Under the pieces are notes generated by a model. That model was not told the DNA's origin, did no database searches, and saw only the letters and a list, made by a program, of their open reading frames with translations. 64,000 nucleotides of DNA from Nitrospirota bacterium (GTDB taxonomy: Bacteria; Nitrospirota; Thermodesulfovibrionia; Thermodesulfovibrionales; JdFR-88), in NCBI GenBank assembly GCA_021789555.1, contig JAJYJK010000003.1:64756-128755 (forward strand), read 5' to 3'. Positions 1 to 64,000 of this stretch are shown here, piece after piece; position 1 is the stretch's first letter, and each line of letters starts with the position of its first letter. The position numbers and the translations under genes are program-made.

Positions 1-2064
1 AACAGTCTCCGTTTTCTTCTGGCCCTGGCGGTTTTCATAAGCCCGTTTCTGTCCCTTCTGAAACCGGCGCTATTGGAGCGCGGCGCCATTCTGGCGTCAA
101 TATTGCTGCTGTTTCTCATGCTGGCCGAAGTCGTAATGGTGCTCGCAGGCCCTGTCCGGCTGGTGAACGAATACAGCGACATATACGGCGAGACATATCT
201 GCATAAACATAAATCCGTGGCCAATCTGGAGTTTCTGCAAGGCTTAAAAGGGCAAGACGTCCAGGGAACGGTCGAGGCATTGTCCATCCTGGCGAAGAGA
301 TACGGATTTCCGCTGCAAGATGGCGCAACCTACAAAAGACAGAGCAAAATCAACGGATTCGACAAATACGGGGCCATTTTGAATTCACTGAAAAAAACGG
401 ACTTGAGGGCCGCGCAGGATTATGTCCTCCAGATGATCCCTCAAGACCCTGGTTTTAAGCAGATGATCTCTAACACCCCGGGTTTTAAACAGGGAGTTTC
501 AGGCCTTTACAAGCTGGACCTCGAGAATATCAAGGAATTTTATCTCAGAAACCAACTGGAATACAGCTTCCAGAACATGACCAGGGGGCAGGTAAATCAT
601 ATAGGGCAGATCTTAAATCCGATAAACGAATATATTGACGGCAAGCCGCTTTCCGATACATATATACAATACGGGTTGGGCGATACCTTTATCTTCAAAT
701 GGACGATGGATTTATTGGGTGGCATCTCGATAAACAATTACTATAAATGTTATTTCTATTATATCCTGTATTTCGCCCTTTTTTTGCTCATGCTTTATCT
801 GCTCTTCAAGGACAAGGTCTATGTGCTGACAGGGGCGACATTTCTTGCGGTCTCTTTTTTCGCCTATGGTTACATAGGCTTCATACTCGCCCCGGGGATA
901 GTGCCCACCATTCATTTCTTCGATGCCGTTACCTTGATATTCCTCGTCCTTTTTTTCAGGCGCGGCCCGTGGTATCTGATGCCGGCAATGTTTTTTGCGT
1001 TAGCGGGCGTGGCCATAGACGGGACATTCGGAGCTATACTGGTGGCGGCGCTGGCCGGCGCAATGGCGCTTTATGCCATTGAAAACAAGCGGGGTGCAAA
1101 CAGATTTTTCTGGATGTCGGTTGTCATTGCGTTGATATTGTCAGGCGCGGCAATCTTTCATTTCGCCGGTGTGGGCACTTTGGGGAATGTATTCCATTAT
1201 TTTTTGCTGGGGCTCTTTTCCTGGCGCGCAAAGAACATCGTGATAGCCGCCACCATGCTTTATCTGATTGTATCGTATTCATTCCTGTTTGCATTGAGAA
1301 ACCTCAGGCATAATCTGAAGTATATCTATGTGTTCACCTTCATCTACACCCAGGGCCTGTTCGTCTATTACTACTGGTCGGGGCTGGCAAATCATTTCCC
1401 GATGGTGGTCCCTTTTGGATGCCTCCAGTTGCTGCTCATGATTTATATATCCGAGAAGGCGCTTTTTGAGGGCCGTCAGAAGGCCCTGAGGGCGCTGGAT
1501 ATATCAAAAGAACTGCTTCTTGTAGCGGCGGTGCTCCTGGCCTCGGGTCTCGCCGCGAAGTATTATGCCGAAAAACTGATGTTCGACAGGAATTTCACGC
1601 AGCACAAGGTTTATACCTGGAATTTCGACAGGGCGAGGCTGATAACCACCATCAATCCGGAGCCGATACGGCAGAGCATGGAATTGATAAAAAAATACAG
1701 CCCCGAGGACAAGGGCATCTATATAATTTCCAAATACGATAACCTGCTTCCCTTCTTATCGGCGAGATACAGCCTGCTGCCCTATTTCGAGATGTCGTGG
1801 CATTTTCTTTCGGACGCCGAAAGCAGGGAGGCCGTCGACCTGCTCCGGCAGCGCAGGCCGCAATATCTTTTTGTCGATACGGATATTGACCATTATGACG
1901 AGGACCCATGGGAAAGCATTTACAGCTCCGAGTCTGACATCAACGAGAGGGCTTCCAGGATCGGCAGATACGCCGAGTTATATAAACTCTTCCAGGCCGT
2001 AAAAGACGATTATGAGAAAGTGGACGGCGGGACCCTGCTCTCCGTCTACAAAAGAAAAACTTGA
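1..2064 (+). CDS. Polytopic membrane protein of a polysaccharide locus (5' end cut by window)
   Basis: The reading frame is open from base 1, so the true start lies outside the window; the TTG at 73 is only an internal candidate. The visible protein begins with two hydrophobic segments, followed by a soluble loop of roughly 180 residues with two near-identical PGFKQ motifs. A block of about ten hydrophobic segments comes next, then a soluble C-terminal domain of about 140 residues. This organisation resembles glycosyltransferase or polymerase-like membrane proteins of surface polysaccharide clusters, but I recognise no diagnostic motif. It overlaps the next gene by 4 nt (TTGA), which implies co-translation with the flippase-like gene. 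Function is unassigned; the polysaccharide role is inferred from neighbours only. Confidence 0.75.
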   Translation, partial: NSLRFLLALAVFISPFLSLLKPALLERGAILASILLLFLMLAEVVMVLAGPVRLVNEYSDIYGETYLHKHKSVANLEFLQGLKGQDVQGTVEALSILAKRYGFPLQDGATYKRQSKINGFDKYGAILNSLKKTDLRAAQDYVLQMIPQDPGFKQMISNTPGFKQGVSGLYKLDLENIKEFYLRNQLEYSFQNMTRGQVNHIGQILNPINEYIDGKPLSDTYIQYGLGDTFIFKWTMDLLGGISINNYYKCYFYYILYFALFLLMLYLLFKDKVYVLTGATFLAVSFFAYGYIGFILAPGIVPTIHFFDAVTLIFLVLFFRRGPWYLMPAMFFALAGVAIDGTFGAILVAALAGAMALYAIENKRGANRFFWMSVVIALILSGAAIFHFAGVGTLGNVFHYFLLGLFSWRAKNIVIAATMLYLIVSYSFLFALRNLRHNLKYIYVFTFIYTQGLFVYYYWSGLANHFPMVVPFGCLQLLLMIYISEKALFEGRQKALRALDISKELLLVAAVLLASGLAAKYYAEKLMFDRNFTQHKVYTWNFDRARLITTINPEPIRQSMELIKKYSPEDKGIYIISKYDNLLPFLSARYSLLPYFEMSWHFLSDAESREAVDLLRQRRPQYLFVDTDIDHYDEDPWESIYSSESDINERASRIGRYAELYKLFQAVKDDYEKVDGGTLLSVYKRKT

Positions 2065-3371
2065 CGGCGCGGGCAAACAGAGACGTAACTTCCGCCCACG
2101 TATATACAGCGCTCAACCACATCCTGAAATCCGCATATGGGCTGACCGTCCTGTTGATGGTCCCCTTTTCCCTCACAGGCGCGGAGCAGGGTTACTGGTT
2201 TACCTTCATGAGCCTTTCGGCGCTGATGCTCCTTGCGGACCTCGGTTTCTCCAATATAATATTGCAGTTTGCCGCACACGAATTCGCCTTTCTGCGCTTC
2301 GATGAAGGCGGGATAACGGGGAGCGAACTGCACCTCAAAAGGCTGGCCACGTTTTTCGTCTTCTGTTTGAAGTGGTCCGCAGTCGTCCTTCTGTTTGCCT
2401 TGCCGGGCGTTTCGCTCACGGGGTTCTGGCTGCTATCGAGGAAGGCCGCGCAGGTGCACTGGGCCTGGCCGTGGCTGCTGTACGTGCTGGCGACCGGGCT
2501 GACGTTCATGAACAGCTCGGTCCTGTATTTTTTTGAGGGGTGCGACCGTATCGGACCGGCCCGGAAGATAAGGGTCAAGATAGCCATCGTGATGACGGCC
2601 GTGACAGGCGCGGGCCTTATTGCCGGCCTAAAGCTCTACACGCTTTCTTTTTCCCTGCTGATGAGTTCGCTGGCCGGGAGCTATTTTATCGTGAGGGAAT
2701 TCAAGCCGGCCATGAGGGAGTTTCTGGCGCACGCCAGGACGTTCACGCACTCCTGGAGGGGCGAATTTTTCCCCCTCTTCCGGAGGTACGCCGTCAGTTG
2801 GGTGAGCGGTTATTTCATCTTTCAGATATATACGCCGATGATGTTCCGTTTTTACGGGCCGGTTGAGGCGGGCCGCACGGGCATAAGCATCACGCTGTGG
2901 ATGGGGATATTCAGTCTCGCCAATGTCTGGGTTTACGCCGCTACGCCTCAACTAAATATGTTTGTCTCCCGGAAGGAGTGGCCCTCATTTGACCGTCTCT
3001 TCGTGAAAGTGTTTGTCCGATCGAGCCTCTCTTTTCTGGCGGGGGCGGCAATCGTTGCGCTTTTTTTTGCGCTTGCCCACGGCAGGATCGCGTTTGCCAA
3101 CAGGTTTGTCGGCGCCACATCCATGTCTTTTCTGGGGGCCGGATGGTTCCTGCAAAACATCGTCAGCTCCCTTGCGGTTTATCTGCGGGCGCACAAGGAA
3201 GAGCCGCTTGCCTTCCCTTCCTTCGTATCGGCCATCTATAATTTCGGGGCTACGTTGTTGTGCGTCAGGTTCCTGCCGCCTGCGTATTTTTTCCTCGGGT
3301 TTTTCTCGGGTTATCTGTGGGGCCTTCCATGGATCGCAGGTATTTTCCGGGCCAAAAGGAGAAGTCATTAA
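2061..3371 (+). CDS. Wzx/MATE-like polysaccharide flippase (putative)
   Basis: A protein of 436 residues, almost entirely hydrophobic with about twelve membrane segments and short charged loops. This is the size and pattern of oligosaccharide flippases of the MOP superfamily, which move lipid-linked glycans across the inner membrane. The start is a TTG that overlaps the stop of the upstream gene (TTGA). It is followed 1 nt after its stop by a glycosyltransferase with its own ribosome-binding site. No catalytic motif is expected in this family, so the call rests on length, topology and context. It could instead be another polytopic exporter. Confidence 0.65.
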   Translation: MTARANRDVTSAHVYTALNHILKSAYGLTVLLMVPFSLTGAEQGYWFTFMSLSALMLLADLGFSNIILQFAAHEFAFLRFDEGGITGSELHLKRLATFFVFCLKWSAVVLLFALPGVSLTGFWLLSRKAAQVHWAWPWLLYVLATGLTFMNSSVLYFFEGCDRIGPARKIRVKIAIVMTAVTGAGLIAGLKLYTLSFSLLMSSLAGSYFIVREFKPAMREFLAHARTFTHSWRGEFFPLFRRYAVSWVSGYFIFQIYTPMMFRFYGPVEAGRTGISITLWMGIFSLANVWVYAATPQLNMFVSRKEWPSFDRLFVKVFVRSSLSFLAGAAIVALFFALAHGRIAFANRFVGATSMSFLGAGWFLQNIVSSLAVYLRAHKEEPLAFPSFVSAIYNFGATLLCVRFLPPAYFFLGFFSGYLWGLPWIAGIFRAKRRSH

Positions 3372-3372
3372 T

Positions 3373-4410
3373 ATGGATGAAGCCGCTCGACCGCTGTTAA
3401 CGCTGGCCATACCGACATATAACAGGGCCTCTTACCTGGACAGCTGTCTCGCGCATGTATGCGGACAGGTCGAAGGCGTCGGAAAAGCGGTGGAGATACT
3501 CGTCTCGGACAATAATTCGCCGGACGATACCGGCGAGGTCGTCGGTAAATATATTTTGGCGGGCGCTGCGATAAGATACGTCAAAAACGAGGAGAACATC
3601 GGGCCCGACAGGAATTTTTTGCAATGCTTCAGGATGGCGGCAGGCAGATACGTGCTTATTCTTGGCGATGACGACATATTGATCGATGGGTCCATAAAAA
3701 AAATCCTTGATGTGCTTGAAAAGGACGATTACGGGGTCGTCCACCTGGCCTCATATGGCTATGAGGAAGATTACCGGCTGGAAATGCCCCGGGCGCGCTT
3801 CAGGGGATACGAGGTTTATGATGACGTAAAAAAATTCACGGGGAAGGCCCATTATTTTCTGACCTTTACGTCGGCCAATGTGGTCAACAAGCTTTTCGTC
3901 GACGAATCGATTGCGCTGGAGAGATTCTGCGGCACCAATCTCGTTCAGCTCGGATGGACGCTGTCGGCCATGTTCAACGCGAAAAAAAACGTCATCGTGA
4001 AGGAATATCTGGTGGCCGCGCAGTTGTATAATTCCGGGGGATACGGACTTTGTGAAATTTTCGGCAAAAACCTGAATAAAATCGCCAGGACTTTCATAGA
4101 CGGCGGAGCTGATGAGAAGTGCTTTATAATCATAAACAAAAAATTGCTGTCGAGGTTTTTCCCGGCCAACATAGCGAGGTCGAGGATGGGCGTTATCAGC
4201 ACCGGGGACGACTGCCGCAAGGTCCTGTATCCGCTCTTTCGCGGCTATCTGGCGTTCTGGCTGTTTACGGTGCCCGCCATGACGCTGCCGGCAAGGGCGG
4301 CATATTTTTTATATTCTCTTGCCATGCGATCGCGTACGTATGCGCGGCAAATCAAGTCCTTCTTCGCCGGGCTTTCCAGTGAGAAATTCGGGGGCAGGGA
4401 ACGCCCCTGA
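3373..4410 (+). CDS. Family 2 glycosyltransferase
   Basis: A protein of 345 residues. The N-terminus reads LTLAIPTYNRASYLDSCL, the nucleotide-sugar-binding strand of GT-A fold family 2 enzymes. It is followed by VSDNNSPDDT and the metal-binding motif LILGDDD (DxD), near residues 45-100. An AGGAG at 3357-3361 sits 11 nt before the ATG and decides the start; the open frame continues upstream inside the flippase gene but has no ribosome site there. It probably adds one sugar to a lipid-linked repeat unit on the cytoplasmic face. The acceptor and donor cannot be read from the sequence. Confidence 0.85.
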   Translation: MDEAARPLLTLAIPTYNRASYLDSCLAHVCGQVEGVGKAVEILVSDNNSPDDTGEVVGKYILAGAAIRYVKNEENIGPDRNFLQCFRMAAGRYVLILGDDDILIDGSIKKILDVLEKDDYGVVHLASYGYEEDYRLEMPRARFRGYEVYDDVKKFTGKAHYFLTFTSANVVNKLFVDESIALERFCGTNLVQLGWTLSAMFNAKKNVIVKEYLVAAQLYNSGGYGLCEIFGKNLNKIARTFIDGGADEKCFIIINKKLLSRFFPANIARSRMGVISTGDDCRKVLYPLFRGYLAFWLFTVPAMTLPARAAYFLYSLAMRSRTYARQIKSFFAGLSSEKFGGRERP

Positions 4411-4453
4411 CCAAGCCGGTAAGCGTCATGATGCCCACTCTGGCCGGTCAGGG
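4405..4453. terminator. Inverted repeat between convergent genes
   Basis: CCCTGACC at 4405-4412 is matched by GGTCAGGG at 4446-4453, spanning the end of the glycosyltransferase and the gap before the convergent deacetylase gene. It may end transcription from either side, but there is no U-tract, so it is not a classical intrinsic terminator. Confidence 0.35.
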
Positions 4454-4471
4454 CATTCAAGCGTCGACCAA

Positions 4472-5281
4472 TTATTTCCGCGTCTCGTAATCCGAGTGGA
4501 GTTTATAGATGAAGGAAAGCGGCCAGGTGTTCAGCCATACCGGCACGCGCTTTAGCTCAAACGGGTTGTCCCCTTCGTAGGTGAACCCCCTTTTTACGGT
4601 GACCGCGCCAAGGAAGCCCGCTTCCCTGACTTCCCGGAGCGCGTCCCCGTTGTAATCGCCATAGGGATAGCAGAAAAACTCCACCGGCCGGCCTGTCTTT
4701 TCCTCGATTGCCCTCTTGGAGCCGAGAATCTCATCTCTCATCTGCGGTACTGCAATCCCAGGCAGATGTGGATGCGTCATCGTGTGGGCGCCAAAGGTCA
4801 CCCCGCCCTCCGCAAGCTCTTTCACCTTTTTCCAGTCCAGGAGTTTTTTCCTTGTCCCGAGCCGTTCCGAGTCCCAGGCATTCACCTGGTCGGCGAGTCC
4901 GGGCACCAGAAAAACAGTCGCGGGGTAGCCGTATTTCCTCAAGACGGGCCAGGCGTTTTCATAAAAATCCATGTACCCGTCGTCGAAGGTAAGCGCGATC
5001 AGCCGCCTCGACGGCTTCCGCGAGGCATTTTCATTTTTTCCGTCATGGATAAAGTCAAGTATCTCTTTCAGGGAGACTACTTTAAAACCCGCAGCCCTCA
5101 GATAAAACATCTGGAAGCGGAACATGCCCGGCCTGACATACAGCCCCCGCATTCGCGCACCCCGAGGGGGAGAGCCTATGTTGTGGTACATGAGTATGGC
5201 CGCCCTTTTAATGGAATACCTCCCCTGGTAAGGGTTTCCCCTTTTTTCTTTAGTATAAAGAAAAAGAATCCCGGATGGCAT
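4472..5281 (-). CDS. Polysaccharide deacetylase (NodB domain)
   Basis: A protein of 269 residues with the NodB (carbohydrate esterase 4) signatures. TFDDGY carries the catalytic and metal-binding Asp pair, GAHTMTHPHL the H-x3-H metal ligands, and FCYPYG the RxxxY/P-type substrate groove motif. Family members remove acetyl groups from glycans such as peptidoglycan, chitooligosaccharides or exopolysaccharide. No clear signal peptide is visible. The first about 28 residues are weakly conserved-looking, and the ATG at MYHNIG is an alternative start. It is divergent from the next glycosyltransferase and convergent with the previous one, so it belongs to the same polysaccharide locus but forms its own transcript. 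Confidence 0.85.
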   Translation of the reverse strand: MPSGILFLYTKEKRGNPYQGRYSIKRAAILMYHNIGSPPRGARMRGLYVRPGMFRFQMFYLRAAGFKVVSLKEILDFIHDGKNENASRKPSRRLIALTFDDGYMDFYENAWPVLRKYGYPATVFLVPGLADQVNAWDSERLGTRKKLLDWKKVKELAEGGVTFGAHTMTHPHLPGIAVPQMRDEILGSKRAIEEKTGRPVEFFCYPYGDYNGDALREVREAGFLGAVTVKRGFTYEGDNPFELKRVPVWLNTWPLSFIYKLHSDYETRK

Positions 5282-5355
5282 AAAATATATCCTGGTGAAT
5301 AACGACAGGAGGAGGAGCCAAAGGGCGTGCGGGGGCAGGCGCGACTGAATTTGCG

Positions 5356-6273
5356 ATGGTGAGCGTAATCATTCCCACGTTCAATGCCTGCGGGAACATC
5401 CGTAAACTCATCACGGCCCTGAAAGAAGATGCCCCGGAGGGGACCGAGATAATCGTCATCGATTCCTCATCCACGGACGGAACCGCAATGGCGGCCCGCG
5501 GGCTTGGGGCAAGAGTCGAGGTCATCCCGCGGGAGAAATTCGACCACGGCGGGACAAGGACATTGGCGGGCAAATCGGCAAGAGGGGATTTTTTGGTCTA
5601 TCTCACACAGGACGTCATCCCCGCCGGCCCCGGCACGCTTGGAAACCTGCTAAAACCCTTCGGCGAGGATGAGACCATCGGCGCGGTTTACGGGCGGCAG
5701 CTCCCAAACCCCGATGCCACCGTCTTTGCGGCCCATCTGAGATTTTTCAATTATCCCCCGCAATCAAGCGTGAAGCGCCTGAATGACAGGGCCGTGTATG
5801 GCATAAAGACCGCTTTTCTATCCAATTCATTCACCGCATACAGGAAGAGCGCCCTCGAGGCCGTCGGCTGGTTCGGGCAGAAACTCATTTGCAGCGAGGA
5901 CTTGCACGCGGGGGCAAAACTTTTGCTTGCCGGATATAAATTGTCTTATCAGGCCGACGCCGCCGTCTTTCATTCGCACAATTACACGGCCTTTGAGGAG
6001 GCCGGCAGATATTTCGATATCGGCGTTTTGCACAGCAGGGAGGAATGGATATTGAAAGAATTCGGCGGGGCAGGGGGCGAGGGGCAGAGGTACATCAAAT
6101 CGGGGCTCCGTTACCTTGCCCGGAACCGAAAATATCACCTCGCGCCCCGGTTTATCTTCATAAGCGCCCTGAAATATCTCTTTTATAACCTGGGGCGGGT
6201 TCATGAAAAGCTACCCGCCTTTGCGGTCCGGAGGCTAAGCAGAAACCGTCAGTGGTGGGCGGAAAATGCATAG
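5356..6273 (+). CDS. Family 2 glycosyltransferase, rhamnosyltransferase-like
   Basis: A protein of 305 residues starting VSVIIPTFNACGNI, followed by VIDSSSTDGT and YLTQDVIP, the GT-A fold family 2 core. The segment FDHGGTRTLAG is typical of rhamnosyltransferase-like members. A polybasic, non-membrane C-terminus follows. No good Shine-Dalgarno sequence precedes the ATG. It is divergent from the deacetylase and convergent with the nucleotide-sugar dehydrogenase. It likely builds a surface glycan; the sugar specificity is an inference from resemblance only. Confidence 0.8.
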   Translation: MVSVIIPTFNACGNIRKLITALKEDAPEGTEIIVIDSSSTDGTAMAARGLGARVEVIPREKFDHGGTRTLAGKSARGDFLVYLTQDVIPAGPGTLGNLLKPFGEDETIGAVYGRQLPNPDATVFAAHLRFFNYPPQSSVKRLNDRAVYGIKTAFLSNSFTAYRKSALEAVGWFGQKLICSEDLHAGAKLLLAGYKLSYQADAAVFHSHNYTAFEEAGRYFDIGVLHSREEWILKEFGGAGGEGQRYIKSGLRYLARNRKYHLAPRFIFISALKYLFYNLGRVHEKLPAFAVRRLSRNRQWWAENA

Positions 6274-6276
6274 GAA

Positions 6277-6332
6277 CCCACCTTCCCACCTTCTTTTTCT
6301 TCTGTGGGGGCTTTCGCCCCCACGCCCCCAAA
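6277..6332 (-). repeat. Short dispersed hairpin repeat, family B, copy 1
   Basis: Read on the minus strand the element runs TTTGGGGG, then a hairpin with stem GTGGGGGC/GCCCCCAC (6304-6311 with 6316-6323), then an A/G-rich spacer and two GGTGGG blocks. The same order recurs at 9627-9676 (plus) and 24349-24406 (minus). It sits between two convergent genes. Confidence 0.6.
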
Positions 6333-6356
6333 CGGCAGGCGGTCATCCATTCCCGC

Positions 6357-7727
6357 TTATGCCTTTTTTATCTTTCCCAAATCGCCGCAGCCGTCTTTAA
6401 TGAGGTTCCTGGTGTCCACTATGAGCTTCGAGTGTTCGAGGATGAACCGGGGGTCGTAGGCCGAATGGTCGGTTGCGACCAGCACGCAGTCGTAGGATTT
6501 TAGATTTTCGGCCGTGAGGGGCACCGAAATTTTTTCCACGTTGAAGCGCCTCATCTTCGGGGCCACGGGTATGAAGGGGTCGTTGTAATCGACGATTGCG
6601 CCTTTGCCCTCCAGTATCTCCATCAGCTTGAATGACGGGGATTCCCTGGTGTCGTCCACGTCCTTTTTATATGCCAGGCCGAGGACGAGGACTTTTGCGC
6701 CTTTCAGGCACTTGCCGCATTCGTTTAGCGCCTCTCCGGTCCGCTCCACGACCCTGTAGGGCATCGCGGTATTTATCTCGCCTGCGAGCTCGATGAACTT
6801 GGTCGGACAGTCGTACTGCCTTGCCTTCCAGGTGAGATAGAACGGGTCTATCGGAATGCAGTGGCCCCCGAGGCCGGGGCCGGGGTAGAACGCCTGAAAC
6901 CCGAAGGGTTTCGTTTTGGATGCCTCGATTACTTCCCAGATATCGATATCCATCCGCTCAAAGAGGCCTTTCAATTCGTTTACGAGGGCGATGTTGACGG
7001 CCCTGTAAATATTCTCCAGGAGCTTCGTCGTCTCCGCCACCCGCGTGGAGGAGACCGGTATGGTCCTGACCACTATCGTGTCGTAGAGGGCCTTTGCCGC
7101 TCCCAGGCATTTTTGCGTGTAACCGCCGACCACCTTCGGGATGGTGCGGGTCGAGAAATCGTGGTTGTTGGGGTCTTCGCGCTCCGGCGAGTAGGCCAGA
7201 TAGAAATCGATGCCCGCCTTCAGGCCGTCAATGTTCCGCTCAAGTATCGCCTTCATGTCCTCATCGGTCGTGCCGGGGTACGTGGTGGACTCAAGCACTA
7301 TGAGCTGTCCCCGCCTCAGATGGCCGGCTATGGACATTGCGGTGCCGAAGACGTATGTCATATCGGGTTCCCGGTTGGCGTTTAAAGGGGTGGGGACGCA
7401 GGCGATGATGCAGTCCATCTCGGAAATATGGGAAAAATCGGTCGTCGGGATAAAGGATTTCAGATTTCTTATCTTCTTCCCGTCAATATGCCTGATATAA
7501 CTTTTTCCCTGTTTGAGGAGGTTTACCTTTTCGGCATCGATATCGAACCCCGTCACGTCGAAGCCGGCCCGCGAGAACTCGGAGACGAGGGGCAGGCCGA
7601 CGTATCCAAGCCCGATTACGCCTATCCTTGCCTCTCTGGAGCGGATTTTTTCAATAAGCTCAAGGCGCCCTCCCGGTGCGGGTTCGGCCCTTTCCGGAAT
7701 CGTTTCGCCCGTCTTGGGGGTAATCAT
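6357..7727 (-). CDS. wbpA: UDP-N-acetylglucosamine 6-dehydrogenase-like nucleotide-sugar dehydrogenase
   Basis: A protein of 456 residues of the UDP-glucose/UDP-GlcNAc/GDP-mannose dehydrogenase family. It oxidises C6 of a nucleotide sugar to a uronic acid in two NAD-dependent steps. The Rossmann motif GVIGLGYVGLP lies at about 36-46. The catalytic Cys is C290 in GLGGHCIPIDP, and ACVPTPL and YSPERxDPN match the WbpA/TviB subgroup rather than Ugd. I chose the ATG at 7727 because AAGGAGG precedes it by 7 nt; an upstream ATG at 7766 would add 13 residues without a ribosome site. Its product would supply uronic acid sugars to the glycan made by the neighbouring transferases. Confidence 0.88.
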   Translation of the reverse strand: MITPKTGETIPERAEPAPGGRLELIEKIRSREARIGVIGLGYVGLPLVSEFSRAGFDVTGFDIDAEKVNLLKQGKSYIRHIDGKKIRNLKSFIPTTDFSHISEMDCIIACVPTPLNANREPDMTYVFGTAMSIAGHLRRGQLIVLESTTYPGTTDEDMKAILERNIDGLKAGIDFYLAYSPEREDPNNHDFSTRTIPKVVGGYTQKCLGAAKALYDTIVVRTIPVSSTRVAETTKLLENIYRAVNIALVNELKGLFERMDIDIWEVIEASKTKPFGFQAFYPGPGLGGHCIPIDPFYLTWKARQYDCPTKFIELAGEINTAMPYRVVERTGEALNECGKCLKGAKVLVLGLAYKKDVDDTRESPSFKLMEILEGKGAIVDYNDPFIPVAPKMRRFNVEKISVPLTAENLKSYDCVLVATDHSAYDPRFILEHSKLIVDTRNLIKDGCGDLGKIKKA

Positions 7728-8024
7728 CCGGCCCTCCTTGCGGTATGACCGTTTTTGGATTTTCACTCTGAACTGCGGGACTCTGAGTGGGAGCGGGTCT
7801 TGAAATCCTGTAATGCGCTCCCGATTTAGATTTTTATCACTTTATGCGGGGGTTGTCAATGCGGGGTGATCGAATCACCTGTTGGCGGGGGTCTCTGTCT
7901 CCGTTTCCGTATCTGTTAAACTATCGAAGGGTGTATAAATAATACCCTTTCCCGGCGGGAGAGGGAGGAGTCCCGTCTTCGGCGGGACGGGGGGTGAGGG
8001 AGTTATGGAGTCCCGGATATTCAT
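7728..8024. other. Intergenic region between divergent genes, with hairpins
   Basis: About 300 nt without a gene. It holds a short palindrome GGTGAT-CGA-ATCACC (7865-7879) and the imperfect palindrome GGGTGTATAAATAATACCC (about 7929-7947). Between 7947 and 8003 lies a degenerate, longer copy of the CCCTCTCCC-type hairpin repeat, with an internal stem GTCCCG/CGGGAC. The promoters for wbpA and the downstream gene must lie here, but I see no convincing -35/-10 pair. Confidence 0.4.
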
Positions 8025-8963
8025 ATGAATTTAACAATAGGGCACCTTTCGACTTTTTATCATACGGCGGTCCTGCTGATGTCGGGACTTGAAGGCGACT
8101 GCCTTGCAGGCGTAGAAATTAAATGGAAGCTCTTTGGGACCGGCCCGGCGATCGTGGAGGCATTTAGACAAGACGCAATCGACCTTGCTTATATAGGGCT
8201 GCCTCCGGCTGTTATCGGCATGGAGCAGGGGGTGAGGATAAAATGCATCGCGGGAGGACATATGGAAGGCACGGTCGTCTCCGGAGGGGCGGATATCAAA
8301 GGTTATCCCGAGCTGCCCGGCCTGGGCGCGGTGCTCGGCCAGTTGAAGGGATTTAAGATAGGCGTGCCGGGCAGGGGCTCCATCCATGATGTGATCCTCT
8401 CTGATGCCCTGGAGCGCTCCGGTCTCCGCGGGGAAGTCGGCGTCATGAATTTCAAATGGGCGGACGCCATCACGGAGGCCCTGATAAAAGGGCAGGTGCG
8501 GGCGGCGATAGGCACCCCGGCCCTTGCGGTCGCAATCAGGCGCTATGCGGGCGGCAAGGTGCTGGTCCCCCCGCATCTGATCTGGCCCGGCAACCCGAGT
8601 TACGGCATCGTGGCGGCCTCCCGTTTTCTTGACGATCACGCTGGCGTCGTCGAAAATTTTTTAAAAAAACATGAGGAGGCCACGGAGATGATGCGGCGGG
8701 GACCCGGCCTCTGCGCCCAAAGGATTGCCTCCTATACGGGCGTGGTCGATGCGGATTTCGTCCTGGAGACGATAGGCATCTCTCCCAGGTATTGCGCCCA
8801 GCTTACCCGGGAATATATCGATACGACGATGGATTTTGTGCGGGCGATGAAGATGCTTGGCTATATCGGGCGCGAGCTACGGGAAGATGAGATATTCGAC
8901 ACCAGCTTTATATGCAGAGTCCATCCGCCCGGCGACCACTACGGCCTGATTGGCAATCCGTGA
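8025..8963 (+). CDS. Periplasmic-binding-protein-like protein (NrtA/SsuA type) without signal peptide
   Basis: A protein of 312 residues resembling the substrate-binding proteins of nitrate/sulfonate/taurine ABC transporters (NMT1/COG0715 fold). The FGTGPAIVEAFRQDAIDLAYIGLPPAV and IGVPGRGSIHDVIL regions match the two-lobed ligand cleft pattern. There is no signal peptide or lipobox: the protein begins directly at the first strand (LTIGHLSTFYH). No permease or ATPase gene is adjacent. It may therefore be a cytoplasmic binding protein or sensor, or a SBP-fold enzyme. The gene is alone on the plus strand. Ligand unknown; the sulfonate-binding flavour of the family is noteworthy next to a sulfonate pathway but is not proof. 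Confidence 0.65.
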   Translation: MNLTIGHLSTFYHTAVLLMSGLEGDCLAGVEIKWKLFGTGPAIVEAFRQDAIDLAYIGLPPAVIGMEQGVRIKCIAGGHMEGTVVSGGADIKGYPELPGLGAVLGQLKGFKIGVPGRGSIHDVILSDALERSGLRGEVGVMNFKWADAITEALIKGQVRAAIGTPALAVAIRRYAGGKVLVPPHLIWPGNPSYGIVAASRFLDDHAGVVENFLKKHEEATEMMRRGPGLCAQRIASYTGVVDADFVLETIGISPRYCAQLTREYIDTTMDFVRAMKMLGYIGRELREDEIFDTSFICRVHPPGDHYGLIGNP

Positions 8964-8996
8964 GCGTTACCCGGAACTCATGATATTATTAAGTAA

Positions 8997-9021
8997 AACC
9001 CTCTCCCTCAGGGAGAGGGTT
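8997..9021. repeat. Short dispersed hairpin repeat, family A, copy
   Basis: A perfect 11-bp stem, AACCCTCTCCC (8997-9007) with GGGAGAGGGTT (9011-9021), just before the ribosome site of the next gene. Identical arms occur at 13996-14021 and 38389-38415. Confidence 0.7.
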
Positions 9022-9034
9022 GAGAGAGGGGTTT

Positions 9035-9583
9035 ATGCCAAAAAAGAAACGCGCCTTGCCGCAGCCGCCCGGAAGGAGGGGTTTCGCCGCCGGCGAAGGC
9101 CCGAAAAAAGAGGGGCTCATGTTTGACGAGCTTCAGGAGGCGATGGCCGGGGGGCAAAAGAGTCTGGAGGAGTTCATGAAGAAAAACATCCCGGAGGGTG
9201 AATACTCAAGACGGCTGACCGAGATGATGATGGGGATGTCGGGCATCCCCGTTGCGAAGGGCAAAGGAGGCGAGGCCGCGCCCGAGGGGACGGAGTCTCC
9301 TGAAACTGCGCAGATGAAGGTGCCGGAGGACATCCTTCACGCCGCACATGAAGGCGACGTGCAGACGCTCAAAAACCTCCTGGCGCGGCAGCAGGGGAAA
9401 TCCGAAGTCTCAAAAGGGCCGGAGGGGCCGGAGGAGTCCGAGGACAAACAGTCGTTAATGGAAAAAGAGATAATGGACAGTCTCTATGAGATCAGTGTGG
9501 ACAATGGGATCTCGATGGACTGGATTATCCAGAGGGCGCTGAAACTCTACATCAGGAAATACCGCGACACCGGGCAATTGTAA
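9035..9583 (+). CDS. Hypothetical protein with ribbon-helix-helix-like C-terminus
   Basis: A hydrophilic protein of 182 residues. The N-terminus is basic (PKKKRALPQPPGRRG), and the middle is rich in Gly, Glu and Lys with repeated GPEGPEE-like runs. The C-terminal 45 residues (MEKEIMDSLYEISVDNGISM then an amphipathic helix) resemble a short DNA- or protein-binding helical module. I recognise no named family. The ATG at 9035 is preferred over the TTG at 9020 because GAGAGGGG lies just before it. A dispersed hairpin repeat abuts its ribosome site. Confidence 0.5.
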   Translation: MPKKKRALPQPPGRRGFAAGEGPKKEGLMFDELQEAMAGGQKSLEEFMKKNIPEGEYSRRLTEMMMGMSGIPVAKGKGGEAAPEGTESPETAQMKVPEDILHAAHEGDVQTLKNLLARQQGKSEVSKGPEGPEESEDKQSLMEKEIMDSLYEISVDNGISMDWIIQRALKLYIRKYRDTGQL

Positions 9584-9626
9584 CAGCCTACGCTGGCGCC
9601 GCCTTTTTTCAGGCGGTGATTTTGTC

Positions 9627-9676
9627 TTTTGGGTTTGAGGCGAAGCCCCAAAATAAAATTGGGCGGGAGGGTGGGA
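9627..9676 (+). repeat. Short dispersed hairpin repeat, family B, copy 2
   Basis: TTTTGGGTTTGAGGCGAAGC followed by CCC, an A/T-rich spacer and GGGCGGGAGGGTGGG. This has the same order and spacing as the elements at 6277-6332 and 24349-24406. Confidence 0.6.
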
Positions 9677-9689
9677 ACCGCTCGCAATA

Positions 9690-9718
9690 TTGACAAAACC
9701 CCTTGAAATACGTATTCT
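9690..9718 (+). promoter_or_regulatory. Sigma-70-type promoter of the tetrahaem cytochrome gene
   Basis: TTGACA at 9690-9695 and TATTCT at 9713-9718 with exactly 17 nt between them, 37 nt before the cytochrome start codon. This is the best sigma-70 match noticed in the window. Confidence 0.65.
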
Positions 9719-9755
9719 TTTTACACTCAATAAAATCTTTCAAGGAGGGGAAATC

Positions 9756-10280
9756 ATGTCCTGGTTCAGATTTTTTATTGTCTCATTTGTCTTGCTGTGC
9801 CTGCCCGCGTTTGCCTTTGCGTTCGGCCCTCATGACGATCTCTCATGCACCGGCTGCCATTCGATCCATAATGCGAAGGGCAAGTTGATCTTCGCGGTGA
9901 AAGCGAACACGAAGCTCATCAATCCCAAAACAAAACTCCCTTACTCGGGAGTGACCGCCCTGTGCCTCGGCTGTCATCAGACCCCGAATAACGGCGGGAT
10001 GGGGATAGCGCCTATTTCCCCCGAGCACAGCCATCCTTTTGATGTCGTGCCGAACCCGAAGGTGGCCAAGGTCCCCGCGTCGGCGCTCCGGGACGGAAAG
10101 CTGGAATGTGTAGGCTGCCATGACCCGCACCCGTCCAACCCGAATTACAAGTATCTCAGGGTCGATACGGCGGGCGGCGCGAAGATGCAGAATTTCTGCG
10201 CGATGTGCCATCCCGCGAAGGCGGACCCGAGCTCCTTAAAGAAGCTGAATGTCTTTAGCAGCATGGATGAGAGAAAGTAG
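9756..10280 (+). CDS. Periplasmic four-haem cytochrome c
   Basis: A protein of 174 residues with a classical Sec signal peptide ending near FAFA (about residue 22). Four CxxCH haem-binding motifs follow: CTGCH 31-35, CLGCH 70-74, CVGCH 118-122 and CAMCH 148-152. They fit the doubled-CxxCH multihaem family that shuttles electrons in the periplasm of metal- or sulfur-respiring bacteria. An AAGGAGGG 7 nt upstream and a good promoter decide the ATG at 9756. It converges on the comDE gene of the methyltransferase cluster. A functional link to that cluster is possible but not shown. Confidence 0.9.
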   Translation: MSWFRFFIVSFVLLCLPAFAFAFGPHDDLSCTGCHSIHNAKGKLIFAVKANTKLINPKTKLPYSGVTALCLGCHQTPNNGGMGIAPISPEHSHPFDVVPNPKVAKVPASALRDGKLECVGCHDPHPSNPNYKYLRVDTAGGAKMQNFCAMCHPAKADPSSLKKLNVFSSMDERK

Positions 10281-10295
10281 TTTTATTGCCCGCGG

Positions 10296-11489
10296 CTAGG
10301 GGCTTAGAAATTCCATGAACTGACGCTTTATCTCCAGGCGGTCAAGCGGGATGACCGGCGCCTGCCCATCACCGGGCAGATTATTGCCCGGCAAGGCCAG
10401 GGCGTGGATGAATAGGGGTCCGGAGAGGGCAGAGTGAGCGGAGGGGGCGTTTGCCCCCTCCTTCATTTCGAGCGACCGGAGGAGGTCCCTTTTGCCGGCC
10501 GCCTTGACCGTGTATCTGAACCCAAGTCCCCTGGCGGCCTCTTCCAGGTCGATGCAACGCGCGGCAAGCGTGGGCTGGTTGCCGGTAGAACCGTAGGCCC
10601 CGTTGTCGACGGCAAAGACGGTCAGGTTTTCCGGGGAGAGGCAGGCGGCGGTGGCGAGTGTGCCCGGGTTCATAAGCAGGCTTCCGTCACCGTCTATCAC
10701 GACGACCTCTTTTTTCGTCGCAAGCGCGACCCCAAGCCCGATCGGGGTCGCCATCCCCATGCTGCCCAGCATGTAGAAATTCGAGGGCCTGTGCCCTATC
10801 TGGTAAAGCTCCCTCGCGGGAAACCCAAGATTACAGACGACCGCCTTTGATTCCAGCGCGGGCCAGACCGCAGAGAGTATCTCGTATCTGGTAAGCCGGG
10901 GTTTTGCCTTTCCGTGCGCCCCGCGCGCCCCTCGCGGCATGACAGCCTTTGGCCTGCGGCCAAAATCAAAGACCGGCCGCCACGCGTTTTTATCTGCCCC
11001 CGCCGCTTCCCAGAGCGCGGGGCTAAGGAGGAAGGCATGGATTTTGTTTCCCCTGTAGACGCGTTCCAGCCTTCCGGGTATAAGGGCGAGGTCTTTTATT
11101 TTTTCGACCTGGGTAAAACCTATCCCCGCGCCCCGAAGTATTCCTGGCAGTTTTTCGCCCATCGGTTTTTGCGCGGCGATTTTTTCCTTGTACAGGCCCC
11201 TGTGGCTTGCAAATATTGCCAGGGGGAGCGAATAAAAACCGGTGAGCGACAGGAGCGCATTTATCATGTTCCCCACGCCTGAATTTTGAATGAACATGGC
11301 CGGTCTTTTTCCCGCAAGCGAGGCCCCGGCGCAGATGCCGACCCCCTCTTCCTCGCGTGTAAGCGGCACGTGGAAGAATTTCCGTGGCACCATTGCGATA
11401 AGGCGCTTTATCCTGTCGCAGGGCAGGCTGACGGTAAAATCCACTCCTTCTGCGGCCAGTATCTCGATCAGCTTGTCTTCAGCGAGCAC
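10296..11489 (-). CDS. comDE: Sulfopyruvate decarboxylase, alpha and beta subunits fused (ComDE)
   Basis: A protein of 397 residues, a thiamine-diphosphate enzyme that decarboxylates sulfopyruvate to sulfoacetaldehyde. Residues 1 to about 165 match the ComD (alpha) half, with the catalytic Glu in TREEEGVGICAGASLAG (E46-48). About 195-397 match the ComE (beta) half, with the cofactor motif GDGS (267-270) through VDNGAYGSTG (DN at 295-296). Phosphonopyruvate decarboxylase is a close relative and cannot be excluded by motif alone. The neighbour decides: the gene overlaps by 22 nt a cysteate-synthase-like gene, a pairing known from Methanosarcina coenzyme M synthesis. It is the last gene of the cluster. 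Confidence 0.8.
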   Translation of the reverse strand: MLAEDKLIEILAAEGVDFTVSLPCDRIKRLIAMVPRKFFHVPLTREEEGVGICAGASLAGKRPAMFIQNSGVGNMINALLSLTGFYSLPLAIFASHRGLYKEKIAAQKPMGEKLPGILRGAGIGFTQVEKIKDLALIPGRLERVYRGNKIHAFLLSPALWEAAGADKNAWRPVFDFGRRPKAVMPRGARGAHGKAKPRLTRYEILSAVWPALESKAVVCNLGFPARELYQIGHRPSNFYMLGSMGMATPIGLGVALATKKEVVVIDGDGSLLMNPGTLATAACLSPENLTVFAVDNGAYGSTGNQPTLAARCIDLEEAARGLGFRYTVKAAGKRDLLRSLEMKEGANAPSAHSALSGPLFIHALALPGNNLPGDGQAPVIPLDRLEIKRQFMEFLSP

Positions 11490-12724
11490 AGCAGTTCTTT
11501 TATCTCCGTGTCGGTTATTTTTTTTGATATGACCTGCGGGTCCACCCGGTACACCGGCCTGTCTCCAAGGAGCCGCCGTTCGCCGCCACCGGTGATATTC
11601 AGGAGCACCGGCTCGTCGCGGCGTATTTTTTTCTGCGCCACGGCCTGCCGGAGCGCGGCCGCGGCCACCCCGGCGGCCGGCACTATATCGATGCCCTCGG
11701 CGGCCTCGAACATCTCCATCGCGCGGTATACCTCATCGTTTTGGACCCCGTACATCGAGCCGCCAGTCGCCTCAAGGGCGTCGAAGACGCCCCCCTGGAC
11801 CCCGTATGCCGGATAACGGTTTGAAAGCACCCTGGTTGTTATCTCGCCTATGAGGGCGGGGTCCAGGTCCTCCTCGAAGATTTCCCGGCTTTTCTTCCAG
11901 TAGGCCTTCGCCATCGGGGCAAAAGGCAGGTTTTGCGCGAGGTGCAAGGCGGGCAGCCTGCCGCCGAACCTGCCGTCGCCCAAAAACCTTTCGGCCATCT
12001 CCCATGCGGCGATGGCCCCGGCCCCGCTGCCCACGGCCTGAAAATAATGCCGCGGGAGTTTTTTCATGCCGGCCACGGCCTCCAGAAGGGCAATCCCAAG
12101 CCCGTCTCTTTTGGCGACGTTCTTTACCCCGCCCTCGAAGGGCATGCCCGAAAGCAGCGATATCCGCCTCGCGGCGGCTATCGAGTCCGAATAGTCGCCG
12201 TCAGAGAGGGCAATCGTCGGGGCGGAGGGGCTTTCCTCCAGGTTCCACATCTCGCCGAGGCACATCGTGGGCACTATTATAACAGCCTGAAAGCCGGAGA
12301 CCGACGCAAGATGCGTAAAGGCCCTCGCCGTGTTGCCCGCCGAGGCCACGACAAGCCCCTCTATCTCGTTTTCCATCGCGTTTGCGATGACCGTGGCGGC
12401 TTCGAACTCCTTGAAGGTGCATGTCTGAAGCAGCGCACCCCTTTCGGGCCAGTATCCGCAAAAAACGATGTAAAGCTCCTCCAGGCCGAGCTTCCCGGCA
12501 AACCCCTCCGACCGGAACACGACAGGGGAGGGCTGCGGGAAGGCCTCTTTGTGGACCGGCAGCCAGTTTGAAAATCTCCAGATGCCCTCTGCCGGTTTTT
12601 CCCTGAATTTTTTCTCCTTGTACCTTGTTACGAGAAGGGCGTTCGCGCAGTGCTCGCAAAAGGCGCAGTAGGCGTTTTCAAGCTCTTTCCCGCATTTCCG
12701 GCACATGATGGCAAAATGGCTCAT
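11468..12724 (-). CDS. Cysteate synthase-like PLP enzyme (threonine synthase family)
   Basis: A protein of 418 residues. An N-terminal Cys cluster (CRKCG, CAFCEHC, residues 8-26) is typical of threonine-synthase-like proteins. The PLP lysine is probably K105 in TFKEFEA, followed by the ASAGNTARA substrate/cofactor loop (128-136), and VGSGAGAIAAWE is the phosphate-binding loop. Threonine synthase is unlikely given the partner comDE. In Methanosarcina, cysteate synthase of this family makes L-cysteate from phosphoserine and sulfite for coenzyme M. The start overlaps the HdrD-like stop (ATGA) and the end overlaps comDE by 22 nt, so the three are tightly coupled. An aminotransferase to form sulfopyruvate is not encoded nearby. 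Confidence 0.72.
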   Translation of the reverse strand: MSHFAIMCRKCGKELENAYCAFCEHCANALLVTRYKEKKFREKPAEGIWRFSNWLPVHKEAFPQPSPVVFRSEGFAGKLGLEELYIVFCGYWPERGALLQTCTFKEFEAATVIANAMENEIEGLVVASAGNTARAFTHLASVSGFQAVIIVPTMCLGEMWNLEESPSAPTIALSDGDYSDSIAAARRISLLSGMPFEGGVKNVAKRDGLGIALLEAVAGMKKLPRHYFQAVGSGAGAIAAWEMAERFLGDGRFGGRLPALHLAQNLPFAPMAKAYWKKSREIFEEDLDPALIGEITTRVLSNRYPAYGVQGGVFDALEATGGSMYGVQNDEVYRAMEMFEAAEGIDIVPAAGVAAAALRQAVAQKKIRRDEPVLLNITGGGERRLLGDRPVYRVDPQVISKKITDTEIKELLCSLKTS

Positions 12725-13959
12725 ATCACCCCCGACAGAAGCTCCATTATATCGACCAATTCAAGCTGCCTTTCATGCCCCTCTATTTCCCCGTATCCAG
12801 ACAGTTTATCGTATCCGGACAGGGCCTCGCCCACCTTCGAATAACAGGCCGGACAACTGAGCACCAGCTTTTGCGCCCCTTTTTGGCGGGCCTCGTCAAT
12901 CGCGAGCCTTGCGATGGCGATGGCGTTGTCGTGAAAGACCTTCCTCGCGGCCCCCCCCGCCCCGCAGCAGCGCGACTCCGCCCCGTGCCTGTCGAACTCA
13001 AGGAGTTTCGCCCCCGGGATGCGGCGCAGTATCGCCCTCGGCTCTTCCGTGACGCCCACCCCGCGGGAGAGATAGCAGGGGTCGTGATAGATTAACCTTT
13101 CCTCGATGCCCCGGTTTATAATGAGCTTTCCCCGATTGAGCGCGTCCGCGACATATTGAGTAATGTGCCTTATCCTGAAGGGGAGTTTCGCCCCGAAGAA
13201 CGAGGGCCAGTCCCTCGCCATCATATTGACGCAGCAGGGACACGAGCAAACCAGCGTCTCGACCCCCTTTCGGACGTAGGCGACAACCAGCCTCTTTACC
13301 AGCTCCTCAAGCAGTTCGAACTGGCCTGTTATGAAGAGCGGGAAACCGCAGCAGACCTCCTCTTCCGCATCCAGCATCGTAAAGGGCCCGCCGATCTTGC
13401 CCAGCACCTCTATGTCGCCTCTCACCATCGGCTGCGCCTCATAGGCGCCGGTGCATCCGGCATAATAGCCGAGTTTCGCTTTCCCGGCCACCCTCACCCC
13501 GGCGGGGAACCAGGGGGAAAACCTCTCCGCGGCCGGCCTGTCATATGGGTTGCCTGTCCTGCTTACAGCGCCCGGAGTTTCCCGCTGGCTGCCGATAGGG
13601 CCAAGCCCCCGCCGGACCATCTCGCGCCTGAGCATCGGCCAGAGCCTCTGGGTGAAGATGCCGACGGTGCAGGTTTGACCGCAGGCCCCGCAGGTCGTGC
13701 ACTCGTAGACGGCCTTTGCAAAATCCTCAAGGAGCCTCTGGTCTATCCTTCCCGCGCCGAAAAACCTCGATTTGAGTCCCTCCGTGCCCGCGATGAATTC
13801 CCTGAAGAGGCGGATTTTCTCCGGCGGGGATATCGATTTGTCCGATGTCACCTCCTGCACGGGACAGTATTTCAGGCATTCCCCGCACCGGGTGCAGGCG
13901 TCAAGCTCCACGAGCTGGCCTGCCGACAGGCACCGGGTATAAGATTCTTTATTTGCCAT
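12721..13959 (-). CDS. hdrD: Heterodisulfide reductase subunit D-like iron-sulfur protein
   Basis: A protein of 412 residues. Two [4Fe-4S] ferredoxin motifs come first (C22/25/28/32 and C87/90/93/97), then two complete CCG domains. CCG1 has C169, CC203-204 and C240xxC243; CCG2 has C295, CC331-332 and C369xxC372. In methanogen HdrD such CCG sites bind the noncubane [4Fe-4S] clusters that cleave the CoM-S-S-CoB disulfide. Related proteins (GlpC, LutA, DsrK) share parts of this architecture. The ATG at 13959 is chosen; the open frame continues into a hairpin repeat that would give an unlikely extension. A HdrE-like membrane partner lies just upstream, and the cysteate synthase start overlaps its stop. 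Confidence 0.75.
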   Translation of the reverse strand: MANKESYTRCLSAGQLVELDACTRCGECLKYCPVQEVTSDKSISPPEKIRLFREFIAGTEGLKSRFFGAGRIDQRLLEDFAKAVYECTTCGACGQTCTVGIFTQRLWPMLRREMVRRGLGPIGSQRETPGAVSRTGNPYDRPAAERFSPWFPAGVRVAGKAKLGYYAGCTGAYEAQPMVRGDIEVLGKIGGPFTMLDAEEEVCCGFPLFITGQFELLEELVKRLVVAYVRKGVETLVCSCPCCVNMMARDWPSFFGAKLPFRIRHITQYVADALNRGKLIINRGIEERLIYHDPCYLSRGVGVTEEPRAILRRIPGAKLLEFDRHGAESRCCGAGGAARKVFHDNAIAIARLAIDEARQKGAQKLVLSCPACYSKVGEALSGYDKLSGYGEIEGHERQLELVDIMELLSGVI

Positions 13960-13984
13960 AAAAACTAAACACCCTGAAAATAAG

Positions 13985-14021
13985 CGCCCTCTCCCAACCC
14001 TCTCCCTTAAGGGAGAGGGTT
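13985..14021 (-). repeat. Short dispersed hairpin repeat, family A, inside the hdrE-hdrD gap
   Basis: The 11-bp arms AACCCTCTCCC (13996-14006) and GGGAGAGGGTT (14011-14021), with a TTAA loop, are identical to those at 8997-9021 and 38389-38415. An extra CCCTCTCCC block at 13987-13995 matches the trailing GGGAG-GGG of the 38 kb copy. It fills part of the 140-nt gap between hdrE and hdrD. Confidence 0.7.
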
Positions 14022-14099
14022 TCACTAAAGGCAAAGACCGCGTTTTTTTTATGTAGGGTCCCGCCAGGGCGGGATTGCTGCGCCCGATCCTTTATCTTT

Positions 14100-14819
14100 T
14101 CAGTCATGCAAAAATCTTCCGAGCGTTTTTTCGCGTTTCTTAGCCTCATAGAGCGTAAAAGGCGCGGCAAAGATGTGCGTGGGCAGGTAAACAAGCAGTA
14201 TGAGCACAAGGCCGAAATGGGCCAGAAACGGCAATCCGTCGGGCAGCACCCAGGGCGTAGCGCCGTCGGCCAGGGCTGAGGGTTTTAAACTAAGCACGCT
14301 CATCATGTACTGCTTCACGGCCACGACGTTCGGATGAAAGACCGTGCTCATGAGGATCCCCAGCCCGCTTATGAGCAAAAGGGCGCCGAGAAGGAAATAG
14401 TTATATGTAAACGCATACCTGCCCCTGCCGGCGACCGCCTTTACAGCAATTATGTAAACGAGAGAAAAGGGCATGACATACCCGGCAATCCGGCCTAAAA
14501 ACTGCACCTGCCAGATGAACTCCGGCACGGGCGTAAGAAAGTATCTCAGGTGCCGCAGGAGCACCAGGACGAAACTCATGTGGAAGACCCACTCGCCAAT
14601 CCAGAGCGCCGGGTTCACTCTTAGCAGCCTTCTTAGAAAAAACGCCTCCAGCGCCACGGCCGCAAATGTCTGACAGGCCGGGAATTTCGCCTCCTCCAGG
14701 GTGCTTCCATCCGCCACCGTGCGCCACGGCCTCTTGAACCAGAGCGCCGCATGCATAAATACCCTCAGTAAAAAAATTGTAAAGGCGGCATAGGCTGCAA
14801 CGGCCAGGAGTTTTCCCAT
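14100..14819 (-). CDS. hdrE: HdrE/NarI-type membrane cytochrome b subunit
   Basis: A protein of 239 residues with five hydrophobic segments, as in the NarI/DsrM/HdrE family. Paired histidines sit in two segments, H80 and H90 in the second and H201 and H215 in the last, suitable for two b-type haems. Such subunits pass electrons between membrane quinone (or methanophenazine) and a cytoplasmic CCG-domain partner. The HdrD-like gene follows downstream after a repeat-bearing gap, and folD ends 14 nt upstream. Whether it oxidises quinol to reduce a disulfide, or runs in reverse, cannot be decided from sequence. Confidence 0.75.
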   Translation of the reverse strand: MGKLLAVAAYAAFTIFLLRVFMHAALWFKRPWRTVADGSTLEEAKFPACQTFAAVALEAFFLRRLLRVNPALWIGEWVFHMSFVLVLLRHLRYFLTPVPEFIWQVQFLGRIAGYVMPFSLVYIIAVKAVAGRGRYAFTYNYFLLGALLLISGLGILMSTVFHPNVVAVKQYMMSVLSLKPSALADGATPWVLPDGLPFLAHFGLVLILLVYLPTHIFAAPFTLYEAKKREKTLGRFLHD

Positions 14820-14833
14820 CTGGACGTGACCCC

Positions 14834-15700
14834 CTACGGGCTTGCGCTTCTCTTTGCCGATTTAAGGGTATTTTCAAGGAGCATCGCTATCGTCACCGGC
14901 CCCACGCCCCCCGGCACGGGGGTCAGATATCCGGCCCTCCCCCTGACACTGCCGAAATCGACGTCTCCCACGATGCCGCCGTCAGCCAGCACGTTTATGC
15001 CTATGTCGACCACCGCCGCCCCCTCTTTTATCATCGGGCCCCCTATCAGGTCCTTCACGCCCGCAGCCGAGCAAATTATATCCGCGGCACGGGTGAAGAA
15101 GGCCAGGTCGCCTGTCTGCCTGTGGCAGACCGTCACCGTGGCCTCCCTTGCAAGCAGCATGTTCGCCAGGGGTTTTCCCACAGCCAGGCTCTTGCCCACC
15201 ACGACCGCGTTTTTACCCCTGATGTTTATCCCGTAGTGGTCCAGCAGTCTGATGACCCCGAAGGGGGTGCAGGGGATGAAGAAGGTGGGCTCGTCCGCCT
15301 GGAGCCTGCCTATGGAGATGGCCCCAAGGCCGTCCACGTCCTTGCCCGGCGATATGGCGTTTACGACCCGCCTGGTGTCGAGCCTCGCGGGAAACGGCAT
15401 AAGCGGCAAAACCCCGCTTATTTGTTCATCCCGGTTGACTGAATTCACGATATTAAGGATCTCGCCCATTGACGCGTGCTCCGGCAGGACATACTCGTAA
15501 ATGGTTACGCCCACCTTTCTTGCCGCCTTTTTTGTGGCGAGGAAATACTGTTTCGAGGCCGGGTTATCCCCCACCAGCAGCAGGGCAAGCCCGACTTCGA
15601 TGCCGAAATTCCCCAACTCCCGCACGCCGGCCGCCACTGTCTCTTTTATCTCCTCGGCGAGCCTTTTGCCGTCCATTACGATGGCCTTGCCTGAAACCAT
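14834..15700 (-). CDS. folD: FolD-like methylene-tetrahydrofolate dehydrogenase/cyclohydrolase, divergent active site
   Basis: A protein of 288 residues, the usual FolD length. It keeps KDVDG (120-124), the IPCTPFG motif and the NAD(P)-binding VVVGKSLAVGKP (167-177). The canonical YxxxKxKA catalytic motif instead reads YFLATKKAA (52-60), so the position of the catalytic Lys is Thr56. The usual VQLPLP segment reads PLMPFP, so the active-site Gln is Leu100. I chose the ATG at 15700 because GGAGG lies 5 nt before it. In the cluster it would interconvert methylene and methenyl/formyl carriers, but cyclohydrolase activity is doubtful. It may act on another pterin or only as a dehydrogenase. Confidence 0.8.
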   Translation of the reverse strand: MVSGKAIVMDGKRLAEEIKETVAAGVRELGNFGIEVGLALLLVGDNPASKQYFLATKKAARKVGVTIYEYVLPEHASMGEILNIVNSVNRDEQISGVLPLMPFPARLDTRRVVNAISPGKDVDGLGAISIGRLQADEPTFFIPCTPFGVIRLLDHYGINIRGKNAVVVGKSLAVGKPLANMLLAREATVTVCHRQTGDLAFFTRAADIICSAAGVKDLIGGPMIKEGAAVVDIGINVLADGGIVGDVDFGSVRGRAGYLTPVPGGVGPVTIAMLLENTLKSAKRSASP

Positions 15701-15730
15701 CTCTTCCTCCGCCCAAAAGACGCTTTCATA

Positions 15731-15750
15731 ATTCCCGCGCAGGCGGGAAT
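15731..15750. repeat. Small palindrome upstream of folD
   Basis: ATTCCCGC-GCAG-GCGGGAAT, a perfect 8-bp stem with a 4-nt loop, in the gap before folD. Similar GGCGGGAAT arms occur in the palindromic insertion in nuoM. Confidence 0.5.
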
Positions 15751-15774
15751 CCACTTCTAGAGATAAGTCTTCGC

Positions 15775-16089
15775 TCACTCCTCGAATTTCATGCTTACCT
15801 CACGCGGCAGGCAAAGACCCGATTCGACCTCGACCGCCTTTATTACCGCGCTTGGCACCGGGCAGGCCACGTGCCTCAGATGACCGGCGGCGGCCTTGTA
15901 GACTGGGTTATTGAGGAAATTCGTAAAGGCCACGCTCATCATCTCGAGGGCGGCTATCTCCCGGCTGAAATTCCTCACCATCTCGCAGTCGGTCTCTATC
16001 CGGACCGATATGTTTTTCCCTTTTTCCTTCTCCACCGTTATGCGGGAGATAAAACCGCATACGCCCGAGTTCACGATAAGCCCCGTCAT
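15775..16089 (-). CDS. Small conserved protein of the DUF6951 type
   Basis: A protein of 104 residues. It begins MTGLIVNSGVCGF and keeps several Cys (GVCGF, ETDCEM, HVACPVP, SGLCLP). I associate this pattern with small uncharacterised proteins found near corrinoid methyltransferase and activase genes; that assignment is from memory of the family and not checked. The ATG at 16089 has GAGGTG 6 nt upstream; a GTG at 16098 is the alternative. It lies between the activase gene and folD in the same direction. Four conserved-looking Cys suggest metal or cofactor binding. Confidence 0.6.
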   Translation of the reverse strand: MTGLIVNSGVCGFISRITVEKEKGKNISVRIETDCEMVRNFSREIAALEMMSVAFTNFLNNPVYKAAAGHLRHVACPVPSAVIKAVEVESGLCLPREVSMKFEE

Positions 16090-16140
16090 CTCAAACACCT
16101 CATCTCAGAAACCGTCCTGTCCTATTTATTATCCCACGGG

Positions 16141-16205
16141 ATTTTAATTTATGGCTCTTTTGAAATTCATGTGGGTGCTTTTCTGCCGTCCTATTAATGG
16201 AAAGA
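16141..16205 (-). repeat. Dispersed repeat pair, copy 1
   Basis: Within the about 250-nt gap of the cluster between the activase and the small DUF gene. The complement of 16155-16174 is identical over 20 bp to 46327-46346, and flanking sequence (ATTAAT, GGCAG, A-run) also aligns. The rest of the gap (16206-16337) has further short inverted pairs (GGAATGAG/CTCATTC) and no gene that I can support. Confidence 0.55.
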
Positions 16206-16337
16206 AGCCTTACAGGGCGGTTTGTTTGCGGAATGAGACCTTGCGGGGGTTCAATATCACTCATTCGGCAAACCCTCGGAGCTTGGGGTGGAAACCCAAA
16301 GCGAGAATGAGCCCGAACGCCATGGCCCGCCTCCCGC

Positions 16338-18350
16338 TCATCCATTTATCACCACCGGGGAGGCGGCCTTTTCGAGCAGTTTCTTTAGATTCGGGAAGCG
16401 GTCTTTCATATGGGGCAGGTGCATGGCCTGCATGAACTCCCGCTCGAAATTCGGCTCGACGGCTATCTCCACGAACTCCACCCACCTGGCCCTCTGCTCC
16501 GCCTCGTCCCTCTTTGCGGTATTTAAAAGGGCCATCCTCGCGCCGTCACCGGCCGCGTTGCCCACCGCGTAGACCTTGTCGATTTCGCAGTCGGGGAACA
16601 TCCCCAGCGTCATCGCCGATTCCTTGTCTATGTAGCTGCCGAAGGCCCCGGCCAGTATGACCTTGTCCAGTTTCTCGATGCCCATCTTCTGCATCATGAG
16701 CTTTGCCCCGGCGTAGAGCGCCCCCTTGGCAAGCTGGAGGGCCCGCACGTCCGCCTGGTTTATGGTTATGTCGGCCCCGATGGAGGTCTCATCCGCCCAG
16801 GCAAGCACGTATTCCGGTTTGCCGTCGTGGTCTCTTCTTATCCGGGGGCTCTTTGCCGTCATATCGAATTTTCCGGACTTGTCTATGATCCCCGCTTTGT
16901 ACATCTCGGCTATGGCGTCTATGATGCCGGAGCCGCAGATGCCCTTGGCGTCTATCTTCTCCACGTGCGTATGCCAGTCCTCCTTGCCGATGACCTTGTA
17001 GAGGGGTTCTTTCGTCGCCGGCTCTATCTTCACCTTCTCAATCGCGCCCGGGGCGGCGCGCATGCCCATCTTTATCTGTGCGCCCTCGAAGGCCGGCCCG
17101 GTCGCGCAGGACGTGGAGCAGACCCGCCGCCTGTTTCCCAGCAGCAGCTCGCCGTTTGTGCCTATGTCTATGATGAGGACGGTTTCATCCATGTTGTAAG
17201 GCTCCTCGGCTATCAGCACGCCCACGTTGTCGGCCCCCACGAAGCCGGCCTCTATCGGCAGCACGTAGATATAGGAGCCCCGGTTTATCTTTATCCCAAG
17301 GTCCCTGGCCTTTATGTCGATGCCGTGCTGGATGGCCGGGATGAAGGGGGAGCGCCCTATGTACTCCGGGTTGAAGCCGAGGAATATATGGTGCATGGCT
17401 GTATTGAAGACGATTGTCAGGTCGACTATAGCGTCCCCGCTTCCGCCCGCCTTTTTTCCCGATAAATCCCCGTTTGCCCTTAAATCTTTTGTCGCCTTGG
17501 CGATTATCTCGTTGAGGCCGTCGATTATCGTCTTTTGCATCTTCCGGACGCCGCCCTCGTTCGTCATTGCATAAGTGATACGGGACATCACGTCCTCGCC
17601 GTATGGGACCTGCGGGTTCATCATCGACTCTGTGTTTACGACCTTTCCCGTAGCCAGGTCGGTAAGGTAGCCCACGACCGTGGTCGTCCCCACGTCGACG
17701 GCAAGCCCGTAGGCGGTCTCCACGAAGCCGGGCTCCACCTTTATTATTTCACGCCCCTTCCAGACCGTGACGGTGACGCCCCAGTTGCCCTTTCTGATTG
17801 CGTCCTGGAGGTCCCTGAGGACTGTAAAATCTATGGAGAGGCCGTCGAGTCCGGCCTGCCTGCGGAGCGCCTCACGGAGGGCTTCATGTCCCCGAAGCCT
17901 CTCAAAATCCCCGGTGATGGGTTCCGCGAGCGAGGGTTTCTGCATCTCCACGAAATATTTCTTTACCGCGGGGTCGATGGCTATGGTGAGCTCCTTTGCC
18001 GCTTTCCTTACAATCTGCTTGCCGGCCCTGGATTTCTCCGGGACGAATATCTTGACGTCGCCCTGCACCTGTGCGGCGCAGGCGAGCCTCATGGCGGGGC
18101 CGTCGGAGGGTTTCAGGAATTTCATCTCCTGACCGGTAAGCGGGGACAGGTGATTCATCCTCGAGTCCATCGCGTCTTTTTCAAAAAATCCCTCCTCCAC
18201 CCTCACCTTGCACTTGCCGCAGGTGCCCTTGCCCCCGCAGATCGACTCTATGTCGACCCCGAGGTTGCGGGCGGCATCCAGAAGGTTCGTGCCGTCCTCA
18301 ACCTCGCCCCTCCTGCCGGAGGGCTGGAAAATCACTCTATGCCTCGTCAT
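16338..18350 (-). CDS. Reductive activator of corrinoid enzymes (RACE), ferredoxin plus ASKHA domain
   Basis: A protein of 670 residues. The N-terminus carries a plant-type [2Fe-2S] ferredoxin domain (C38, C44, C47, C91 in CGGKGTCGKC and LACAA). A linker follows, then an actin/Hsp70-like ATPase fold with phosphate loops VDVGTTTVVGY and IDIGTNGELLLGN and the late GAFGSYIDKESA motif. Such proteins reduce the inactive Co(II) form of corrinoid proteins to Co(I) using ATP. The start at 18350 has GGAGG 11 nt upstream; an ATG at 18368 is possible. Its presence next to the corrinoid protein supports a working corrinoid methyl transfer system. Confidence 0.88.
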   Translation of the reverse strand: MTRHRVIFQPSGRRGEVEDGTNLLDAARNLGVDIESICGGKGTCGKCKVRVEEGFFEKDAMDSRMNHLSPLTGQEMKFLKPSDGPAMRLACAAQVQGDVKIFVPEKSRAGKQIVRKAAKELTIAIDPAVKKYFVEMQKPSLAEPITGDFERLRGHEALREALRRQAGLDGLSIDFTVLRDLQDAIRKGNWGVTVTVWKGREIIKVEPGFVETAYGLAVDVGTTTVVGYLTDLATGKVVNTESMMNPQVPYGEDVMSRITYAMTNEGGVRKMQKTIIDGLNEIIAKATKDLRANGDLSGKKAGGSGDAIVDLTIVFNTAMHHIFLGFNPEYIGRSPFIPAIQHGIDIKARDLGIKINRGSYIYVLPIEAGFVGADNVGVLIAEEPYNMDETVLIIDIGTNGELLLGNRRRVCSTSCATGPAFEGAQIKMGMRAAPGAIEKVKIEPATKEPLYKVIGKEDWHTHVEKIDAKGICGSGIIDAIAEMYKAGIIDKSGKFDMTAKSPRIRRDHDGKPEYVLAWADETSIGADITINQADVRALQLAKGALYAGAKLMMQKMGIEKLDKVILAGAFGSYIDKESAMTLGMFPDCEIDKVYAVGNAAGDGARMALLNTAKRDEAEQRARWVEFVEIAVEPNFEREFMQAMHLPHMKDRFPNLKKLLEKAASPVVING

Positions 18351-18381
18351 TCTCTGGGATTCCTCCATAAATCGTTTTCTC

Positions 18382-19032
18382 TCAATTCTTGAAAGGGGCC
18401 GTATCGTTTCTGCCGTAAGGGCAGATGTTGATGCAGAGGCCGCAATTGGGCTTGCCGCTGGTGGCCCTGGCGCCTTTTTTCCAGGACGCGCATTTTTTCG
18501 TCTTGACAAGCTCCGCATAGGCGACACCCTGCGACCAGTCGTTTCCCGTGATCGCGTGCGAGGGGCAGAACTCCATGCACAGCGTGCACTCCCCGCACAT
18601 GCTGCCGGTGACCGGCGTGCCGGTCGCAAGCGGCGCGTCCGTAAGCACGGTCGCAAACGACAGCCGCGGGCCGTATACAGGGTTTATCAGAAGTCCGTTT
18701 CTGCCTATCCAGCCCAGTCCGGAGAGGGTCGCCGCCATCTTGTGCGTAATGAGCGGATAGAGCCTCGATATGAAGGTGCCGTTCGTCCTGTCGGAGTCGG
18801 GCGGGATGCATAAATACCTGTAGCCCCCTTCCCTCAGCCGGCCGGCGGCCCTCTTTTCGAGCGCCACGAGGAGGCTGACCGTCCGCTCATTGAGGTTTTT
18901 GACGACGCCTATGGAGATCGCCCGCCCGAGGTGCGCGATGTCCCCGGTTGCGATGTCCTCCACACAGGCAAACCCCACCACGGCGGCCCCTGCGCCGACA
19001 AGCTCCGCCCTCAGACCGGCATGAAAATCCAT
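18382..19032 (-). CDS. QueG-like protein with two [4Fe-4S] clusters
   Basis: A protein of 216 residues. The C-terminal half has two ferredoxin motifs, C146/149/152 with C156 and C197/200 with C204 plus C181. The middle GLGWIGRNGLLINPVYG motif resembles epoxyqueuosine reductase (QueG) and the reductive-dehalogenase-like family. It is shorter than QueG at the N-terminus. Fe-S proteins of this kind recur beside corrinoid methyltransferases and could donate electrons to the corrinoid activase. It starts 8 nt after the corrinoid protein stop and ends 31 nt before the activase gene. A role in tRNA modification is less likely in this setting. Confidence 0.7.
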   Translation of the reverse strand: MDFHAGLRAELVGAGAAVVGFACVEDIATGDIAHLGRAISIGVVKNLNERTVSLLVALEKRAAGRLREGGYRYLCIPPDSDRTNGTFISRLYPLITHKMAATLSGLGWIGRNGLLINPVYGPRLSFATVLTDAPLATGTPVTGSMCGECTLCMEFCPSHAITGNDWSQGVAYAELVKTKKCASWKKGARATSGKPNCGLCINICPYGRNDTAPFKN

Positions 19033-19040
19033 TGCAGTTT

Positions 19041-19733
19041 TCAGCCCCGTTTCTTCGCCTCTGCCTCTTCCTTCATCTTCTTAAGGGAGCTCACCATGTT
19101 GATGGCGTCTTTCAGGGCGTTGTTTGCGTCCTTGGCGTACCCGTCGGCGCCCCATTTGTCGGCTATGTCCGAGGAGACCGGCGCGCCGCCTATCATGATC
19201 CTGACGTTCGGGTTTTTCGCCTTGAGATCGCTTATGACCTTCTTCATGCCGACCATCGTGGTGGTCATCATCGCCGAGAGGCAGACGAGGTCGGAGTCCG
19301 TGCGGAGCTGCTCCTCCACGAATTTATCGAGGGGCACGTCCCGGCCAAGGTCGTATACCGTGAAGCCCGCCACGTCGAACATCATCTTCACTATGTTCTT
19401 GCCTATGTCGTGGACGTCCCCCTCGACGGTGCCGATGACGACGGACCCCTTTACCCCCAGATCGAGCTGTCTCACGTGGGGTTTCAATATATCGAGGCCC
19501 GCGTAAAGGGCGTCGGCCGACATCAGCAGCTCGGGCACGAAATACTCCTGGGCCTCGAAGAGCCTGCCCACCTCTTCCATCCCGCTTACGAGGCCGTTGA
19601 AGATGGCGTCATTGGCGTCCATCCCGAGCGCGATGACCTCGTTGGCGGCCTCCTTGGCCCCGTCCTCGTCGTACTGGATGACGGCGTTTTTCAGCCTGCC
19701 TAGCAGCTCCTGCCTTTTTTCTTCCGTAGCCAT
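19041..19733 (-). CDS. Corrinoid (cobamide-binding) methyl carrier protein
   Basis: A protein of 230 residues of the MtaC/MtmC/MttC type. An N-terminal helical cap domain (about 1-90) precedes a Rossmann-like B12 domain. The axial-ligand motif is GDVHDIG (H108, with D106 and G111), followed by the SAMMTTT and IGGAPV loops (153 and 182). It would carry a methyl group on cobalt between a methyl donor enzyme and acceptor methyltransferases. It lies 9 nt downstream of an MtaA-like gene and 8 nt upstream of the QueG-like gene. No substrate-specific MtaB, MttB or MtmB partner is in the window. Confidence 0.9.
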   Translation of the reverse strand: MATEEKRQELLGRLKNAVIQYDEDGAKEAANEVIALGMDANDAIFNGLVSGMEEVGRLFEAQEYFVPELLMSADALYAGLDILKPHVRQLDLGVKGSVVIGTVEGDVHDIGKNIVKMMFDVAGFTVYDLGRDVPLDKFVEEQLRTDSDLVCLSAMMTTTMVGMKKVISDLKAKNPNVRIMIGGAPVSSDIADKWGADGYAKDANNALKDAINMVSSLKKMKEEAEAKKRG

Positions 19734-19742
19734 TTTTTCACT

Positions 19743-20780
19743 CTACCTCCTGTAATTTATAACTTCATCCATCATGGCCTTTATGTTTTCCGCCGGCACG
19801 GTGGGCCATATGTCGCAGCCGGGCCACACGGCGTCCACCCCGTCGTCGATGCACTTTCTGACCGTCTGGCGCACCGTCTCCACCGTGCCGGCCACAAGGA
19901 CATTATAGGGGTCGTAGTTGCCGAAGAGCAGGGCGCTGCCGATCTTCTTCCTCGTCTCGGCGACGTCGTTTTTCTGGTCCGCGCTTATCGCGCTTGCGCC
20001 CGACTCCGTCATGAAGACGGCGATGTCGTTTGTCTTCCCGCAGATGTGCAGCACCGTGTGCGCCTTTATCCGGCTGAATATCTTCTGAAGATGGGGCAGT
20101 ATGAGGTTTTTGAAGACCCTGGGACTGAGGACGTCCGAGGTGGCCCCCATCTCCCTCACCGTGATATAGTCCGCCCCGGCGTCCTCGAGCTCTGCGGCGT
20201 AGAGTATTATCGCCTCGGCCAGTGTCTCAAGGAGCCTGCCCACTTTCTCCGGCTTCTTGAAGGAGAGTTTCAGGAGATCGTTGAGCTCCATTATCTGCCC
20301 TGCGAGGGTGAAGGGGCCAAGCACATAGGAGCCGATTGCGACCTCGCCCCCGATGTCCGCCTTCAGGAATTTTATCGCCTCTTTCAGGAGCGGGATTCGC
20401 CCTCTTTTTGTGAAATCCGCCGGGATGTCCACGGTCTCCATCTCGGCCTCGTCATGGATTATTTTTTTTCTTATGGTCGGGTAGAGGATGTCCTCCAGAT
20501 GGGCGTAGACGTTTATCTCGCAGCCCAGGGCCTCCGCCTCCACGCAGAGGTCGAAGGGGACGACCCCGCACTCAAAGCCGGTGAGCTTGTAGGTGGCCGC
20601 GGCGGCGTCCGCCATCATCTTTGCGTTTGAATGCAAGGCGGCGAATTTATAGCCGAACTCCTTTAGCCCGGCCGTGGTGACATTGCCCATGCCGCTGAAG
20701 CAGGGCGGCCTGTCCACTTCGGCCCCCGAAAACAGTTTCAGGACCCTTTCCCTCGGTGTCATTGTAGTTGTCTCTGCCAT
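19743..20780 (-). CDS. Methylcobamide:CoM methyltransferase-like protein (MtaA/UroD family), paralogue 1
   Basis: A protein of 345 residues with the uroporphyrinogen decarboxylase fold used by MtaA, MtbA and CmuA. The zinc site of the CoM methyltransferases is complete: H245 and C247 in VLHICGKTND, and C322 in WPGCDIWPTVPAENI. In MtaA/MtbA this zinc binds and activates the thiol of coenzyme M for methylation by methyl-Co(III). True HemE lacks this Cys pattern. Some bacterial relatives instead demethylate O-methyl compounds, so the methyl acceptor is not proven. It lies between the MtrH-like and corrinoid genes with gaps of 22 and 9 nt. Confidence 0.82.
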   Translation of the reverse strand: MAETTTMTPRERVLKLFSGAEVDRPPCFSGMGNVTTAGLKEFGYKFAALHSNAKMMADAAAATYKLTGFECGVVPFDLCVEAEALGCEINVYAHLEDILYPTIRKKIIHDEAEMETVDIPADFTKRGRIPLLKEAIKFLKADIGGEVAIGSYVLGPFTLAGQIMELNDLLKLSFKKPEKVGRLLETLAEAIILYAAELEDAGADYITVREMGATSDVLSPRVFKNLILPHLQKIFSRIKAHTVLHICGKTNDIAVFMTESGASAISADQKNDVAETRKKIGSALLFGNYDPYNVLVAGTVETVRQTVRKCIDDGVDAVWPGCDIWPTVPAENIKAMMDEVINYRR

Positions 20781-20802
20781 TAGTGCTCCTTTTTATTCTT
20801 TA

Positions 20803-21750
20803 TTACTTTCTGGCCCCTCCGGCGAGGAGCTTTTCCACGAAATCCGGGAAGAATTTCCTTATGGGCAGGTCCCCGTTTTCGGGGATACTGTTTGTCTCCG
20901 TGAATACGAGTGTCGCAAGCAGTATGTGGGCCGTGGCCACCGCCGGGAATATCCTGGGCGCCGTGACGATAGGCCCGTAAAAATTGAAGTCGCTCCAGAG
21001 GACCGAAGACATGCCCTGCGCCACCGCGTCCATCGTCCTGAAACCCTCGATCCCCCAGATGTCCTTCGACGCCTTCCACATATGGGTGCCGTTGGAGTAC
21101 GCCCCTCCGCAAGGCAGCCCGAGTTTTTCCTTTATCATCCGGTTTGCAACGAGCGAAAAGGACGTCGAGGGCAGGTTCATGACGGAGGTGTCCACCATGA
21201 CGGTCTCGAAGGCGCCCGCGCCCTCGGAGAGCATGGACTCAAGGGCCCTCAGCCTGCCCGCCGGGCCCTGGTCCTTGTCGTCGAAGGCCTGCACCACCAC
21301 ATGCCGGATGCCGAGGTCCTTGAGCTTGTTTATCTGTCCCCTGATGTCCTTGTCCCAGGGGGTGATGCTGTTATAGAGGAACCGGTCCTGAACGCCCAGC
21401 CTGGCGATATATTCCGTCGCCTTCGCCCTCTGCTCGGCCACCCACATGTCTATGCCGAAGGGCATGTCGGAGGTTTCGAGGAAGAAATCTATATATATCT
21501 TTGCCTCCTCCGGGGTGTTGGCCACCATCGCCACCATCCCGGGGATGCCGGTGGTCCTCGCGAGTTCCTCCTGCCGCCTTATCAGCTCCCTTGCCCTCTG
21601 TCTGTCGAAATTGCCTTTCCTGTCGGCAAGTATGCGGTCCTTGTTGTGGAACATGGATGCGATGAGCAGGGGCGGGTTTTCACCGGCGGGCCCGCCTATC
21701 GTTATGCCGCCTATCCTGGAGGTCTTTTGCTTGACGGAAAAAGCGAACAT
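20803..21750 (-). CDS. MtrH-like methyltransferase (methyl-pterin:corrinoid)
   Basis: A protein of 315 residues of the MtrH family (pterin-binding TIM-barrel). It begins with a strand and GGITIGGPAGENPPLLIAS and the MFHNKDRILAD loop. In methanogens MtrH moves methyl between tetrahydromethanopterin and a corrinoid. In bacteria, relatives such as MtgA move it from a corrinoid to tetrahydrofolate. With a FolD-like gene in the cluster, a folate-type carrier is the simpler guess. AAAGGAGA precedes the ATG. It follows a possible 55-residue gene by 18 nt and precedes the MtaA-like gene by 22 nt. Confidence 0.85.
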   Translation of the reverse strand: MFAFSVKQKTSRIGGITIGGPAGENPPLLIASMFHNKDRILADRKGNFDRQRARELIRRQEELARTTGIPGMVAMVANTPEEAKIYIDFFLETSDMPFGIDMWVAEQRAKATEYIARLGVQDRFLYNSITPWDKDIRGQINKLKDLGIRHVVVQAFDDKDQGPAGRLRALESMLSEGAGAFETVMVDTSVMNLPSTSFSLVANRMIKEKLGLPCGGAYSNGTHMWKASKDIWGIEGFRTMDAVAQGMSSVLWSDFNFYGPIVTAPRIFPAVATAHILLATLVFTETNSIPENGDLPIRKFFPDFVEKLLAGGARK

Positions 21751-21768
21751 TTATATGGAATCTCCTTT

Positions 21769-21936
21769 TTAAAAAATCTCCTCGTCTTTATGCGGCCGGT
21801 CCCCCGACGCGCCCCCCAGGGGACCAGTCCCGTTGGCCAGCCTCCCCCATCCGATCAGTATCCCGGCCCCCTGGAACTGGTTACCGAAGGGCGGCGCGCC
21901 CGCCTGGAAGCTGGGAAACGGGCGCGCAGTTGCCAT
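21769..21936 (-). CDS. Possible small Gly/Pro-rich protein (55 residues)
   Basis: An ATG-initiated frame of 55 codons filling the gap between the CMD-like and MtrH-like genes. It starts MATARPFPSFQAGAPPFGNQ, has a glycine-rich centre (GAGILIGWGRLANGTGPLGG) and ends DEEIF. The third codon positions are mostly G or C as in the neighbours. Its stop lies 18 nt before the MtrH start, and the spacing fits an operon member. The ribosome site is weak (A-rich). I do not recognise the protein; it could be a spurious frame. Confidence 0.4.
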   Translation of the reverse strand: MATARPFPSFQAGAPPFGNQFQGAGILIGWGRLANGTGPLGGASGDRPHKDEEIF

Positions 21937-21951
21937 TGCTGTTTTTTCTGA

Positions 21952-22461
21952 TCAAAACACCCCGTGGTCGAACCTGGGCTGGGGCAGGTATTCCCACTTC
22001 TCGCCCTTCCTGTACTTGGCCTCGATGTCCAGGCATTTTAGCGCGTACTCGAACGCATAGGGTATTCCGGGGCCGCCCGGCACAAAGCCCGCGAGTATCA
22101 TGCCCACGGAGGCCGCCTCGAAGATCTCGCCGGTGGTGGCCCCTGCGTTTATCGCGGGGATGACGTGGATTATGCATCGGGGCGAGCAGTAACCGACCCC
22201 GCCGGCCATGAACATCAGCTCCTTGTGCTTCCTGGAGAGCGCGCCGTCGCCGAATATGCTCTCATAGAAATCGGCAAACGTCCTTCCCGGCTCCGGCGTG
22301 ACGGTGTTTATTATCTGGAACATCCGCGGCACGAAGCCGCACTTCTGCTTCATGTACGCGTTTACTTCCTCTACCGTCATCTTCTTCGTCTCTGTCGCCA
22401 TTTTACCTTCTCCTTCTTGTCCTGCCGTTTTTGAAAACAGTGCGGACAGTTTTTTAAACAT
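21952..22461 (-). CDS. Carboxymuconolactone decarboxylase/AhpD-like protein
   Basis: A protein of 169 residues if started at 22461, or 149 from the internal ATG at 22401. Both starts have purine-rich sites (GGGGAGG and AAGGAG). The fold is the CMD helical domain, and the redox motif reads GYCSPRCIIHV, a C-x3-C pair followed by His rather than the usual CxxC-x2-H. Family members act as alkylhydroperoxidase partners or as small thiol-redox enzymes. In this cluster it may manage a thiol or disulfide carrier; that is inference. It lies between the second MtaA-like gene and the MtrH-like gene. Confidence 0.75.
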   Translation of the reverse strand: MFKKLSALFSKTAGQEGEGKMATETKKMTVEEVNAYMKQKCGFVPRMFQIINTVTPEPGRTFADFYESIFGDGALSRKHKELMFMAGGVGYCSPRCIIHVIPAINAGATTGEIFEAASVGMILAGFVPGGPGIPYAFEYALKCLDIEAKYRKGEKWEYLPQPRFDHGVF

Positions 22462-22572
22462 ACGCTTTAAACCTCCCCTGATATCTGAAACAGACGGTCC
22501 GGTTTCCTCCGCCGCTTCCTCCCCCGGAGACGGGCGTTATCACCTCCCCCCTTTTGAAAAGACTTTATATTG

Positions 22573-23604
22573 CTAATACCTCCAGTCCCGGGCCACCTGG
22601 ATGAATTTTTGTATGTTCTCGTACGGGACGGTGGGCGGGATGTCGCAGCCCGGCATGAGGACGAACCCCCCGTCGGCGCCGGCGGTCCGGATGGTTTCCC
22701 TGCAGGCCTCCTCCACGTCCTGCACGCTGCCGTTCAGCATTATCTTCACCGGGTCCACGTTGCCCCCGAAGCACATCTTTCCGTGGAGGACCTCCTTGGC
22801 CTTCCGGATGTCGGTCTTGTGGTCGAGGCTTATGCAGCTCGCCCCTGTGGCCGGGAAGAGGTCCAGCCGGTCCGTTGTGTTGCCGCAGATATGGACCAGC
22901 GTGTGGGCGCCTTTGCCCTTTGCCCAGTCCGTGAACTTCTTCAGGTAGGGGAGCGCGAACCGCTCGAACTGCTTTTTGGATATGAGGTCTCCGGAGGCGG
23001 TCGGGTCGGCCAGGCTTATGACCTCGAGCGTGCCGTCATCGACGAGAGGCCCATAGAGGTGCATAAGCAGGCCGGTGGCGAAATCGACGACCTTCTCGAC
23101 AAGGGCCGGCTTTTTGAAGGTGGCCTTCATCATCGTCTCCTCGCCCACGAGGCGCGCGCCGAGGGTGAAGGGCCCCCAGGCCGTAAGCGTCACGACGTAC
23201 TCGTCCCCTATCCTCGATTTGGCGGCCCTGCAGGCCTTCTTTGTTGTCTCGATGACCCGGTCGGAATCTATGCTGCGGATGTCCAGTTTCTGGAGGTCCT
23301 CTTCGGAGGCCGCCAGATGGGCCTCGAGATCCGGCGCGCCCATCTCCCGGAACTTCATGGAGCCCCCCAGGGCCGCCGCGGCATGGAAGTTGTTATAGCC
23401 CGAGCCCGCGTAGACGACGTCGCACAGGAGTTTGCCGCTCATCGCAACCAGCATGTCGGCCATCCGGCCTTCATCCTCCGAAAGCTCCTTGAACGTGGAG
23501 CCAAAATTCTTTATGCTCCACATGCCGGCCCCGAAGAGCGTGACCGGGACCCGTGAGGCCTTGCCGCCTTCAAATGCCTTTAATATCGTCTGCCGTGGTG
23601 TCAT
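22573..23604 (-). CDS. Methylcobamide:CoM methyltransferase-like protein (MtaA/UroD family), paralogue 2
   Basis: A protein of 343 residues of the same UroD-fold family as the gene at 19743-20780 but clearly diverged. It keeps the zinc triad H238, C240 (LVHICGNTTDR) and C320 (LMPGCDIPPTVPYEN). The N-terminal half differs (FGAGMWSIKNFG; VVYAGSGYNN), suggesting another methyl donor or acceptor. The two paralogues may split the roles of substrate demethylase and CoM methylase, as the MtvB- and MtaA-like members do elsewhere. It is the second gene of the cluster, 34 nt after the receiver-like gene. Confidence 0.8.
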   Translation of the reverse strand: MTPRQTILKAFEGGKASRVPVTLFGAGMWSIKNFGSTFKELSEDEGRMADMLVAMSGKLLCDVVYAGSGYNNFHAAAALGGSMKFREMGAPDLEAHLAASEEDLQKLDIRSIDSDRVIETTKKACRAAKSRIGDEYVVTLTAWGPFTLGARLVGEETMMKATFKKPALVEKVVDFATGLLMHLYGPLVDDGTLEVISLADPTASGDLISKKQFERFALPYLKKFTDWAKGKGAHTLVHICGNTTDRLDLFPATGASCISLDHKTDIRKAKEVLHGKMCFGGNVDPVKIMLNGSVQDVEEACRETIRTAGADGGFVLMPGCDIPPTVPYENIQKFIQVARDWRY

Positions 23605-23638
23605 GACGCCCCCTTGTTGATTTTTTTATTTTCGCCCG

Positions 23639-23965
23639 CTATAAAATTGCGTGGATGGCCTGCTTGAACTCCTCGAGGTCGACCGGCGCTTCTATGTTGA
23701 GGGCCTCCGCAGCGCAGCAGGACTTGCCCGTCACCAACACCGGCAGCCCCGGAGAGACCACCCTTATTATCCGGACCGCGTCCTCCGCCTGAAGCCCAAA
23801 CGGCCCAGCCTCGATTATTACGCCATCGTATTTTTTTTCCATTATCATGTGGACGGCCTGGGAGAGATGCTCCGCCATATCCACGGTAAAACCCTCATCA
23901 CGAAGCATGCCGTAAAGGCTTTTGATGAGCATGGGATCGTGCGTGCAGAAAAGGAGCTTTCTCAT
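23639..23965 (-). CDS. Degenerate response-regulator receiver domain protein
   Basis: A protein of 108 residues, a stand-alone receiver fold. The first strand is KLLFCTHDP, with a single acidic residue instead of the usual DD pair, and strand 3 is YDGVIIEAGPF, with Glu in place of the phospho-accepting Asp. Strands 4 and 5 end in LVTGKS and APVD. It therefore probably cannot be phosphorylated normally and may act by protein contact. It is the first gene of the cluster and starts 3 nt after the predicted sigma-54 transcription start, without a ribosome site. The open frame extends upstream to 24085, but that stretch covers the promoter and palindromes. Confidence 0.65.
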   Translation of the reverse strand: MRKLLFCTHDPMLIKSLYGMLRDEGFTVDMAEHLSQAVHMIMEKKYDGVIIEAGPFGLQAEDAVRIIRVVSPGLPVLVTGKSCCAAEALNIEAPVDLEEFKQAIHAIL

Positions 23966-23978
23966 ACACCATAAGAAA

Positions 23979-23994
23979 TGCAATTGCCGTGCCA
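23979..23994 (-). promoter_or_regulatory. Sigma-54 (-24/-12) promoter of the methyltransferase cluster
   Basis: On the minus strand, TGGCACG-GCAA-TTGCA, a complete match to the sigma-54 consensus TGGCACG-N4-TTGCW. Counting from the GG at -24 puts +1 near 23968, three bases before the ATG of the first gene. Confidence 0.65.
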
Positions 23995-24033
23995 TTGACG
24001 CCGGCAGTGTTAGTGCCCGTAATATCAGGAAAT

Positions 24034-24104
24034 TTTCGGCCCCCCGGCCGAAAGGGAGAGACAGGGGTCGGGTAAAATTACCCAAGGGTGGGGAATTTTA
24101 CCCC
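24034..24104. promoter_or_regulatory. Paired palindromes upstream of the sigma-54 promoter (candidate enhancer sites)
   Basis: TTTCGGCC-CCCC-GGCCGAAA at 24034-24053; GGGTAA-AA-TTACCC at 24070-24083; and a near copy, GGGGAATTTTACCCC, at 24090-24104. The last two are about 20 bp apart centre to centre, close to two helical turns. Together they lie about 75-130 bp before the predicted start, the usual place for enhancer-binding activators. An alternative reading is RNA hairpins. Confidence 0.45.
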
Positions 24105-24122
24105 GGAAGGTGAAAAGGGTTT

Positions 24123-24155
24123 AAAAAAAAGAGCGCCGGTGGCTGCTCTTTTTTT
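24123..24155. terminator. Bidirectional intrinsic terminator-like hairpin
   Basis: An A-tract with GAGC (24123-24134) pairs with GCTC and a T-tract (24145-24155). It would work on either strand. No gene lies upstream of it on the minus strand, so it may isolate the sigma-54 promoter from read-through or end a short leader or antisense RNA. Confidence 0.55.
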
Positions 24156-24348
24156 GCGCTTTTTATGATTGAGGTGGGATGTCAATATGTGGACACCAAA
24201 CCCTTCATGCCGCCACATGCAAGTGCGGTGTCTTGGACGAAGACTTGATAGCGCTTAGGTTTTCCTGAAAGTATCCGGTCGCGGGTGTACATCGCCGTCG
24301 CTTTCCGCTTAAGAATCTCCAAAAAAGAGATATAATGTTTTAGAAATT
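24156..24348. other. Intergenic region with a short coding-like remnant
   Basis: About 190 nt without a supported gene. On the minus strand 24182-24292 is a 36-codon frame beginning MYTRDRILSGKPKRYQVF, with in-frame coding-like sequence also upstream of its ATG. It looks like a fragment of a longer protein, possibly a transposase or another decayed gene, but I cannot name it. A TATAAT at 24331-24336 on the plus strand lacks a good -35. Confidence 0.3.
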
Positions 24349-24406
24349 CCCTCCCTCCCACCCCTGTTTAATTTAGTGGGGCTTCGTCCCCAATCCCCCC
24401 AAAAAT
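24349..24406 (-). repeat. Short dispersed hairpin repeat, family B, copy 3
   Basis: On the minus strand: TTTTTGGGGGGATTGGGGAC, then GAAGCCCC, an A/T-rich spacer and GGGGTGGGAGGGAGGG. The layout is the same as at 6277-6332 and 9627-9676. It lies upstream of the M1/ChaN/PDZ gene. Confidence 0.6.
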
Positions 24407-24445
24407 CAATTATTGTCCACCGGAGGAATCTTCAACAAAAAGATA

Positions 24446-24451
24446 TATAAT
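24446..24451 (+). promoter_or_regulatory. Possible -10 box before the M1/ChaN/PDZ gene
   Basis: TATAAT at 24446-24451, 45 nt before the ATG, within an A/T-rich stretch. No matching -35 at the proper distance was seen. AAAAAGGAG at about 24478-24486 is the ribosome site. Confidence 0.35.
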
Positions 24452-24495
24452 GATTAGAAGTTTAGACAAATTTTTTCAAAAAGGAGCGCGCAATA

Positions 24496-27400
24496 ATGTT
24501 CCCGACCAGAAAGTCTTCGGGCCTTCTTTTTTTGGTTTTTTTGTCTTTATCCATTTTAATCTCGACGGGCTGGGGAGGCAGAAGGGCCATGGCAGAGGAA
24601 AATGCACAGGCTTATCCGCGATATGACCTTTCGGTCTCTTTCGACCTGAAGGACAATCTCATCAGGGGTGACGCGAAGATAGACCTGCCGGGCCCCGCGG
24701 AAATTTCTCTGGAGGGGTTTAGGATAACTCAGATGAGCTTTAACGGCGGGCCGCTTGCGGTCAGCCCCCCGGAGGGCCAAATAAAGACAACCCGGAAAGG
24801 GCGGCTGGAAATCAGGTATGAAAAGGCCTTCAAGGGGAGCTTCAAAACAGACCCGCAGAAAGAGGGGGCGCTTGCGGGAAGCCTTATAAACGAAAAGGGC
24901 ATATCCCTGACCGGCAACTGGTATCCGCAGGTCAAGGGGCTGGCCCTCTACCGGCTTTCCGCCCTGGTGCCGGAGGGCTTTACGGCCATATCCGAGGCCG
25001 ATGAGATTACCGCCGCGCAGACGCCCGGCGGCAGGCTGTTTTCTTTTGTTTTCCCCCATCCGGTGGGCAGCATAGACCTGGTGGCCGGCAACTACGTCCT
25101 GACCAAGGCCACCCTCGGGGATGTGGATATCTACACCTATTTCTTTCCGGAAGACGAGGGGCTCGCAAAAGAGTATATCGAATACACTAAGAAATACCTC
25201 TCCATGTATGACAAGCTCCTTGTCCCCTATCCCTACAAGAGGTTTTCGGTGGTGGAAAACTTCCTTCCTACAGGTTTTTCCATGCCGGCCTTCACCTTGC
25301 TGGGGGCGGAGGTGCTCCGTTTCCCTTTCATACTCAAGGAGTCCCTGGGGCACGAGATAGGCCATCAGTGGTTTGGAAATTACGTCTATGCCGATTTCGA
25401 AAAGGGCAACTGGCTTGAGGGCCTTACTAGCTATGTGGCGGACTACCGCTTTGCGGAGATGGAGGGCAAGGGACGGCAGTACAGGAAAAAGATACTCGTC
25501 GATTACCAGAGCTATGTGAACCCCGGCAACGATTTCCCCCTCAGGCAGTTTTATGAGAGGACCGGGCCCGCCAGCATGGCCATCGGGTACGGCAAGGGCA
25601 CAATGCTCTTTTACATGCTCGAAAAAATCGTCGGAAAGGACGTCTTTTACAAATCGCTGAGGGCGCTGATAGAAGAAAACAAGTGGAGCATCGCCTCGTG
25701 GGGGGACATAGAAAGAATTTTTGAGAAGGAATCGGGCAAGCGCCTGGACTGGTTTTTCAGCCAATGGCTGGACCGCAAAGGCGTGCCCGTTTTGAAAGTG
25801 GAAGACGCAAAATTCATCGTAGCAGACGGCGTTCCTGAAGTCAGCCTGGAGGTGGCGCAGGAGGCAAAGCCCTACCGGCTCACCCTGCCGGTTAAACTCC
25901 TCGCGGGCAAAAAGGAGATCGCCTCCGCTTCTTTCCAGATCGATGGCCCGAAGCAGACATTCCGGACCGCGGTGACCGAAAAGCCGTCCGACTTGGTCAT
26001 AGACGGCGATTATGAGGTAATGCGCGGGCTTTCCCCGGCCGAGTTCCCACCGGTGATATCGAGGCTCCTGGGCGGCAAAGAGCGGATTTTGGTCTGCAGG
26101 GCGGCGCAGAAGGAGAAATACGCGTCGCTGCTTGCGGCCTTCAAGCAGGACGGTTTTACCCTCAAAGAGGGAAAAGACCTCACGGACAAGGACATCCGGG
26201 GCTCCTCGCTCCTGGTGCTCGGCGCGGACAGCCCGGTCTTAAAGAGGCTCTTCGGGAAGGTCGATGTCCCGGCGGCCGGCTTCATCCTCACGGTCAGGGA
26301 AAACCCGCTCAATACCGAAGGCGTCGTGGCCATCGCGGAGGCCGCATCGAAGGCGGAGGCGGAGGCGGCGGCGCCGAAGATATTTCATTACGGCCAGTAC
26401 TCGACCATCAGTTTTTCGGCCGGCGCGAACACCGGCAAGCAGACGGCGGAGAGCCGGGACGGGATCGAGGAGGAGATTTCCTCTCCGGTGCCGGCGGTCG
26501 CCGCGAAGGGCCTCGACCTCGGCGCAGTTATAAACGCGGTAAGATCCGACCCCGTAATTTTCGTGGGGGAGCGGCATGAGGAGTACGAGGACCACCAGGT
26601 GGAACTGGATGTCATAATGGCCCTTCATGAGATGGGCAAAAAATTCGCCATCGGGATGGAGATGTTTCAGAGGCCGTTTCAGAAGGGCATCGACGACTTC
26701 ATCTCGAAAAAGATCAGCGAAAGGGAGTTTCTAAAGAAGACCGGGTACTTCAAGAGATGGGGTTTCGACTATAACTACTACAGGCCGATACTGGAGTACG
26801 CCAGGGCCAACGACATACCCGTAGTTGCGCTCAATATAAGAAAGGAGATTGCCGACAAGGTGGCGATGGGCGGCCTGGACGCCCTTTCCGCAGATGAGAA
26901 AAAGGAAATCCCCGGCAGCATGGATATGTCCAATTACAAATACAGAGACCTCCTTAAACAGATATTCTCCGAACACCCGAAGGGCCTGACTTTCGGGAAT
27001 TTCTATCAGGCCCAGGTGCTGTGGGATGAGACGATGGCCCGCTCGGCAGCCGAGTATCTGCAGGGGAAACCGGACTACCAGATGGTCGTGCTGGCGGGAG
27101 AGGGCCACATAATGTACGGCTACGGGATACCGTCGAGGTTTTTCAGGCGCACGGGGAAAAAATATGCCACTTTGATAAACGGCTCCTATGGCCGGGACAT
27201 CGCGGATTACGTCCTCTTCCCGGAATACCAAAAACCCCCGGAGCCGGCGATGCTCGGGGTCGTCCTCGAAATGACGAAGCATGGGGCGGTGAAAATAAAG
27301 AAAGTCGTCCCCGGCAGCCCGGCCATGAAGGCGGGGCTCATCGCCGGTGATGAGATAGTCTCGATAGGCGACTGGAACGTGGCGTCGATATGGGACGCGA

Positions 27401-27507
27401 AGATAGCCCTTTTTGACAAACTGCCGGGGCAGACGGTCCCCGTGAAGGTGCTCAGAAGGAGGCTGCTGTTCGGGCGGGCTGAAATGACGGTGAAGGTCAC
27501 GTTTTAG
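24496..27507 (+). CDS. Exported fusion: M1-type metallopeptidase, ChaN domain and PDZ domain
   Basis: A protein of 1003 residues with an N-terminal signal peptide (about 1-33). The first half is an M1 aminopeptidase-like domain with HEIGHQWFGN (zinc H286, E287, H290). The third ligand is E308 in WLEGL, one residue closer than the usual HEXXH-x18-E because the common WLNEG reads WLEG. A GxMEN-like exopeptidase motif was not seen. From about 670 a ChaN-like (DUF399) domain follows: VIFVGERHEEYEDH, AIGMEMFQRPFQ and GEGHIMYGYG. ChaN proteins bind haem in iron uptake. The C-terminal about 95 residues form a PDZ domain (LGVVLEM, VVPGSPAMKAGLIAGDEIVSIG). It likely acts in the periplasm; whether it is peptidolytic is open. 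Confidence 0.82.
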   Translation: MFPTRKSSGLLFLVFLSLSILISTGWGGRRAMAEENAQAYPRYDLSVSFDLKDNLIRGDAKIDLPGPAEISLEGFRITQMSFNGGPLAVSPPEGQIKTTRKGRLEIRYEKAFKGSFKTDPQKEGALAGSLINEKGISLTGNWYPQVKGLALYRLSALVPEGFTAISEADEITAAQTPGGRLFSFVFPHPVGSIDLVAGNYVLTKATLGDVDIYTYFFPEDEGLAKEYIEYTKKYLSMYDKLLVPYPYKRFSVVENFLPTGFSMPAFTLLGAEVLRFPFILKESLGHEIGHQWFGNYVYADFEKGNWLEGLTSYVADYRFAEMEGKGRQYRKKILVDYQSYVNPGNDFPLRQFYERTGPASMAIGYGKGTMLFYMLEKIVGKDVFYKSLRALIEENKWSIASWGDIERIFEKESGKRLDWFFSQWLDRKGVPVLKVEDAKFIVADGVPEVSLEVAQEAKPYRLTLPVKLLAGKKEIASASFQIDGPKQTFRTAVTEKPSDLVIDGDYEVMRGLSPAEFPPVISRLLGGKERILVCRAAQKEKYASLLAAFKQDGFTLKEGKDLTDKDIRGSSLLVLGADSPVLKRLFGKVDVPAAGFILTVRENPLNTEGVVAIAEAASKAEAEAAAPKIFHYGQYSTISFSAGANTGKQTAESRDGIEEEISSPVPAVAAKGLDLGAVINAVRSDPVIFVGERHEEYEDHQVELDVIMALHEMGKKFAIGMEMFQRPFQKGIDDFISKKISEREFLKKTGYFKRWGFDYNYYRPILEYARANDIPVVALNIRKEIADKVAMGGLDALSADEKKEIPGSMDMSNYKYRDLLKQIFSEHPKGLTFGNFYQAQVLWDETMARSAAEYLQGKPDYQMVVLAGEGHIMYGYGIPSRFFRRTGKKYATLINGSYGRDIADYVLFPEYQKPPEPAMLGVVLEMTKHGAVKIKKVVPGSPAMKAGLIAGDEIVSIGDWNVASIWDAKIALFDKLPGQTVPVKVLRRRLLFGRAEMTVKVTF

Positions 27508-27509
27508 GC

Positions 27510-27660
27510 CGAATGGGCAAGGGAGCAAGCGGGGCAGGGGGGTAGTGGGGCAAGCGGCGCGAGGCAGCGAGTGAGACAAATGGGGCAAGCGGGCGATTGT
27601 GGCGAGAGAATGAGCGGGGCACGGGCTTAGTGGGGCAAGTGGGCTGGATGGGGCTTGGTG
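27510..27660. repeat. G-rich degenerate tandem repeats
   Basis: About 150 nt after the fusion gene in which variants of GGGGCAAGCGG or GGGGCAnG recur six times at irregular spacing, linked by A-poor purine-rich sequence. No gene is supported on either strand. On the minus strand it is correspondingly C-rich. Confidence 0.5.
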
Positions 27661-27676
27661 TGGCAGGTTGAGGTGG

Positions 27677-27707
27677 GGGGCCGGCAGCCGGCCCCTCCTT
27701 GTTTTTT
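27677..27707 (+). terminator. Intrinsic terminator after the M1/ChaN/PDZ gene
   Basis: Stem GGGGCCGGC (27677-27685) and GCCGGCCCC (27687-27695), then a T-tract at 27702-27707. It lies just before the convergent universal stress gene end. Confidence 0.7.
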
Positions 27708-27711
27708 CTGC

Positions 27712-28173
27712 TTAAAAGGCCACGGGCTCGGGCTCTTTTTTCACCAGGAAGATGGAGCATGGGAGCTTTCGCACGAGATCCTCCGTGCTGCCGCCGAAGA
27801 GCATGTGCTCCAGCCGTCCCTCGGAGTGCCCGGCCAGGACGATGAGGTCTATGTTGTTTTCCCTGGCCGTTTTCAGTATCTCTTTCGTCGGCTCCCCATT
27901 GACGACTATCTCGTTTATCTTCATACCGTTTTTTTTCTCGGAGGCTATCATGTCATGCAGCTGCTGTTTCGTATTTTCGAGGAGCTTCTTGTATTCTTCC
28001 GCCACATTCGGTACGGGAAGGCTCCACCCCTCGAGTCCAAAGGGGTTGAAGACCGCGTGCATCACGAAAAGCTCGGCGCCCAGGTTTCTGGCCATCGCGA
28101 TGCCGTAATGAAGGGCCTTTAGAGAGTCCTTTTCCATCCTGCTTACGACCAGTATCCGCTTGACGTCTTCCAT
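27712..28173 (-). CDS. Universal stress protein (UspA family)
   Basis: A protein of 153 residues with the Usp fold. The N-terminal strand is KRILVVSRMEKDS, and the C-terminal ATP-binding loop reads LAGHSEGRLEHMLFGGSTED, with the G-x2-G-x9-G(S/T) pattern. ATP-binding Usp proteins respond to starvation or redox stress. It is a single gene, convergent with the preceding one and separated by a terminator. A second family member lies at 45826. Confidence 0.88.
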   Translation of the reverse strand: MEDVKRILVVSRMEKDSLKALHYGIAMARNLGAELFVMHAVFNPFGLEGWSLPVPNVAEEYKKLLENTKQQLHDMIASEKKNGMKINEIVVNGEPTKEILKTARENNIDLIVLAGHSEGRLEHMLFGGSTEDLVRKLPCSIFLVKKEPEPVAF

Positions 28174-28432
28174 TGCCGCCTCCTCAGTTCAGGGTTCCAC
28201 TTATGATGTTTGGGGTGCTTCGTCCGCCTTTTAAAATTTCACCTCATAAAAAAGAGCGGAATGAAAAATTTCGCCTCTTAAAGAGATAATCCATTTTGCC
28301 CGTAAAGTCCAGCGTTTTTTTAGGGCGGGCGGGATTTCAATTTCAATCGGAAATGAACCACCCTGCAGCAGGCTGCAGGGGAGTGCAAGTTGAAACTTGA
28401 AAAAATTCACCCGTATAAGGGACTATATATGA
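28174..28432. other. Intergenic region with REP-like hairpin
   Basis: Divergent spacer of about 260 nt between the universal stress gene and the isomerase gene. It is A/T-rich to 28320 and contains the palindrome noted separately at 28361. No gene is supported. Promoters for both genes should be here but no strong match was seen. Confidence 0.4.
28361..28399 (+). repeat. REP-like palindromic repeat, copy 1
   Basis: CCCTGCAGCAGGCTGCAGGG (28361-28380), a palindrome, followed by a 5-nt gap and TGCAAGTTGAA. The complement of 44443-44476 shares GCAGCAGGCTGCAG, the same gap and TGCAAGTT-AA. Confidence 0.6.
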
Positions 28433-28870
28433 GTGAATAACTCGAGAAAAGCCCATAGCGGCGACACCGTAAAGGTCCACTACACAGGGAAGTTCGATGA
28501 CGGGTCCGTCTTCGATTCGTCAAAGGACAGGGAGCCCCTTCAATTTACTCTGGGCAAAGGCGGCCTCATCAAGGGTTTCGAGGAGGCCGTGGAGGGCATG
28601 GCGGAGGGCGAGGCGAAGGCGGTCAAAATCCCCTCGGACAAGGGTTACGGCCTTCGCATGGAAGAACTTGTCTTCAAGGTGAAAAAAGAGGTCTTCCCGC
28701 CTGCGATCGAGAAAAAAATCGGCGCCCTGCTTGAACTGAGACAGCCCGACGGCGGCATCATGGAGGTGCAGATTTCCGATATCACGGAAGACTGCGTGGT
28801 GCTTGACGGCAACCATCCCCTCGCCGGGAAAGACCTTCTCTTCGAGATCGAAGTCGTAGAGATTTCCTGA
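28433..28870 (+). CDS. FKBP-type peptidyl-prolyl isomerase (SlyD-like)
   Basis: A protein of 145 residues. The FKBP core reads VKVHYTGKFDDGSVFDSS, GKGGLIKGFEEAVEGMAEGE and KIPSDKGYG, followed by an inserted-flap domain and the closing strand LLFEIEVVEI. This is the SlyD layout without the His-rich metal-binding tail. It would catalyse prolyl isomerisation and help folding in the cytoplasm. The start is a GTG at 28433 with AAGGGA upstream; the ATG 4 nt earlier is out of frame and stops at once. Confidence 0.88.
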   Translation: MNNSRKAHSGDTVKVHYTGKFDDGSVFDSSKDREPLQFTLGKGGLIKGFEEAVEGMAEGEAKAVKIPSDKGYGLRMEELVFKVKKEVFPPAIEKKIGALLELRQPDGGIMEVQISDITEDCVVLDGNHPLAGKDLLFEIEVVEIS

Positions 28871-28938
28871 GCCTGGGACTCGTCTCAAGATTGCTTTTTT
28901 CGTCATCGGGGTAAAACCCTTCCGCATCGTGTTTTCGC

Positions 28939-29196
28939 TCACCGGGACCGGTCGAAGATGTTTTCCCCAGGCGGGCCTGCCTCGCGCGTCGAGTACAAGT
29001 GGCCGTCTATTTCCCTTATTCGCTCTTCCAAGGCGCCCCGGTTTTTAACTTTTGCTTTTTGTCTTGCCTGTTTCAGATTATATCAGGATATTTTGGCCCT
29101 GTGCTGCCGGAATTCCGGCCCTGCCTGGGGGGAAACATTTTCGTCATTGAACTTTTTCAGTTTTAATGATAGTTTTTTAATTAAAGATTCATTCAT
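28939..29196 (-). pseudogene. Short coding-like frame broken by one TGA codon
   Basis: From an ATG at 29196 the frame encodes 37 residues (beginning MNESLIKKLSLKLKKFNDEN) to a TGA at 29083-29085. It then continues in the same frame for 47 more coding-like codons (including GALEERIREIDGHLYSTREA) to a TGA at 28939-28941. The sequence is charged and helical in style. I do not recognise the family. It may be a gene inactivated by one stop, a sequencing error, or two small frames. It lies between the isomerase gene and nuoA. Confidence 0.35.
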
Positions 29197-29324
29197 ATTT
29201 GCCCGCTCGCTGTCCGTGAAGCGGATGCGCCCGCAGGGGACAGCGTGGGGCGGAGGCGGCGGGAACAAGACTATTATCAGCATTTTTTGTCGCGGCTTTT
29301 ATTATAATGCGGGGGAGGTATCGA

Positions 29325-29705
29325 TTGACACAGAGGCTTTGGCCCCTGGCGGTGTATTTCTTCCTGGTTGTCGCCACGGCGGCGGGCATGATAGGGTTTT
29401 CCTACGTGCTCGGGCAGCGACACCGCGAGAGGGCAACCGGGCAGCCCTATGAATCGGGCATAGTCTCCACCGGCACGGCCCGCCTGCGCTTCGACGTGAA
29501 ATTCTATCTGATAGCGATGTTCTTCGTGATATTCGATCTTGAGAGCCTGTTCATAATCTCCTGGGCCATCGCCGTAAGGCAGTCCGGATGGGCCGGGTAT
29601 ATAGAGATATTGATTTTCATGGCCGTCCTGGCCGCCGCGCTCGTTTACCTCTGGAGACTGGGAGCGCTGGACTGGGCGGCCGGCAAGACGAAGAAGGAAA
29701 GGTGA
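29325..29705 (+). CDS. nuoA: NADH-quinone oxidoreductase subunit A
   Basis: A protein of 126 residues with three membrane segments, including [20 protein letters not shown] between the first and second, the hallmark NuoA loop near the quinone channel, and FDLESLFI in the second. I chose the TTG at 29325 because GGGGGAGG lies 6 nt upstream; an ATG at 29307 would place the ribosome site inside the gene. First gene of the 13-gene complex I locus. A TATAAT at 29303-29308 may be its -10, though that would leave almost no leader. Confidence 0.9.
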
Positions 29706-29718
29706 AAGGGCGCACCGC

Positions 29719-30369
29719 ATGAAATGGTCTCTGACAAGGCCGGCGCAAAAGGTCTTGAAACCGGGCGAATTGCAACCGGGGGACGGCACGGCCGAGGACG
29801 TCATGTCGAAAAGCGTGGTCTTCTCCACCCTCGAGGGCCTGCTTGCCTGGGGGAGAAAAAATTCCATCTGGCCGTTCAACTTCGGCCTTTCCTGCTGTTA
29901 CGTGGAGATGGCGACCAGCATCACAAGCAAGTACGACATAGCCCGTTTCGGGGCGGAAGTCCTTCGCGGCACGCCCCGCGAGGCCGACCTGATGATCATA
30001 GCGGGCACCGTCTTCATAAAGATTGCGCCCACGATAAAGCGCCTCTACCAGCAGATGATGCTTCCCAGGTGGGTGATCTCGATGGGCTCCTGCGCCAATT
30101 CCGGCGGGATGTACGACATCTACAGCGTGGTGCAGGGCGTGGACAAATTTCTCCCCGTCGACGTTTACGTGCCCGGCTGCCCGCCCCGCCCCGAGGCCTT
30201 CATGGAAGGGCTCTTGCTGCTGCAAGAGCAAATCGGAAAGGAGAGGCGTCCGGTTAGCTGGGTGGCCGGTCCGCAGGAGGTGGTGGGGCCCGCAATGCCC
30301 TCGATGCGCGACCTGAAACGGCAGAAAAGGCAGAAGGCGGCGGAACTGCCAACGCCCGATCATGTCTGA
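29719..30369 (+). CDS. nuoB: NADH-quinone oxidoreductase subunit B (cluster N2)
   Basis: A protein of 216 residues. The ligands of the terminal cluster N2 are present: SCCYVEM (adjacent Cys pair), [10 protein letters not shown] and [10 protein letters not shown]. It hands electrons to quinone at the junction with NuoD. The C-terminus is a charged tail of about 30 residues beyond the core. It lies 13 nt after nuoA and overlaps nuoCD by 8 nt. Confidence 0.95.
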
Positions 30370-32221
30370 GCCGGCCATGGTTGACCCGACAGCCAAACCC
30401 AACCCGGCTGCGAGACCCGGCCCGGCTGAAACAACGGTCATAAGCGAGCTCAGGGGAAAATTCGGCGCCGGCGCCGTAACGCCGCAGGAGACCAAAGACG
30501 GAGTGCCGACCGTCTGGGTCGACAGCCGCACGGCGCACGAGGCGCTCCGCTACCTGAAGAGCGAAAACAGCCGGCGTTTCCGGATGCTCTATGACCTCAC
30601 GGCAATCGACGAGCGGGTGCGCGCAGGCAGGGCGGGGCAGCCCGAAGCCGATTTTACGGTGCTCTATCACCTGCTGTCATACGATAAAAACGAGGACGTG
30701 CGAATAAAAGTCGCGCTCAAGGGGGACAGCCCCGAGTTAAAGAGCGTGACGGACATATGGCCCGCGGCCAACTGGTATGAGCGCGAGGTCTGGGACATGT
30801 TCGGCGTCAGGTTCGGGGGCCATCCGAATCCCAGGCGGATACTTATGCCTCCCACCTGGCAGGGACATCCGCTGAGGAAGGACCACCCGGCGCGCGCGAC
30901 CGAGATGGGCCTTTTCCGTCTGTCCGACGAAAAGAGCGAGGAGGAGCAGCTGGCGCTGAAATTCCACCCCGGGGAGTGGGGGATAAAGCCGGGCGGGCGC
31001 GACGCGGACTACATGTTTTTGAACTTGGGCCCCCACCATCCCGGCACCCACGGGCTGCTGCGCATCATACTGGCCCTGGACGGGGAGGAGATAGTGGATG
31101 CGGTCCCGGACATAGGCTTTCACCACCGGGGGGCCGAGAAGATGGGCGAGCGCCAGACCTGGCACACCTACATCCCCTATACCGACAGGATTGACTATCT
31201 GGCCGGCGTCCTCAACAACCTCGCCTATGTGCTCGCGGTGGAAAAACTGGCGGGCATCGAGGTGGGCGACAGGGTGAAGGTCATAAGGGTGATGCTGTCG
31301 GAGCTTTTCCGGATAGTAAGCCACCTCGTCTGGTACGGCACCTTCGCGCAGGATTTAGGCGCCCTCTCGCCGGTCTTCTACACCTTTTACGACCGCGAGA
31401 GGGTCTTTGAAATAATCGAGGCCGTCTGCGGCGGGCGAATGCACCCGAGCTGGTTTCGTATCGGGGGCGTGGCGCAGGAGCTTCCCCGCGGATGGGACGG
31501 GCTCGTGCGGAATTTCCTTGAATGGCTGCCGCCCAGGCTCGCCGAGTACGACAAGATAATAATGAAAAACAAGCTCTTCAGGATACGCACCCAGGGGGTT
31601 GGCGCCTATACGCTCGAGGAGGCGATGGAATGGGGGGTCACGGGCCCGAACCTTAGGGCGTGCAATTTCGAGTGGGACTGGAGAAAAAAAAGGCCATACT
31701 CCGGATACGAATGGTTCGATTTCGAGATACCCACGGCCGCCGTCGGGGACTGCTACGGACGGGCCCTGGTCCGCGTGGAGGAGATCCGCCAGAGCATGAG
31801 GATAGTCCGGCAGTGCCTGGAGAACATGCCGCCCCCGGATTTTAAATCAAAAAATGACTTTAAATCAGAAAATGACCCCAAATCAAAACACGACTACAAA
31901 TCAAGGCACCCGGCTGCAACCCCCCCGCTGAAAGAGCGCACGATGCAGGACATCGAGACGCTCATAAACCATTTCCTCGGCGTCTCCTGGGGGCCGGTCA
32001 TCCCGCCCGGCGAGGCGTCATTCGGCATCGAGGCGGCCAAGGGCAACAACAGCTATTACCTCGTAAGCGACGGCGGCGCCGTCTCCTACCGCACGCGTAT
32101 CCGAACGCCCTCCTTCCCCCACATGCAGACCACGCCGCTGCTGTGCCGGGGGCTTACGATACCGGATTTGATAGCCATACTGGGGAGCATCGATTTTATT
32201 CTCGCCGATGTGGACAGATGA
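30362..32221 (+). CDS. nuoCD: NADH-quinone oxidoreductase fused subunits C and D
   Basis: A protein of 619 residues. The NuoC domain (about 30-200) has the [23 protein letters not shown] region, and the NuoD (49-kDa) domain runs from about 215 to the end ([13 protein letters not shown], the quinone-site loop; [11 protein letters not shown] at the C-terminus). The fusion is as in Escherichia coli. Residues 493-516 carry an unusual four-copy hexapeptide repeat of the form D-x-K-S-x-N/H, where E. coli has only one PFKADHP-like copy, just before TPPLKERT. The start overlaps nuoB by 8 nt. Confidence 0.95.
31838..31909 (+). repeat. 18-bp tandem repeat (four copies) within nuoCD
   Basis: Four consecutive 18-nt units (31838, 31856, 31874, 31892), each starting GA(T/C) and containing AAATCA, encode [18 protein letters not shown] and DYKSRH. 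It is A-rich inside a GC-rich gene. The reading frame is kept. Confidence 0.9.
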
Positions 32222-32238
32222 AGGGGAATGGATAAAAG

Positions 32239-32706
32239 ATGCTGAGCGATGCGGAGCGCAGAGAGATAGAAGAGGATATCAAGGCTTACGCGGACAGGAA
32301 GATGGGGTGCGTTGGCGCGCTCAAGATAGTGCAGAGGCACAGGGGATGGGTTACAGACGAGGCCCTGAAAGCCGTGGCGGACCATCTTCAAATGACGCCC
32401 GATGAGCTTGACAGTGTTGCGACCTTCTATCCGCTTTTGTTCCGCAGGCCCGTCGGCAGGCACGTAATCCTCATCTGCGACAGCGTAAGCTGCTATAACG
32501 TGGGTTATGAGGACCTGCTCGGATATCTCACAAAGAGACTCGGGATTGGACTCGGCCAGACGACCGAGGACGGCAGGTTCACGCTCCTTCCCGTGGCCTG
32601 TCTCGGGGTCTGCGAGACCGCACCGGCCATCATGATAGACTCAGACGTGCACGGCGGCCTGGAGCCGCCGGAAAAAGTCGAGGAGCTATTGAAACTCTAT
32701 GAGTGA
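32239..32706 (+). CDS. nuoE: NADH-quinone oxidoreductase subunit E ([2Fe-2S] N1a)
   Basis: A protein of 155 residues with a helical N-terminus and a thioredoxin-like [2Fe-2S] domain. Its ligands are CDSVSC (C-x4-C) and CLGVC (C-x3-C). It forms the NADH dehydrogenase module with NuoF and NuoG. It lies 17 nt after nuoCD; its stop overlaps the nuoF start by 8 nt. Confidence 0.95.
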   Translation: MLSDAERREIEEDIKAYADRKMGCVGALKIVQRHRGWVTDEALKAVADHLQMTPDELDSVATFYPLLFRRPVGRHVILICDSVSCYNVGYEDLLGYLTKRLGIGLGQTTEDGRFTLLPVACLGVCETAPAIMIDSDVHGGLEPPEKVEELLKLYE

Positions 32707-34009
32707 CGGCAGTGAAAGACCGCTGACGGGAGATTTCAGGTCCGATGGGCGGCCGCTCGATATGGGTGAGTACGAGAGGGCGGGCGGCTATCTCGCCATC
32801 CGCCGCGCCCTGAAGGAGATGTCCCCCGCAGAGGTGATGAACGAAGTGAAGGCCTCCAGATTGAGGGGCCGCGGGGGCGCGGGCTTCCCGACCGGCCTTA
32901 AATGGAGTTTTGTGCCTGACGGCGAGGGACAAGATGCTGCCGGCCCGCGATACATCATCGCAAACGCCGACGAGATGGAGCCCGGCGCCTTCAAGGACCG
33001 GATACTCATGGAGAACAATCCGCACATGCTCATAGAAGGGTTGCTGCTTGGCGCATACGCAATCGGCGCAGGCTGCGCCTATATATTCCTCAGGGGCGAA
33101 TACGGCAGGGCGGCAAAGGCGATTGAGAGGGCCCTGGCCGAGGCATACGAAAAAAATCACCTGGGCAAAGACATCCTGGGCTCGGATTTCAGCCTGGAGA
33201 TGCGCCTCCACATGAGCGCCGGCCGCTATATGTGCGGGGAAGAGACGGGGCTTATAAATTCCATCGAGGGCAAACGGGCCATACCGCGCGCGAAACCTCC
33301 GTATCCGCAGGTGTGCGGTTTTATGGGCAGGCCCACGGTCGTCAACAACGTGGAGACCCTCTGCAATGTGCCGCACATCATAAGAAACGGGGCCGAATGG
33401 TACAAAGGCCTCAGTCAAAAACTCTCCGCGGACGGCGGTACAAAAATCTACGGCGCAAGCGGGCGGCTGAAGAGGCCGGGGGCCTGGGAGCTTCCTTTGG
33501 GCACGACGGCAAGGGAGCTTCTGGAGGAGCACGCGGGCGGCATGCGCGAGGGGTTTGGGTTTCGCGGGCTCCTGCCCGGCGGGGCCTCGACCGAGTTCAT
33601 ACTGGAGGAGCACCTGGACGTGAGGATGGACTTTGACTCCGTCCAGAGCGTGGGCAGCCGCATGGGCACCGGCACGATGGTGGTCCTGGATGACAGGACG
33701 TGCCCGGTGGGGATGCAGCTAAGCCTTCAGAAATTTTTCGCGCGCGAGTCCTGCGGCTGGTGCACTCCGTGCCGCGAAGGTTTGCCCTGGGTCGTCCACA
33801 TGCTCCGTGCGATAGAGGCGGGGGAGGGCGAAATGGAGGACATCGACCTGCTGCTGGAGCAGGCGCGGCTCCTTGCGCCGGGGCACACCTTTTGCGCGCT
33901 TGCCCCCGGGGCGGCGGAGCCGCTTGGAAGCGGGGTCAAATATTTCAGAGAGGATTTCGAGAGGCACATAAGGGGAAAACGCTGTCCGTGGAAGATAAAG
34001 AGCTTATAA
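32699..34009 (+). CDS. nuoF: NADH-quinone oxidoreductase subunit F (FMN, NADH site)
   Basis: A protein of 436 residues. GRGGAGFPTGLKW is the glycine-rich NADH loop, ANADEMEPGAFKDR and GAYAIGAGCAYIFLRGEY form the FMN site, and SCGWCTPCREG with the later FCALAPGA holds the N3 [4Fe-4S] cluster. It takes hydride from NADH. It overlaps nuoE by 8 nt and its TAA overlaps the nuoG ATG (TAATG), so translation is coupled. Confidence 0.95.
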   Translation: MSDGSERPLTGDFRSDGRPLDMGEYERAGGYLAIRRALKEMSPAEVMNEVKASRLRGRGGAGFPTGLKWSFVPDGEGQDAAGPRYIIANADEMEPGAFKDRILMENNPHMLIEGLLLGAYAIGAGCAYIFLRGEYGRAAKAIERALAEAYEKNHLGKDILGSDFSLEMRLHMSAGRYMCGEETGLINSIEGKRAIPRAKPPYPQVCGFMGRPTVVNNVETLCNVPHIIRNGAEWYKGLSQKLSADGGTKIYGASGRLKRPGAWELPLGTTARELLEEHAGGMREGFGFRGLLPGGASTEFILEEHLDVRMDFDSVQSVGSRMGTGTMVVLDDRTCPVGMQLSLQKFFARESCGWCTPCREGLPWVVHMLRAIEAGEGEMEDIDLLLEQARLLAPGHTFCALAPGAAEPLGSGVKYFREDFERHIRGKRCPWKIKSL

Positions 34010-34031
34010 TGGAAGATAAGAAGCTTATAAC
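33990..34031 (+). repeat. 21-bp tandem duplication at the nuoF/nuoG junction
   Basis: Two copies of about GGAAGATAAAGAGCTTATAA with period 21 (33990-34010 and 34011-34031) straddle the nuoF stop and nuoG start, with a third partial copy (AGAAGATAAACC) near 34041. It places the end of NuoF and the start of NuoG in near-identical sequence. Confidence 0.75.
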
Positions 34032-36816
34032 CGTATACATAGAAGATAAACCCTACCGGGTGAAGCCTGAGCGGAGCATGCTCGATGCCTGCCTCACGCT
34101 CGGGTTCGACCTCCCCTACTTCTGCTGGCATCCCGCGATGCACTCGGTCGGGGCCTGCCGCCAGTGCGCGGTAAAGCAGTTCAGGGACGAAAACGACAAG
34201 AAAGGCATGCTCGTTATGGCCTGCATGACTCCCGCCGCGGAGGGCGTAAGGATTTCCATAAAAGACCCGGAGGCGGTGGAGTTCAGGTCAAAGGTTATAG
34301 AGTGGCTCATGCTCAACCACCCCCACGACTGCCCGGTCTGCGACGAGGGCGGCGAGTGCCACCTCCAGGACATGACCGTGATGACCGGGCATGTCTACCG
34401 CAGGACCCGCTTCAAGAAACGCACCCACCGCAACCAGTACCTGGGGCCTTTCGTAAACCACGAGATGAACCGCTGCATACAGTGCTACAGGTGTGTGCGT
34501 TTTTATAACGATTATGCCGGGGGGAGGGATTTTGGCGTCTTTGCCGCCCATGACAATGTCTATTTCGGCCGGCAGGAGGACGGGGTCCTCCAGAGCGAGT
34601 TCAGCGGGAACCTGGTCGAGGTCTGCCCGACCGGCGTCTTCACGGACAGGACTCTGAAGGCGCACTACACGCGGAAATGGGACCTCCAGACCGCCCCTTC
34701 CATCTGCGTGCACTGCGGGCTTGGCTGCAATGTAATCCCCGGCGAGCGCTACGGGACGCTCCGGCGCATAAGAAACCGCTACAACGGGCAGGTAAACGGG
34801 TATTTCATCTGCGACCGCGGGCGCTACGGATACGGGTTCGTAAACAGCGAAAGGCGCATCCGCCATCCCTACTACGTCACCTGCGGGGCCTCAGGTGAAA
34901 AAGAGGAAAATAAACTCGACGAGGGCAAGGCGCTGCCGCACGCGAAATCGCTCCTTCAGGGCGCAAAGGGGACAATAATAGGCATAGGCTCGCCCAGGGC
35001 ATCGCTGGAGGCGAACTATCTGCTTAAAAGGCTCTCCGGCCCGGAGAATTTTTACGCGGGGTTTTCCGGGCGGGATTTCAACCTGGTCCGGCGGATCATA
35101 TCGATTCTGACCGGAGGGCCCATCCGGACCCCGACGCTAAAAGAAGTGGCGGAAGCGGACGCCGTCTTTGTCCTTGGCGAGGATGTGCCCGGCGCCGCCC
35201 CGATGCTGGGGCTTGCCCTCCGCCAGGCAGTAAGGCAAAAACCGGTTGAGGCCGCCAAAAAATCCGGCATTCCGGTATGGAACGATTACGCCGTCAGGAT
35301 GGCCGTGCAAAACGATAAAGGCCCGCTCTTTATTGCCGCAAGCGCCGCAACCAGGATTGACCCGCTTGCGGAAGGGGTCTTTCACGGCGCTCCGGAGGAT
35401 ATCGCCAGACTCGGTTTCGCCGTGGCCGCAGCCATCCGCCCGGATGCCCCGGCCCCTCAGGGCGCTTTGCCTGAGGCCGCGGCCCGGCTCGTCCCGCTCA
35501 TCGCCGCCCGCCTCAAAACGGCGAGCCGTCCCGTAATCATTTCGGGCACGGGCGCGGGCAGCATGGCGGTGATAGGGGCGGCCGCAAATATTGCGAAATC
35601 TCTTCTGGAGTCGGGAAAGGGGCCCGGCCTGTGCTTCGTCGTGCCTGAATGTAACAGCATCGGGCTTGGCCTGCTGGGCGGGAAAAACCTGAAGGAGGCG
35701 GTTGCGGCGGCAAGGCAGAAGCGGGCCGACACGGTTATCGTCCTTGAAAACGACCTCTTCGACCGCCTGAGCGCGCCGGAGGCCGAGGCGCTGCTGGCGG
35801 CCCGGCAGGTGATTGCGATTGACCATCTGCCAAACCACACGGTATCGATGGCGCATATGGTGCTGCCGGCCGCCGCCTTCGCGGAGGGCACGGGCACGCT
35901 TGTCAGCAATGAGGGGCGCGCCCAGCGGTTTTACAAGGTCTATGTGCCGGGCGGCCAGATAGAGGAGAGCTGGCGCTGGCTGGCGCAATTGCTGGCCGCC
36001 ACTGGAGGCGCTGAATTTTTTACCCTCGACGACGTGGACCGGGCGCTTGCCGAAGAGATGCCGGTCTTTGGCGGCGTGCCCGCCGCTGCTCCGCCCGCGG
36101 ATTTCCGCATGTCGGGGCTTGAGATTAAAATTCCGCGCCAGCCGCACCGCTTTAGCGGACGGACCGCCATCCATGCGGACGTCGACGTCCACGAGCCGAA
36201 ACCGCCGGTGGACCCGGACTCCCCGCTTTCGTTTTCCATGGAGGGTTTCGATGGCCGGCCCCCGTCCGCCCTCATCAGCCGTTTCTGGGCCCCGGGCTGG
36301 AATTCCGTACAGGCGGTAAACAAGTTCCAGAGCGAGGTGGGCGGCCAGCTCCATGGCGGGGACCCGGGCAAAAGGCTGATAGAGCCCGCGTCAAAGGGGC
36401 CTTCGCTCTCTTATTTTACCGGCATCCCGCCTGCTTTCAAACGGGCCTGGGATAAATCTTTGTTTTTAATCGTGCCGCTTTATCATGTCTTCGGCTCGGA
36501 TAGACTAAGCGCGCTTTCCCCGCCGGTTGCGGAGCTTGTGCCTTCCCCCTATCTTGCGCTGAACCCGGAGGACGCAAGGGATTTTACCGCTCGGGAGGGC
36601 GCGGAGATCAGACTTCTCATCGAGGGAGTCTCCTTCCGTCTGCCCGTGAGGTTCGACGCCTCCATTGCGCGCGGTGTGGCCGGTTTCCCCTTCGGGCTCC
36701 CCGGGCTTCACGGCGTGGAGCTTCCAGCATGGGGACGGATAGAGGTGAAAATGTCCGGCTGGGCTGAAAAGTCAGCGGGGCGGGAATGGGGGGAGGGGGA
36801 GGCAGGCGATGTCTGA
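34009..36816 (+). CDS. nuoG: NADH-quinone oxidoreductase subunit G
   Basis: A protein of 935 residues, close to the E. coli length. Cluster ligands in order: [2Fe-2S] ([20 protein letters not shown] with CMTPAAEG), the His/Cys3 [4Fe-4S] in the [16 protein letters not shown] region, the N4/N5-type CIQCYRC with VCPTGVF, and the extra N7 motif CVHCGLGCN with [10 protein letters not shown] molybdopterin-fold domain without cofactor fills the rest. The ATG at 34009 overlaps the nuoF stop. It overlaps nuoH by 8 nt. Confidence 0.93.
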
Positions 36817-37762
36817 GACCGCAAGATATCTGCTCATCGTCTTTGGCGTCCTTGCGGTAATGATGAGCATTGCCGCGGGGCTTATATGGGTTGAAAGGAG
36901 GCTCCTCGGGTTCTGGCAGGACCGCTACGGGCCAAACCGGGTGGGCCCCTTCGGAATCCTCCAGCCCCTTGCCGACATGATAAAGGTGCTGACGAAAGAA
37001 GACTGGGTGCCCCCGTTTGCCGACAGGCCCGTCTTCATCCTCGCCCCGGCGATCATCGTCATTACGGTACTGCTGGCATTCGCCGTGGTCCCGTTTGCGC
37101 CGGGCATCTCGGTTGCCGACCTCAACGTTGGGCTCCTATATTTCCTCGCGCTCTCTTCCCTCGGGGTCTACAGCGTGGCCCTTGGCGGATGGGCCTCCGA
37201 TAACAAGTATGCGCTTATCGGGGCCTTGAGGGCCTCGGCGCAGATGATAAGCTATGAGGTATTCATGGGGCTTTCGCTCATGGGCGTGGCAATGCTGGCC
37301 GGCTCTTTCAACCTCCGGGAGATCGTGGAGGCGCAGCGGAGGCTCTGGTTCGTGGCGCCGCAGTTTTTGGGATTTGTCGTCTTCTTCATCGCCGGGGTGG
37401 CCGAGACGCACCGCCTGCCCTTCGACCTTCCGGAGGCCGAAAGCGAGCTGGTCGCGGGGTTCCATTCGGAGTACTCAGGCATGAAATTCGGGCTCTTCTT
37501 CGTCGGCGAGTACCTGGGGATAACGCTCATCTCGGCGCTCATCGCCACGCTCTTTTTCGGCGGCTGGCTCGGCCCCCTGCTTCCGCCGGTGGTATGGTTT
37601 TTCATAAAGACCTTTTTTTTCATCGGGCTCTTCATCCTCCTCAGGGCGACCCTGCCCAGGCCCAGGTATGACCAGCTCATAAGGTTTGGCTGGAAGGTCA
37701 TGCTGCCGCTTGCGCTGCTGAACCTGCTTGTCACGGGAGGGATAATACTTGCCGCGGGCTAG
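36809..37762 (+). CDS. nuoH: NADH-quinone oxidoreductase subunit H
   Basis: A protein of 317 residues with eight membrane segments. It keeps the [18 protein letters not shown] quinone-chamber loop, [10 protein letters not shown] and [20 protein letters not shown], which is the most conserved NuoH segment, with acidic residues in the quinone cavity. It anchors the peripheral arm to the membrane arm. It overlaps nuoG by 8 nt and precedes nuoI by 20 nt. Confidence 0.95.
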
Positions 37763-37782
37763 AGAAAACGGGGTGACAGGCG

Positions 37783-38298
37783 ATGTTTAGCATTTTGAGG
37801 GCTATATGGACCGTCTTTTTGCACCTGTTCAGGCGCAAGGTGACGGTGCTTTATCCGGAGGAGAAGCCGCGCATACCGCCCAGGTGGCGCGGCAGGATAA
37901 TACTATCCCGCGACCCGGACGGCGGGGAGAGGTGTGTTGCCTGCTATCTCTGCGCCGTCGCCTGCCCCGTAGGCTGCATCGCGCTCCAGGCGGCGGAGGA
38001 CGAGTATGGCAGGCGGTACCCGGAATTTTTCCGGATAAATTTTTCCCGGTGCATATTCTGCGGGTTTTGCGAGGAGGCCTGCCCGACCTGCGCCATACAA
38101 CTCACGACGGACTTCGAGATGAGCGAGTATTATCGGCATAACCTGGTCTACGAAAAGGAAGACCTGCTCATAAGCGGCCCCGGCAAGCACCCGGGATATA
38201 ATTTCTACAAGGTGGCCGGCCTGGCCATAAAGGGCAAGGACAAGGGAGAAAATGAAAACGAATCTCCCCCCGTAGACGTAAAGGGGCTTCTGCCCTGA
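37783..38298 (+). CDS. nuoI: NADH-quinone oxidoreductase subunit I
   Basis: A protein of 171 residues with two [4Fe-4S] motifs, [15 protein letters not shown] and [14 protein letters not shown] (clusters N6a and N6b). An amphipathic N-terminal helix and a C-terminal tail (YNFYKVAG) follow the usual NuoI plan. GGGGTGACAGG precedes the ATG. It is the last gene before a repeat-filled gap in the locus. Confidence 0.95.
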
Positions 38299-38331
38299 AA
38301 AATGATAGGAGAGGGTGGAAAGACTCCCCTA

Positions 38332-38415
38332 ATCCCCTCCCTTGTTAGGGAGGGGATTTAGTAAAAGACAATCTAATGTTTTTAGTTAAACCCTCTCCCT
38401 GTCGGGGAGAGGGTT
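38332..38415. repeat. Two hairpin repeats in the nuoI-nuoJ gap
   Basis: Stem ATCCCCTCCCT (38332-38342) with AGGGAGGGGAT (38347-38357), loop TGTT. A second stem, AACCCTCTCCC (38389-38399) with GGGAGAGGGTT (38405-38415), is identical in its arms to the family A repeats at 8997 and 13996. They are the only sizeable break in the otherwise overlapping nuo locus. The first hairpin has no U-tract. Confidence 0.75.
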
Positions 38416-38433
38416 GGGAGCGGGTGATACGTT

Positions 38434-38982
38434 TTGGAAAATGTATTTTACATAGCGGCGGCTGTCGCGGTTATCTCGACCGCGCTTGTTATCGTTCAGA
38501 TGAACGTGGTGCACGCGCTTCTTTATCTGATCCTATCGCTGCTTTCCGTCGCCGTTATATTTTTCACGCTTGGCGCGCCGTTTGTGGCGGCCCTGGAGGT
38601 CATCATCTATGCGGGGGCGATCATGATCCTCTTTGTCTTCGTGATAATGATGCTCAACCTGGGCACCCAGTCCGCCCGGATGGAGAGACTGTGGATGAGC
38701 GGCCGCATGTGGACAGGCCCCGTCCTTCTGGCCCTGGCGCTCCTGGCGGACGTCATTTACATGCTTGCTGTTTCCCCGCGGATTCCGCGCGCATACGGCG
38801 TCAAAATGGTCGGACCTGAAGAGGTTGGGATTGCGCTCTTCGGGCCGTATCTCATAGGGGTGGAGCTGGCCTCCATTCTTCTGCTGGCCGGTCTTATCGG
38901 CGCATTTCACCTGGGCCGCTCCGTAAGGCGCGGGTTGCCCGGGGAAAGGGAGGGGGAGATTAATATGGAGGAGGAAGTTTAA
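38434..38982 (+). CDS. nuoJ: NADH-quinone oxidoreductase subunit J
   Basis: A protein of 182 residues with five membrane segments. [22 protein letters not shown] is the conserved NuoJ helix 3. The start is a TTG at 38434 with a GGAG/GGGTG purine run upstream. It follows the repeat-bearing gap, so nuoJ-N may depend on read-through or on a local promoter. It ends 1 nt before nuoK. Confidence 0.92.
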
Positions 38983-38983
38983 T

Positions 38984-39292
38984 ATGGCGACGGTCCCCAT
39001 GGGGCACGCGCTTGTGCTTGCCTGGGTGCTCTTCGTAATCGGGCTGGTGGGCGTGCTGGTGCGCAGGAACCTGCTTTTTATTCTCATGTCCGTGGAGATA
39101 ATGCTCAACGCCTCGGGGCTCGCCTTTGTTGTCGCCGGCCATGAATGGGGGCAGCCCGACGGGCAGGTGATGTTCATATTCATTCTCGCGATGGCGGCGG
39201 CCGAGGTATCGGTGGGGCTTGCGCTTGTCCTTCTGGCAAACCGCCATTTCAGGGGCCTGGACGCGGACGCCGTAAACACGATGAGGGGGTAG
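38984..39292 (+). CDS. nuoK: NADH-quinone oxidoreductase subunit K
   Basis: A protein of 102 residues with three membrane helices. [14 protein letters not shown] carries the conserved Glu of the proton channel, and a second acidic residue sits in [20 protein letters not shown] lies before the ATG, inside the end of nuoJ. It precedes nuoL by 7 nt. Confidence 0.95.
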
Positions 39293-39299
39293 GGATAAA

Positions 39300-41204
39300 A
39301 TGCTCCGGCTTTTATGGCTTATACCGGCCTTGCCTTTTGCGGGTTTTTTGACGCTTGCCCTTTTTGGCCGCCGCATGGGCAACAAGCCCGCGGCGGCGAT
39401 CGGGGTCGGCTCGGTGGGGCTTTCCGCATTTTTCGCCGTCCTTATGACGATTGGCTTCATAAGCTCGCCGCCGCCGGCGCACATCTACACGCAGAGCCTC
39501 TGGAGGTGGATAAGCGTCGGCGGGTTTACGCCCGGCATCTTCCTCTATCTCGATTCGCTCTCCCTCATAATGGTGCTCGTTGTGACGTTTGTGGGCTTTC
39601 TCATCCATCTCTATTCGGCCGAGTTCATGGAGACCGATGATGGCTACAGCCGGTTTTTCGCCTACATGAACCTGTTTGTGGGCTCGATGCTGGCGCTGGT
39701 GCTGGCCGGCAACCTTCTGCTGCTGTATCTCGGATGGGAGGGCGTGGGCCTTTGCAGTTATCTGCTGATTGGTTTTTGGTACAGGGAGCCCGCAAACGGG
39801 GCCGCGGCGATAAAGGCCTTCGTGGTGACGCGGGTAGGGGACACCGCGCTTGCAATCGGGCTTTTCTTCCTCTTTTTGAACCTGGGCACCCTCGATATCC
39901 AGAAGATGATGAACATGGCCGCGCTCCACTGGCAGCCGGGCTCCGCCTACCCCACGATTGCCGCCGCCCTCATCCTGGGCGGCGCACTGGGGAAGTCCGC
40001 GCAGCTTCCGCTGCAGACCTGGCTGCCCGACGCCATGGCGGGCCCCACCCCGGTGTCGGCCCTGATACACGCGGCCACCATGGTGACGGCGGGCGTTTAT
40101 CTCATCGCCAGGACGAACGTGCTTTTCACGATGGCCCCGGCGGTGCGGACGGCGGTCGCCGTAATCGGCGCGGCAACGCTCCTTGTCTCCGCGGCGAGCG
40201 CGCTTGTCCAACATGACATCAAGCGCGTGCTTGCGTATTCGACCATAAGCCAGGTAGGCTATATGTTCCTTGCCCTCGGCGTGGGGGCGTGGTCCGCCGC
40301 GATATTCCACTTCATGACGCACGCCTTTTTCAAGGCGCTTTTGTTTCTTGGCGCGGGCGCTGTCATCTCCGGACTGGGCGGCGAGCATGATATCTCCAGG
40401 ATGGGCGGGCTCAGGCGCCAGATGCCCCTTGTCTTCTGGTGCTTCCTCATAGGGGCCGGCTCGCTTGCGGCCCTCCCCCTGGTGACGGCCGGGTTCTACA
40501 GCAAGGGGCTCATCCTTTTCAGCGCCTGGCAGTCCGGGCGGGCGGGCTTCTGGCTGTGGGCGGCCGGCATAGCGGGCGCGATGCTTACTTCCATATACAT
40601 CTTCCGGCTGGTCTTCATCGTCTTCTTCGGAAGTCCCAAGACCGAAGTCAGGAAAAAACCGGGCCCCCGAATCACCGTCCCGCTGGTTGCGCTCGCCTTC
40701 TTGTCCGTTGTGGGCGGGTTTGTCAATATGCCCGCGTTTTTAGGCATAAAGGGTGGGGCTGTTTTTTCGGGCTTCCTGTCAAGCGCGCTGCCGCAGAGGC
40801 CGCAGCCGGCCCCCTTGCCGGAGACGGAACTCCTGCTTGAGAGCGTATCGGCGATAGTCTCTCTTGCGGGCATCTATCTGGCTTACTTCTTTTTCCTCGC
40901 GGCCCCCGAGTATTCCGGGGAGCTGGCGCATACCGCCCCGGGCAGGGCGCTTAGGAGTTTCTGGTTTTACGGCTGGGGGTTCGACTGGCTGTATGAAAAA
41001 ATCCTAGTCGCCCCGTACAGATGGTTTGCGAGGGCAAACAGCAACGACGCCGTGGACCTCGTCTATTCGTTCATAGCGGCGGCAAACAGGTTTTTTCACT
41101 ACGGCCTGAGCCTCTCCCAGACCGGGAAGGTGAGGTTTTATGCGGCGGTCCTTGCGCTCGGGGCCGCTTTGACGATAACCATAGCGGTGTTTTTTACAAG
41201 ATGA
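39300..41204 (+). CDS. nuoL: NADH-quinone oxidoreductase subunit L
   Basis: A protein of 634 residues, an antiporter-like proton pump. LLYLGWEGVGLCSYLLIGFWY with the conserved Glu, GKSAQLPLQTWLPDAMAGPTPVSALIHAATMVTAG with the key Lys and His, and STISQVGYMFLALG are all present. The long C-terminal part fits the lateral helix that clamps the membrane arm. It lies 13 nt before nuoM. Confidence 0.95.
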   Translation: MLRLLWLIPALPFAGFLTLALFGRRMGNKPAAAIGVGSVGLSAFFAVLMTIGFISSPPPAHIYTQSLWRWISVGGFTPGIFLYLDSLSLIMVLVVTFVGFLIHLYSAEFMETDDGYSRFFAYMNLFVGSMLALVLAGNLLLLYLGWEGVGLCSYLLIGFWYREPANGAAAIKAFVVTRVGDTALAIGLFFLFLNLGTLDIQKMMNMAALHWQPGSAYPTIAAALILGGALGKSAQLPLQTWLPDAMAGPTPVSALIHAATMVTAGVYLIARTNVLFTMAPAVRTAVAVIGAATLLVSAASALVQHDIKRVLAYSTISQVGYMFLALGVGAWSAAIFHFMTHAFFKALLFLGAGAVISGLGGEHDISRMGGLRRQMPLVFWCFLIGAGSLAALPLVTAGFYSKGLILFSAWQSGRAGFWLWAAGIAGAMLTSIYIFRLVFIVFFGSPKTEVRKKPGPRITVPLVALAFLSVVGGFVNMPAFLGIKGGAVFSGFLSSALPQRPQPAPLPETELLLESVSAIVSLAGIYLAYFFFLAAPEYSGELAHTAPGRALRSFWFYGWGFDWLYEKILVAPYRWFARANSNDAVDLVYSFIAAANRFFHYGLSLSQTGKVRFYAAVLALGAALTITIAVFFTR

Positions 41205-41217
41205 GCGGGGTGGCGGG

Positions 41218-42939
41218 ATGACGCTTGCCTGGTTGATAATCGCGCCCTTTCTCGGCGGCATTTTGGCCTGGCTCCTTGACCGGCGGGGCAGCGCGCTTGC
41301 GGCAAGGTGGGTCTGCCTCCTCGCCCTTGCCATTGACCTTTCGGTCCTCATAGGCATAGTATGGTCGGGCCGCCTGGCCGGGGCGGGACCGCACGGGGGC
41401 TTTTTCCTGGAGACGAGGGCCGGCTGGATACCGCAGTTGGGCGTCTCCATCCATCTTGCGATGGACGGGCTCAGTCTCCTGCTCGTGTTTCTTACGGTCT
41501 TTCTGGGCATCGTCTCGGTCGTCACCTCCTGGACCGAGATCACCCGCAGGGTCGGATTCTTCCATTTCAACCTCCTGTGGTGCCTCGCGGGGGTCATAGG
41601 GGTTTTTCTGTCCCTGGACCTCTTCCTTTTCTATTTTTTCTGGGAGATGATGCTTGTGCCGATGTACTTCCTCATCGCCATCTGGGGGCATGAGAGGCGG
41701 ACGTACGCAGCCGTAAAATTTTTCATCTTCACCCAGCTTGGCGGCCTTCTGATGCTGATGGCGATACTGGGGCTTTTCTTCATCCACGCGGCAGAAACGG
41801 GTGTCTACACCTTCGATTATTTCGACCTCATCGGCGCCAAAATGTCTTCGGCCGCGGCCTTCTGGCTGATGCTCGGCTTCTTCGCGTCCTTCGCCGTGAA
41901 GCTGCCGGCGGTGCCCGTCCATAGCTGGCTTCCCGATGCCCATACGGAGGCGCCGACCGCGGGCAGCGTCATCCTGGCCGGGCTCCTGCTGAAGACCGGG
42001 GCTTATGGGCTGCTGCGTTTTCTGTTCCCCCTTTTCCCGATGGCCGCGCATGAATTCGCGCCCGTGGGGATGGCAATCGGGGTGGCCGGCATCCTCTACG
42101 GAGCTATTCTCGCCTTCGGGCAGACGGATTTAAAGAGGCTCATCGCGGACACCAGCATCAGCCATATGGGGTTTATCCTGGTCGGCGTCTTCGCGTGGAA
42201 CGGACTTGCGCTCGAGGGGGTCACGATGCAGATAATCAGCCATGCCATAAGCACCGGGATGCTCTTTATCCTCGCCGGCGCGCTCCAGGAGCGCATCCAT
42301 ACCCGCGACATGCAGTTTATGGGCCGGCTCTGGGAAAAAGTCCCGGTGATGGGAGGCGTGGCGATGGTCTTTGTCCTTGCCTCGCTGGGGCTGCCGGGCC
42401 TGGGGAATTTCGTGGCCGAGTTTCTAATCCTTCTTGGGGCGTTCAGGGCAAACCCCGGCATGAGCGTTGCGGCATCGCTGGGGCTTATCGTCTCTACAAT
42501 CTACGCCCTGTGGATCATGCAGAGGGTCTTTCACGGGGAGGAGCGCAAGCAATGGACCCCTCCCGACCTGTCCGCCAGGGAGCGGGGGGTCGCGGCGGCG
42601 ATGATCGTCCTCATTGTCTGGCTCGGCCTTTTCCCGCAGCCCGTCTTAAACGCGGCGGCCCCCGCCATCAATAGCTTGCAGAAAATTGCCAGTTCGCAAA
42701 CAGAAAAGGCGTTAGCGCCCGTCTCGGCGGAAGGAGGCGGGAATGGCACGGCTCGCTCATTCTCGGCGGCCGTCCTGGCCGCCTCCGAGGCTTTTGCCTG
42801 CCCGGACGTCCTGTCCGGGCTGCCGTCAAAAAAATCCGCTCGCATGCCATTCCCGCCTCCTTCCGCAAGTGGCAATGTTGTTTTCGGGCCTGTTAGCCAC
42901 TGGAAATTGAGAGCAGATAATAAGGCGGGATATGAATGA
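41218..42939 (+). CDS. nuoM: NADH-quinone oxidoreductase subunit M, with an unusual C-terminal extension
   Basis: A protein of 573 residues, longer than usual for NuoM. The core is a standard antiporter-like subunit: FFWEMMLVPMYFLIAIWG with the conserved Glu, AVPVHSWLPDAHTEAPTAGSVILAG, and DTSISHMGFILVG. After the last helix (about residue 485) comes a non-membrane tail of about 80 residues, coded largely by a nested palindromic element (42727-42866). The frame is kept and the stop still overlaps the nuoN start (ATGA). The tail is probably dispensable, but this is inference. Confidence 0.93.
   Translation: MTLAWLIIAPFLGGILAWLLDRRGSALAARWVCLLALAIDLSVLIGIVWSGRLAGAGPHGGFFLETRAGWIPQLGVSIHLAMDGLSLLLVFLTVFLGIVSVVTSWTEITRRVGFFHFNLLWCLAGVIGVFLSLDLFLFYFFWEMMLVPMYFLIAIWGHERRTYAAVKFFIFTQLGGLLMLMAILGLFFIHAAETGVYTFDYFDLIGAKMSSAAAFWLMLGFFASFAVKLPAVPVHSWLPDAHTEAPTAGSVILAGLLLKTGAYGLLRFLFPLFPMAAHEFAPVGMAIGVAGILYGAILAFGQTDLKRLIADTSISHMGFILVGVFAWNGLALEGVTMQIISHAISTGMLFILAGALQERIHTRDMQFMGRLWEKVPVMGGVAMVFVLASLGLPGLGNFVAEFLILLGAFRANPGMSVAASLGLIVSTIYALWIMQRVFHGEERKQWTPPDLSARERGVAAAMIVLIVWLGLFPQPVLNAAAPAINSLQKIASSQTEKALAPVSAEGGGNGTARSFSAAVLAASEAFACPDVLSGLPSKKSARMPFPPPSASGNVVFGPVSHWKLRADNKAGYE
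42727..42866. repeat. Nested palindromic (MITE-like) insertion within the 3' end of nuoM
   Basis: Outer 22-bp perfect inverted arms (42727-42748 and 42845-42866; core GAAGGAGGCGGGAATGGCA) enclose an inner hairpin GCCCGGAC-GTCCT-GTCCGGGC (42800-42820). The total is 140 bp. No transposase is encoded. It is translated in frame as part of NuoM. Confidence 0.8.
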
Positions 42940-44435
42940 GCGGCGCTGACTTCCTTGCGCTTCTTCCCCTGATGCTAATCTCGGCCGCGCCGGTTGCGGT
43001 GATGCTGGCAATCGCCTTCTTCCGGGGACCCCGGCAAAGGGGAGTGGGGGGGGCGGGGCGGATGGCGGCGGCGCTTACGCTTTTGGGGTTGCTCATATCT
43101 TTTGTCTCGCTGCCGTTTGCGGCCGCATACGCCCCCAGGCATGTAACGCCGCTTTTGATCATCGACGACTACGCCCTTTTTTATATGGGCCTCATATTTG
43201 CCGCCACGTTCGCCGTGGCCCTGCTTTCATACGGTTATCTGGGGATGCTGCGCGAGAGGCGCGAGGAGTTTTACGTCCTGCTGCTGCTTGCAGCCGCGGG
43301 CTCCTCTGTGCTGGTGGCAAGCGCGCATTTCGCCTCCTTTTTCCTGGGCCTCGAGACCCTGAGCGTGTCGCTTTACGCCCTTGTCTCCTATCCCGCGTCG
43401 AGGGCTAAGGCGATTGAGGCGGGGGTAAAATACCTGGTGCTTGCGGCGGTCTCCTCGGCCTTTCTTCTTTTCGGCATGGCGCTTGTTTACGGGCAACTGG
43501 GGACGATGGAGTTCTCGGAGATCGCGCAAAGGGCGGCGGGGGCGGCGGGCCGCCTCGCGGAGCCCGCGTTTCTTGGCGCCCTTGCCCTTATCGCCGTGGG
43601 CTTCGGGTTCAAGCTCGCCGTCGCGCCGTTTCACATGTGGACGCCGGACGTATACGAGGGCGCGCCCGCGCCCGTTTCGGCATTTGTGGCGACGGTCTCG
43701 AAGGGCGCGGTCTTTGCGCTCTTCCTGCGGTATTTCGCCCTGGTGGACATCCACCAGATGGGCTCCCTGGCCCTCGTCGCCACCATAATCTCCATAGCCT
43801 CCATGTTCACAGGAAACCTGCTGGCGCTCCTGCAGGAAAACGTAAAGCGAATCCTCGCCTACTCGTCGATAGCGCACCTGGGCTATCTGGTTGTAGCCTT
43901 TCTCGCCAGCGGCCCCCTGCGGGTGACCGCGGTCTCATATTACCTGGTCTCCTACTTCATAGCGATGCTCGGGGCCTTCGGGGTCGTCTCCGTGCTTTCG
44001 GACGGGCAGGGCGACGCCGAGGACCTCGAGGCCTACCGGGGGCTTTCTTCCAGGCGGCCCTTCATAGCGGGCGTGTTTTCCGCGATGCTCTTTTCCCTTG
44101 CCGGCATCCCCTTGACCGCGGGTTTCATAGGCAAGTTCTACATAATCGCGGCAGGCGTGGGCTCGGCCCTCTGGCTGCTGGTCGCCGTCCTGGTGGCAAA
44201 CAGCGCAATCGGGCTTTATTACTACATCCGCGTGATCATAACGATGTATTCCGCGGAGGCCGCGGGGCCCGAAAGGGCAGAAGGGCCGGAAGGCGCAGCC
44301 GCCCCGCAGGGTGCGGCCGTCCCCCTCGGAGGGAGCCTCCTTCTGGCCGCGCTTACTCTCGGGCTTGTCTGGCTCGGCGTCTATCCCTCCCCACTTGTCT
44401 CCCTCATCCAGAAGACCATCCATGGTCTGATGTAG
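42936..44435 (+). CDS. nuoN: NADH-quinone oxidoreductase subunit N
   Basis: A protein of 499 residues, the third antiporter-like subunit. LGLETLSVSLYALVSYPAS with the Glu, VAPFHMWTPDVYEGAPAPVSAFVATVSKGA with the Lys, and YSSIAHLGYLVVAFLA are diagnostic. A short Gly/Ala/Glu-rich linker (GPERAEGPEGAAAPQGAAVP) precedes the last helix. The start overlaps the nuoM stop. Last gene of the locus. Confidence 0.95.
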   Translation: MSGADFLALLPLMLISAAPVAVMLAIAFFRGPRQRGVGGAGRMAAALTLLGLLISFVSLPFAAAYAPRHVTPLLIIDDYALFYMGLIFAATFAVALLSYGYLGMLRERREEFYVLLLLAAAGSSVLVASAHFASFFLGLETLSVSLYALVSYPASRAKAIEAGVKYLVLAAVSSAFLLFGMALVYGQLGTMEFSEIAQRAAGAAGRLAEPAFLGALALIAVGFGFKLAVAPFHMWTPDVYEGAPAPVSAFVATVSKGAVFALFLRYFALVDIHQMGSLALVATIISIASMFTGNLLALLQENVKRILAYSSIAHLGYLVVAFLASGPLRVTAVSYYLVSYFIAMLGAFGVVSVLSDGQGDAEDLEAYRGLSSRRPFIAGVFSAMLFSLAGIPLTAGFIGKFYIIAAGVGSALWLLVAVLVANSAIGLYYYIRVIITMYSAEAAGPERAEGPEGAAAPQGAAVPLGGSLLLAALTLGLVWLGVYPSPLVSLIQKTIHGLM

Positions 44436-44442
44436 GTTTTTA

Positions 44443-44476
44443 ATTTAACTTGCAATTGTCTGCAGCCTGCTGCATG
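44443..44476 (-). repeat. REP-like palindromic repeat, copy 2
   Basis: The complement carries GCAGCAGGCTGCAG, a short gap and TGCAAGTT-AA, matching 28361-28399. It lies directly after nuoN. Confidence 0.6.
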
Positions 44477-44519
44477 GTAATTGTCTTCCCCGCGGCAAGT
44501 TTTTGGCCGATGCAGGGGT

Positions 44520-44543
44520 CCCCGGAAAACTTGTTTTCCGGGG
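44520..44543. terminator. Strong hairpin between convergent nuoN and capA-like gene
   Basis: CCCCGGAAAAC-TT-GTTTTCCGGGG, a perfect 11-bp stem, with no long T-tract after it. It probably ends the nuo transcript and/or the opposing one. Confidence 0.5.
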
Positions 44544-44568
44544 CGGGGGCAATGCGCTCGCTATCCAT

Positions 44569-45723
44569 TCATTCGAAATCCCACTCGAGGGCCAATCTGC
44601 CGTCTTCGCCCAGGCTTGCCCGCGTATTGAACCGGCCCCCTTCGCGGGTAATCATGTCTGTCAGCCAGAGGGCATCATTAATTTCCGCCCTGTTTACCCT
44701 GAATCTTCTGATCAGGGTCGGGGTCATCCGCAGCGAGAGGAGCCTTCCGCTTGCCATGTCCGTTTTTGCGAAGTACATGAGGCCCAGTTCCGGCCTGAAA
44801 TGCTCATATCCCTCAATCCCCTCGTAGTCGTTTATGAAATCCCCGCAGCCATAGAGGATGAGTTTACCGCTGTGGACCTCGATGCCTTTTGGGTGGTGCG
44901 AGGAATGGCCGTGTATGATATCCACGCCGGCCTCGTCTATAAGCAGATATGCGAATTGCCTGAAGGCGTCCGGGACGTCGAACCCCCAGTTTCCGCCCCA
45001 GTGGACGGAGGCCACCACGATATCTCCTTGCCGCCGTTGTTTTTCGATTTCTTTTTTCAGCGGGCGGGCCGCGCCGGGCGTGAGGTCCGCAAGCAGGTTT
45101 ACGCCGGCCCTGTCTTCCGAGGCCGCCCAGTGGCGCGGTATGCCGCTGGTCTCGGAGCCCATCGAAAACACAAGCACCCTTCCGCCGTTTGCGGTCTTGA
45201 TGACGGCCGGAGCGGCGGCCGCGCCGATATTGCCGCCCGCGCCGCAGCAGGCGAGGCCCGCATTTTTTAATGTCATGATTGTCTCCGCGAGGCCCCGGAC
45301 CCCCCAGTCCAGGATGTGGTTGTTTGCGAGCGCGCAGCAATCTATCCCCGCGGCCGTTATGCAGGGGATGTTGGCCGGGTCCATCCTGTAATTGATCCCC
45401 TTGTCCTCGTAGTCTTCGCTCCTGGTGACCGCGGTTTCGAGGTTTATGATCTTCACATCCGGGCCTGCCAGCCGGAATTCCTCGAACGCGTCGCCCCAGA
45501 TGTAGGAGAAGCCGGCCGGTCCGGGTATCGGGCCGTGCGCCCGCTCGGCCAGTTCCACGTATCCAAGGGCGCTGTCCATATAGGGCTCATAGATGCGGGG
45601 GGCGGCGGGATGGGGCAATATCTGGTCTATGCCCCGGCCGGTCATTACATCTCCGCACATGAATATGGTGACGTCATTTGGACGCATAAGCCCCCCGCAG
45701 ATGCGATTCCCCGCCCTGTCCAT
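44569..45723 (-). CDS. CapA-family (poly-gamma-glutamate synthesis-like) metallophosphatase
   Basis: A protein of 384 residues. FMCGDVMTGRGID is the first metal-binding motif, INLETAVT and LANNHILDWG follow, then VASVHWGGNW and IIHGHSSHHPKG, together the calcineurin-like set of the CapA/PgsA family. Family members are tied to capsule or polyglutamate assembly but their substrate is often unknown. No signal peptide is evident; the first about 12 residues before MRPNDVTIF may be spurious, with a second ATG there. It is monocistronic, convergent with nuoN. Confidence 0.85.
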   Translation of the reverse strand: MDRAGNRICGGLMRPNDVTIFMCGDVMTGRGIDQILPHPAAPRIYEPYMDSALGYVELAERAHGPIPGPAGFSYIWGDAFEEFRLAGPDVKIINLETAVTRSEDYEDKGINYRMDPANIPCITAAGIDCCALANNHILDWGVRGLAETIMTLKNAGLACCGAGGNIGAAAAPAVIKTANGGRVLVFSMGSETSGIPRHWAASEDRAGVNLLADLTPGAARPLKKEIEKQRRQGDIVVASVHWGGNWGFDVPDAFRQFAYLLIDEAGVDIIHGHSSHHPKGIEVHSGKLILYGCGDFINDYEGIEGYEHFRPELGLMYFAKTDMASGRLLSLRMTPTLIRRFRVNRAEINDALWLTDMITREGGRFNTRASLGEDGRLALEWDFE

Positions 45724-45761
45724 ATCTTATCAGGGAAGGCGGGCCGCTAGATGACGCCCGG

Positions 45762-45790
45762 TTGACTAATTCTTCTCCATCTGGTATTTT
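45762..45790 (+). promoter_or_regulatory. Sigma-70-type promoter of the universal stress gene
   Basis: TTGACT (45762-45767), 17 nt, TATTTT (45785-45790), then AAGGAGGG and the ATG at 45826. Confidence 0.55.
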
Positions 45791-45825
45791 CCAATCTGGT
45801 TCTTCACTTATAAGGAGGGTTTTTT

Positions 45826-46248
45826 ATGTTTAAAAGGATACTGGTGCCTTTTGACGGTTCGGATAAATCCCGTGACGCGTTCGATTTGGCGCTTGAACTG
45901 GCCTCGTTGCAAAAGCCGACCTCGACAATTTTCGCCGTCTCCGTCGTCCAGCCGCCGGAGTCGCTCTATTTCGTGGACATGAGCGGCGCCGTGGATGCGG
46001 CCATGAGCCATTATGAGCAGATGCTCGGCGAATTGGCCGCGAAGGCGAGGGAGAAGGGTCTGTTCGTAAAGACCGAGGTCGTGATAGGCCATCCCGCCGA
46101 CAAGATCGTGAAGATGGCCGCGGAGAAGGGCTGCGATCTGATAGTGGTCGGCCACAAGGGGAGGTCCGCGATAGAGGGTTTCCTGCTGGGGTCGGTGTCA
46201 AGGAGGGTCGCGGCCGAGGCCGGCTGCACGGTGACAATCGTCAAATAA
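45826..46248 (+). CDS. Universal stress protein (UspA family)
   Basis: A protein of 140 residues, with KRILVPFDGSDKSRDAFDLA at the start and VVGHKGRSAIEGFLLGSVSRRV as the ATP-binding loop near the end. AAGGAGGG lies 7 nt upstream. A single gene with its own promoter. It is more canonical than the family member at 27712-28173. Confidence 0.93.
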   Translation: MFKRILVPFDGSDKSRDAFDLALELASLQKPTSTIFAVSVVQPPESLYFVDMSGAVDAAMSHYEQMLGELAAKAREKGLFVKTEVVIGHPADKIVKMAAEKGCDLIVVGHKGRSAIEGFLLGSVSRRVAAEAGCTVTIVK

Positions 46249-46299
46249 GCCTCTACCGCCCTCAACCACAGCCCGCCTCCCGCCCTGCGAGGCCTTTTT

Positions 46300-46360
46300 T
46301 CTATTAATGGGGCAGTAAAAAAGTATCCACATGAATTTCAAAAGAGGCTCATAAACGGGT
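46300..46360 (+). repeat. Dispersed repeat pair, copy 2
   Basis: 46327-46346 is identical over 20 bp to the complement of 16155-16174, with partly conserved flanks (CTATTAATGG, GGCAG). It lies in the gap between the universal stress and uppP genes. Confidence 0.55.
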
Positions 46361-46383
46361 GCGATAGCTGAACGGGGCCTGGG

Positions 46384-47277
46384 TTAGAGGCCGCTGAAAT
46401 GCAGCGAAAGGACGACGGCCGAAGCCAGCAGGCAGTAAATGCCAAAATAGTGCCAGCGGCCCCGCTCCAGCCAGTTTGAAAGCCAGCGGAGGGCCATCAG
46501 GCCGGAGATGAAGCTAAACACCATGCCCAGGAGGCTTGGATAGAGCAGGCCCGCCGCGCCGGCGAGGTCCAAAAGCGGCATATGCTGGGCCGCCATCAGC
46601 CTCCATAGCTCGCGGGCAATCGCGACAGGGGTGAGGACGACGGCCAGCGCGAAACTGAACTCCTCGGCCGGTATCTTTTTCATCCCCAGCATGAGGCCCG
46701 TGGATATCGTGGCCCCCGAGCGCGAGAACCCCCGGAACGGCAGACAGAGGCCCTGCACCGCGCCTATCAGGCAGGAGCCCTTCATGTCGAGCTCCCTCTG
46801 CCCGGCCGGGGCCTTTGCGCCGGAAGGGGGCCGGTCTTTCAATCCGGAGATTATTATCAGGACCCCCGCCGCCGCAAGCGCCGTCCCGATGATGGTCAGA
46901 TTGCCGAATATCTGTTCCACCTGCGCGTGCGGACCTCCGCCCAGCACGAATTTTTCGATGACTTTTTTAAGCAGCAGGCCCACCGCGCCCGTAAAAACGG
47001 TGGCCGCCGCTATGAACGCCGCGGAATCCCGCAAGGCCTTGCGGGAACTGAAAAAACTCCTCTTCCATGACCTCCAGAAATAGAAGATGACCGCAAACAT
47101 GGTGCCCGTGTGGAGCATGACCAGCAGGAGGGTCATCTCCGGGGCCGTGGGGTCCAGTCCCAGGAGTTTTTCCGCCAGGATTACATGCGCGGAACTCGAC
47201 ACAGGCAGCAGTTCCGCGGCCCCCTGGACAACGGCAAGCAACAGCACCTTAAGCAACATGATTCCCAAAGATAACAT
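46384..47277 (-). CDS. uppP: Undecaprenyl-diphosphatase
   Basis: A protein of 297 residues with about eight membrane segments. LLPVSSSAHVILAEKLLG matches the LPVSSSGH motif with Ala in place of Gly, and FRGFSRSGATISTGLMLG is the second active-site motif, with the catalytic Arg and Ser. It recycles undecaprenyl diphosphate, the lipid carrier for peptidoglycan and for glycans such as those of the 1-7.7 kb locus. It is divergent from pstS. Confidence 0.93.
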   Translation of the reverse strand: MLSLGIMLLKVLLLAVVQGAAELLPVSSSAHVILAEKLLGLDPTAPEMTLLLVMLHTGTMFAVIFYFWRSWKRSFFSSRKALRDSAAFIAAATVFTGAVGLLLKKVIEKFVLGGGPHAQVEQIFGNLTIIGTALAAAGVLIIISGLKDRPPSGAKAPAGQRELDMKGSCLIGAVQGLCLPFRGFSRSGATISTGLMLGMKKIPAEEFSFALAVVLTPVAIARELWRLMAAQHMPLLDLAGAAGLLYPSLLGMVFSFISGLMALRWLSNWLERGRWHYFGIYCLLASAVVLSLHFSGL

Positions 47278-47353
47278 CTTCGGGGCTTAACTGGCAAATT
47301 TGGAGCCCCCGTTACCCGGCATACGGGATGCAGCGAGTGGAAACTTAACCTTC

Positions 47354-47387
47354 CTGTAACTTTTCTGTAATAACATACTTTTATGCT
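47354..47387 (+). promoter_or_regulatory. Pho box and -10 of pstS
   Basis: Two direct heptamers CTGTAAC (47354-47360) and CTGTAAT (47365-47371) separated by TTTT give the 11-bp PhoB repeat pattern. TATGCT at 47382-47387, 10 nt further, serves as the -10. This predicts phosphate-starvation control by a PhoB-like regulator. Confidence 0.75.
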
Positions 47388-47421
47388 AATTGAAAATCAA
47401 AACCCAAAGGAGGTTTTAAAG

Positions 47422-48432
47422 ATGAAAAGATTGGTTGGTATTCTCCTGATTCTGGCTGCCCCGCTTGTCTTCGGGACGGCCTTTGCGGCCGAGACGCTAA
47501 ACGGGGCCGGTTCCACGTTCGCCTATCCGATATATTCGGCCTGGGCGTACGCGTACGGCAAGGTGACGGGTGTGCAGTTGAATTACCAGTCGATAGGCTC
47601 GGGAGGCGGCATCCAGCAGATTACAAACAAGACCGTTGCTTTCGGCGCCTCCGACGCGCCGCTTCCGCCCGCTGAGCTTGCGAAAAAACATTTCCTGCAG
47701 TTCCCCACGGTCATCGGGGGCGTCGTGCCGGTAGTGAACATTCCGGGTATCAGGGCCGGCCAGATGAAACTCGACGGCGCCACGCTTTCCGGGATATACC
47801 TGGGCGAGATCAGGTCCTGGAATGATCCAAGGATAAAGGCCCTGAATCCCGGGCTCAATCTTCCCAACCATGCGATTACGACTATCCACAGGTCGGAAGG
47901 CTCCGGTACGACCGCGATCTTCACCACGTACCTGGGCGCGGTTTCGCCTGCATGGAAGGCCAAAGTCGGCGCCGGTACGGCCGTGAAATGGCCCGTGGGC
48001 CTCGGGGCCAAGGGCAGCGAGGGGGTCGCCAACTATGTAAACAGGGTCCCCTATTCCATAGGCTATGTGGAGTTCGCCTATATCCTGCAGGAGAAGATGG
48101 CCTATGCGCTCATGAAAAACAAGGCGGGCCTGTATGTTTCGCCCACCTTCCAGAGTTTCAAGGACGCCGCGGCCAAGGCGGATTTCAGCCCCGCCAAGGA
48201 TTTTTACCTGTGGCTTGTGAACGCCCCCGGCAAGACATCATGGCCGATTGCCGGAGGCACTTTCATCCTGCTTTCGAAGGACCTGCCGCAGTCCAATAGA
48301 AAGGTCGTGAAGTTTTTTGACTGGTCTTACAAAAACGGCGACCCGGCAGCCGAGAAGCTTGCCTATGTCCCCTTGCCGTTAGTCCTGAAGAACAAGATAA
48401 GGGCCTACTGGAAGAAGGCGGGAATTTACTAG
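47422..48432 (+). CDS. pstS: Phosphate ABC transporter substrate-binding protein
   Basis: A protein of 336 residues with a Sec signal peptide (about 1-22, ending FAA). Phosphate-binding motifs: NGAGSTFAYP, YQSIGSGGGIQQI, FGASDAPL and RSEGSGTTAIF. AAAGGAGG 8 nt upstream decides the ATG at 47422. No pstC, pstA, pstB or phoU follows; the gene stands alone with a Pho box before and a terminator after, so the permease must be encoded elsewhere. Confidence 0.95.
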   Translation: MKRLVGILLILAAPLVFGTAFAAETLNGAGSTFAYPIYSAWAYAYGKVTGVQLNYQSIGSGGGIQQITNKTVAFGASDAPLPPAELAKKHFLQFPTVIGGVVPVVNIPGIRAGQMKLDGATLSGIYLGEIRSWNDPRIKALNPGLNLPNHAITTIHRSEGSGTTAIFTTYLGAVSPAWKAKVGAGTAVKWPVGLGAKGSEGVANYVNRVPYSIGYVEFAYILQEKMAYALMKNKAGLYVSPTFQSFKDAAAKADFSPAKDFYLWLVNAPGKTSWPIAGGTFILLSKDLPQSNRKVVKFFDWSYKNGDPAAEKLAYVPLPLVLKNKIRAYWKKAGIY

Positions 48433-48451
48433 AATCTTCGCCTGTCGCTTG

Positions 48452-48488
48452 AAAGGCCGGGGTGAAATCTTCACCCGGCCTTTTTTTT
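48452..48488 (+). terminator. Intrinsic terminator of pstS
   Basis: An AAAGGCCGGGGTGAA arm pairs with TTCACCCGGCC, followed by eight T (48481-48488). Confidence 0.85.
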
Positions 48489-48500
48489 CGGCCGAATGTA

Positions 48501-49511
48501 TCAGAATACATAGCGCACGCCCAGAGAGGTCGTGTAACGCGGCGCAAGCTGCACTCCGTTAAGGTTCTGATATACGGGCAGTTGGACGAAGCCGTAGACG
48601 GAAAAATGAAAACTGACCGGCACGTCCATACCCGGGCTGAGATATAACAGCGTTCCGCCGGTGCTGATTGTGTCCGCCTGCGCTCCGGAATCCCGCTCTA
48701 CGGCGCGGAAGTTGAGCTGCATCTGGGGAAAGAAACGGGAAAAACCGAGATAGCGCAGGCCCAGGTTGAGGTTGAGGCCATTGCCCGGCCTGTATTCATT
48801 TTTCGAATAGAGCGCCGACTGGACAATCGCTTGCGCGAAATAACCCCATTTGGGGCTCAGGGCGTCGACGTAATATGCTCCAAGTATCACATCGGTCGTG
48901 CCGGTGCCCGGTTGCAAGCCACGGTCTATGGGGACCGGGCCGGGCGCGGTCGGATCGGTCGATGTCCCGGTTTCGGTATAGCTGCCGGTCGGCAGTTTGA
49001 GTCCGAAGAGCACGCCGGCATTGCCCCGCGGGAAAAAGCCCTGATAACGTCCTATCACCTTCATGTCGCCAAGGCCGGAAGTATGAGAGTCGTACTGCCC
49101 TCCGCCCGGGCCGGGCGTGATCCCGTTGGAATTCGTCCCAAGCGTGCTGTGGCTCCTGTCAATCCAGGGCAGTTGAATATTGATGCCCCAATAGGGATTT
49201 CTGCTGTAGTCTATCCCCAATGTAAAATAATTGTTCCGGGTGTATTTCTCGACTTCCTGAGGCGCGCCGTCATTCGTGATCCGGCTTGCGGCAACGGGCG
49301 AAATGGTCCCGGTCCCGCTTCGAAGCTGGTCCTGGTTTATATAATCGTAGCGAAAGTCCAGCTTTATGCCGGCCGCGGAAGAAAACTGCAGGTTGTTCCA
49401 ATCGGGGCTCAACATGCAGCCGCAACTTGCGCAGGCCCAGACATCCGCCGGAGCGAGCAGCCATATGATAAATGCCAGGCCGAGCCCGGCGGAACTGATT
49501 ATTTTACGCAT
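48501..49511 (-). CDS. Outer-membrane beta-barrel protein
   Basis: A protein of 336 residues with a signal peptide (about 1-26), then a short Cys-rich mature N-terminus (CASCGC). A barrel-like alternation of aromatic and polar residues follows (YFTLGIDYSRNPYWGINIQL, LGLRYLGFSRFFPQMQLNFR), ending in Phe (GVRYVF), the usual barrel insertion signal. It resembles poorly characterised transporter-like or MetA-type porins. It is convergent with pstS. The cargo is unknown, and the Cys motif may bind a metal. Confidence 0.7.
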   Translation of the reverse strand: MRKIISSAGLGLAFIIWLLAPADVWACASCGCMLSPDWNNLQFSSAAGIKLDFRYDYINQDQLRSGTGTISPVAASRITNDGAPQEVEKYTRNNYFTLGIDYSRNPYWGINIQLPWIDRSHSTLGTNSNGITPGPGGGQYDSHTSGLGDMKVIGRYQGFFPRGNAGVLFGLKLPTGSYTETGTSTDPTAPGPVPIDRGLQPGTGTTDVILGAYYVDALSPKWGYFAQAIVQSALYSKNEYRPGNGLNLNLGLRYLGFSRFFPQMQLNFRAVERDSGAQADTISTGGTLLYLSPGMDVPVSFHFSVYGFVQLPVYQNLNGVQLAPRYTTSLGVRYVF

Positions 49512-49561
49512 GAAGTTTCTCTCCTGTATTGAATAGTGAATCTCCCCCCGTGCGGATATGT

Positions 49562-49597
49562 CCGGAACGGGAAGGGGGGAAATGCTTCCCGTTCCGG
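49562..49597. terminator. Hairpin downstream of the split-Soret-like cytochrome
   Basis: A perfect 13-bp stem, CCGGAACGGGAAG (49562-49574) with CTTCCCGTTCCGG (49585-49597), between two minus-strand genes. There is no U-tract, so it may instead be a processing or stabilising hairpin. Confidence 0.45.
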
Positions 49598-49628
49598 CGT
49601 GAGAGGGGGTCTGCTTTAAAAAAACCCC

Positions 49629-50414
49629 CTATTTCGTCAAAGTATCATAGGTCTCGTTGGGCGAGGGGACATCGTGTCCGTGGCAGTCCATGCAGTTGTT
49701 CTGGGACGTGATGCCATTCGCCAATACGTTGTACAGCGGCTTGTGCTTAGGCGTGTACTTGCCGTCCGCCCACGCGTTAAGCATCTTCGTCGCATATATT
49801 GCGACATTTGCCGAAAGGCGGGCGCACCTTTCCACCCTCTGCTTGGTCAGAAAACCTACGCCTTCCACCCTCATCCACCTGCCCACTGAGATGTGGCAGA
49901 TGGGGGTGCCGGCTATGGTCATGTGCTTGATATCGGCGTACAGTACCTTTGCGGGAGTAAAGGACGGCAGTTCGGTGTAGGAATAGTAGAAGGCGAGGTC
50001 GTTGACCATCTGCTCTGCGGTGTCGGTGTCCTTTGTGGTCAGCCCAATGACTACGCCCGCGCCGGGCATCGTCCCGCAGAGAGCACCCCAGCCCGCCAGG
50101 CCGCCGTGTCCCCATCTGTAGGCATCGATGGGGAAATTCTTCCATCCGCCGGCGCCTTTCTTCTGCAAGTTCCCGACGAGTCCGGCGATGACCGAGGACG
50201 TACACCACCTCTTGCCATAGTTTTCATAGGCGAGCTGGCCTACCTCCTGCGGGTCCAGTTTCACGTACTTGTACTCTGAGGCGTATTCATATGCGTCCGC
50301 ATTTTTTGCGATGTTGAGTGCGCCAAGAGACAGGGCCGCAGCGCCAAGAGCAGCCGCTTTCCCGCCGTTTACAATCATATCCCGTCTTGAAAGTCCTTCT
50401 TTATCAGCTAACAT
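49629..50414 (-). CDS. Split-Soret-type cytochrome c, Tat-exported
   Basis: A protein of 261 residues. The N-terminus has a twin-arginine signal (LSRRDMIVNGGKAAALGAAA). The mature part resembles the Desulfovibrio split-Soret cytochrome family: RWCTSSVIAGLVG, GALCGTMPGAGVVIGL and an ERCARLSANV region with Cys. A single C-terminal haem motif, CMDCHGH, is seen. Such proteins sit in the periplasm with a solvent-exposed haem and an extra cofactor site. AGGAGGAAA precedes the ATG. It is separated from the upstream gene by a strong terminator. Confidence 0.72.
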   Translation of the reverse strand: MLADKEGLSRRDMIVNGGKAAALGAAALSLGALNIAKNADAYEYASEYKYVKLDPQEVGQLAYENYGKRWCTSSVIAGLVGNLQKKGAGGWKNFPIDAYRWGHGGLAGWGALCGTMPGAGVVIGLTTKDTDTAEQMVNDLAFYYSYTELPSFTPAKVLYADIKHMTIAGTPICHISVGRWMRVEGVGFLTKQRVERCARLSANVAIYATKMLNAWADGKYTPKHKPLYNVLANGITSQNNCMDCHGHDVPSPNETYDTLTK

Positions 50415-50506
50415 CGATGTTTCCTCCTCGGTTTTATATGTTGTTTCAAGATGTCCGTCTTGAAAGTTTCTCTCTCATCCCCTGTTTCAGAGGTTTTTTT
50501 AAAAAA

Positions 50507-50553
50507 GGCTCCGCTTCAAGTCCCGGGAAACCGGGTAGTCCCGAAGCGGAGCC
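50507..50553 (-). terminator. Composite hairpin with U-tract upstream of the cytochrome gene
   Basis: Outer stem GGCTCCGCTTC (50507-50517) with GAAGCGGAGCC (50543-50553). The inner stem CCCGG-GAAA-CCGGG reads with the loop TTTC on the minus strand. On that strand it is followed by TTTTTT. It may terminate the 98-residue-protein transcript or act as a leader attenuator. The rest of the gap (50415-50735) holds no gene I can support. Confidence 0.65.
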
Positions 50554-50735
50554 AGTCTGCAAGGGAGGAATCCGTTAAACGAATCCCGGGCACACTGCGC
50601 GCAAAAATCCTCTTCGGGAACCAATAATGGCGTCCTGAAAACCAGCGGATTGCCGTGAGCCGGAGGGCGCAACTCATTTCCCTCAACCTTTTCCGCCTTC
50701 AGGCGGAAGAGGACCTCATGACAAACCGGATTTTT

Positions 50736-51032
50736 TCAGGACTGCGGATTGGGTTTGGGAGGGCGTTCCTTCGAGACGGAAAGCAGAAGCGGCTTGAAAT
50801 CCTGCTCCCGTATTTCAAGTGAATGTGCAAAAACCATGTGGTATACTTTAGCGGCAAACACCGGAATGAACGGCATGGACTGGCTGGCCAGCCCGCCTTT
50901 GCCATGATTGCAAACATCGAGAGTCAGCAGGAAGGTTTTCCCCCCCGGGGACGGCCTTTCCACGGGCGCATATCCTATCGGCACGAGCGAAGCCGCAAGG
51001 AAGACCAGCATTGCTGCGGCCACTAATTTCAT
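50736..51032 (-). CDS. Small exported hypothetical protein
   Basis: A protein of 98 residues. A clear Sec signal (MKLVAAAMLVFLAASLVPIG, cleavage near YA) precedes a short mature chain with one Cys (LDVCNHG) and a Pro/Lys-rich end. I do not recognise the family. No good ribosome site is seen. It is divergent from the DUF2318 gene and upstream of the split-Soret-like cytochrome on the same strand. Confidence 0.5.
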   Translation of the reverse strand: MKLVAAAMLVFLAASLVPIGYAPVERPSPGGKTFLLTLDVCNHGKGGLASQSMPFIPVFAAKVYHMVFAHSLEIREQDFKPLLLSVSKERPPKPNPQS

Positions 51033-51175
51033 GCAGTATGTTATTTGACATGGCAGGCGGTGTCAACATAAAATTACAATTTTAGATAAATTGTATTGTA
51101 CGCCTGACAGTCCGGCCTTGCCGGCAGCCGGTTTTTGCCAGGGTGCTTCTATTGCCGATTGATTAAAATCCGGTC

Positions 51176-51670
51176 ATGCATTTAAAATTGCAGATGGCGC
51201 GGATCTCAAAAATGGCCGCCCCGGCCGGATCAATGATAATCCCTTTAATGACAGTGCCGGTGATGATGCTCGCGCTTTCGCTGTCATCCTGCAACAGGAT
51301 GCCGGCCTACGGGAAGGCCCCGCTGGACGGCAGCGGAGACGTTGCGATAGACGTAAAGACCCTCAGGCGGAAGGTCCCCGTATTCTACAGCTTCGAGCTG
51401 GGCGGGCGGAGGATAGATTTCTTTCTGATAAAGGTAAACGGGGCTATCCAGTCCTATTTTGATGCCTGCGCCATGTGTTATCCCAAAAAACTGGGCTATC
51501 GGATTGAGGGCGGAAACATCGTCTGCAGGGCCTGCAATCTCACGTACACGGCGGACGAGCTGAAAACGGGGAAGGGAAGCTGCCATCCCGTCGCCCTGGA
51601 GGGCCATGTGGAAAAGGGGTTTTACATCATCACTAAAGGCGCGATAAAGGCCGGGGCGAATTATTTTTAG
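51176..51670 (+). CDS. DUF2318-type lipoprotein, Cys-rich
   Basis: A protein of 164 residues. A hydrophobic N-terminus ends in a lipobox-like LSLSSC, so it is probably membrane-anchored. The core matches DUF2318: a FYSFELGGRRIDFFLI strand, CAMCYPKKLGYRIEGGNIVC then CNLTYT, and a later GSCHPVAL. The CxxC pairs suggest metal (iron or copper) binding; relatives often accompany iron transport. Several in-frame ATG codons make the exact start uncertain. Confidence 0.7.
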   Translation: MHLKLQMARISKMAAPAGSMIIPLMTVPVMMLALSLSSCNRMPAYGKAPLDGSGDVAIDVKTLRRKVPVFYSFELGGRRIDFFLIKVNGAIQSYFDACAMCYPKKLGYRIEGGNIVCRACNLTYTADELKTGKGSCHPVALEGHVEKGFYIITKGAIKAGANYF

Positions 51671-51769
51671 TCAGTTTTTGTTCCTTAGCGTCTTTGAAAG
51701 GAACATCGGACAATTGTCCCAGTCTTCGGATGCGCAGATGTCCTCGCTCCTGGATTTATCTATCGCCAT
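51671..51769 (-). CDS. Possible 32-residue protein overlapping the glycosidase stop
   Basis: The frame starts at an ATG inside the glycosidase stop (TGATG) and encodes 32 residues, MAIDKSRSEDICASEDWDNC and 12 more, ending at 51671, just at the convergent DUF2318 gene. It is charged with two Cys. It may be a coupled small protein or a relic of the region that cut the glycosidase gene. Confidence 0.3.
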   Translation of the reverse strand: MAIDKSRSEDICASEDWDNCPMFLSKTLRNKN

Positions 51770-52818
51770 CAGAAAGATAGAGGCACGTGCATCCTGATGA
51801 AATTCATCTTTTTCTCTTCGTCACGGGTCGCTATGCCGTTTTCGGTGATTATTATGGGCACCCGGAGGCGGGAGGCGTACTTCAGGACCCGTTCAAGACC
51901 GTCCGGGTGTATCTCCCATCCGAGATCTGTGAGCCCGTGGCCGCCGATATCCTTATGCCGGAGTTCAACGCACATCCTCTTGAATGGGTTGAACCTCAGA
52001 TGCACCCTCGTGTAATAGTTTACGCCCATGAAATCCAGTTTCCCCTTTATGGGTGCCCGGACAGTAACGGGCCTCATCAAGGGGAGGCGGAACTTCAGTT
52101 CTCCGGTCATGAACGCGTCGATGAGCGAATGGTCGTAAAAATATTTCCCGATGCGGGAAAGCAGCCTGTCCGCCGGGTTCCACCTGTTCCAGGGGACGAT
52201 GGCCGCCATATTGTGGGCAACGCTTACCATGGCGTCGGGTGTCCGCCCGTGGATCATGTCATAAGCCCCGGCATGGCAGGTGAGCATGTTCTTAAGGGCT
52301 TTTACGGCGAGGGAGGCGTCCTTGAGACCCGGCGGCATGCAGCCTTCGATGTACCCGCCGAGCATGAGGACATAGGGCTCGTTGAAGGTTATCCAGTAAC
52401 GGACGTTTTTGATTTTTGTGATTACCTTTTCCGCGAACTTCAGAAATTTCTCTACTGAAGAGGGCTCATGCCATGCGTATTTCCGCGTAAACCAGTCGGG
52501 ATGGGTAAAGTGGTGCAGCGTCACCATCGGCTCTATATTATTTTCCCGCAGAAGCTCCGCGACCCTCAGATAGTGGTCAAGCGCCTCTTCATCCCACTGC
52601 CCTTCGCGGGGCTCGACCCTGCTCCATTCGACGGAGAAGCGGTACGCGTTCAGGCCCAGGGATTTTAACAAAAGGATATCATCTTTGTAGAGGGTGTAAT
52701 GGTTGGTTATCCCGGGCCTCTCTTTAATGGAAGGGTCCCAGGCCGCCCAGTCAGCCGGCGCGGAGCCCTCAAGCTGAAAGGCCGATGTCGCCGCGCCCCA
52801 GAGAAATCCCTTTTCCAT
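51769..52818 (-). pseudogene. Family 1 glycoside hydrolase (beta-glucosidase-like), 3'-truncated
   Basis: A protein of 349 residues, about 90 shorter than typical family 1 enzymes. Both catalytic Glu are present: ITFNEP (acid/base) and IIITENGIATRD (nucleophile), with FLWGAATSAFQLEG at the start. It then stops soon after NFIRMHV, so the last strand and helix with the usual W-S-x-x-D-N-x-E-W sugar-binding loop are missing. The downstream sequence has no recognisable remainder. It is likely a decayed gene, though a minimal protein could still be made. Confidence 0.75.
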
Positions 52819-52884
52819 TCATGCCCTTCCCGATAAAGCCTTATTGCGCCCGAGACAATCTTTAATTTTAGCATTTCGCCCCCC

Positions 52885-54144
52885 TCAGAGTTTCCCAGAG
52901 ACCTCTACCAGCACTTCGTGTCCTCCGAAGCCGTCCCGGCGGACGACCGAAAAATTATAGTTGTATGCGGCCTGCAGGCGCGTATCGAAGAAAAACCCGG
53001 TGGTCAGCCTCACCCCGACTGCCGGCAGCAGGTTGTCTTTTGCAACGATCCCGGCGCCGGTCCGGCGGAGGCGGTCAAGCCATCCGGCGGAGGCGTCCAG
53101 CCCCAGAGAGGCGAAAAAGACAGGCTGCCACCGGTATTCGCCCGTGGCAAGCACGTAGTGTTCCGGGAAGAACTCATCTATGGCGGCGCCCGGCAGGACA
53201 GGCCGGCATGTCGAGCCGTATTCCTCGCCAAGCGGGTCCGGCCCGCCTCCGATGCGGACGGCCGAAAAGCGGTCAAGGTGATGGCCATAGCCGCCGTAGA
53301 GGGCCCCCACCAGGAAATGGCGGCCGCTTTTTGCCCAGGGGACGCCGCCCGCGGCAAGAAAATAACCGGTGAAAGAGGCGTAATTTCGCCCCTCGTCCGC
53401 CGCCTGGCCGCCGTTTATGCCCCAGTCCCGCCAGTTGGCCCGATGGCCGTAAACCAGGTCGGCGCCGGCGGCGTATCCCCTTTTGGGGAGTTTGATCAGG
53501 TTTCTCTCCAGGGCGTCCCAGCGCAGCTGCAGATGGGCGCGAAACTCGAAAGTGTCCTGCGGGGCAGCGAAGTTGCGGGCCGCATCGGGACCTTTATCGA
53601 AGAAGAGAAAACCGGGCTCGAAGGTCAGGTCGGCGGCCAGCATGTTGTCCTGATGGCCGGGGGCGACCTGGCTGCGGTAACCGAGGCCGAACCCCGGCCG
53701 CACATAACCCCACAGCAGCTCCTCGGTCTTCAGCTCCTCGCCGTCGACCAGTTCGGACTGCGCGGCCGGGACAGTGAAGTTCGTGAATGTGAGCACCGCC
53801 TCAAACGGGCCCAGCCCACGCCCCCTGCGCGCCCAGAAGACATCGTCCCATACCCCGGAGATCTCCGCGCGCAGCAGGTGCCGGTCGTCCGGGTGCCGCC
53901 AGAAATAGAGGTCCCCGACAGGCAGTATTTCAGAGCCCTCGGGGGGCGGTTCGGATATATCGACTCCCAGGTCCCAGGCCGTTACGGAACGCGGGTCCCC
54001 CGGTTTTATCGTCACCTGCCGGCCGAAGACCTCGGCCCGGAGCCTTCCCTGGTCCTCCGCACGGGCGGACGCCGACACAAGCCCAATAAGGGCCGACAGG
54101 GTGAAAAGAATGAAAAAACTGACGCCTCGCCATATTTTTTTCAT
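52885..54144 (-). CDS. Outer-membrane-type beta-barrel protein, unknown
   Basis: A protein of 419 residues from the ATG at 54144. A signal peptide (KKIWRGVSFFILFTLSALIG) ends near ARA. The mature protein alternates aromatic and small residues, with repeated Y-x-W/F strands (FEAVLTFTNFTVP, RAHLQLRWDALERNL, ATGEYRWQPVFFASLGLDAS) and ends VLVEVSGKL. An upstream ATG at 54225 would bury the signal. I recognise no family. It is divergent from the BamA-like gene. Confidence 0.55.
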   Translation of the reverse strand: MKKIWRGVSFFILFTLSALIGLVSASARAEDQGRLRAEVFGRQVTIKPGDPRSVTAWDLGVDISEPPPEGSEILPVGDLYFWRHPDDRHLLRAEISGVWDDVFWARRGRGLGPFEAVLTFTNFTVPAAQSELVDGEELKTEELLWGYVRPGFGLGYRSQVAPGHQDNMLAADLTFEPGFLFFDKGPDAARNFAAPQDTFEFRAHLQLRWDALERNLIKLPKRGYAAGADLVYGHRANWRDWGINGGQAADEGRNYASFTGYFLAAGGVPWAKSGRHFLVGALYGGYGHHLDRFSAVRIGGGPDPLGEEYGSTCRPVLPGAAIDEFFPEHYVLATGEYRWQPVFFASLGLDASAGWLDRLRRTGAGIVAKDNLLPAVGVRLTTGFFFDTRLQAAYNYNFSVVRRDGFGGHEVLVEVSGKL

Positions 54145-54438
54145 ATTTCCGGTATTGGGTTTTTCTTTCAGGTATTCTATCACCCCCTCTCCGCGCGGCC
54201 AACCAGGGCCTGCGTCAGATTTCATGAACCCACTTTCATGGCGCAGGCCCGGTCAAACATAAAGGCCCGCGTATCAGGAAGGAGACGGGGATGGCATGCG
54301 AGCGGTTTTTTACTTTTTTTAGTGGTGAAAAGGGACGAAAAATTTGGCCGTAACATTTATAATAATCCGGCTGCGGCGTTTTATAATCAGCGGCTCACAG
54401 TAAAAATTAAAAACTGAAAATGGAGTCAGGGCCGGACG

Positions 54439-55698
54439 GTGAAAAGAAGCAGGTTGTCTTTGCCGGCGATTTTTTCCTTTGCCCTTTTGTGCGCTGTCTC
54501 GTGCACGGCGATGGTGCCCAGAAAAGACTTGCCCGCTCCGCTGACCAATAAAAGTTATGGCGACCCGGTAAAGGTAGTGACAATCCCCCTTCCGGCCATT
54601 TCCACCAACCCTAACGAGGGCATCACCTGGGGGGTGCTTGCGGCCGCCCTCATTTACGACAAGGAAGGCGGGGCAAGGACCCTTCTTGCCCCCCAGTTGA
54701 ACTACAACCGGCATTACGGGATCACCGAGACCCTTTACGGGGCGCTGTATCCGGAGGCCGGCCGGAGCTGGGAGATGAACATATCCCGTTCCCAGCGCGT
54801 GAATTTCGATTACGAGCTGAGGTTCAAGGACATCGGCAATATACAAAAGGGGGTGGACCTGAATGCCTTCGTCTACCATTTCGACAACGGCTCCGCCAGG
54901 TTTTTCGGTTTCCAGTCTTCCAGCAGGATTGAAGACCAGACGAATTACGGGGACGAGGAGGCCGGTTTCAACCTCTCGGGCGTCTTCGACGTCCTGCCGG
55001 ATTTTTATGTCTCGCTGGACGAGAGGTTCAGGCAGGTCACAATAACCAAGGGGGCGGTAGACTCGCTGCCGTTCATAGGAGACGTCTTCACCCCCGCGCA
55101 AGTGCCGGGGATAAACGGGTTCAGGACCCACGCCCAGGGGCTCTCGCTCATCTACAGCACCTTGAATTCGCGCGAGATGCCCACCAGGGGTTTTTACTCC
55201 AGCGCCTCCGCCGAATGGAGCCGGAAATTCCTGGGCAGCGGCTCCGATTTTTTCCATTACTCGATTGAGGCAGAGGACTATATGCCCGCCTCCGGGGAGC
55301 GCTACGTCACCCTCGTCAGGGGGGTCTACAACCAGACGGTCGGCGAGAAGGTCCCTTTCCTGGAGCGCAGCATCCTGGGCGGAGAAAATACGCTCCGCGG
55401 CTACGGAGACAACAGGTTCATAGACAACAGCTACCTGCTGTTTAATTTCGAGGAGCGCATCAGGCTCTTCACGCGGACGCTCTTCCATGTGGAAACCAAA
55501 TGGGAGCTCACCCCTTTCCTGGATGCGGGCGCCGTCATGAGCTCTCTTAACAGCATCTCTACAAAGGAATTCAAAGTGAACCCCGGGATAGGTTTCAGGG
55601 CGATTGTCCCGCCCAATATCGTGGGGCGGATAGACGTGGGGTTCGGCAATGAGGGGCCGGCCGTCTTTGTGGGGCTTGGTTATCCGTTCCTGGAATGA
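54439..55698 (+). CDS. BamA/TamA-family (Omp85) outer-membrane protein, short form
   Basis: A protein of 419 residues with a signal peptide and a possible lipobox (LLCAVSC). No POTRA domains are visible. The barrel contains the Omp85 family motif LRGYGDNRFIDNSYLLFNFEER, and glycine-aromatic strands run to the end (FVGLGYPFLE). Short, POTRA-less members may act as exporters or plugs rather than as the essential BamA. It is monocistronic and convergent with the glucan phosphorylase gene. Confidence 0.8.
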   Translation: MKRSRLSLPAIFSFALLCAVSCTAMVPRKDLPAPLTNKSYGDPVKVVTIPLPAISTNPNEGITWGVLAAALIYDKEGGARTLLAPQLNYNRHYGITETLYGALYPEAGRSWEMNISRSQRVNFDYELRFKDIGNIQKGVDLNAFVYHFDNGSARFFGFQSSSRIEDQTNYGDEEAGFNLSGVFDVLPDFYVSLDERFRQVTITKGAVDSLPFIGDVFTPAQVPGINGFRTHAQGLSLIYSTLNSREMPTRGFYSSASAEWSRKFLGSGSDFFHYSIEAEDYMPASGERYVTLVRGVYNQTVGEKVPFLERSILGGENTLRGYGDNRFIDNSYLLFNFEERIRLFTRTLFHVETKWELTPFLDAGAVMSSLNSISTKEFKVNPGIGFRAIVPPNIVGRIDVGFGNEGPAVFVGLGYPFLE

Positions 55699-55720
55699 GC
55701 GCCCCTCACGGGACCGGTCC

Positions 55721-58258
55721 TCAACGCTGCCAGAGTATGAGGCTTGATTCCAGGGGGAGCGAGGCGCCGGGCAGGCGCGGCCTTATGCGGGCCGTGTAAT
55801 CCGCTGCCGGACGGCTGTTGGGCACTCGGGCCCGGTAGACGTATGCGCCCTGCCTGCCCGGCCGGACAGTATCCGGCTCCATCTCCCGGCGGAAAGGCCC
55901 CCGGCCGTCTCCTTCGGCGTAGAGTTCCAGGCATATCATCCCGGGGTCCAGCCCGTTTAAATGGACGCGGACCTCGAATGCGTGCCAATCCGGACCGGTT
56001 CCCACCTTGACTTCCCCGAAGCGAAGCCCGCTCCACCCCTCATGCAGGCGGTCGAGACGGGCCGCGATATCGGCCCCTGGTGCGCTCTTTTCCGCGGTGC
56101 GCTGCCGGTAGGCGAGGGCGGAGGGGATATAGTATCTTTCGGTATATTCGGCGACCGTGCGGGTCGCGGAGAATTGCGGGGTCAACCGTGACATGCTCTG
56201 GCGTATCCGCAAGACCCATGCCGGCGGGATTTCGTCCTTGCCGCGTGAATAGAACTCCGTGGCGACCGTCTGCTCAAGCAGCCGGTACAGGGCTTCCGCT
56301 TCCACGGCGTCCCATTCGGGGCCGTGTTCCTTTCCATCGCCGAGGGCCCATCCGGCAGCGGGCGTATAGGCCTCTGCCCACCAGCCGTCGAGTTCCGAGA
56401 GGTTCAGTCCGCCGTTGACCAGTATCTTCATGCCGCTTGTGCCGCACGCCTCCCAGGGACGCCGCGGGGTGTTGACCCAGACGTCGACCCCGTGCATCAG
56501 GCGCGAGGTCAACTGCATGTCGTAATCACTGAGGAACACCACGTGGCTGCGCGCCCCCGGCTTCCCGATGAAGCTCATCCATTGTCTGATCATCGCCTGG
56601 CCGGCAAGGTCCGCCGGATGGGCCTTGCCCGCGATAAGCAACTGGATGGGACGGGCCGGGTTGGTGAGTATCTGAAGCAGCCTGTCCGGGTCGTACAGGA
56701 GGAGGTTCGGCCGCTTGTAGCTCGTGAAGCGCCGGGCGAACCCCAGCGTGAGCATCTCCGGGTCCAGGACGTGTTTTACATTTTCGATCTCATCCGGAGG
56801 CGCGCCGGAGACCGAAAGCTGCCTTATGAGCCGCTTGCGGACGTATTCGACCAGATTGGCGCGGACTGCCTGGCGGAACTGCCAGATCCTGGAGTCCGGC
56901 ACCGTGCTCATCTTCCGTTCGATGTCCTCCGTGCTGCCGAGCCAGCGCTCCTTCCCGCATGTTTCGGTCCAGAAGGCGTCGGCCTCGGCCGAGTCCCAGG
57001 TGGACATGTGCACGCCGTTTGTGACGTGGCCGACCGGCACTTCGGAGGCCGGCCAGCGGGGGAAGATGGGCTGGAAGATCCGCCTGCTTACCTCGCCGTG
57101 GAGCTGGCTCACCCCGTTTATGGCCCAGCTGCCGCGAGCGGCGAGATAGGCCATGTTGAAGAATTCGGCGCTGTCTGCCGGGTCCTGGCGCCCCAGTGCA
57201 AGCAACTCCTCAAGCGTGATGCCGAGCCTGTTTGTGGCATAGGCCCCCAGGTATTGCTCGATGAGATGGGGCGGGTAACGGTCGAAACCCGCCGCCACGG
57301 GCGTATGGGTCGTAAAGATATTGCCGGCCCGGGTGGCGATCAGCGCCGCCTTGAACGTACTGCCGGTCTGCTTCATGAAAGAACGGGCCCGCTCCAGCAC
57401 CGCGAACGCCGGATGCCCCTCATTGAGGTGGCAGACTTCGGGTCTCAGACCTATGGCCTCCAGCAGTTTCCAGCCGCCGATGCCAAGGACGATCTCCTGC
57501 ATCAGCCGCAACTCGAGCCCCGCCGGATAGAGCTCGCTTGTGATGCCGCGGTGCGTGGGGTAATTGGCCGGGTCGTTGGTGTCCAGCAGATAGAGTTTTA
57601 TCCTGCCGACCTGCACCTGCCATGTCCTGAGCCATACCAGGCAGCCGGGGAATGCGATTTTAAGCCTCAGCCACTCGCCGTTTTGTTCCCTGAGCGGGAC
57701 GATCGGCAGCCCGCTCGGGTCGTTGTACGGGAAAAGGGCCTGCTGCGAGCCGCTCCTGTCTATGACCTGCCGGAAATAACCCCGCTGGTAGAGAAGGCCG
57801 ACACCCGTGACGGGCACACCCATATCGCTTGCGGCCTTCAACTGGTCTCCCGCAACGTTGCCAAGTCCGCCCGAATAGATGGGCAGCGCCTCGCTCAGCA
57901 TGAATTCCATGCTGAAATAGGCGACTGATTCAAGCGGCCCCCCGGGGTGCTCGCGCTGGAACCACGCCGGCGCGCTTTCGGCCTCGCGCTTGGCCTTCAG
58001 GCAGGCATCCACCTTCTTGCGGAAGGCGGGGTCGGCAAGCAGGCTTCTCAGACGGTCCTGCGAGACTGCCTGCAGCATGACCCAGGGATTGGTGGTGAGG
58101 TCCCACAGCACCGGGTCGAGCCGTTTCCATATCACATCGGCCGAACGGTTCCAGGACCAGCGCATGTCAAGGGCCAGCTCCGCAAGGCTGCCGAACCCCT
58201 CGATATCAAAAGGCAAAAAAGAACACGCGAGGCCGCCTAACGTTAAATTGTCGCTCAT
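55721..58258 (-). CDS. glgP: Alpha-glucan phosphorylase
   Basis: A protein of 845 residues of glycosyltransferase family 35. YSGGLGNVAGDQLKAASD is the nucleotide/phosphate region, CHLNEGHPAF the substrate site, and EACGTSGMKILVNGGLNLS contains the PLP-binding Lys. It cleaves glycogen or maltodextrin by phosphorolysis to glucose-1-phosphate. It starts inside the stop of pgm (ATGA overlap 58255-58258), so the product of one enzyme is the substrate of its coupled partner. The last about 100 residues form an extra beta-rich tail. Confidence 0.9.
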   Translation of the reverse strand: MSDNLTLGGLACSFLPFDIEGFGSLAELALDMRWSWNRSADVIWKRLDPVLWDLTTNPWVMLQAVSQDRLRSLLADPAFRKKVDACLKAKREAESAPAWFQREHPGGPLESVAYFSMEFMLSEALPIYSGGLGNVAGDQLKAASDMGVPVTGVGLLYQRGYFRQVIDRSGSQQALFPYNDPSGLPIVPLREQNGEWLRLKIAFPGCLVWLRTWQVQVGRIKLYLLDTNDPANYPTHRGITSELYPAGLELRLMQEIVLGIGGWKLLEAIGLRPEVCHLNEGHPAFAVLERARSFMKQTGSTFKAALIATRAGNIFTTHTPVAAGFDRYPPHLIEQYLGAYATNRLGITLEELLALGRQDPADSAEFFNMAYLAARGSWAINGVSQLHGEVSRRIFQPIFPRWPASEVPVGHVTNGVHMSTWDSAEADAFWTETCGKERWLGSTEDIERKMSTVPDSRIWQFRQAVRANLVEYVRKRLIRQLSVSGAPPDEIENVKHVLDPEMLTLGFARRFTSYKRPNLLLYDPDRLLQILTNPARPIQLLIAGKAHPADLAGQAMIRQWMSFIGKPGARSHVVFLSDYDMQLTSRLMHGVDVWVNTPRRPWEACGTSGMKILVNGGLNLSELDGWWAEAYTPAAGWALGDGKEHGPEWDAVEAEALYRLLEQTVATEFYSRGKDEIPPAWVLRIRQSMSRLTPQFSATRTVAEYTERYYIPSALAYRQRTAEKSAPGADIAARLDRLHEGWSGLRFGEVKVGTGPDWHAFEVRVHLNGLDPGMICLELYAEGDGRGPFRREMEPDTVRPGRQGAYVYRARVPNSRPAADYTARIRPRLPGASLPLESSLILWQR

Positions 58259-59934
58259 CTTCCCTCTTTTTCGGCTGAAGTCGCCGGTCTTGCGGCCAAG
58301 GCGTCATCTATCATGGCCTGTGCCTCCTCTATGATGCGGCGCAGATGGTCCTGCCCGATAAAACTCTCCGCGTATATCTTGTAGATGTCTTCGGTCCCCG
58401 AGGGGCGTGCGGCGAACCAGCCGCTCTCCGCGACCACTTTAATGCCGCCGATGGGCTCGCTGTTTCCGGGTGCCCGGCTGAGGACGGCCTGGATCTTCTG
58501 CCCTGCCAGCATCTCCGCGCGGAGTTGTTCAGGGGAGAGCCGTTTTAGGATCTCCTTCTGCTTGGGCGTGGCGGGCGCTTCCACGCGTTCGTAGACGGGA
58601 CGGCCGAACTCGGAGGCAAGCCCCTGATATATCTCGCCCGGGTCGCGTCCGGTCCTCGCCCTCATCTCCGCGGCCAGCAGCGCGGGGATTATCCCGTCCT
58701 TGTCGGTGGTCCAGACAGTGCCGTCCATGCGCAGGAATGACGCCCCGGCGCTCTCTTCGCCGGCAAAGCCGAGGGAGCCGTCCAGCAGTCCGTCAACGAA
58801 CCACTTGAAGCCGACCGGGGTCTCGTAGAGCTTCCTGCCGGCCTTTTGGGCGGCGCGGTCTATCATCTGGCTGCTGACGAGAGTCTTACCCACGGCCGCC
58901 CCGGCGGGCCAGTCCGGCCGGTGCCCGAAGAGGTAGTGGACCGATGCGGCCAGGTAGTGGTTCGGCGGCAACAAACCCTCGCTCCTGGTCACAACGCCGT
59001 GCCGGTCATGATCGGTATCGCTTGCGAAGGCGGCGTCGAATTTGTCTTTCAGGCCTATGAGCCGCTGCATCGCATACGGCGAGGAAGGGTCCATCCGTAT
59101 CTTGCCGTCCCAGTCGACCGTCATGAAACGAAACGTCGGGTCCACGGCGTCGTTGACGACGGTGAGATTGAGGCCGTAGCGTTCCGCTATCCGGCCCCAG
59201 TAATGGACCCCCGCTCCGCCCAGGGGGTCCACTCCGAGGTTTATGTCTGCGCGGGCGATGGCGCCCATGTCGATGACATTTCCAAGGTCCAGGACATAAG
59301 CGCCCATGAAATCGTGCCTGTGAGTGGTCGAGGCGCGAAGGGCTTTTTCAAACGGGACCCGTTTCAGGCCGCCAAGGCCGCCTCCGATGAGCCCGTTCGC
59401 CCTGGCCTCTATCCATCCGGTTACGGCGGGTTCCGCGGGGCCCCCATGCGGCGGGTTGTACTTGAATCCCCCGCTTTCAGGCGGGTTATGGGACGGGGTG
59501 ATGACGATACCGTCGGCCAGCCCCGTCTTCCGCCCCCGGTTATAGGTAAGTATCGCGTGGGAGACCGCCGGAGTGGGTGTGTAGGGCTCCCCGTCCGAGA
59601 CCATGACGTCCACGCCGTTTGCCGCCAGCACCTCCAGCGCGCTGGCGAAGGCCGGCACCGACAGCGCGTGGGTGTCCATCCCAAGAAAAAGCGGCCCGTC
59701 TGTCTTCTGCATTTTCCGGAAAAGGCAGATGGCCTCGGCAATGGCCAGTATGTGGGCCTCGTTGAATGTCTTTTCAAGCGAAGACCCCCGGTGCCCGGAG
59801 GTGCCAAAGACGACGCGCTCGCCCGCCGCGCCAGGGTCCGGGACAAGGGTATAATAGGCCGCCACAAGCCCCGGCACGTCCGCAAGCAGCGAGGTCGGGG
59901 CGGGTTTGCCCGCCAGCGGACTTGTTTCCATCAT
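58255..59934 (-). CDS. pgm: Phosphoglucomutase (alpha-D-glucose phosphate-specific)
   Basis: A protein of 559 residues. FGTSGHRGSSLEKTFNEAHI is the N-terminal phosphate loop, VITPSHNPPESGG carries the active phospho-serine, DTDHDRHGVV the metal-binding loop, GEESAGASFL the sugar loop and ARPSGTEDIYKIYAES the C-terminal phosphate site. It converts glucose-1-phosphate and glucose-6-phosphate. First gene of the pgm-glgP pair for storage glucan use. Confidence 0.94.
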   Translation of the reverse strand: MMETSPLAGKPAPTSLLADVPGLVAAYYTLVPDPGAAGERVVFGTSGHRGSSLEKTFNEAHILAIAEAICLFRKMQKTDGPLFLGMDTHALSVPAFASALEVLAANGVDVMVSDGEPYTPTPAVSHAILTYNRGRKTGLADGIVITPSHNPPESGGFKYNPPHGGPAEPAVTGWIEARANGLIGGGLGGLKRVPFEKALRASTTHRHDFMGAYVLDLGNVIDMGAIARADINLGVDPLGGAGVHYWGRIAERYGLNLTVVNDAVDPTFRFMTVDWDGKIRMDPSSPYAMQRLIGLKDKFDAAFASDTDHDRHGVVTRSEGLLPPNHYLAASVHYLFGHRPDWPAGAAVGKTLVSSQMIDRAAQKAGRKLYETPVGFKWFVDGLLDGSLGFAGEESAGASFLRMDGTVWTTDKDGIIPALLAAEMRARTGRDPGEIYQGLASEFGRPVYERVEAPATPKQKEILKRLSPEQLRAEMLAGQKIQAVLSRAPGNSEPIGGIKVVAESGWFAARPSGTEDIYKIYAESFIGQDHLRRIIEEAQAMIDDALAARPATSAEKEGR

Positions 59935-59982
59935 GTCCCCATGCCTCGCATGGCCGGAGTCTTCATTCCACCCCCAGTACAG

Positions 59983-60003
59983 TTATAATTTATAATTATA
60001 ATT
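59983..60003 (-). promoter_or_regulatory. A/T-rich block with overlapping -10-like boxes before pgm
   Basis: A run of T/A only, containing TATAAT, TATAAA and TATAAC on the minus strand, about 50-70 nt before the pgm start. Likely holds the -10; no -35 is clear. Confidence 0.35.
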
Positions 60004-60067
60004 CAGAACCGGCGGAAATTTATCAAATAAATGTCTGGCCATTCCGGGTTTCGGATGAAATATCTGC

Positions 60068-60073
60068 TATAAT
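60068..60073 (+). promoter_or_regulatory. rng: -10 box of rng (leaderless start)
   Basis: TATAAT at 60068-60073. Transcription should begin near 60080, only a few bases before the GTG start of rng at 60083, which has no Shine-Dalgarno sequence. A -35 is not evident. Confidence 0.45.
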
Positions 60074-60082
60074 ACTACTTTA

Positions 60083-61717
60083 GTGAAAAAGAAAATCCTC
60101 ATAGACGCCAAATATCCGGAAGAAAAGAGAGTCGCCATCATCGAGGCCGACCGCCTGGTCGACTTTTATGTGGAACTCGCCACGAAGGAGCATCTCAGGG
60201 GCAACATCTACAAGGGGACCATCGCGAGGGTCGAGCCCTCCCTGCAGGCGGTCTTTGTGGATTTCGGCCAGAAGAAAAACGGCTTCCTTCAGCTCCGCGA
60301 GATAAAGCCCGAGTATTTCGGCCCCGGCGGCAGGAACAGAAAGGTCCGCATGCAGGAGGTCTTTCAAAAGGGGCAGGAGCTGATTGTCCAGGTCGAGAAG
60401 GACCAGAGGGAGACCAAGGGCGCGAGCCTCACCACGTATATATCGCTGCCCGGCAGGTATATAGTCATGATGCCCGGCCAAAACAGGATCGGGATTTCCA
60501 GGAAGATAGGCGACGAGGACCGGCAGCGCCTGAAGCAGGCCTTCGGCACGCTTAAAGTGCCGGAGGACACGGGTTTCATCGTCCGCACGGCCGGCATCGA
60601 CAAGACCGCCGACGACCTCTCGAACGACCTGAAATACCTGACAAAGCTCTGGAACGAGATACAGAAGGAGGCCGCCAGCGTAAAGGCCCCGGCGCTTATT
60701 TACAAGGAGCAGGACATAGCCATAAGGACCGTGCGGGACTATCTCACGCCGGACGTGGAGGAGGTCCTTGTCGACGACCAGGAGACGTTCCGGAACATAA
60801 AGTCGTTTTTGAGGCGCACACTCCCCGGGCAGCGGAAGATAAACGTAAGGTACTACAAGGACAAGCGGCCCATCTTCGACCTCCATAACCTGGAGGACCA
60901 GATCGCCAAGATCAACGAGCGCTACGTCCATCTGCCCTCAAGGGGGTATCTCGTCTTCGACAGGACCGAGGCGCTTACCGCGATAGACGTGAATTCCGGC
61001 AGGAGCAGGAAAGAAAAGAACATCGAGCAGACGGCGCTTCGGACAAACCTGGAGGCCGCCGACGAGATAGCCAGGCAATTGAGGCTCAGGGACATGGGCG
61101 GGCTTGTGGTCATAGACTTTATCGACATGGAGGCCTCGAAAAACAGGAGGCAGGTGGAGGCCAGGCTGAAGGACGCCCTGCTTGCCGACAAGGCCCATAC
61201 GGACATAACCGGCATATCCAGGTTCGGGATAGTCGAGATGACCCGGGAGCGGATGAGGACGGCGTTCTTCGAGTCGGCCTACAGGAAATGCCCTACCTGC
61301 GAAGGCTCCGGCGTGCTGATGGCGGAGGAGATGGTCTCGCTTTCGGCCTTCCGGGAGATACACATGAAGGCCTCGAGGGGCGGGCTGGAGTTGATAGTCT
61401 GCCATATCCCCGTTGGGGGCGCGAATTACCTCTTGAACGAAAAAAGAGACGGGCTGATGAGGGTGGAAAAGGATTTCAAGATAAGGATAAACGTCATCGG
61501 CGACCCCTCCATCTTGCCCGGCCAGTACAAGATTGAAGTCCACAAGGCGAAGATAGAGGCCGAAAAGAAAGAGGCTGTGAGCCGTGAGAAAGAAGCGGGG
61601 GCCCCGCAGAGGCAGCAACCGCCGAGGGAACCGGTAAAAGAACCGGTAAAAACGGAAGAAAAAACGGAAGGACAGGAGCCGCCGGAGGAGCAAAAGAGTA
61701 CCGATGAAACGGGATGA
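60083..61717 (+). CDS. rng: Ribonuclease G/E
   Basis: A protein of 544 residues. An N-terminal S1-like domain (EHLRGNIYKGTIARVEPSLQ to FLQL) is followed by the RNase H-like catalytic core with Asp residues in TAIDVNSG and VVIDFIDME, and a zinc-link CPTCEGSG. The C-terminal about 50 residues are rich in Glu, Lys and Pro (KEPVKTEEKTEG). It cuts single-stranded RNA in rRNA maturation and mRNA decay. The GTG start follows a -10 box with almost no leader. Its length fits RNase G more than RNase E. Confidence 0.92.
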   Translation: MKKKILIDAKYPEEKRVAIIEADRLVDFYVELATKEHLRGNIYKGTIARVEPSLQAVFVDFGQKKNGFLQLREIKPEYFGPGGRNRKVRMQEVFQKGQELIVQVEKDQRETKGASLTTYISLPGRYIVMMPGQNRIGISRKIGDEDRQRLKQAFGTLKVPEDTGFIVRTAGIDKTADDLSNDLKYLTKLWNEIQKEAASVKAPALIYKEQDIAIRTVRDYLTPDVEEVLVDDQETFRNIKSFLRRTLPGQRKINVRYYKDKRPIFDLHNLEDQIAKINERYVHLPSRGYLVFDRTEALTAIDVNSGRSRKEKNIEQTALRTNLEAADEIARQLRLRDMGGLVVIDFIDMEASKNRRQVEARLKDALLADKAHTDITGISRFGIVEMTRERMRTAFFESAYRKCPTCEGSGVLMAEEMVSLSAFREIHMKASRGGLELIVCHIPVGGANYLLNEKRDGLMRVEKDFKIRINVIGDPSILPGQYKIEVHKAKIEAEKKEAVSREKEAGAPQRQQPPREPVKEPVKTEEKTEGQEPPEEQKSTDETG

Positions 61718-61874
61718 GGGCAATAAGTCAAATCCCGGAACCGGTAAAGAGGTGCAGCCGGAGACCGATGGGCAGTGCAGGTGCAAGGAAGTCTCAAAAA
61801 AGACGCCCCTGGAACTGCTGAAACTGATGTTGCAGGATTTCACTTTCCGGAAGAAAAAGAGGGGAGATAAATAA
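61704..61874 (+). CDS. Small basic protein overlapping the rng end (56 residues)
   Basis: It starts at an ATG 14 nt inside the end of rng and encodes 56 residues, with a polar N-terminus, a CRC Cys pair and a C-terminal segment TPLELLKLMLQDFTFRKKKR. The overlap implies coupled translation. The ordered, amphipathic C-terminus looks like real coding sequence. I do not recognise a named family. Confidence 0.5.
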   Translation: MKRDEGNKSNPGTGKEVQPETDGQCRCKEVSKKTPLELLKLMLQDFTFRKKKRGDK

Positions 61875-62041
61875 TTCTGAGTCGCCGGGTTTCCCCGCCT
61901 GAAGAGAAAAGAAGTTGGCGGCCATGGACGTTAGGACGTCATCCGGCGTACGTGGTATCCAGCCGGGGACCAGCGATTTCAGGGGTGAATTTATTGGCCC
62001 TCCGTCGAACAAAGGCCGATTTGGACAGGTTCCATTGAAGC

Positions 62042-62644
62042 ATGGGTGACTACGTATTATATCAGCCGCTTACGAGGGCTGACAGGATAACGGTCCTTCT
62101 TTACAGGGCCGGGGTTGCGCTTGCCGCTGTAACGCTTTCCGCCCTGGCTGCGTTTCTCGCATTGCACGGCCCGCTCGATGCCCGGACCTCATCCCTGTAC
62201 TTCGACTTCTTTCTCGCCGCGCTGTATTTTTCGGTGGGGCTTAGCGTCTTTTTCATCCACCTCTACATAGGCATTTTCAAGGAATACCTCAAAAGGCTCT
62301 ACTATCTGGCGCTCGTTACCCTGGCCCTCGTCGTCATGAAGGGAAACGGGGACGCCGCCTCCTATGTCTCCGGAGCGCATTTGGCGCTCTTGTTTCTGTT
62401 GCCGGCCGCCGGGTGCATGGCCTTCATTTGCGCCAAGGAGGCTTTCTGCTTCAGGCTCGTGGAAGGCTATCTGCTTGCGATTATAATGCCCCTTTATCTT
62501 ATTGCCCTGGGGGCGGGCGCTCTGGGCGAAGGCGCGGCGGCGCCGGGCCTTGTGCTTATTGCCGCGCTGTTTGACCTTTTTGCATTCAGGAAGGTCCTCA
62601 TGCCCATCCACGTGGACATCGGGGACAAATCCGCCTACAGGTAG
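62042..62644 (+). CDS. DUF2301-like integral membrane protein
   Basis: A protein of 200 residues with about six membrane segments and a short soluble N-terminus (MGDYVLYQPLTRADRITVLL). The pattern HLYIGIFKEYLKRLYYL, GCMAFICAKEAFCFRLVEGY and PIHVDIGDKSAYR matches the DUF2301 family as I recall it. Function unknown. It lies alone on the plus strand; the gap 61875-62041 shows no other gene. Confidence 0.6.
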   Translation: MGDYVLYQPLTRADRITVLLYRAGVALAAVTLSALAAFLALHGPLDARTSSLYFDFFLAALYFSVGLSVFFIHLYIGIFKEYLKRLYYLALVTLALVVMKGNGDAASYVSGAHLALLFLLPAAGCMAFICAKEAFCFRLVEGYLLAIIMPLYLIALGAGALGEGAAAPGLVLIAALFDLFAFRKVLMPIHVDIGDKSAYR

Positions 62645-62716
62645 CCGGCGGTTAATTTTCTCCTTTCTGCCTGCCCGGCTTGATATAAAATCGTGAAAAC
62701 CTGCGGATTCGTAATC

Positions 62717-64000
62717 CTACTGCGGGGTTGGGCCCAGGGTGACCTGCACGAAATCATCCGGGCGTATCCACTTCATGAAGGCGGATTGCACATCGGCCGC
62801 CGTCATCCGCCTGTAGCGCCCGTCGGCAAGCTCAGTCTCATTCAGCGGCAGCCCGTTTACGGAAAAACCAAGGAGGGTCTGGCCTATGCTGCGCACGCTC
62901 GACTCAGAAAGCTGCAGCCGCCTCAGGACGAGCGCCTTGTTCCGGATTAGCTCGCCTTTCGTTACGGGGGCGGAGCGCATCTGTTTAATGTCCCGTTCGA
63001 TGATGGCGCGGGCCGTGGATACTTTCTTTGGGTCGCAGGCATAGGCCACCAGGAACGCCGAGCGGGTGCGGCCCGCCTCAACCTGGGCCCCGACCGAGTA
63101 GACGAGCCCTGTCAATTCCCTGAGGTCGCGGTACAGCCTGCTTGCGTAAAAGCCCCCCGCCAGCACGCGCGTGCCAAGCTCCAGGGCATAATAATCCGGG
63201 CTCTTACGGGTAATGCCCAATGTCTGGGCCAGGGTGACATTGTCCTGGACCCGGCTTGGGTCCGGGACGACCGAGTAAGAGGGTTTGTTCGGCGGCACGG
63301 GCGGCAAGTCCGTCTCCGGCCTCGGCCCTGTTGCCTTCCAGCCCCCGAAATATCTGCCTATCACCGATTTTGCCTGCTCGGGCGTCACCCGCCCAATGAC
63401 GACTATGGTCGTTAAGTCGGGGCGAAACGAATTTTTAAAGTACGAACGGACGTCGTCAAGCTTTAGCGCCTCGGCCGTCCCCGGTGTGGCCTCGCGCAGC
63501 TTCGGGTCGCCCTCCGGGTAGAGACCGGCGCGGAGGCTCCGTGTGGCCAGATAGGTGGGGCTTTGAAGGAGCCCCTGAAGGGAACCGACGGTCTGTTTTC
63601 TCACCGCATTGAAGGGTTTTTCCCTGATGGCGGGCTGCAGCAGGTTTTGGGCCAGCAATTGCGCTCCCCTGTCGAAGTAATTGGCGAGGATTTCAAGCGA
63701 GAAGCTCGCCCCGCCGCTCTCGTCGGCCGCTATATCGTCAAGCGCCTTCTGAAAGGCCAGGCGGCCCAGTTTGCCCGCGCCGTAATGGAAAAGGCCGTTT
63801 AGCACCTGGGAGACCCCGTCTTTCCCCTTTGGCTCCTGGACGTATGGATCGTTTTTCACCTGCCCATAGATGCTGACCGTATTGCTTATCGATTCGGGCT
63901 GGACGATGAGGCGGAGCCCGTTTGCAAACGTGGTCGTCGCGGGGTGGACCGTCCCGGCAAAGGGCGCGGGCAGGGCGCCTGCCTTTGCGGCCCATCCGGG
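62717..64000 (-). CDS. M16 peptidase-like protein (5' end cut by window)
   Basis: The frame is open to base 64000, so the start lies outside. The visible 427 residues resemble the non-catalytic half of an M16 (pitrilysin/insulinase) protein: TTFANGLRLIVQPESISNTV, then FRPDLTTIVVIGRVTPEQA, LGTRVLAGGFYASRLYRDLR and LVYSVGAQVEAGR. No HxxEH zinc motif occurs where it would lie (the LFHYGAGKLG segment), so this is probably a HxxEH-lacking partner or C-terminal module. It is likely periplasmic. Confidence 0.8.
   Translation of the reverse strand, partial: PGWAAKAGALPAPFAGTVHPATTTFANGLRLIVQPESISNTVSIYGQVKNDPYVQEPKGKDGVSQVLNGLFHYGAGKLGRLAFQKALDDIAADESGGASFSLEILANYFDRGAQLLAQNLLQPAIREKPFNAVRKQTVGSLQGLLQSPTYLATRSLRAGLYPEGDPKLREATPGTAEALKLDDVRSYFKNSFRPDLTTIVVIGRVTPEQAKSVIGRYFGGWKATGPRPETDLPPVPPNKPSYSVVPDPSRVQDNVTLAQTLGITRKSPDYYALELGTRVLAGGFYASRLYRDLRELTGLVYSVGAQVEAGRTRSAFLVAYACDPKKVSTARAIIERDIKQMRSAPVTKGELIRNKALVLRRLQLSESSVRSIGQTLLGFSVNGLPLNETELADGRYRRMTAADVQSAFMKWIRPDDFVQVTLGPTPQ

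Follow-up and report, generated by a model that had tools for sequence, protein, structure and literature searches.

Coenzyme M (CoM) is known from the methane and alkane metabolism of archaea and from the alkene metabolism of a few bacteria. Methanosarcina-type (type 2) CoM biosynthesis is recognizable by a cysteate synthase gene that adjoins a fused comDE gene, while the Xanthobacter-type route starts from phosphoenolpyruvate and employs other enzymes (PMC12068725). The soluble CoM methyltransferases MtaA, MtbA and MtsA belong to the UroD family and carry a His-Cys-Cys zinc site; within the UroD superfamily, this ligand set marks S- or Se-methyltransferases, not O-demethylases, in which the Cys ligands are replaced by carboxylates or non-ligands (PMC10418091). 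Type 1 mlp clusters, present mostly in non-methanogenic anaerobes, combine several thiol-type methyltransferases of this family with a corrinoid protein and an activase, with little synteny (Kountz and Balskus, PMC10418091). Mto/Odm systems of methoxydotrophic organisms comprise an MtrH-family folate or pterin methyltransferase, a corrinoid protein, a RACE-type activase and a UroD-family MT1, and MtrH-like methylcorrinoid:tetrahydrofolate enzymes are known (PMC8630106). Finally, HdrDE and TfrB share two CCG domains and two [4Fe-4S] motifs, with a partner cytochrome b that has conserved His residues.

The locus described here brings together components of several of these systems in a near-complete Nitrospirota metagenome-assembled genome (MAG) of the order Thermodesulfovibrionales, a group of uncultured, subsurface bacteria, which supports the bacterial host proposed in the first-pass annotation. 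The cluster lies entirely on the minus strand, from position 24085 to 10296 of the window (the whole stretch of 64,000 nucleotides that was analysed), and consecutive genes either overlap slightly or are separated by up to about 240 bases (Table 1); hdrD, cysS and comDE form a tight sub-block with overlaps of 4 and 22 bases. Profile scores and residue checks recovered on this strand every gene named in the first-pass annotation, which had missed the CMD-fold protein, the QueG/reductive-dehalogenase (RDase)-like Fe-S protein and DUF6951. The GC content of the cluster (58.9%) is close to that of the remaining window (57.9%) and thus gives no sign of misassembly; together with the identical gene order in relatives, it speaks against both recent transfer and misassembly. 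With a probability of roughly 0.58, we read the cluster, from its protein families, as a pathway to a CoM-type thiol coupled with soluble, corrinoid-dependent methyl transfer in anaerobic bacteria that lack methyl-CoM reductase (MCR). No published account of such a cluster was found in the literature searched.

Table 1. Genes of the cluster and its convergent neighbours, in window coordinates.
Feature	Coordinates	Strand	Evidence
Small receiver-like (REC) protein, first gene	23639..24085	-	weak PF00072; ORF family 14; precedes mtaA1 in 8 or more relatives
mtaA1, UroD/MtaA-family corrinoid methyltransferase	22573..23604	-	zinc site H238-x-C240...C320
cmd, CMD/AhpD-fold protein	21952..22461	-	C92-SPR-C96-II-H99
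mtrH-like, methyl-tetrahydrofolate:corrinoid methyltransferase	20803..21750	-	PF02007
mtaA2, UroD/MtaA-family	19743..20780	-	zinc site H245-x-C247...C322
Corrinoid (B12) carrier protein	19041..19733	-	intact cobalamin-binding motif DVHDIGKN (H108)
QueG/reductive-dehalogenase-like double [4Fe-4S] protein	18382..19032	-	domain matches, motif alignment
RACo-type corrinoid reductive activase	16338..18386	-	N-terminal [2Fe-2S] domain
DUF6951	15775..16098	-	predicted IscU/SufE-like fold; invariant C14, C38, H76, C79
FolD-like protein, catalytic Lys to Thr, Gln to Leu	14834..15694	-	alignment with FolD 3p2o
HdrE-like b-type cytochrome	14100..14819	-	four invariant His: H80, H90, H201, H215
HdrD-like	12721..13959	-	a pair each of CCG domains and [4Fe-4S] motifs; closest NCBIfam model: TfrB (CoM/CoB-linked)
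Cysteate synthase (PLP)	11468..12724	-	TIGR03844 467 bits; tree
Fused ComDE, sulfopyruvate decarboxylase (TPP)	10296..11489	-	TIGR03845/TIGR03846; GDGSLLMN and REEEG motifs conserved
187-aa protein, convergent neighbour	9020..9583	+	kept in 19 relatives; family searches without match
SsuA/NMT1-like protein, convergent neighbour	8025..8963	+	kept in 15 relatives

The cysteate synthase gene (cysS) exceeds the curated cut-off in 58 of the 176 genomes of the order, and collinear relatives of the cluster, all without MCR, span 9 of its 13 families; the lack of conservation in relatives that would have refuted the first-pass annotation was not observed. The conserved unit consists of about twelve genes, with 11-13 of 13 genes collinear in 25 of the 33 long loci, and collinearity across so many families of the order indicates that the cluster is not a product of chance. 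Across the long loci, methyltransferase genes and CoM genes are equally constant and keep a fixed order. One locus (L066) retains cysS-comDE with the methyltransferases missing, which implies that the sulfonate branch can stand alone.

Against TIGR03844, the cysteate synthase scores well over the cut-off of 325 bits, and in the tree the cluster PLP enzyme and other bacterial cysteate synthases are sister to the archaeal clade and far from threonine synthases. The tree and the profile score together exclude a misannotated threonine synthase, a grouping that had been raised at the outset as a possible objection. The alpha half of the fused ComDE reaches 182 bits with TIGR03845 (cut-off 148) and the beta half 198 bits with TIGR03846, just under the cut-off of 221, to be compared with 226 for an archaeal control; the phosphonopyruvate decarboxylase model TIGR03297 gives 186 bits, with a cut-off of 312. 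These scores and the adjacency to cysS point to a ComDE-type sulfopyruvate decarboxylase. The same adjacency of cysS and fused comDE occurs in 30 of 30 archaeal controls, and identity to the archaeal enzymes amounts to 39-48% for cysteate synthase and 37-44% for ComDE. Acting in sequence, the two enzymes would convert phosphoserine and sulfite to sulfopyruvate and then to sulfoacetaldehyde.

Relative to the Methanosarcina-type pathway, the cluster differs in its bacterial host, in the lack of MCR and in the last step of synthesis. The MCR alpha subunit (McrA/AcrA, PF02745) was found in none of the 176 genomes of the order, host included, under searches in which positive controls matched; the earlier statement that no methyl-CoM reductase is visible thus extends from the window to the whole genome and order, and an MCR hidden elsewhere in the genome is ruled out. 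The known CoM synthase ComF/MMP16 (COG1900; PF01837) likewise has no match in the host genome and is absent from 175 of the 176 genomes and from all 58 cysS carriers, with positive controls again matched; the sole match in the order comes from a genome without cysS. A search with TIGR03287 returned matches to ferredoxin domains only, and a ComF or L-ASST encoded elsewhere is ruled out by the searches of genome and order. In archaeal controls, COG1900 lies beside cysS-comDE in 27 of 30 cases, and the position of comF is occupied in the bacterial cluster by hdrD. Since ComF is missing in every carrier, the genes prove the route only to sulfoacetaldehyde: the Methanosarcina-type route proposed in the first-pass annotation stands up to this intermediate, while its final part, CoM formation, does not follow from the gene content, a gap that the first-pass annotation had overlooked.

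It is unlikely, in our estimation, that sulfoacetaldehyde is instead turned into another sulfonate or a small thiol other than CoM that serves both MtaA-like enzymes as substrate. The absence of the ComF family in all carriers would fit such a product, as would the SsuA (sulfonate)-like protein as a conserved neighbour and the existence of cysteate synthase homologs with no comDE in the vicinity, for example on a Streptomyces plasmid (41% identity). However, the occurrence of HdrDE and thiol-type MtaA proteins in one conserved unit suggests a redox-active thiol and makes CoM the likeliest product, and a Methanosarcina acetivorans MMP16 (ComF) deletion mutant, a CoM auxotroph in sulfide-free medium, needs no CoM supplement once sulfide is supplied (PMC12068725), so that a genome lacking ComF may still make CoM. 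The host would then share with Xanthobacter the apparent capacity of a bacterium to make a CoM-type compound.

If the product is CoM, an enzyme other than ComF would convert sulfoacetaldehyde, perhaps with the help of DUF6951 or of cellular sulfide. The best Foldseek matches of the predicted DUF6951 structure are nearly all IscU, SufU or SufE proteins (E 0.008, TM 0.54), and its Cys/Cys/His/Cys ligands occupy topologically matching positions of IscU/SufE; sequence homology was not found, and searches of DUF6951 against plasmids and against an approximate IscU query sequence gave no match. The model makes DUF6951 a candidate helper in the CoM step. A function as general CoM synthase is unlikely, given its absence from 61 Methanomicrobia-type genomes, 42 of them with cysteate synthase. 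A bolder version of the CoM reading, which we hold to be doubtful, is a complete CoM-based methyl metabolism without MCR in which a new synthase replacing ComF is built from cluster proteins, with DUF6951 as sulfur carrier and HdrDE, at the comF position, as electron source; CoM would then be a general methyl or redox cofactor, not confined to methane/alkane and alkene metabolism.

Both UroD/MtaA-like proteins retain the HxC...C zinc site, the His-Cys-Cys triad being invariant in 19 MtaA1 and 37 MtaA2 sequences, and MtaA1 occurs in two subtypes among relatives. MtaA2 is 33% identical to the MtaA of solved structure 4ay7, about the level among known CoM methyltransferases (about 30%). The cluster MtaA-like protein scores below the equivalog cut-offs of MtaA (254 versus 400 bits) and MtbA (191 versus 600 bits) and would work like MtaA, though outside its equivalog. 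In contrast to the MtaA/MtbA/MtsA systems, the two paralogs apparently share a single corrinoid protein. The MtrH-like protein (176 bits, the sole PF02007 match in the genome) has homologs with solved structures, and the corrinoid, RACo and FolD domains score far over their cut-offs. Cmd is very highly conserved, with a mean column identity of 77%, and the QueG-like Fe-S protein is presumed to be an electron donor in corrinoid reactivation. The altered catalytic positions of the FolD-like protein are conserved in relatives; it is divergent, as the first-pass annotation had stated, and it is not a core step, since folD was detected in just 6 of the 33 long loci and is thus optional.

These residues also bear on two alternatives. 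MtrH, the corrinoid protein, the activase and a UroD-family MT1 are all parts of an Mto/Odm-like O-demethylase, but an O-demethylase operon lying beside unrelated genes is extremely unlikely: both MtaA-like proteins keep thiol-type ligands rather than O-type carboxylates in all relatives, and the CoM genes, which with HdrDE set the cluster apart from Mto/Odm, are tied to the methyltransferases by gene order. S- or Se-methyl demethylation as in type 1 mlp clusters, with the main flow running from methyl sulfide or selenide to tetrahydrofolate and a CoM-like thiol merely as acceptor or redox aid, shares with our locus the His-Cys-Cys zinc proteins, corrinoid protein and activase. It is nevertheless quite improbable, because the described type 1 clusters lack a folate methyltransferase, and MtrH, HdrD, cysteate and CoM synthesis, constant and fixed-order parts here, are not mentioned for them (PMC10418091).

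The Cys residues of both CCG domains and both 4Cys motifs of HdrD are invariant in 52 sequences, and the four His of HdrE, which would bind heme b, in 33. The best NCBIfam match of HdrD is TfrB, at 159 bits and far below the cut-off of 385; the cluster also differs from HdrDE/TfrB in that the cytochrome partner varies among relatives. From the family and the invariant HdrE histidines, it is a reasonable inference that HdrDE links to the quinone pool and complex I. The tight hdrD-cysS-comDE sub-block and the presence of sulfate reducers in the order (PMC9469722) would also suit a role in sulfur oxidation or reduction, with CoM as persulfide or disulfide carrier and methyl transfer secondary, but this is very unlikely given that the methyltransferases are no less constant than the CoM genes.

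Under the CoM-linked reading, family assignments suggest that the one corrinoid protein is the hub of methyl transfer: MtrH would exchange methyl groups between it and tetrahydrofolate, MtaA2 between it and CoM, and MtaA1 between it and another S-methyl (or Se-methyl) compound. Re-reduction of the corrinoid would fall to RACo and the QueG-like protein, and HdrDE would pass electrons between the quinone pool and CoM in its thiol or disulfide form. Overall, the cluster would most likely channel methyls from methylated sulfur compounds into the Wood-Ljungdahl folate branch, though the flow may run in reverse; CoM would act in this transfer as a thiol or an intermediate carrier of methyl groups. 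The host genome encodes acetyl-CoA synthase (ACS) along with adjacent Wood-Ljungdahl genes, so methyl-tetrahydrofolate has a use there; the presence of ACS shows no association with that of the cluster (53 of 58 carriers versus 102 of 118 others, p = 0.46).

If this reading is correct, CoM gains a third role, beyond methane/alkane and alkene metabolism, in a widespread subsurface order without MCR. The cluster would further point to a CoM synthase other than ComF, bear on whether CoM/Hdr chemistry predates methanogenesis or was borrowed from it, and offer a concrete, testable function for uncultured relatives of sulfate reducers.

Two carriers appear to lie outside the order. One, from a MAG titled Thermoleophilia (L077), may be misbinned, its cysS and neighbouring genes being Nitrospirota-like; the other, labelled as an uncultured bacterium (L078), is probably no outlier, as its match coordinates fit a Thermodesulfovibrionales genome (G004). 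Scans for promoters and Rfam families were uninformative. The REC protein probably starts near position 23965, and the N-terminus of the SsuA/NMT1-like protein, judged by eye, has no signal peptide.

The cysS and comDE genes at the end of the cluster are, judged by their sequences, genuine coenzyme M (CoM) precursor genes. With 467 bits, CysS clears its curated cut-off of 325, and in a tree of 23 bacterial sequences, 20 archaeal cysteate synthases and 11 threonine-synthase-like outgroups, a single bacterial group (support 85) stands opposite the archaeal group (98), both being split from the outgroup with support of 100. As the first-pass annotation had proposed, the PLP enzyme is thus a cysteate synthase, and not a threonine synthase; its identity is 39-48% to archaeal enzymes and 20-26% to threonine-synthase-like proteins. 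For ComDE, the assignment draws on scores, 37-44% identity to archaeal counterparts and neighbourhood: the protein, like two relatives, lies above the alpha-model cut-off and slightly under the beta-model cut-off, which a Methanoculleus control clears narrowly, and comDE sits beside cysS in 30/30 archaeal control loci. A cysteate synthase homolog 41% identical to that of the window also occurs on a Streptomyces plasmid (NZ_CP108366.1, 9001-10149; L149), with no other cluster gene nearby, and probably serves another sulfonate pathway.

Cluster and neighbouring features, in window positions
Feature	Position	Strand	Description
Cluster	24085-10296	-	In order: small receiver-like protein, mtaA1, cmd, mtrH, mtaA2, corrinoid protein, QueG/RDase-like Fe-S protein, RACo activase, DUF6951, folD, hdrE, hdrD, cysS, fused comDE
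mtaA1	22573-23604	-	MtaA-like protein
DUF6951	15775-16098	-	Pfam family of unknown function
SsuA/NMT1-like protein	8025-8963	+	Sulfonate-binding fold; conserved convergent neighbour in 15 relatives; no obvious signal peptide, apparently cytosolic
187-aa protein	9020-9583	+	No family match; kept convergent to cluster in 19 relatives; well-conserved C-terminus (DSLYEISVDNGISMDWIIQRALKLYIRKYRDTGQL)
Small c-type cytochrome	9690-10280	+	Four CxxCH motifs; immediately next to comDE, in convergent orientation
1003-aa fusion	24496-27507	+	M1-peptidase-like, ChaN/Tiki heme-binding and PDZ domains

Genes overlap by 4 bases at hdrD/cysS and by 22 bases at cysS/comDE. The known CoM synthase of the last step, ComF/MMP16 (COG1900, PF01837), was found neither in the host genome (a 2.85 Mb MAG, 98.8% complete, with the window in contig C40) nor in 175 of the 176 Thermodesulfovibrionales genomes surveyed. 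The sole exception, G174, lacks a cysS that reaches the cut-off and carries two COG1900 copies close together (G174:C95, loci L100-L102). A PF01837 gene adjoins cysS-comDE in 27/30 archaeal controls; in the bacterial loci its position is taken by hdrD. Since a methanogen without MMP16 continues to grow without CoM supplement if sulfide is present, and a slow reaction of sulfoacetaldehyde with sulfide has been reported (PMC12068725), CoM could still be the product of the pathway in cluster carriers despite the absence of ComF. The same source lists three CoM routes, one of them bacterial.

CysS exceeds the cut-off in 58 of the 176 genomes, in 9/13 families. Almost every named relative retrieved with it belongs to Nitrospirae/Nitrospirota, and some carry Thermodesulfovibrionales or Thermodesulfovibrionia in their titles; on this kinship the host is assigned to the Thermodesulfovibrionales. 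Gene order was compared over 13 genes in the 33 loci that extend 9.5 kb or more upstream of cysS; 25 of them hold 11-13 genes in the same order, confirming that the cluster is conserved in relatives. Seven of the other eight hold 10-12 genes with order flags, attributed to paralog cross-hits or to truncation of mtaA1 or cmd at contig ends, and one (L066) has cysS-comDE only. Each core gene was detected in 28-32 of these loci, hdrE in 29 and folD in just 6. In eight loci the cluster contains another b-type cytochrome family, and in several of these hdrE was undetected, consistent with a role in electron transfer to quinone. One cluster (L077, JACUUL010000001.1) comes from a MAG named as Thermoleophilia (Actinomycetota), yet its cysS groups with Nitrospirota, reflecting either transfer or misbinning.

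Both MtaA-like proteins retain HxC...C; within the UroD/MtaA superfamily, a His-Cys-Cys zinc site is the hallmark of S/Se-methyltransferases, and O-demethylases are recognised by carboxylates or other replacements of these ligands (PMC10418091). MtaA2 shares 33% identity with the MtaA of 4ay7, mutual identity among known CoM methyltransferases being about 30%. MtaA1 and its relatives fall into two subtypes that perhaps correspond to two methyl substrates, with identities to the protein in the window of about 57-61% and 73-93%; the split does not track divergence of the other cluster genes. The corrinoid protein retains DVHDIGKN, HdrD both CCG sets and both [4Fe-4S] sets, and HdrE four invariant His. 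FolD, called divergent in the first-pass annotation, has indeed lost the catalytic Lys and Gln, making a normal cyclohydrolase unlikely.

These families and sites best support a scheme in which the corrinoid protein would be a hub serving three methyltransferases: MtrH would pass methyl groups from it to THF, MtaA2 would pass them to CoM, and MtaA1 would act on a second S/Se-methyl compound. RACo and the Fe-S protein would keep the corrinoid active, and HdrED would connect the thiol of CoM with the quinone pool. The sequences show the enzyme families and their sites; substrates, direction and thiol identity are what we infer. ACS is present in the host and in nearly all genomes of the order, and its occurrence does not follow that of the cluster. 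Apparently CODH, CFeSP-like subunits and an AcsE-like protein accompany ACS in the host (names beyond CdhC come from reading the sequences), which makes methyl-THF a native intermediate. The initial observation that methyl-CoM reductase is missing extends to all 176 genomes. The nearest described bacterial system is the type 1 mlp cluster, whose paper makes no mention of MtrH, HdrD, cysteate or CoM synthesis. Literature searches, with subscription papers mostly outside coverage, returned no report of the cluster or of cysteate synthase/ComDE in bacteria of this group; the individual families are known, and as far as searched the combination and host are new.

The predicted structure of DUF6951 is confident (pLDDT 91), and nearly all of its top Foldseek matches in the PDB belong to IscU, SufU, SufE or CsdE (best E 0.008, TM 0.54); the likeness is at fold level, sequence methods finding no link to the IscU/SufE family. 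In our reading of the model, the invariant C14, C38, H76 and C79 match the Cys, Cys and His-Cys ligand places of IscU relative to strands and helices. This fold and these positions make DUF6951 a candidate sulfur carrier or Fe-S scaffold, possibly a new family of either. Its absence from 61 genomes of the Methanoculleus class makes it unlikely as a general CoM synthase; M. acetivorans, a control, has one DUF6951.
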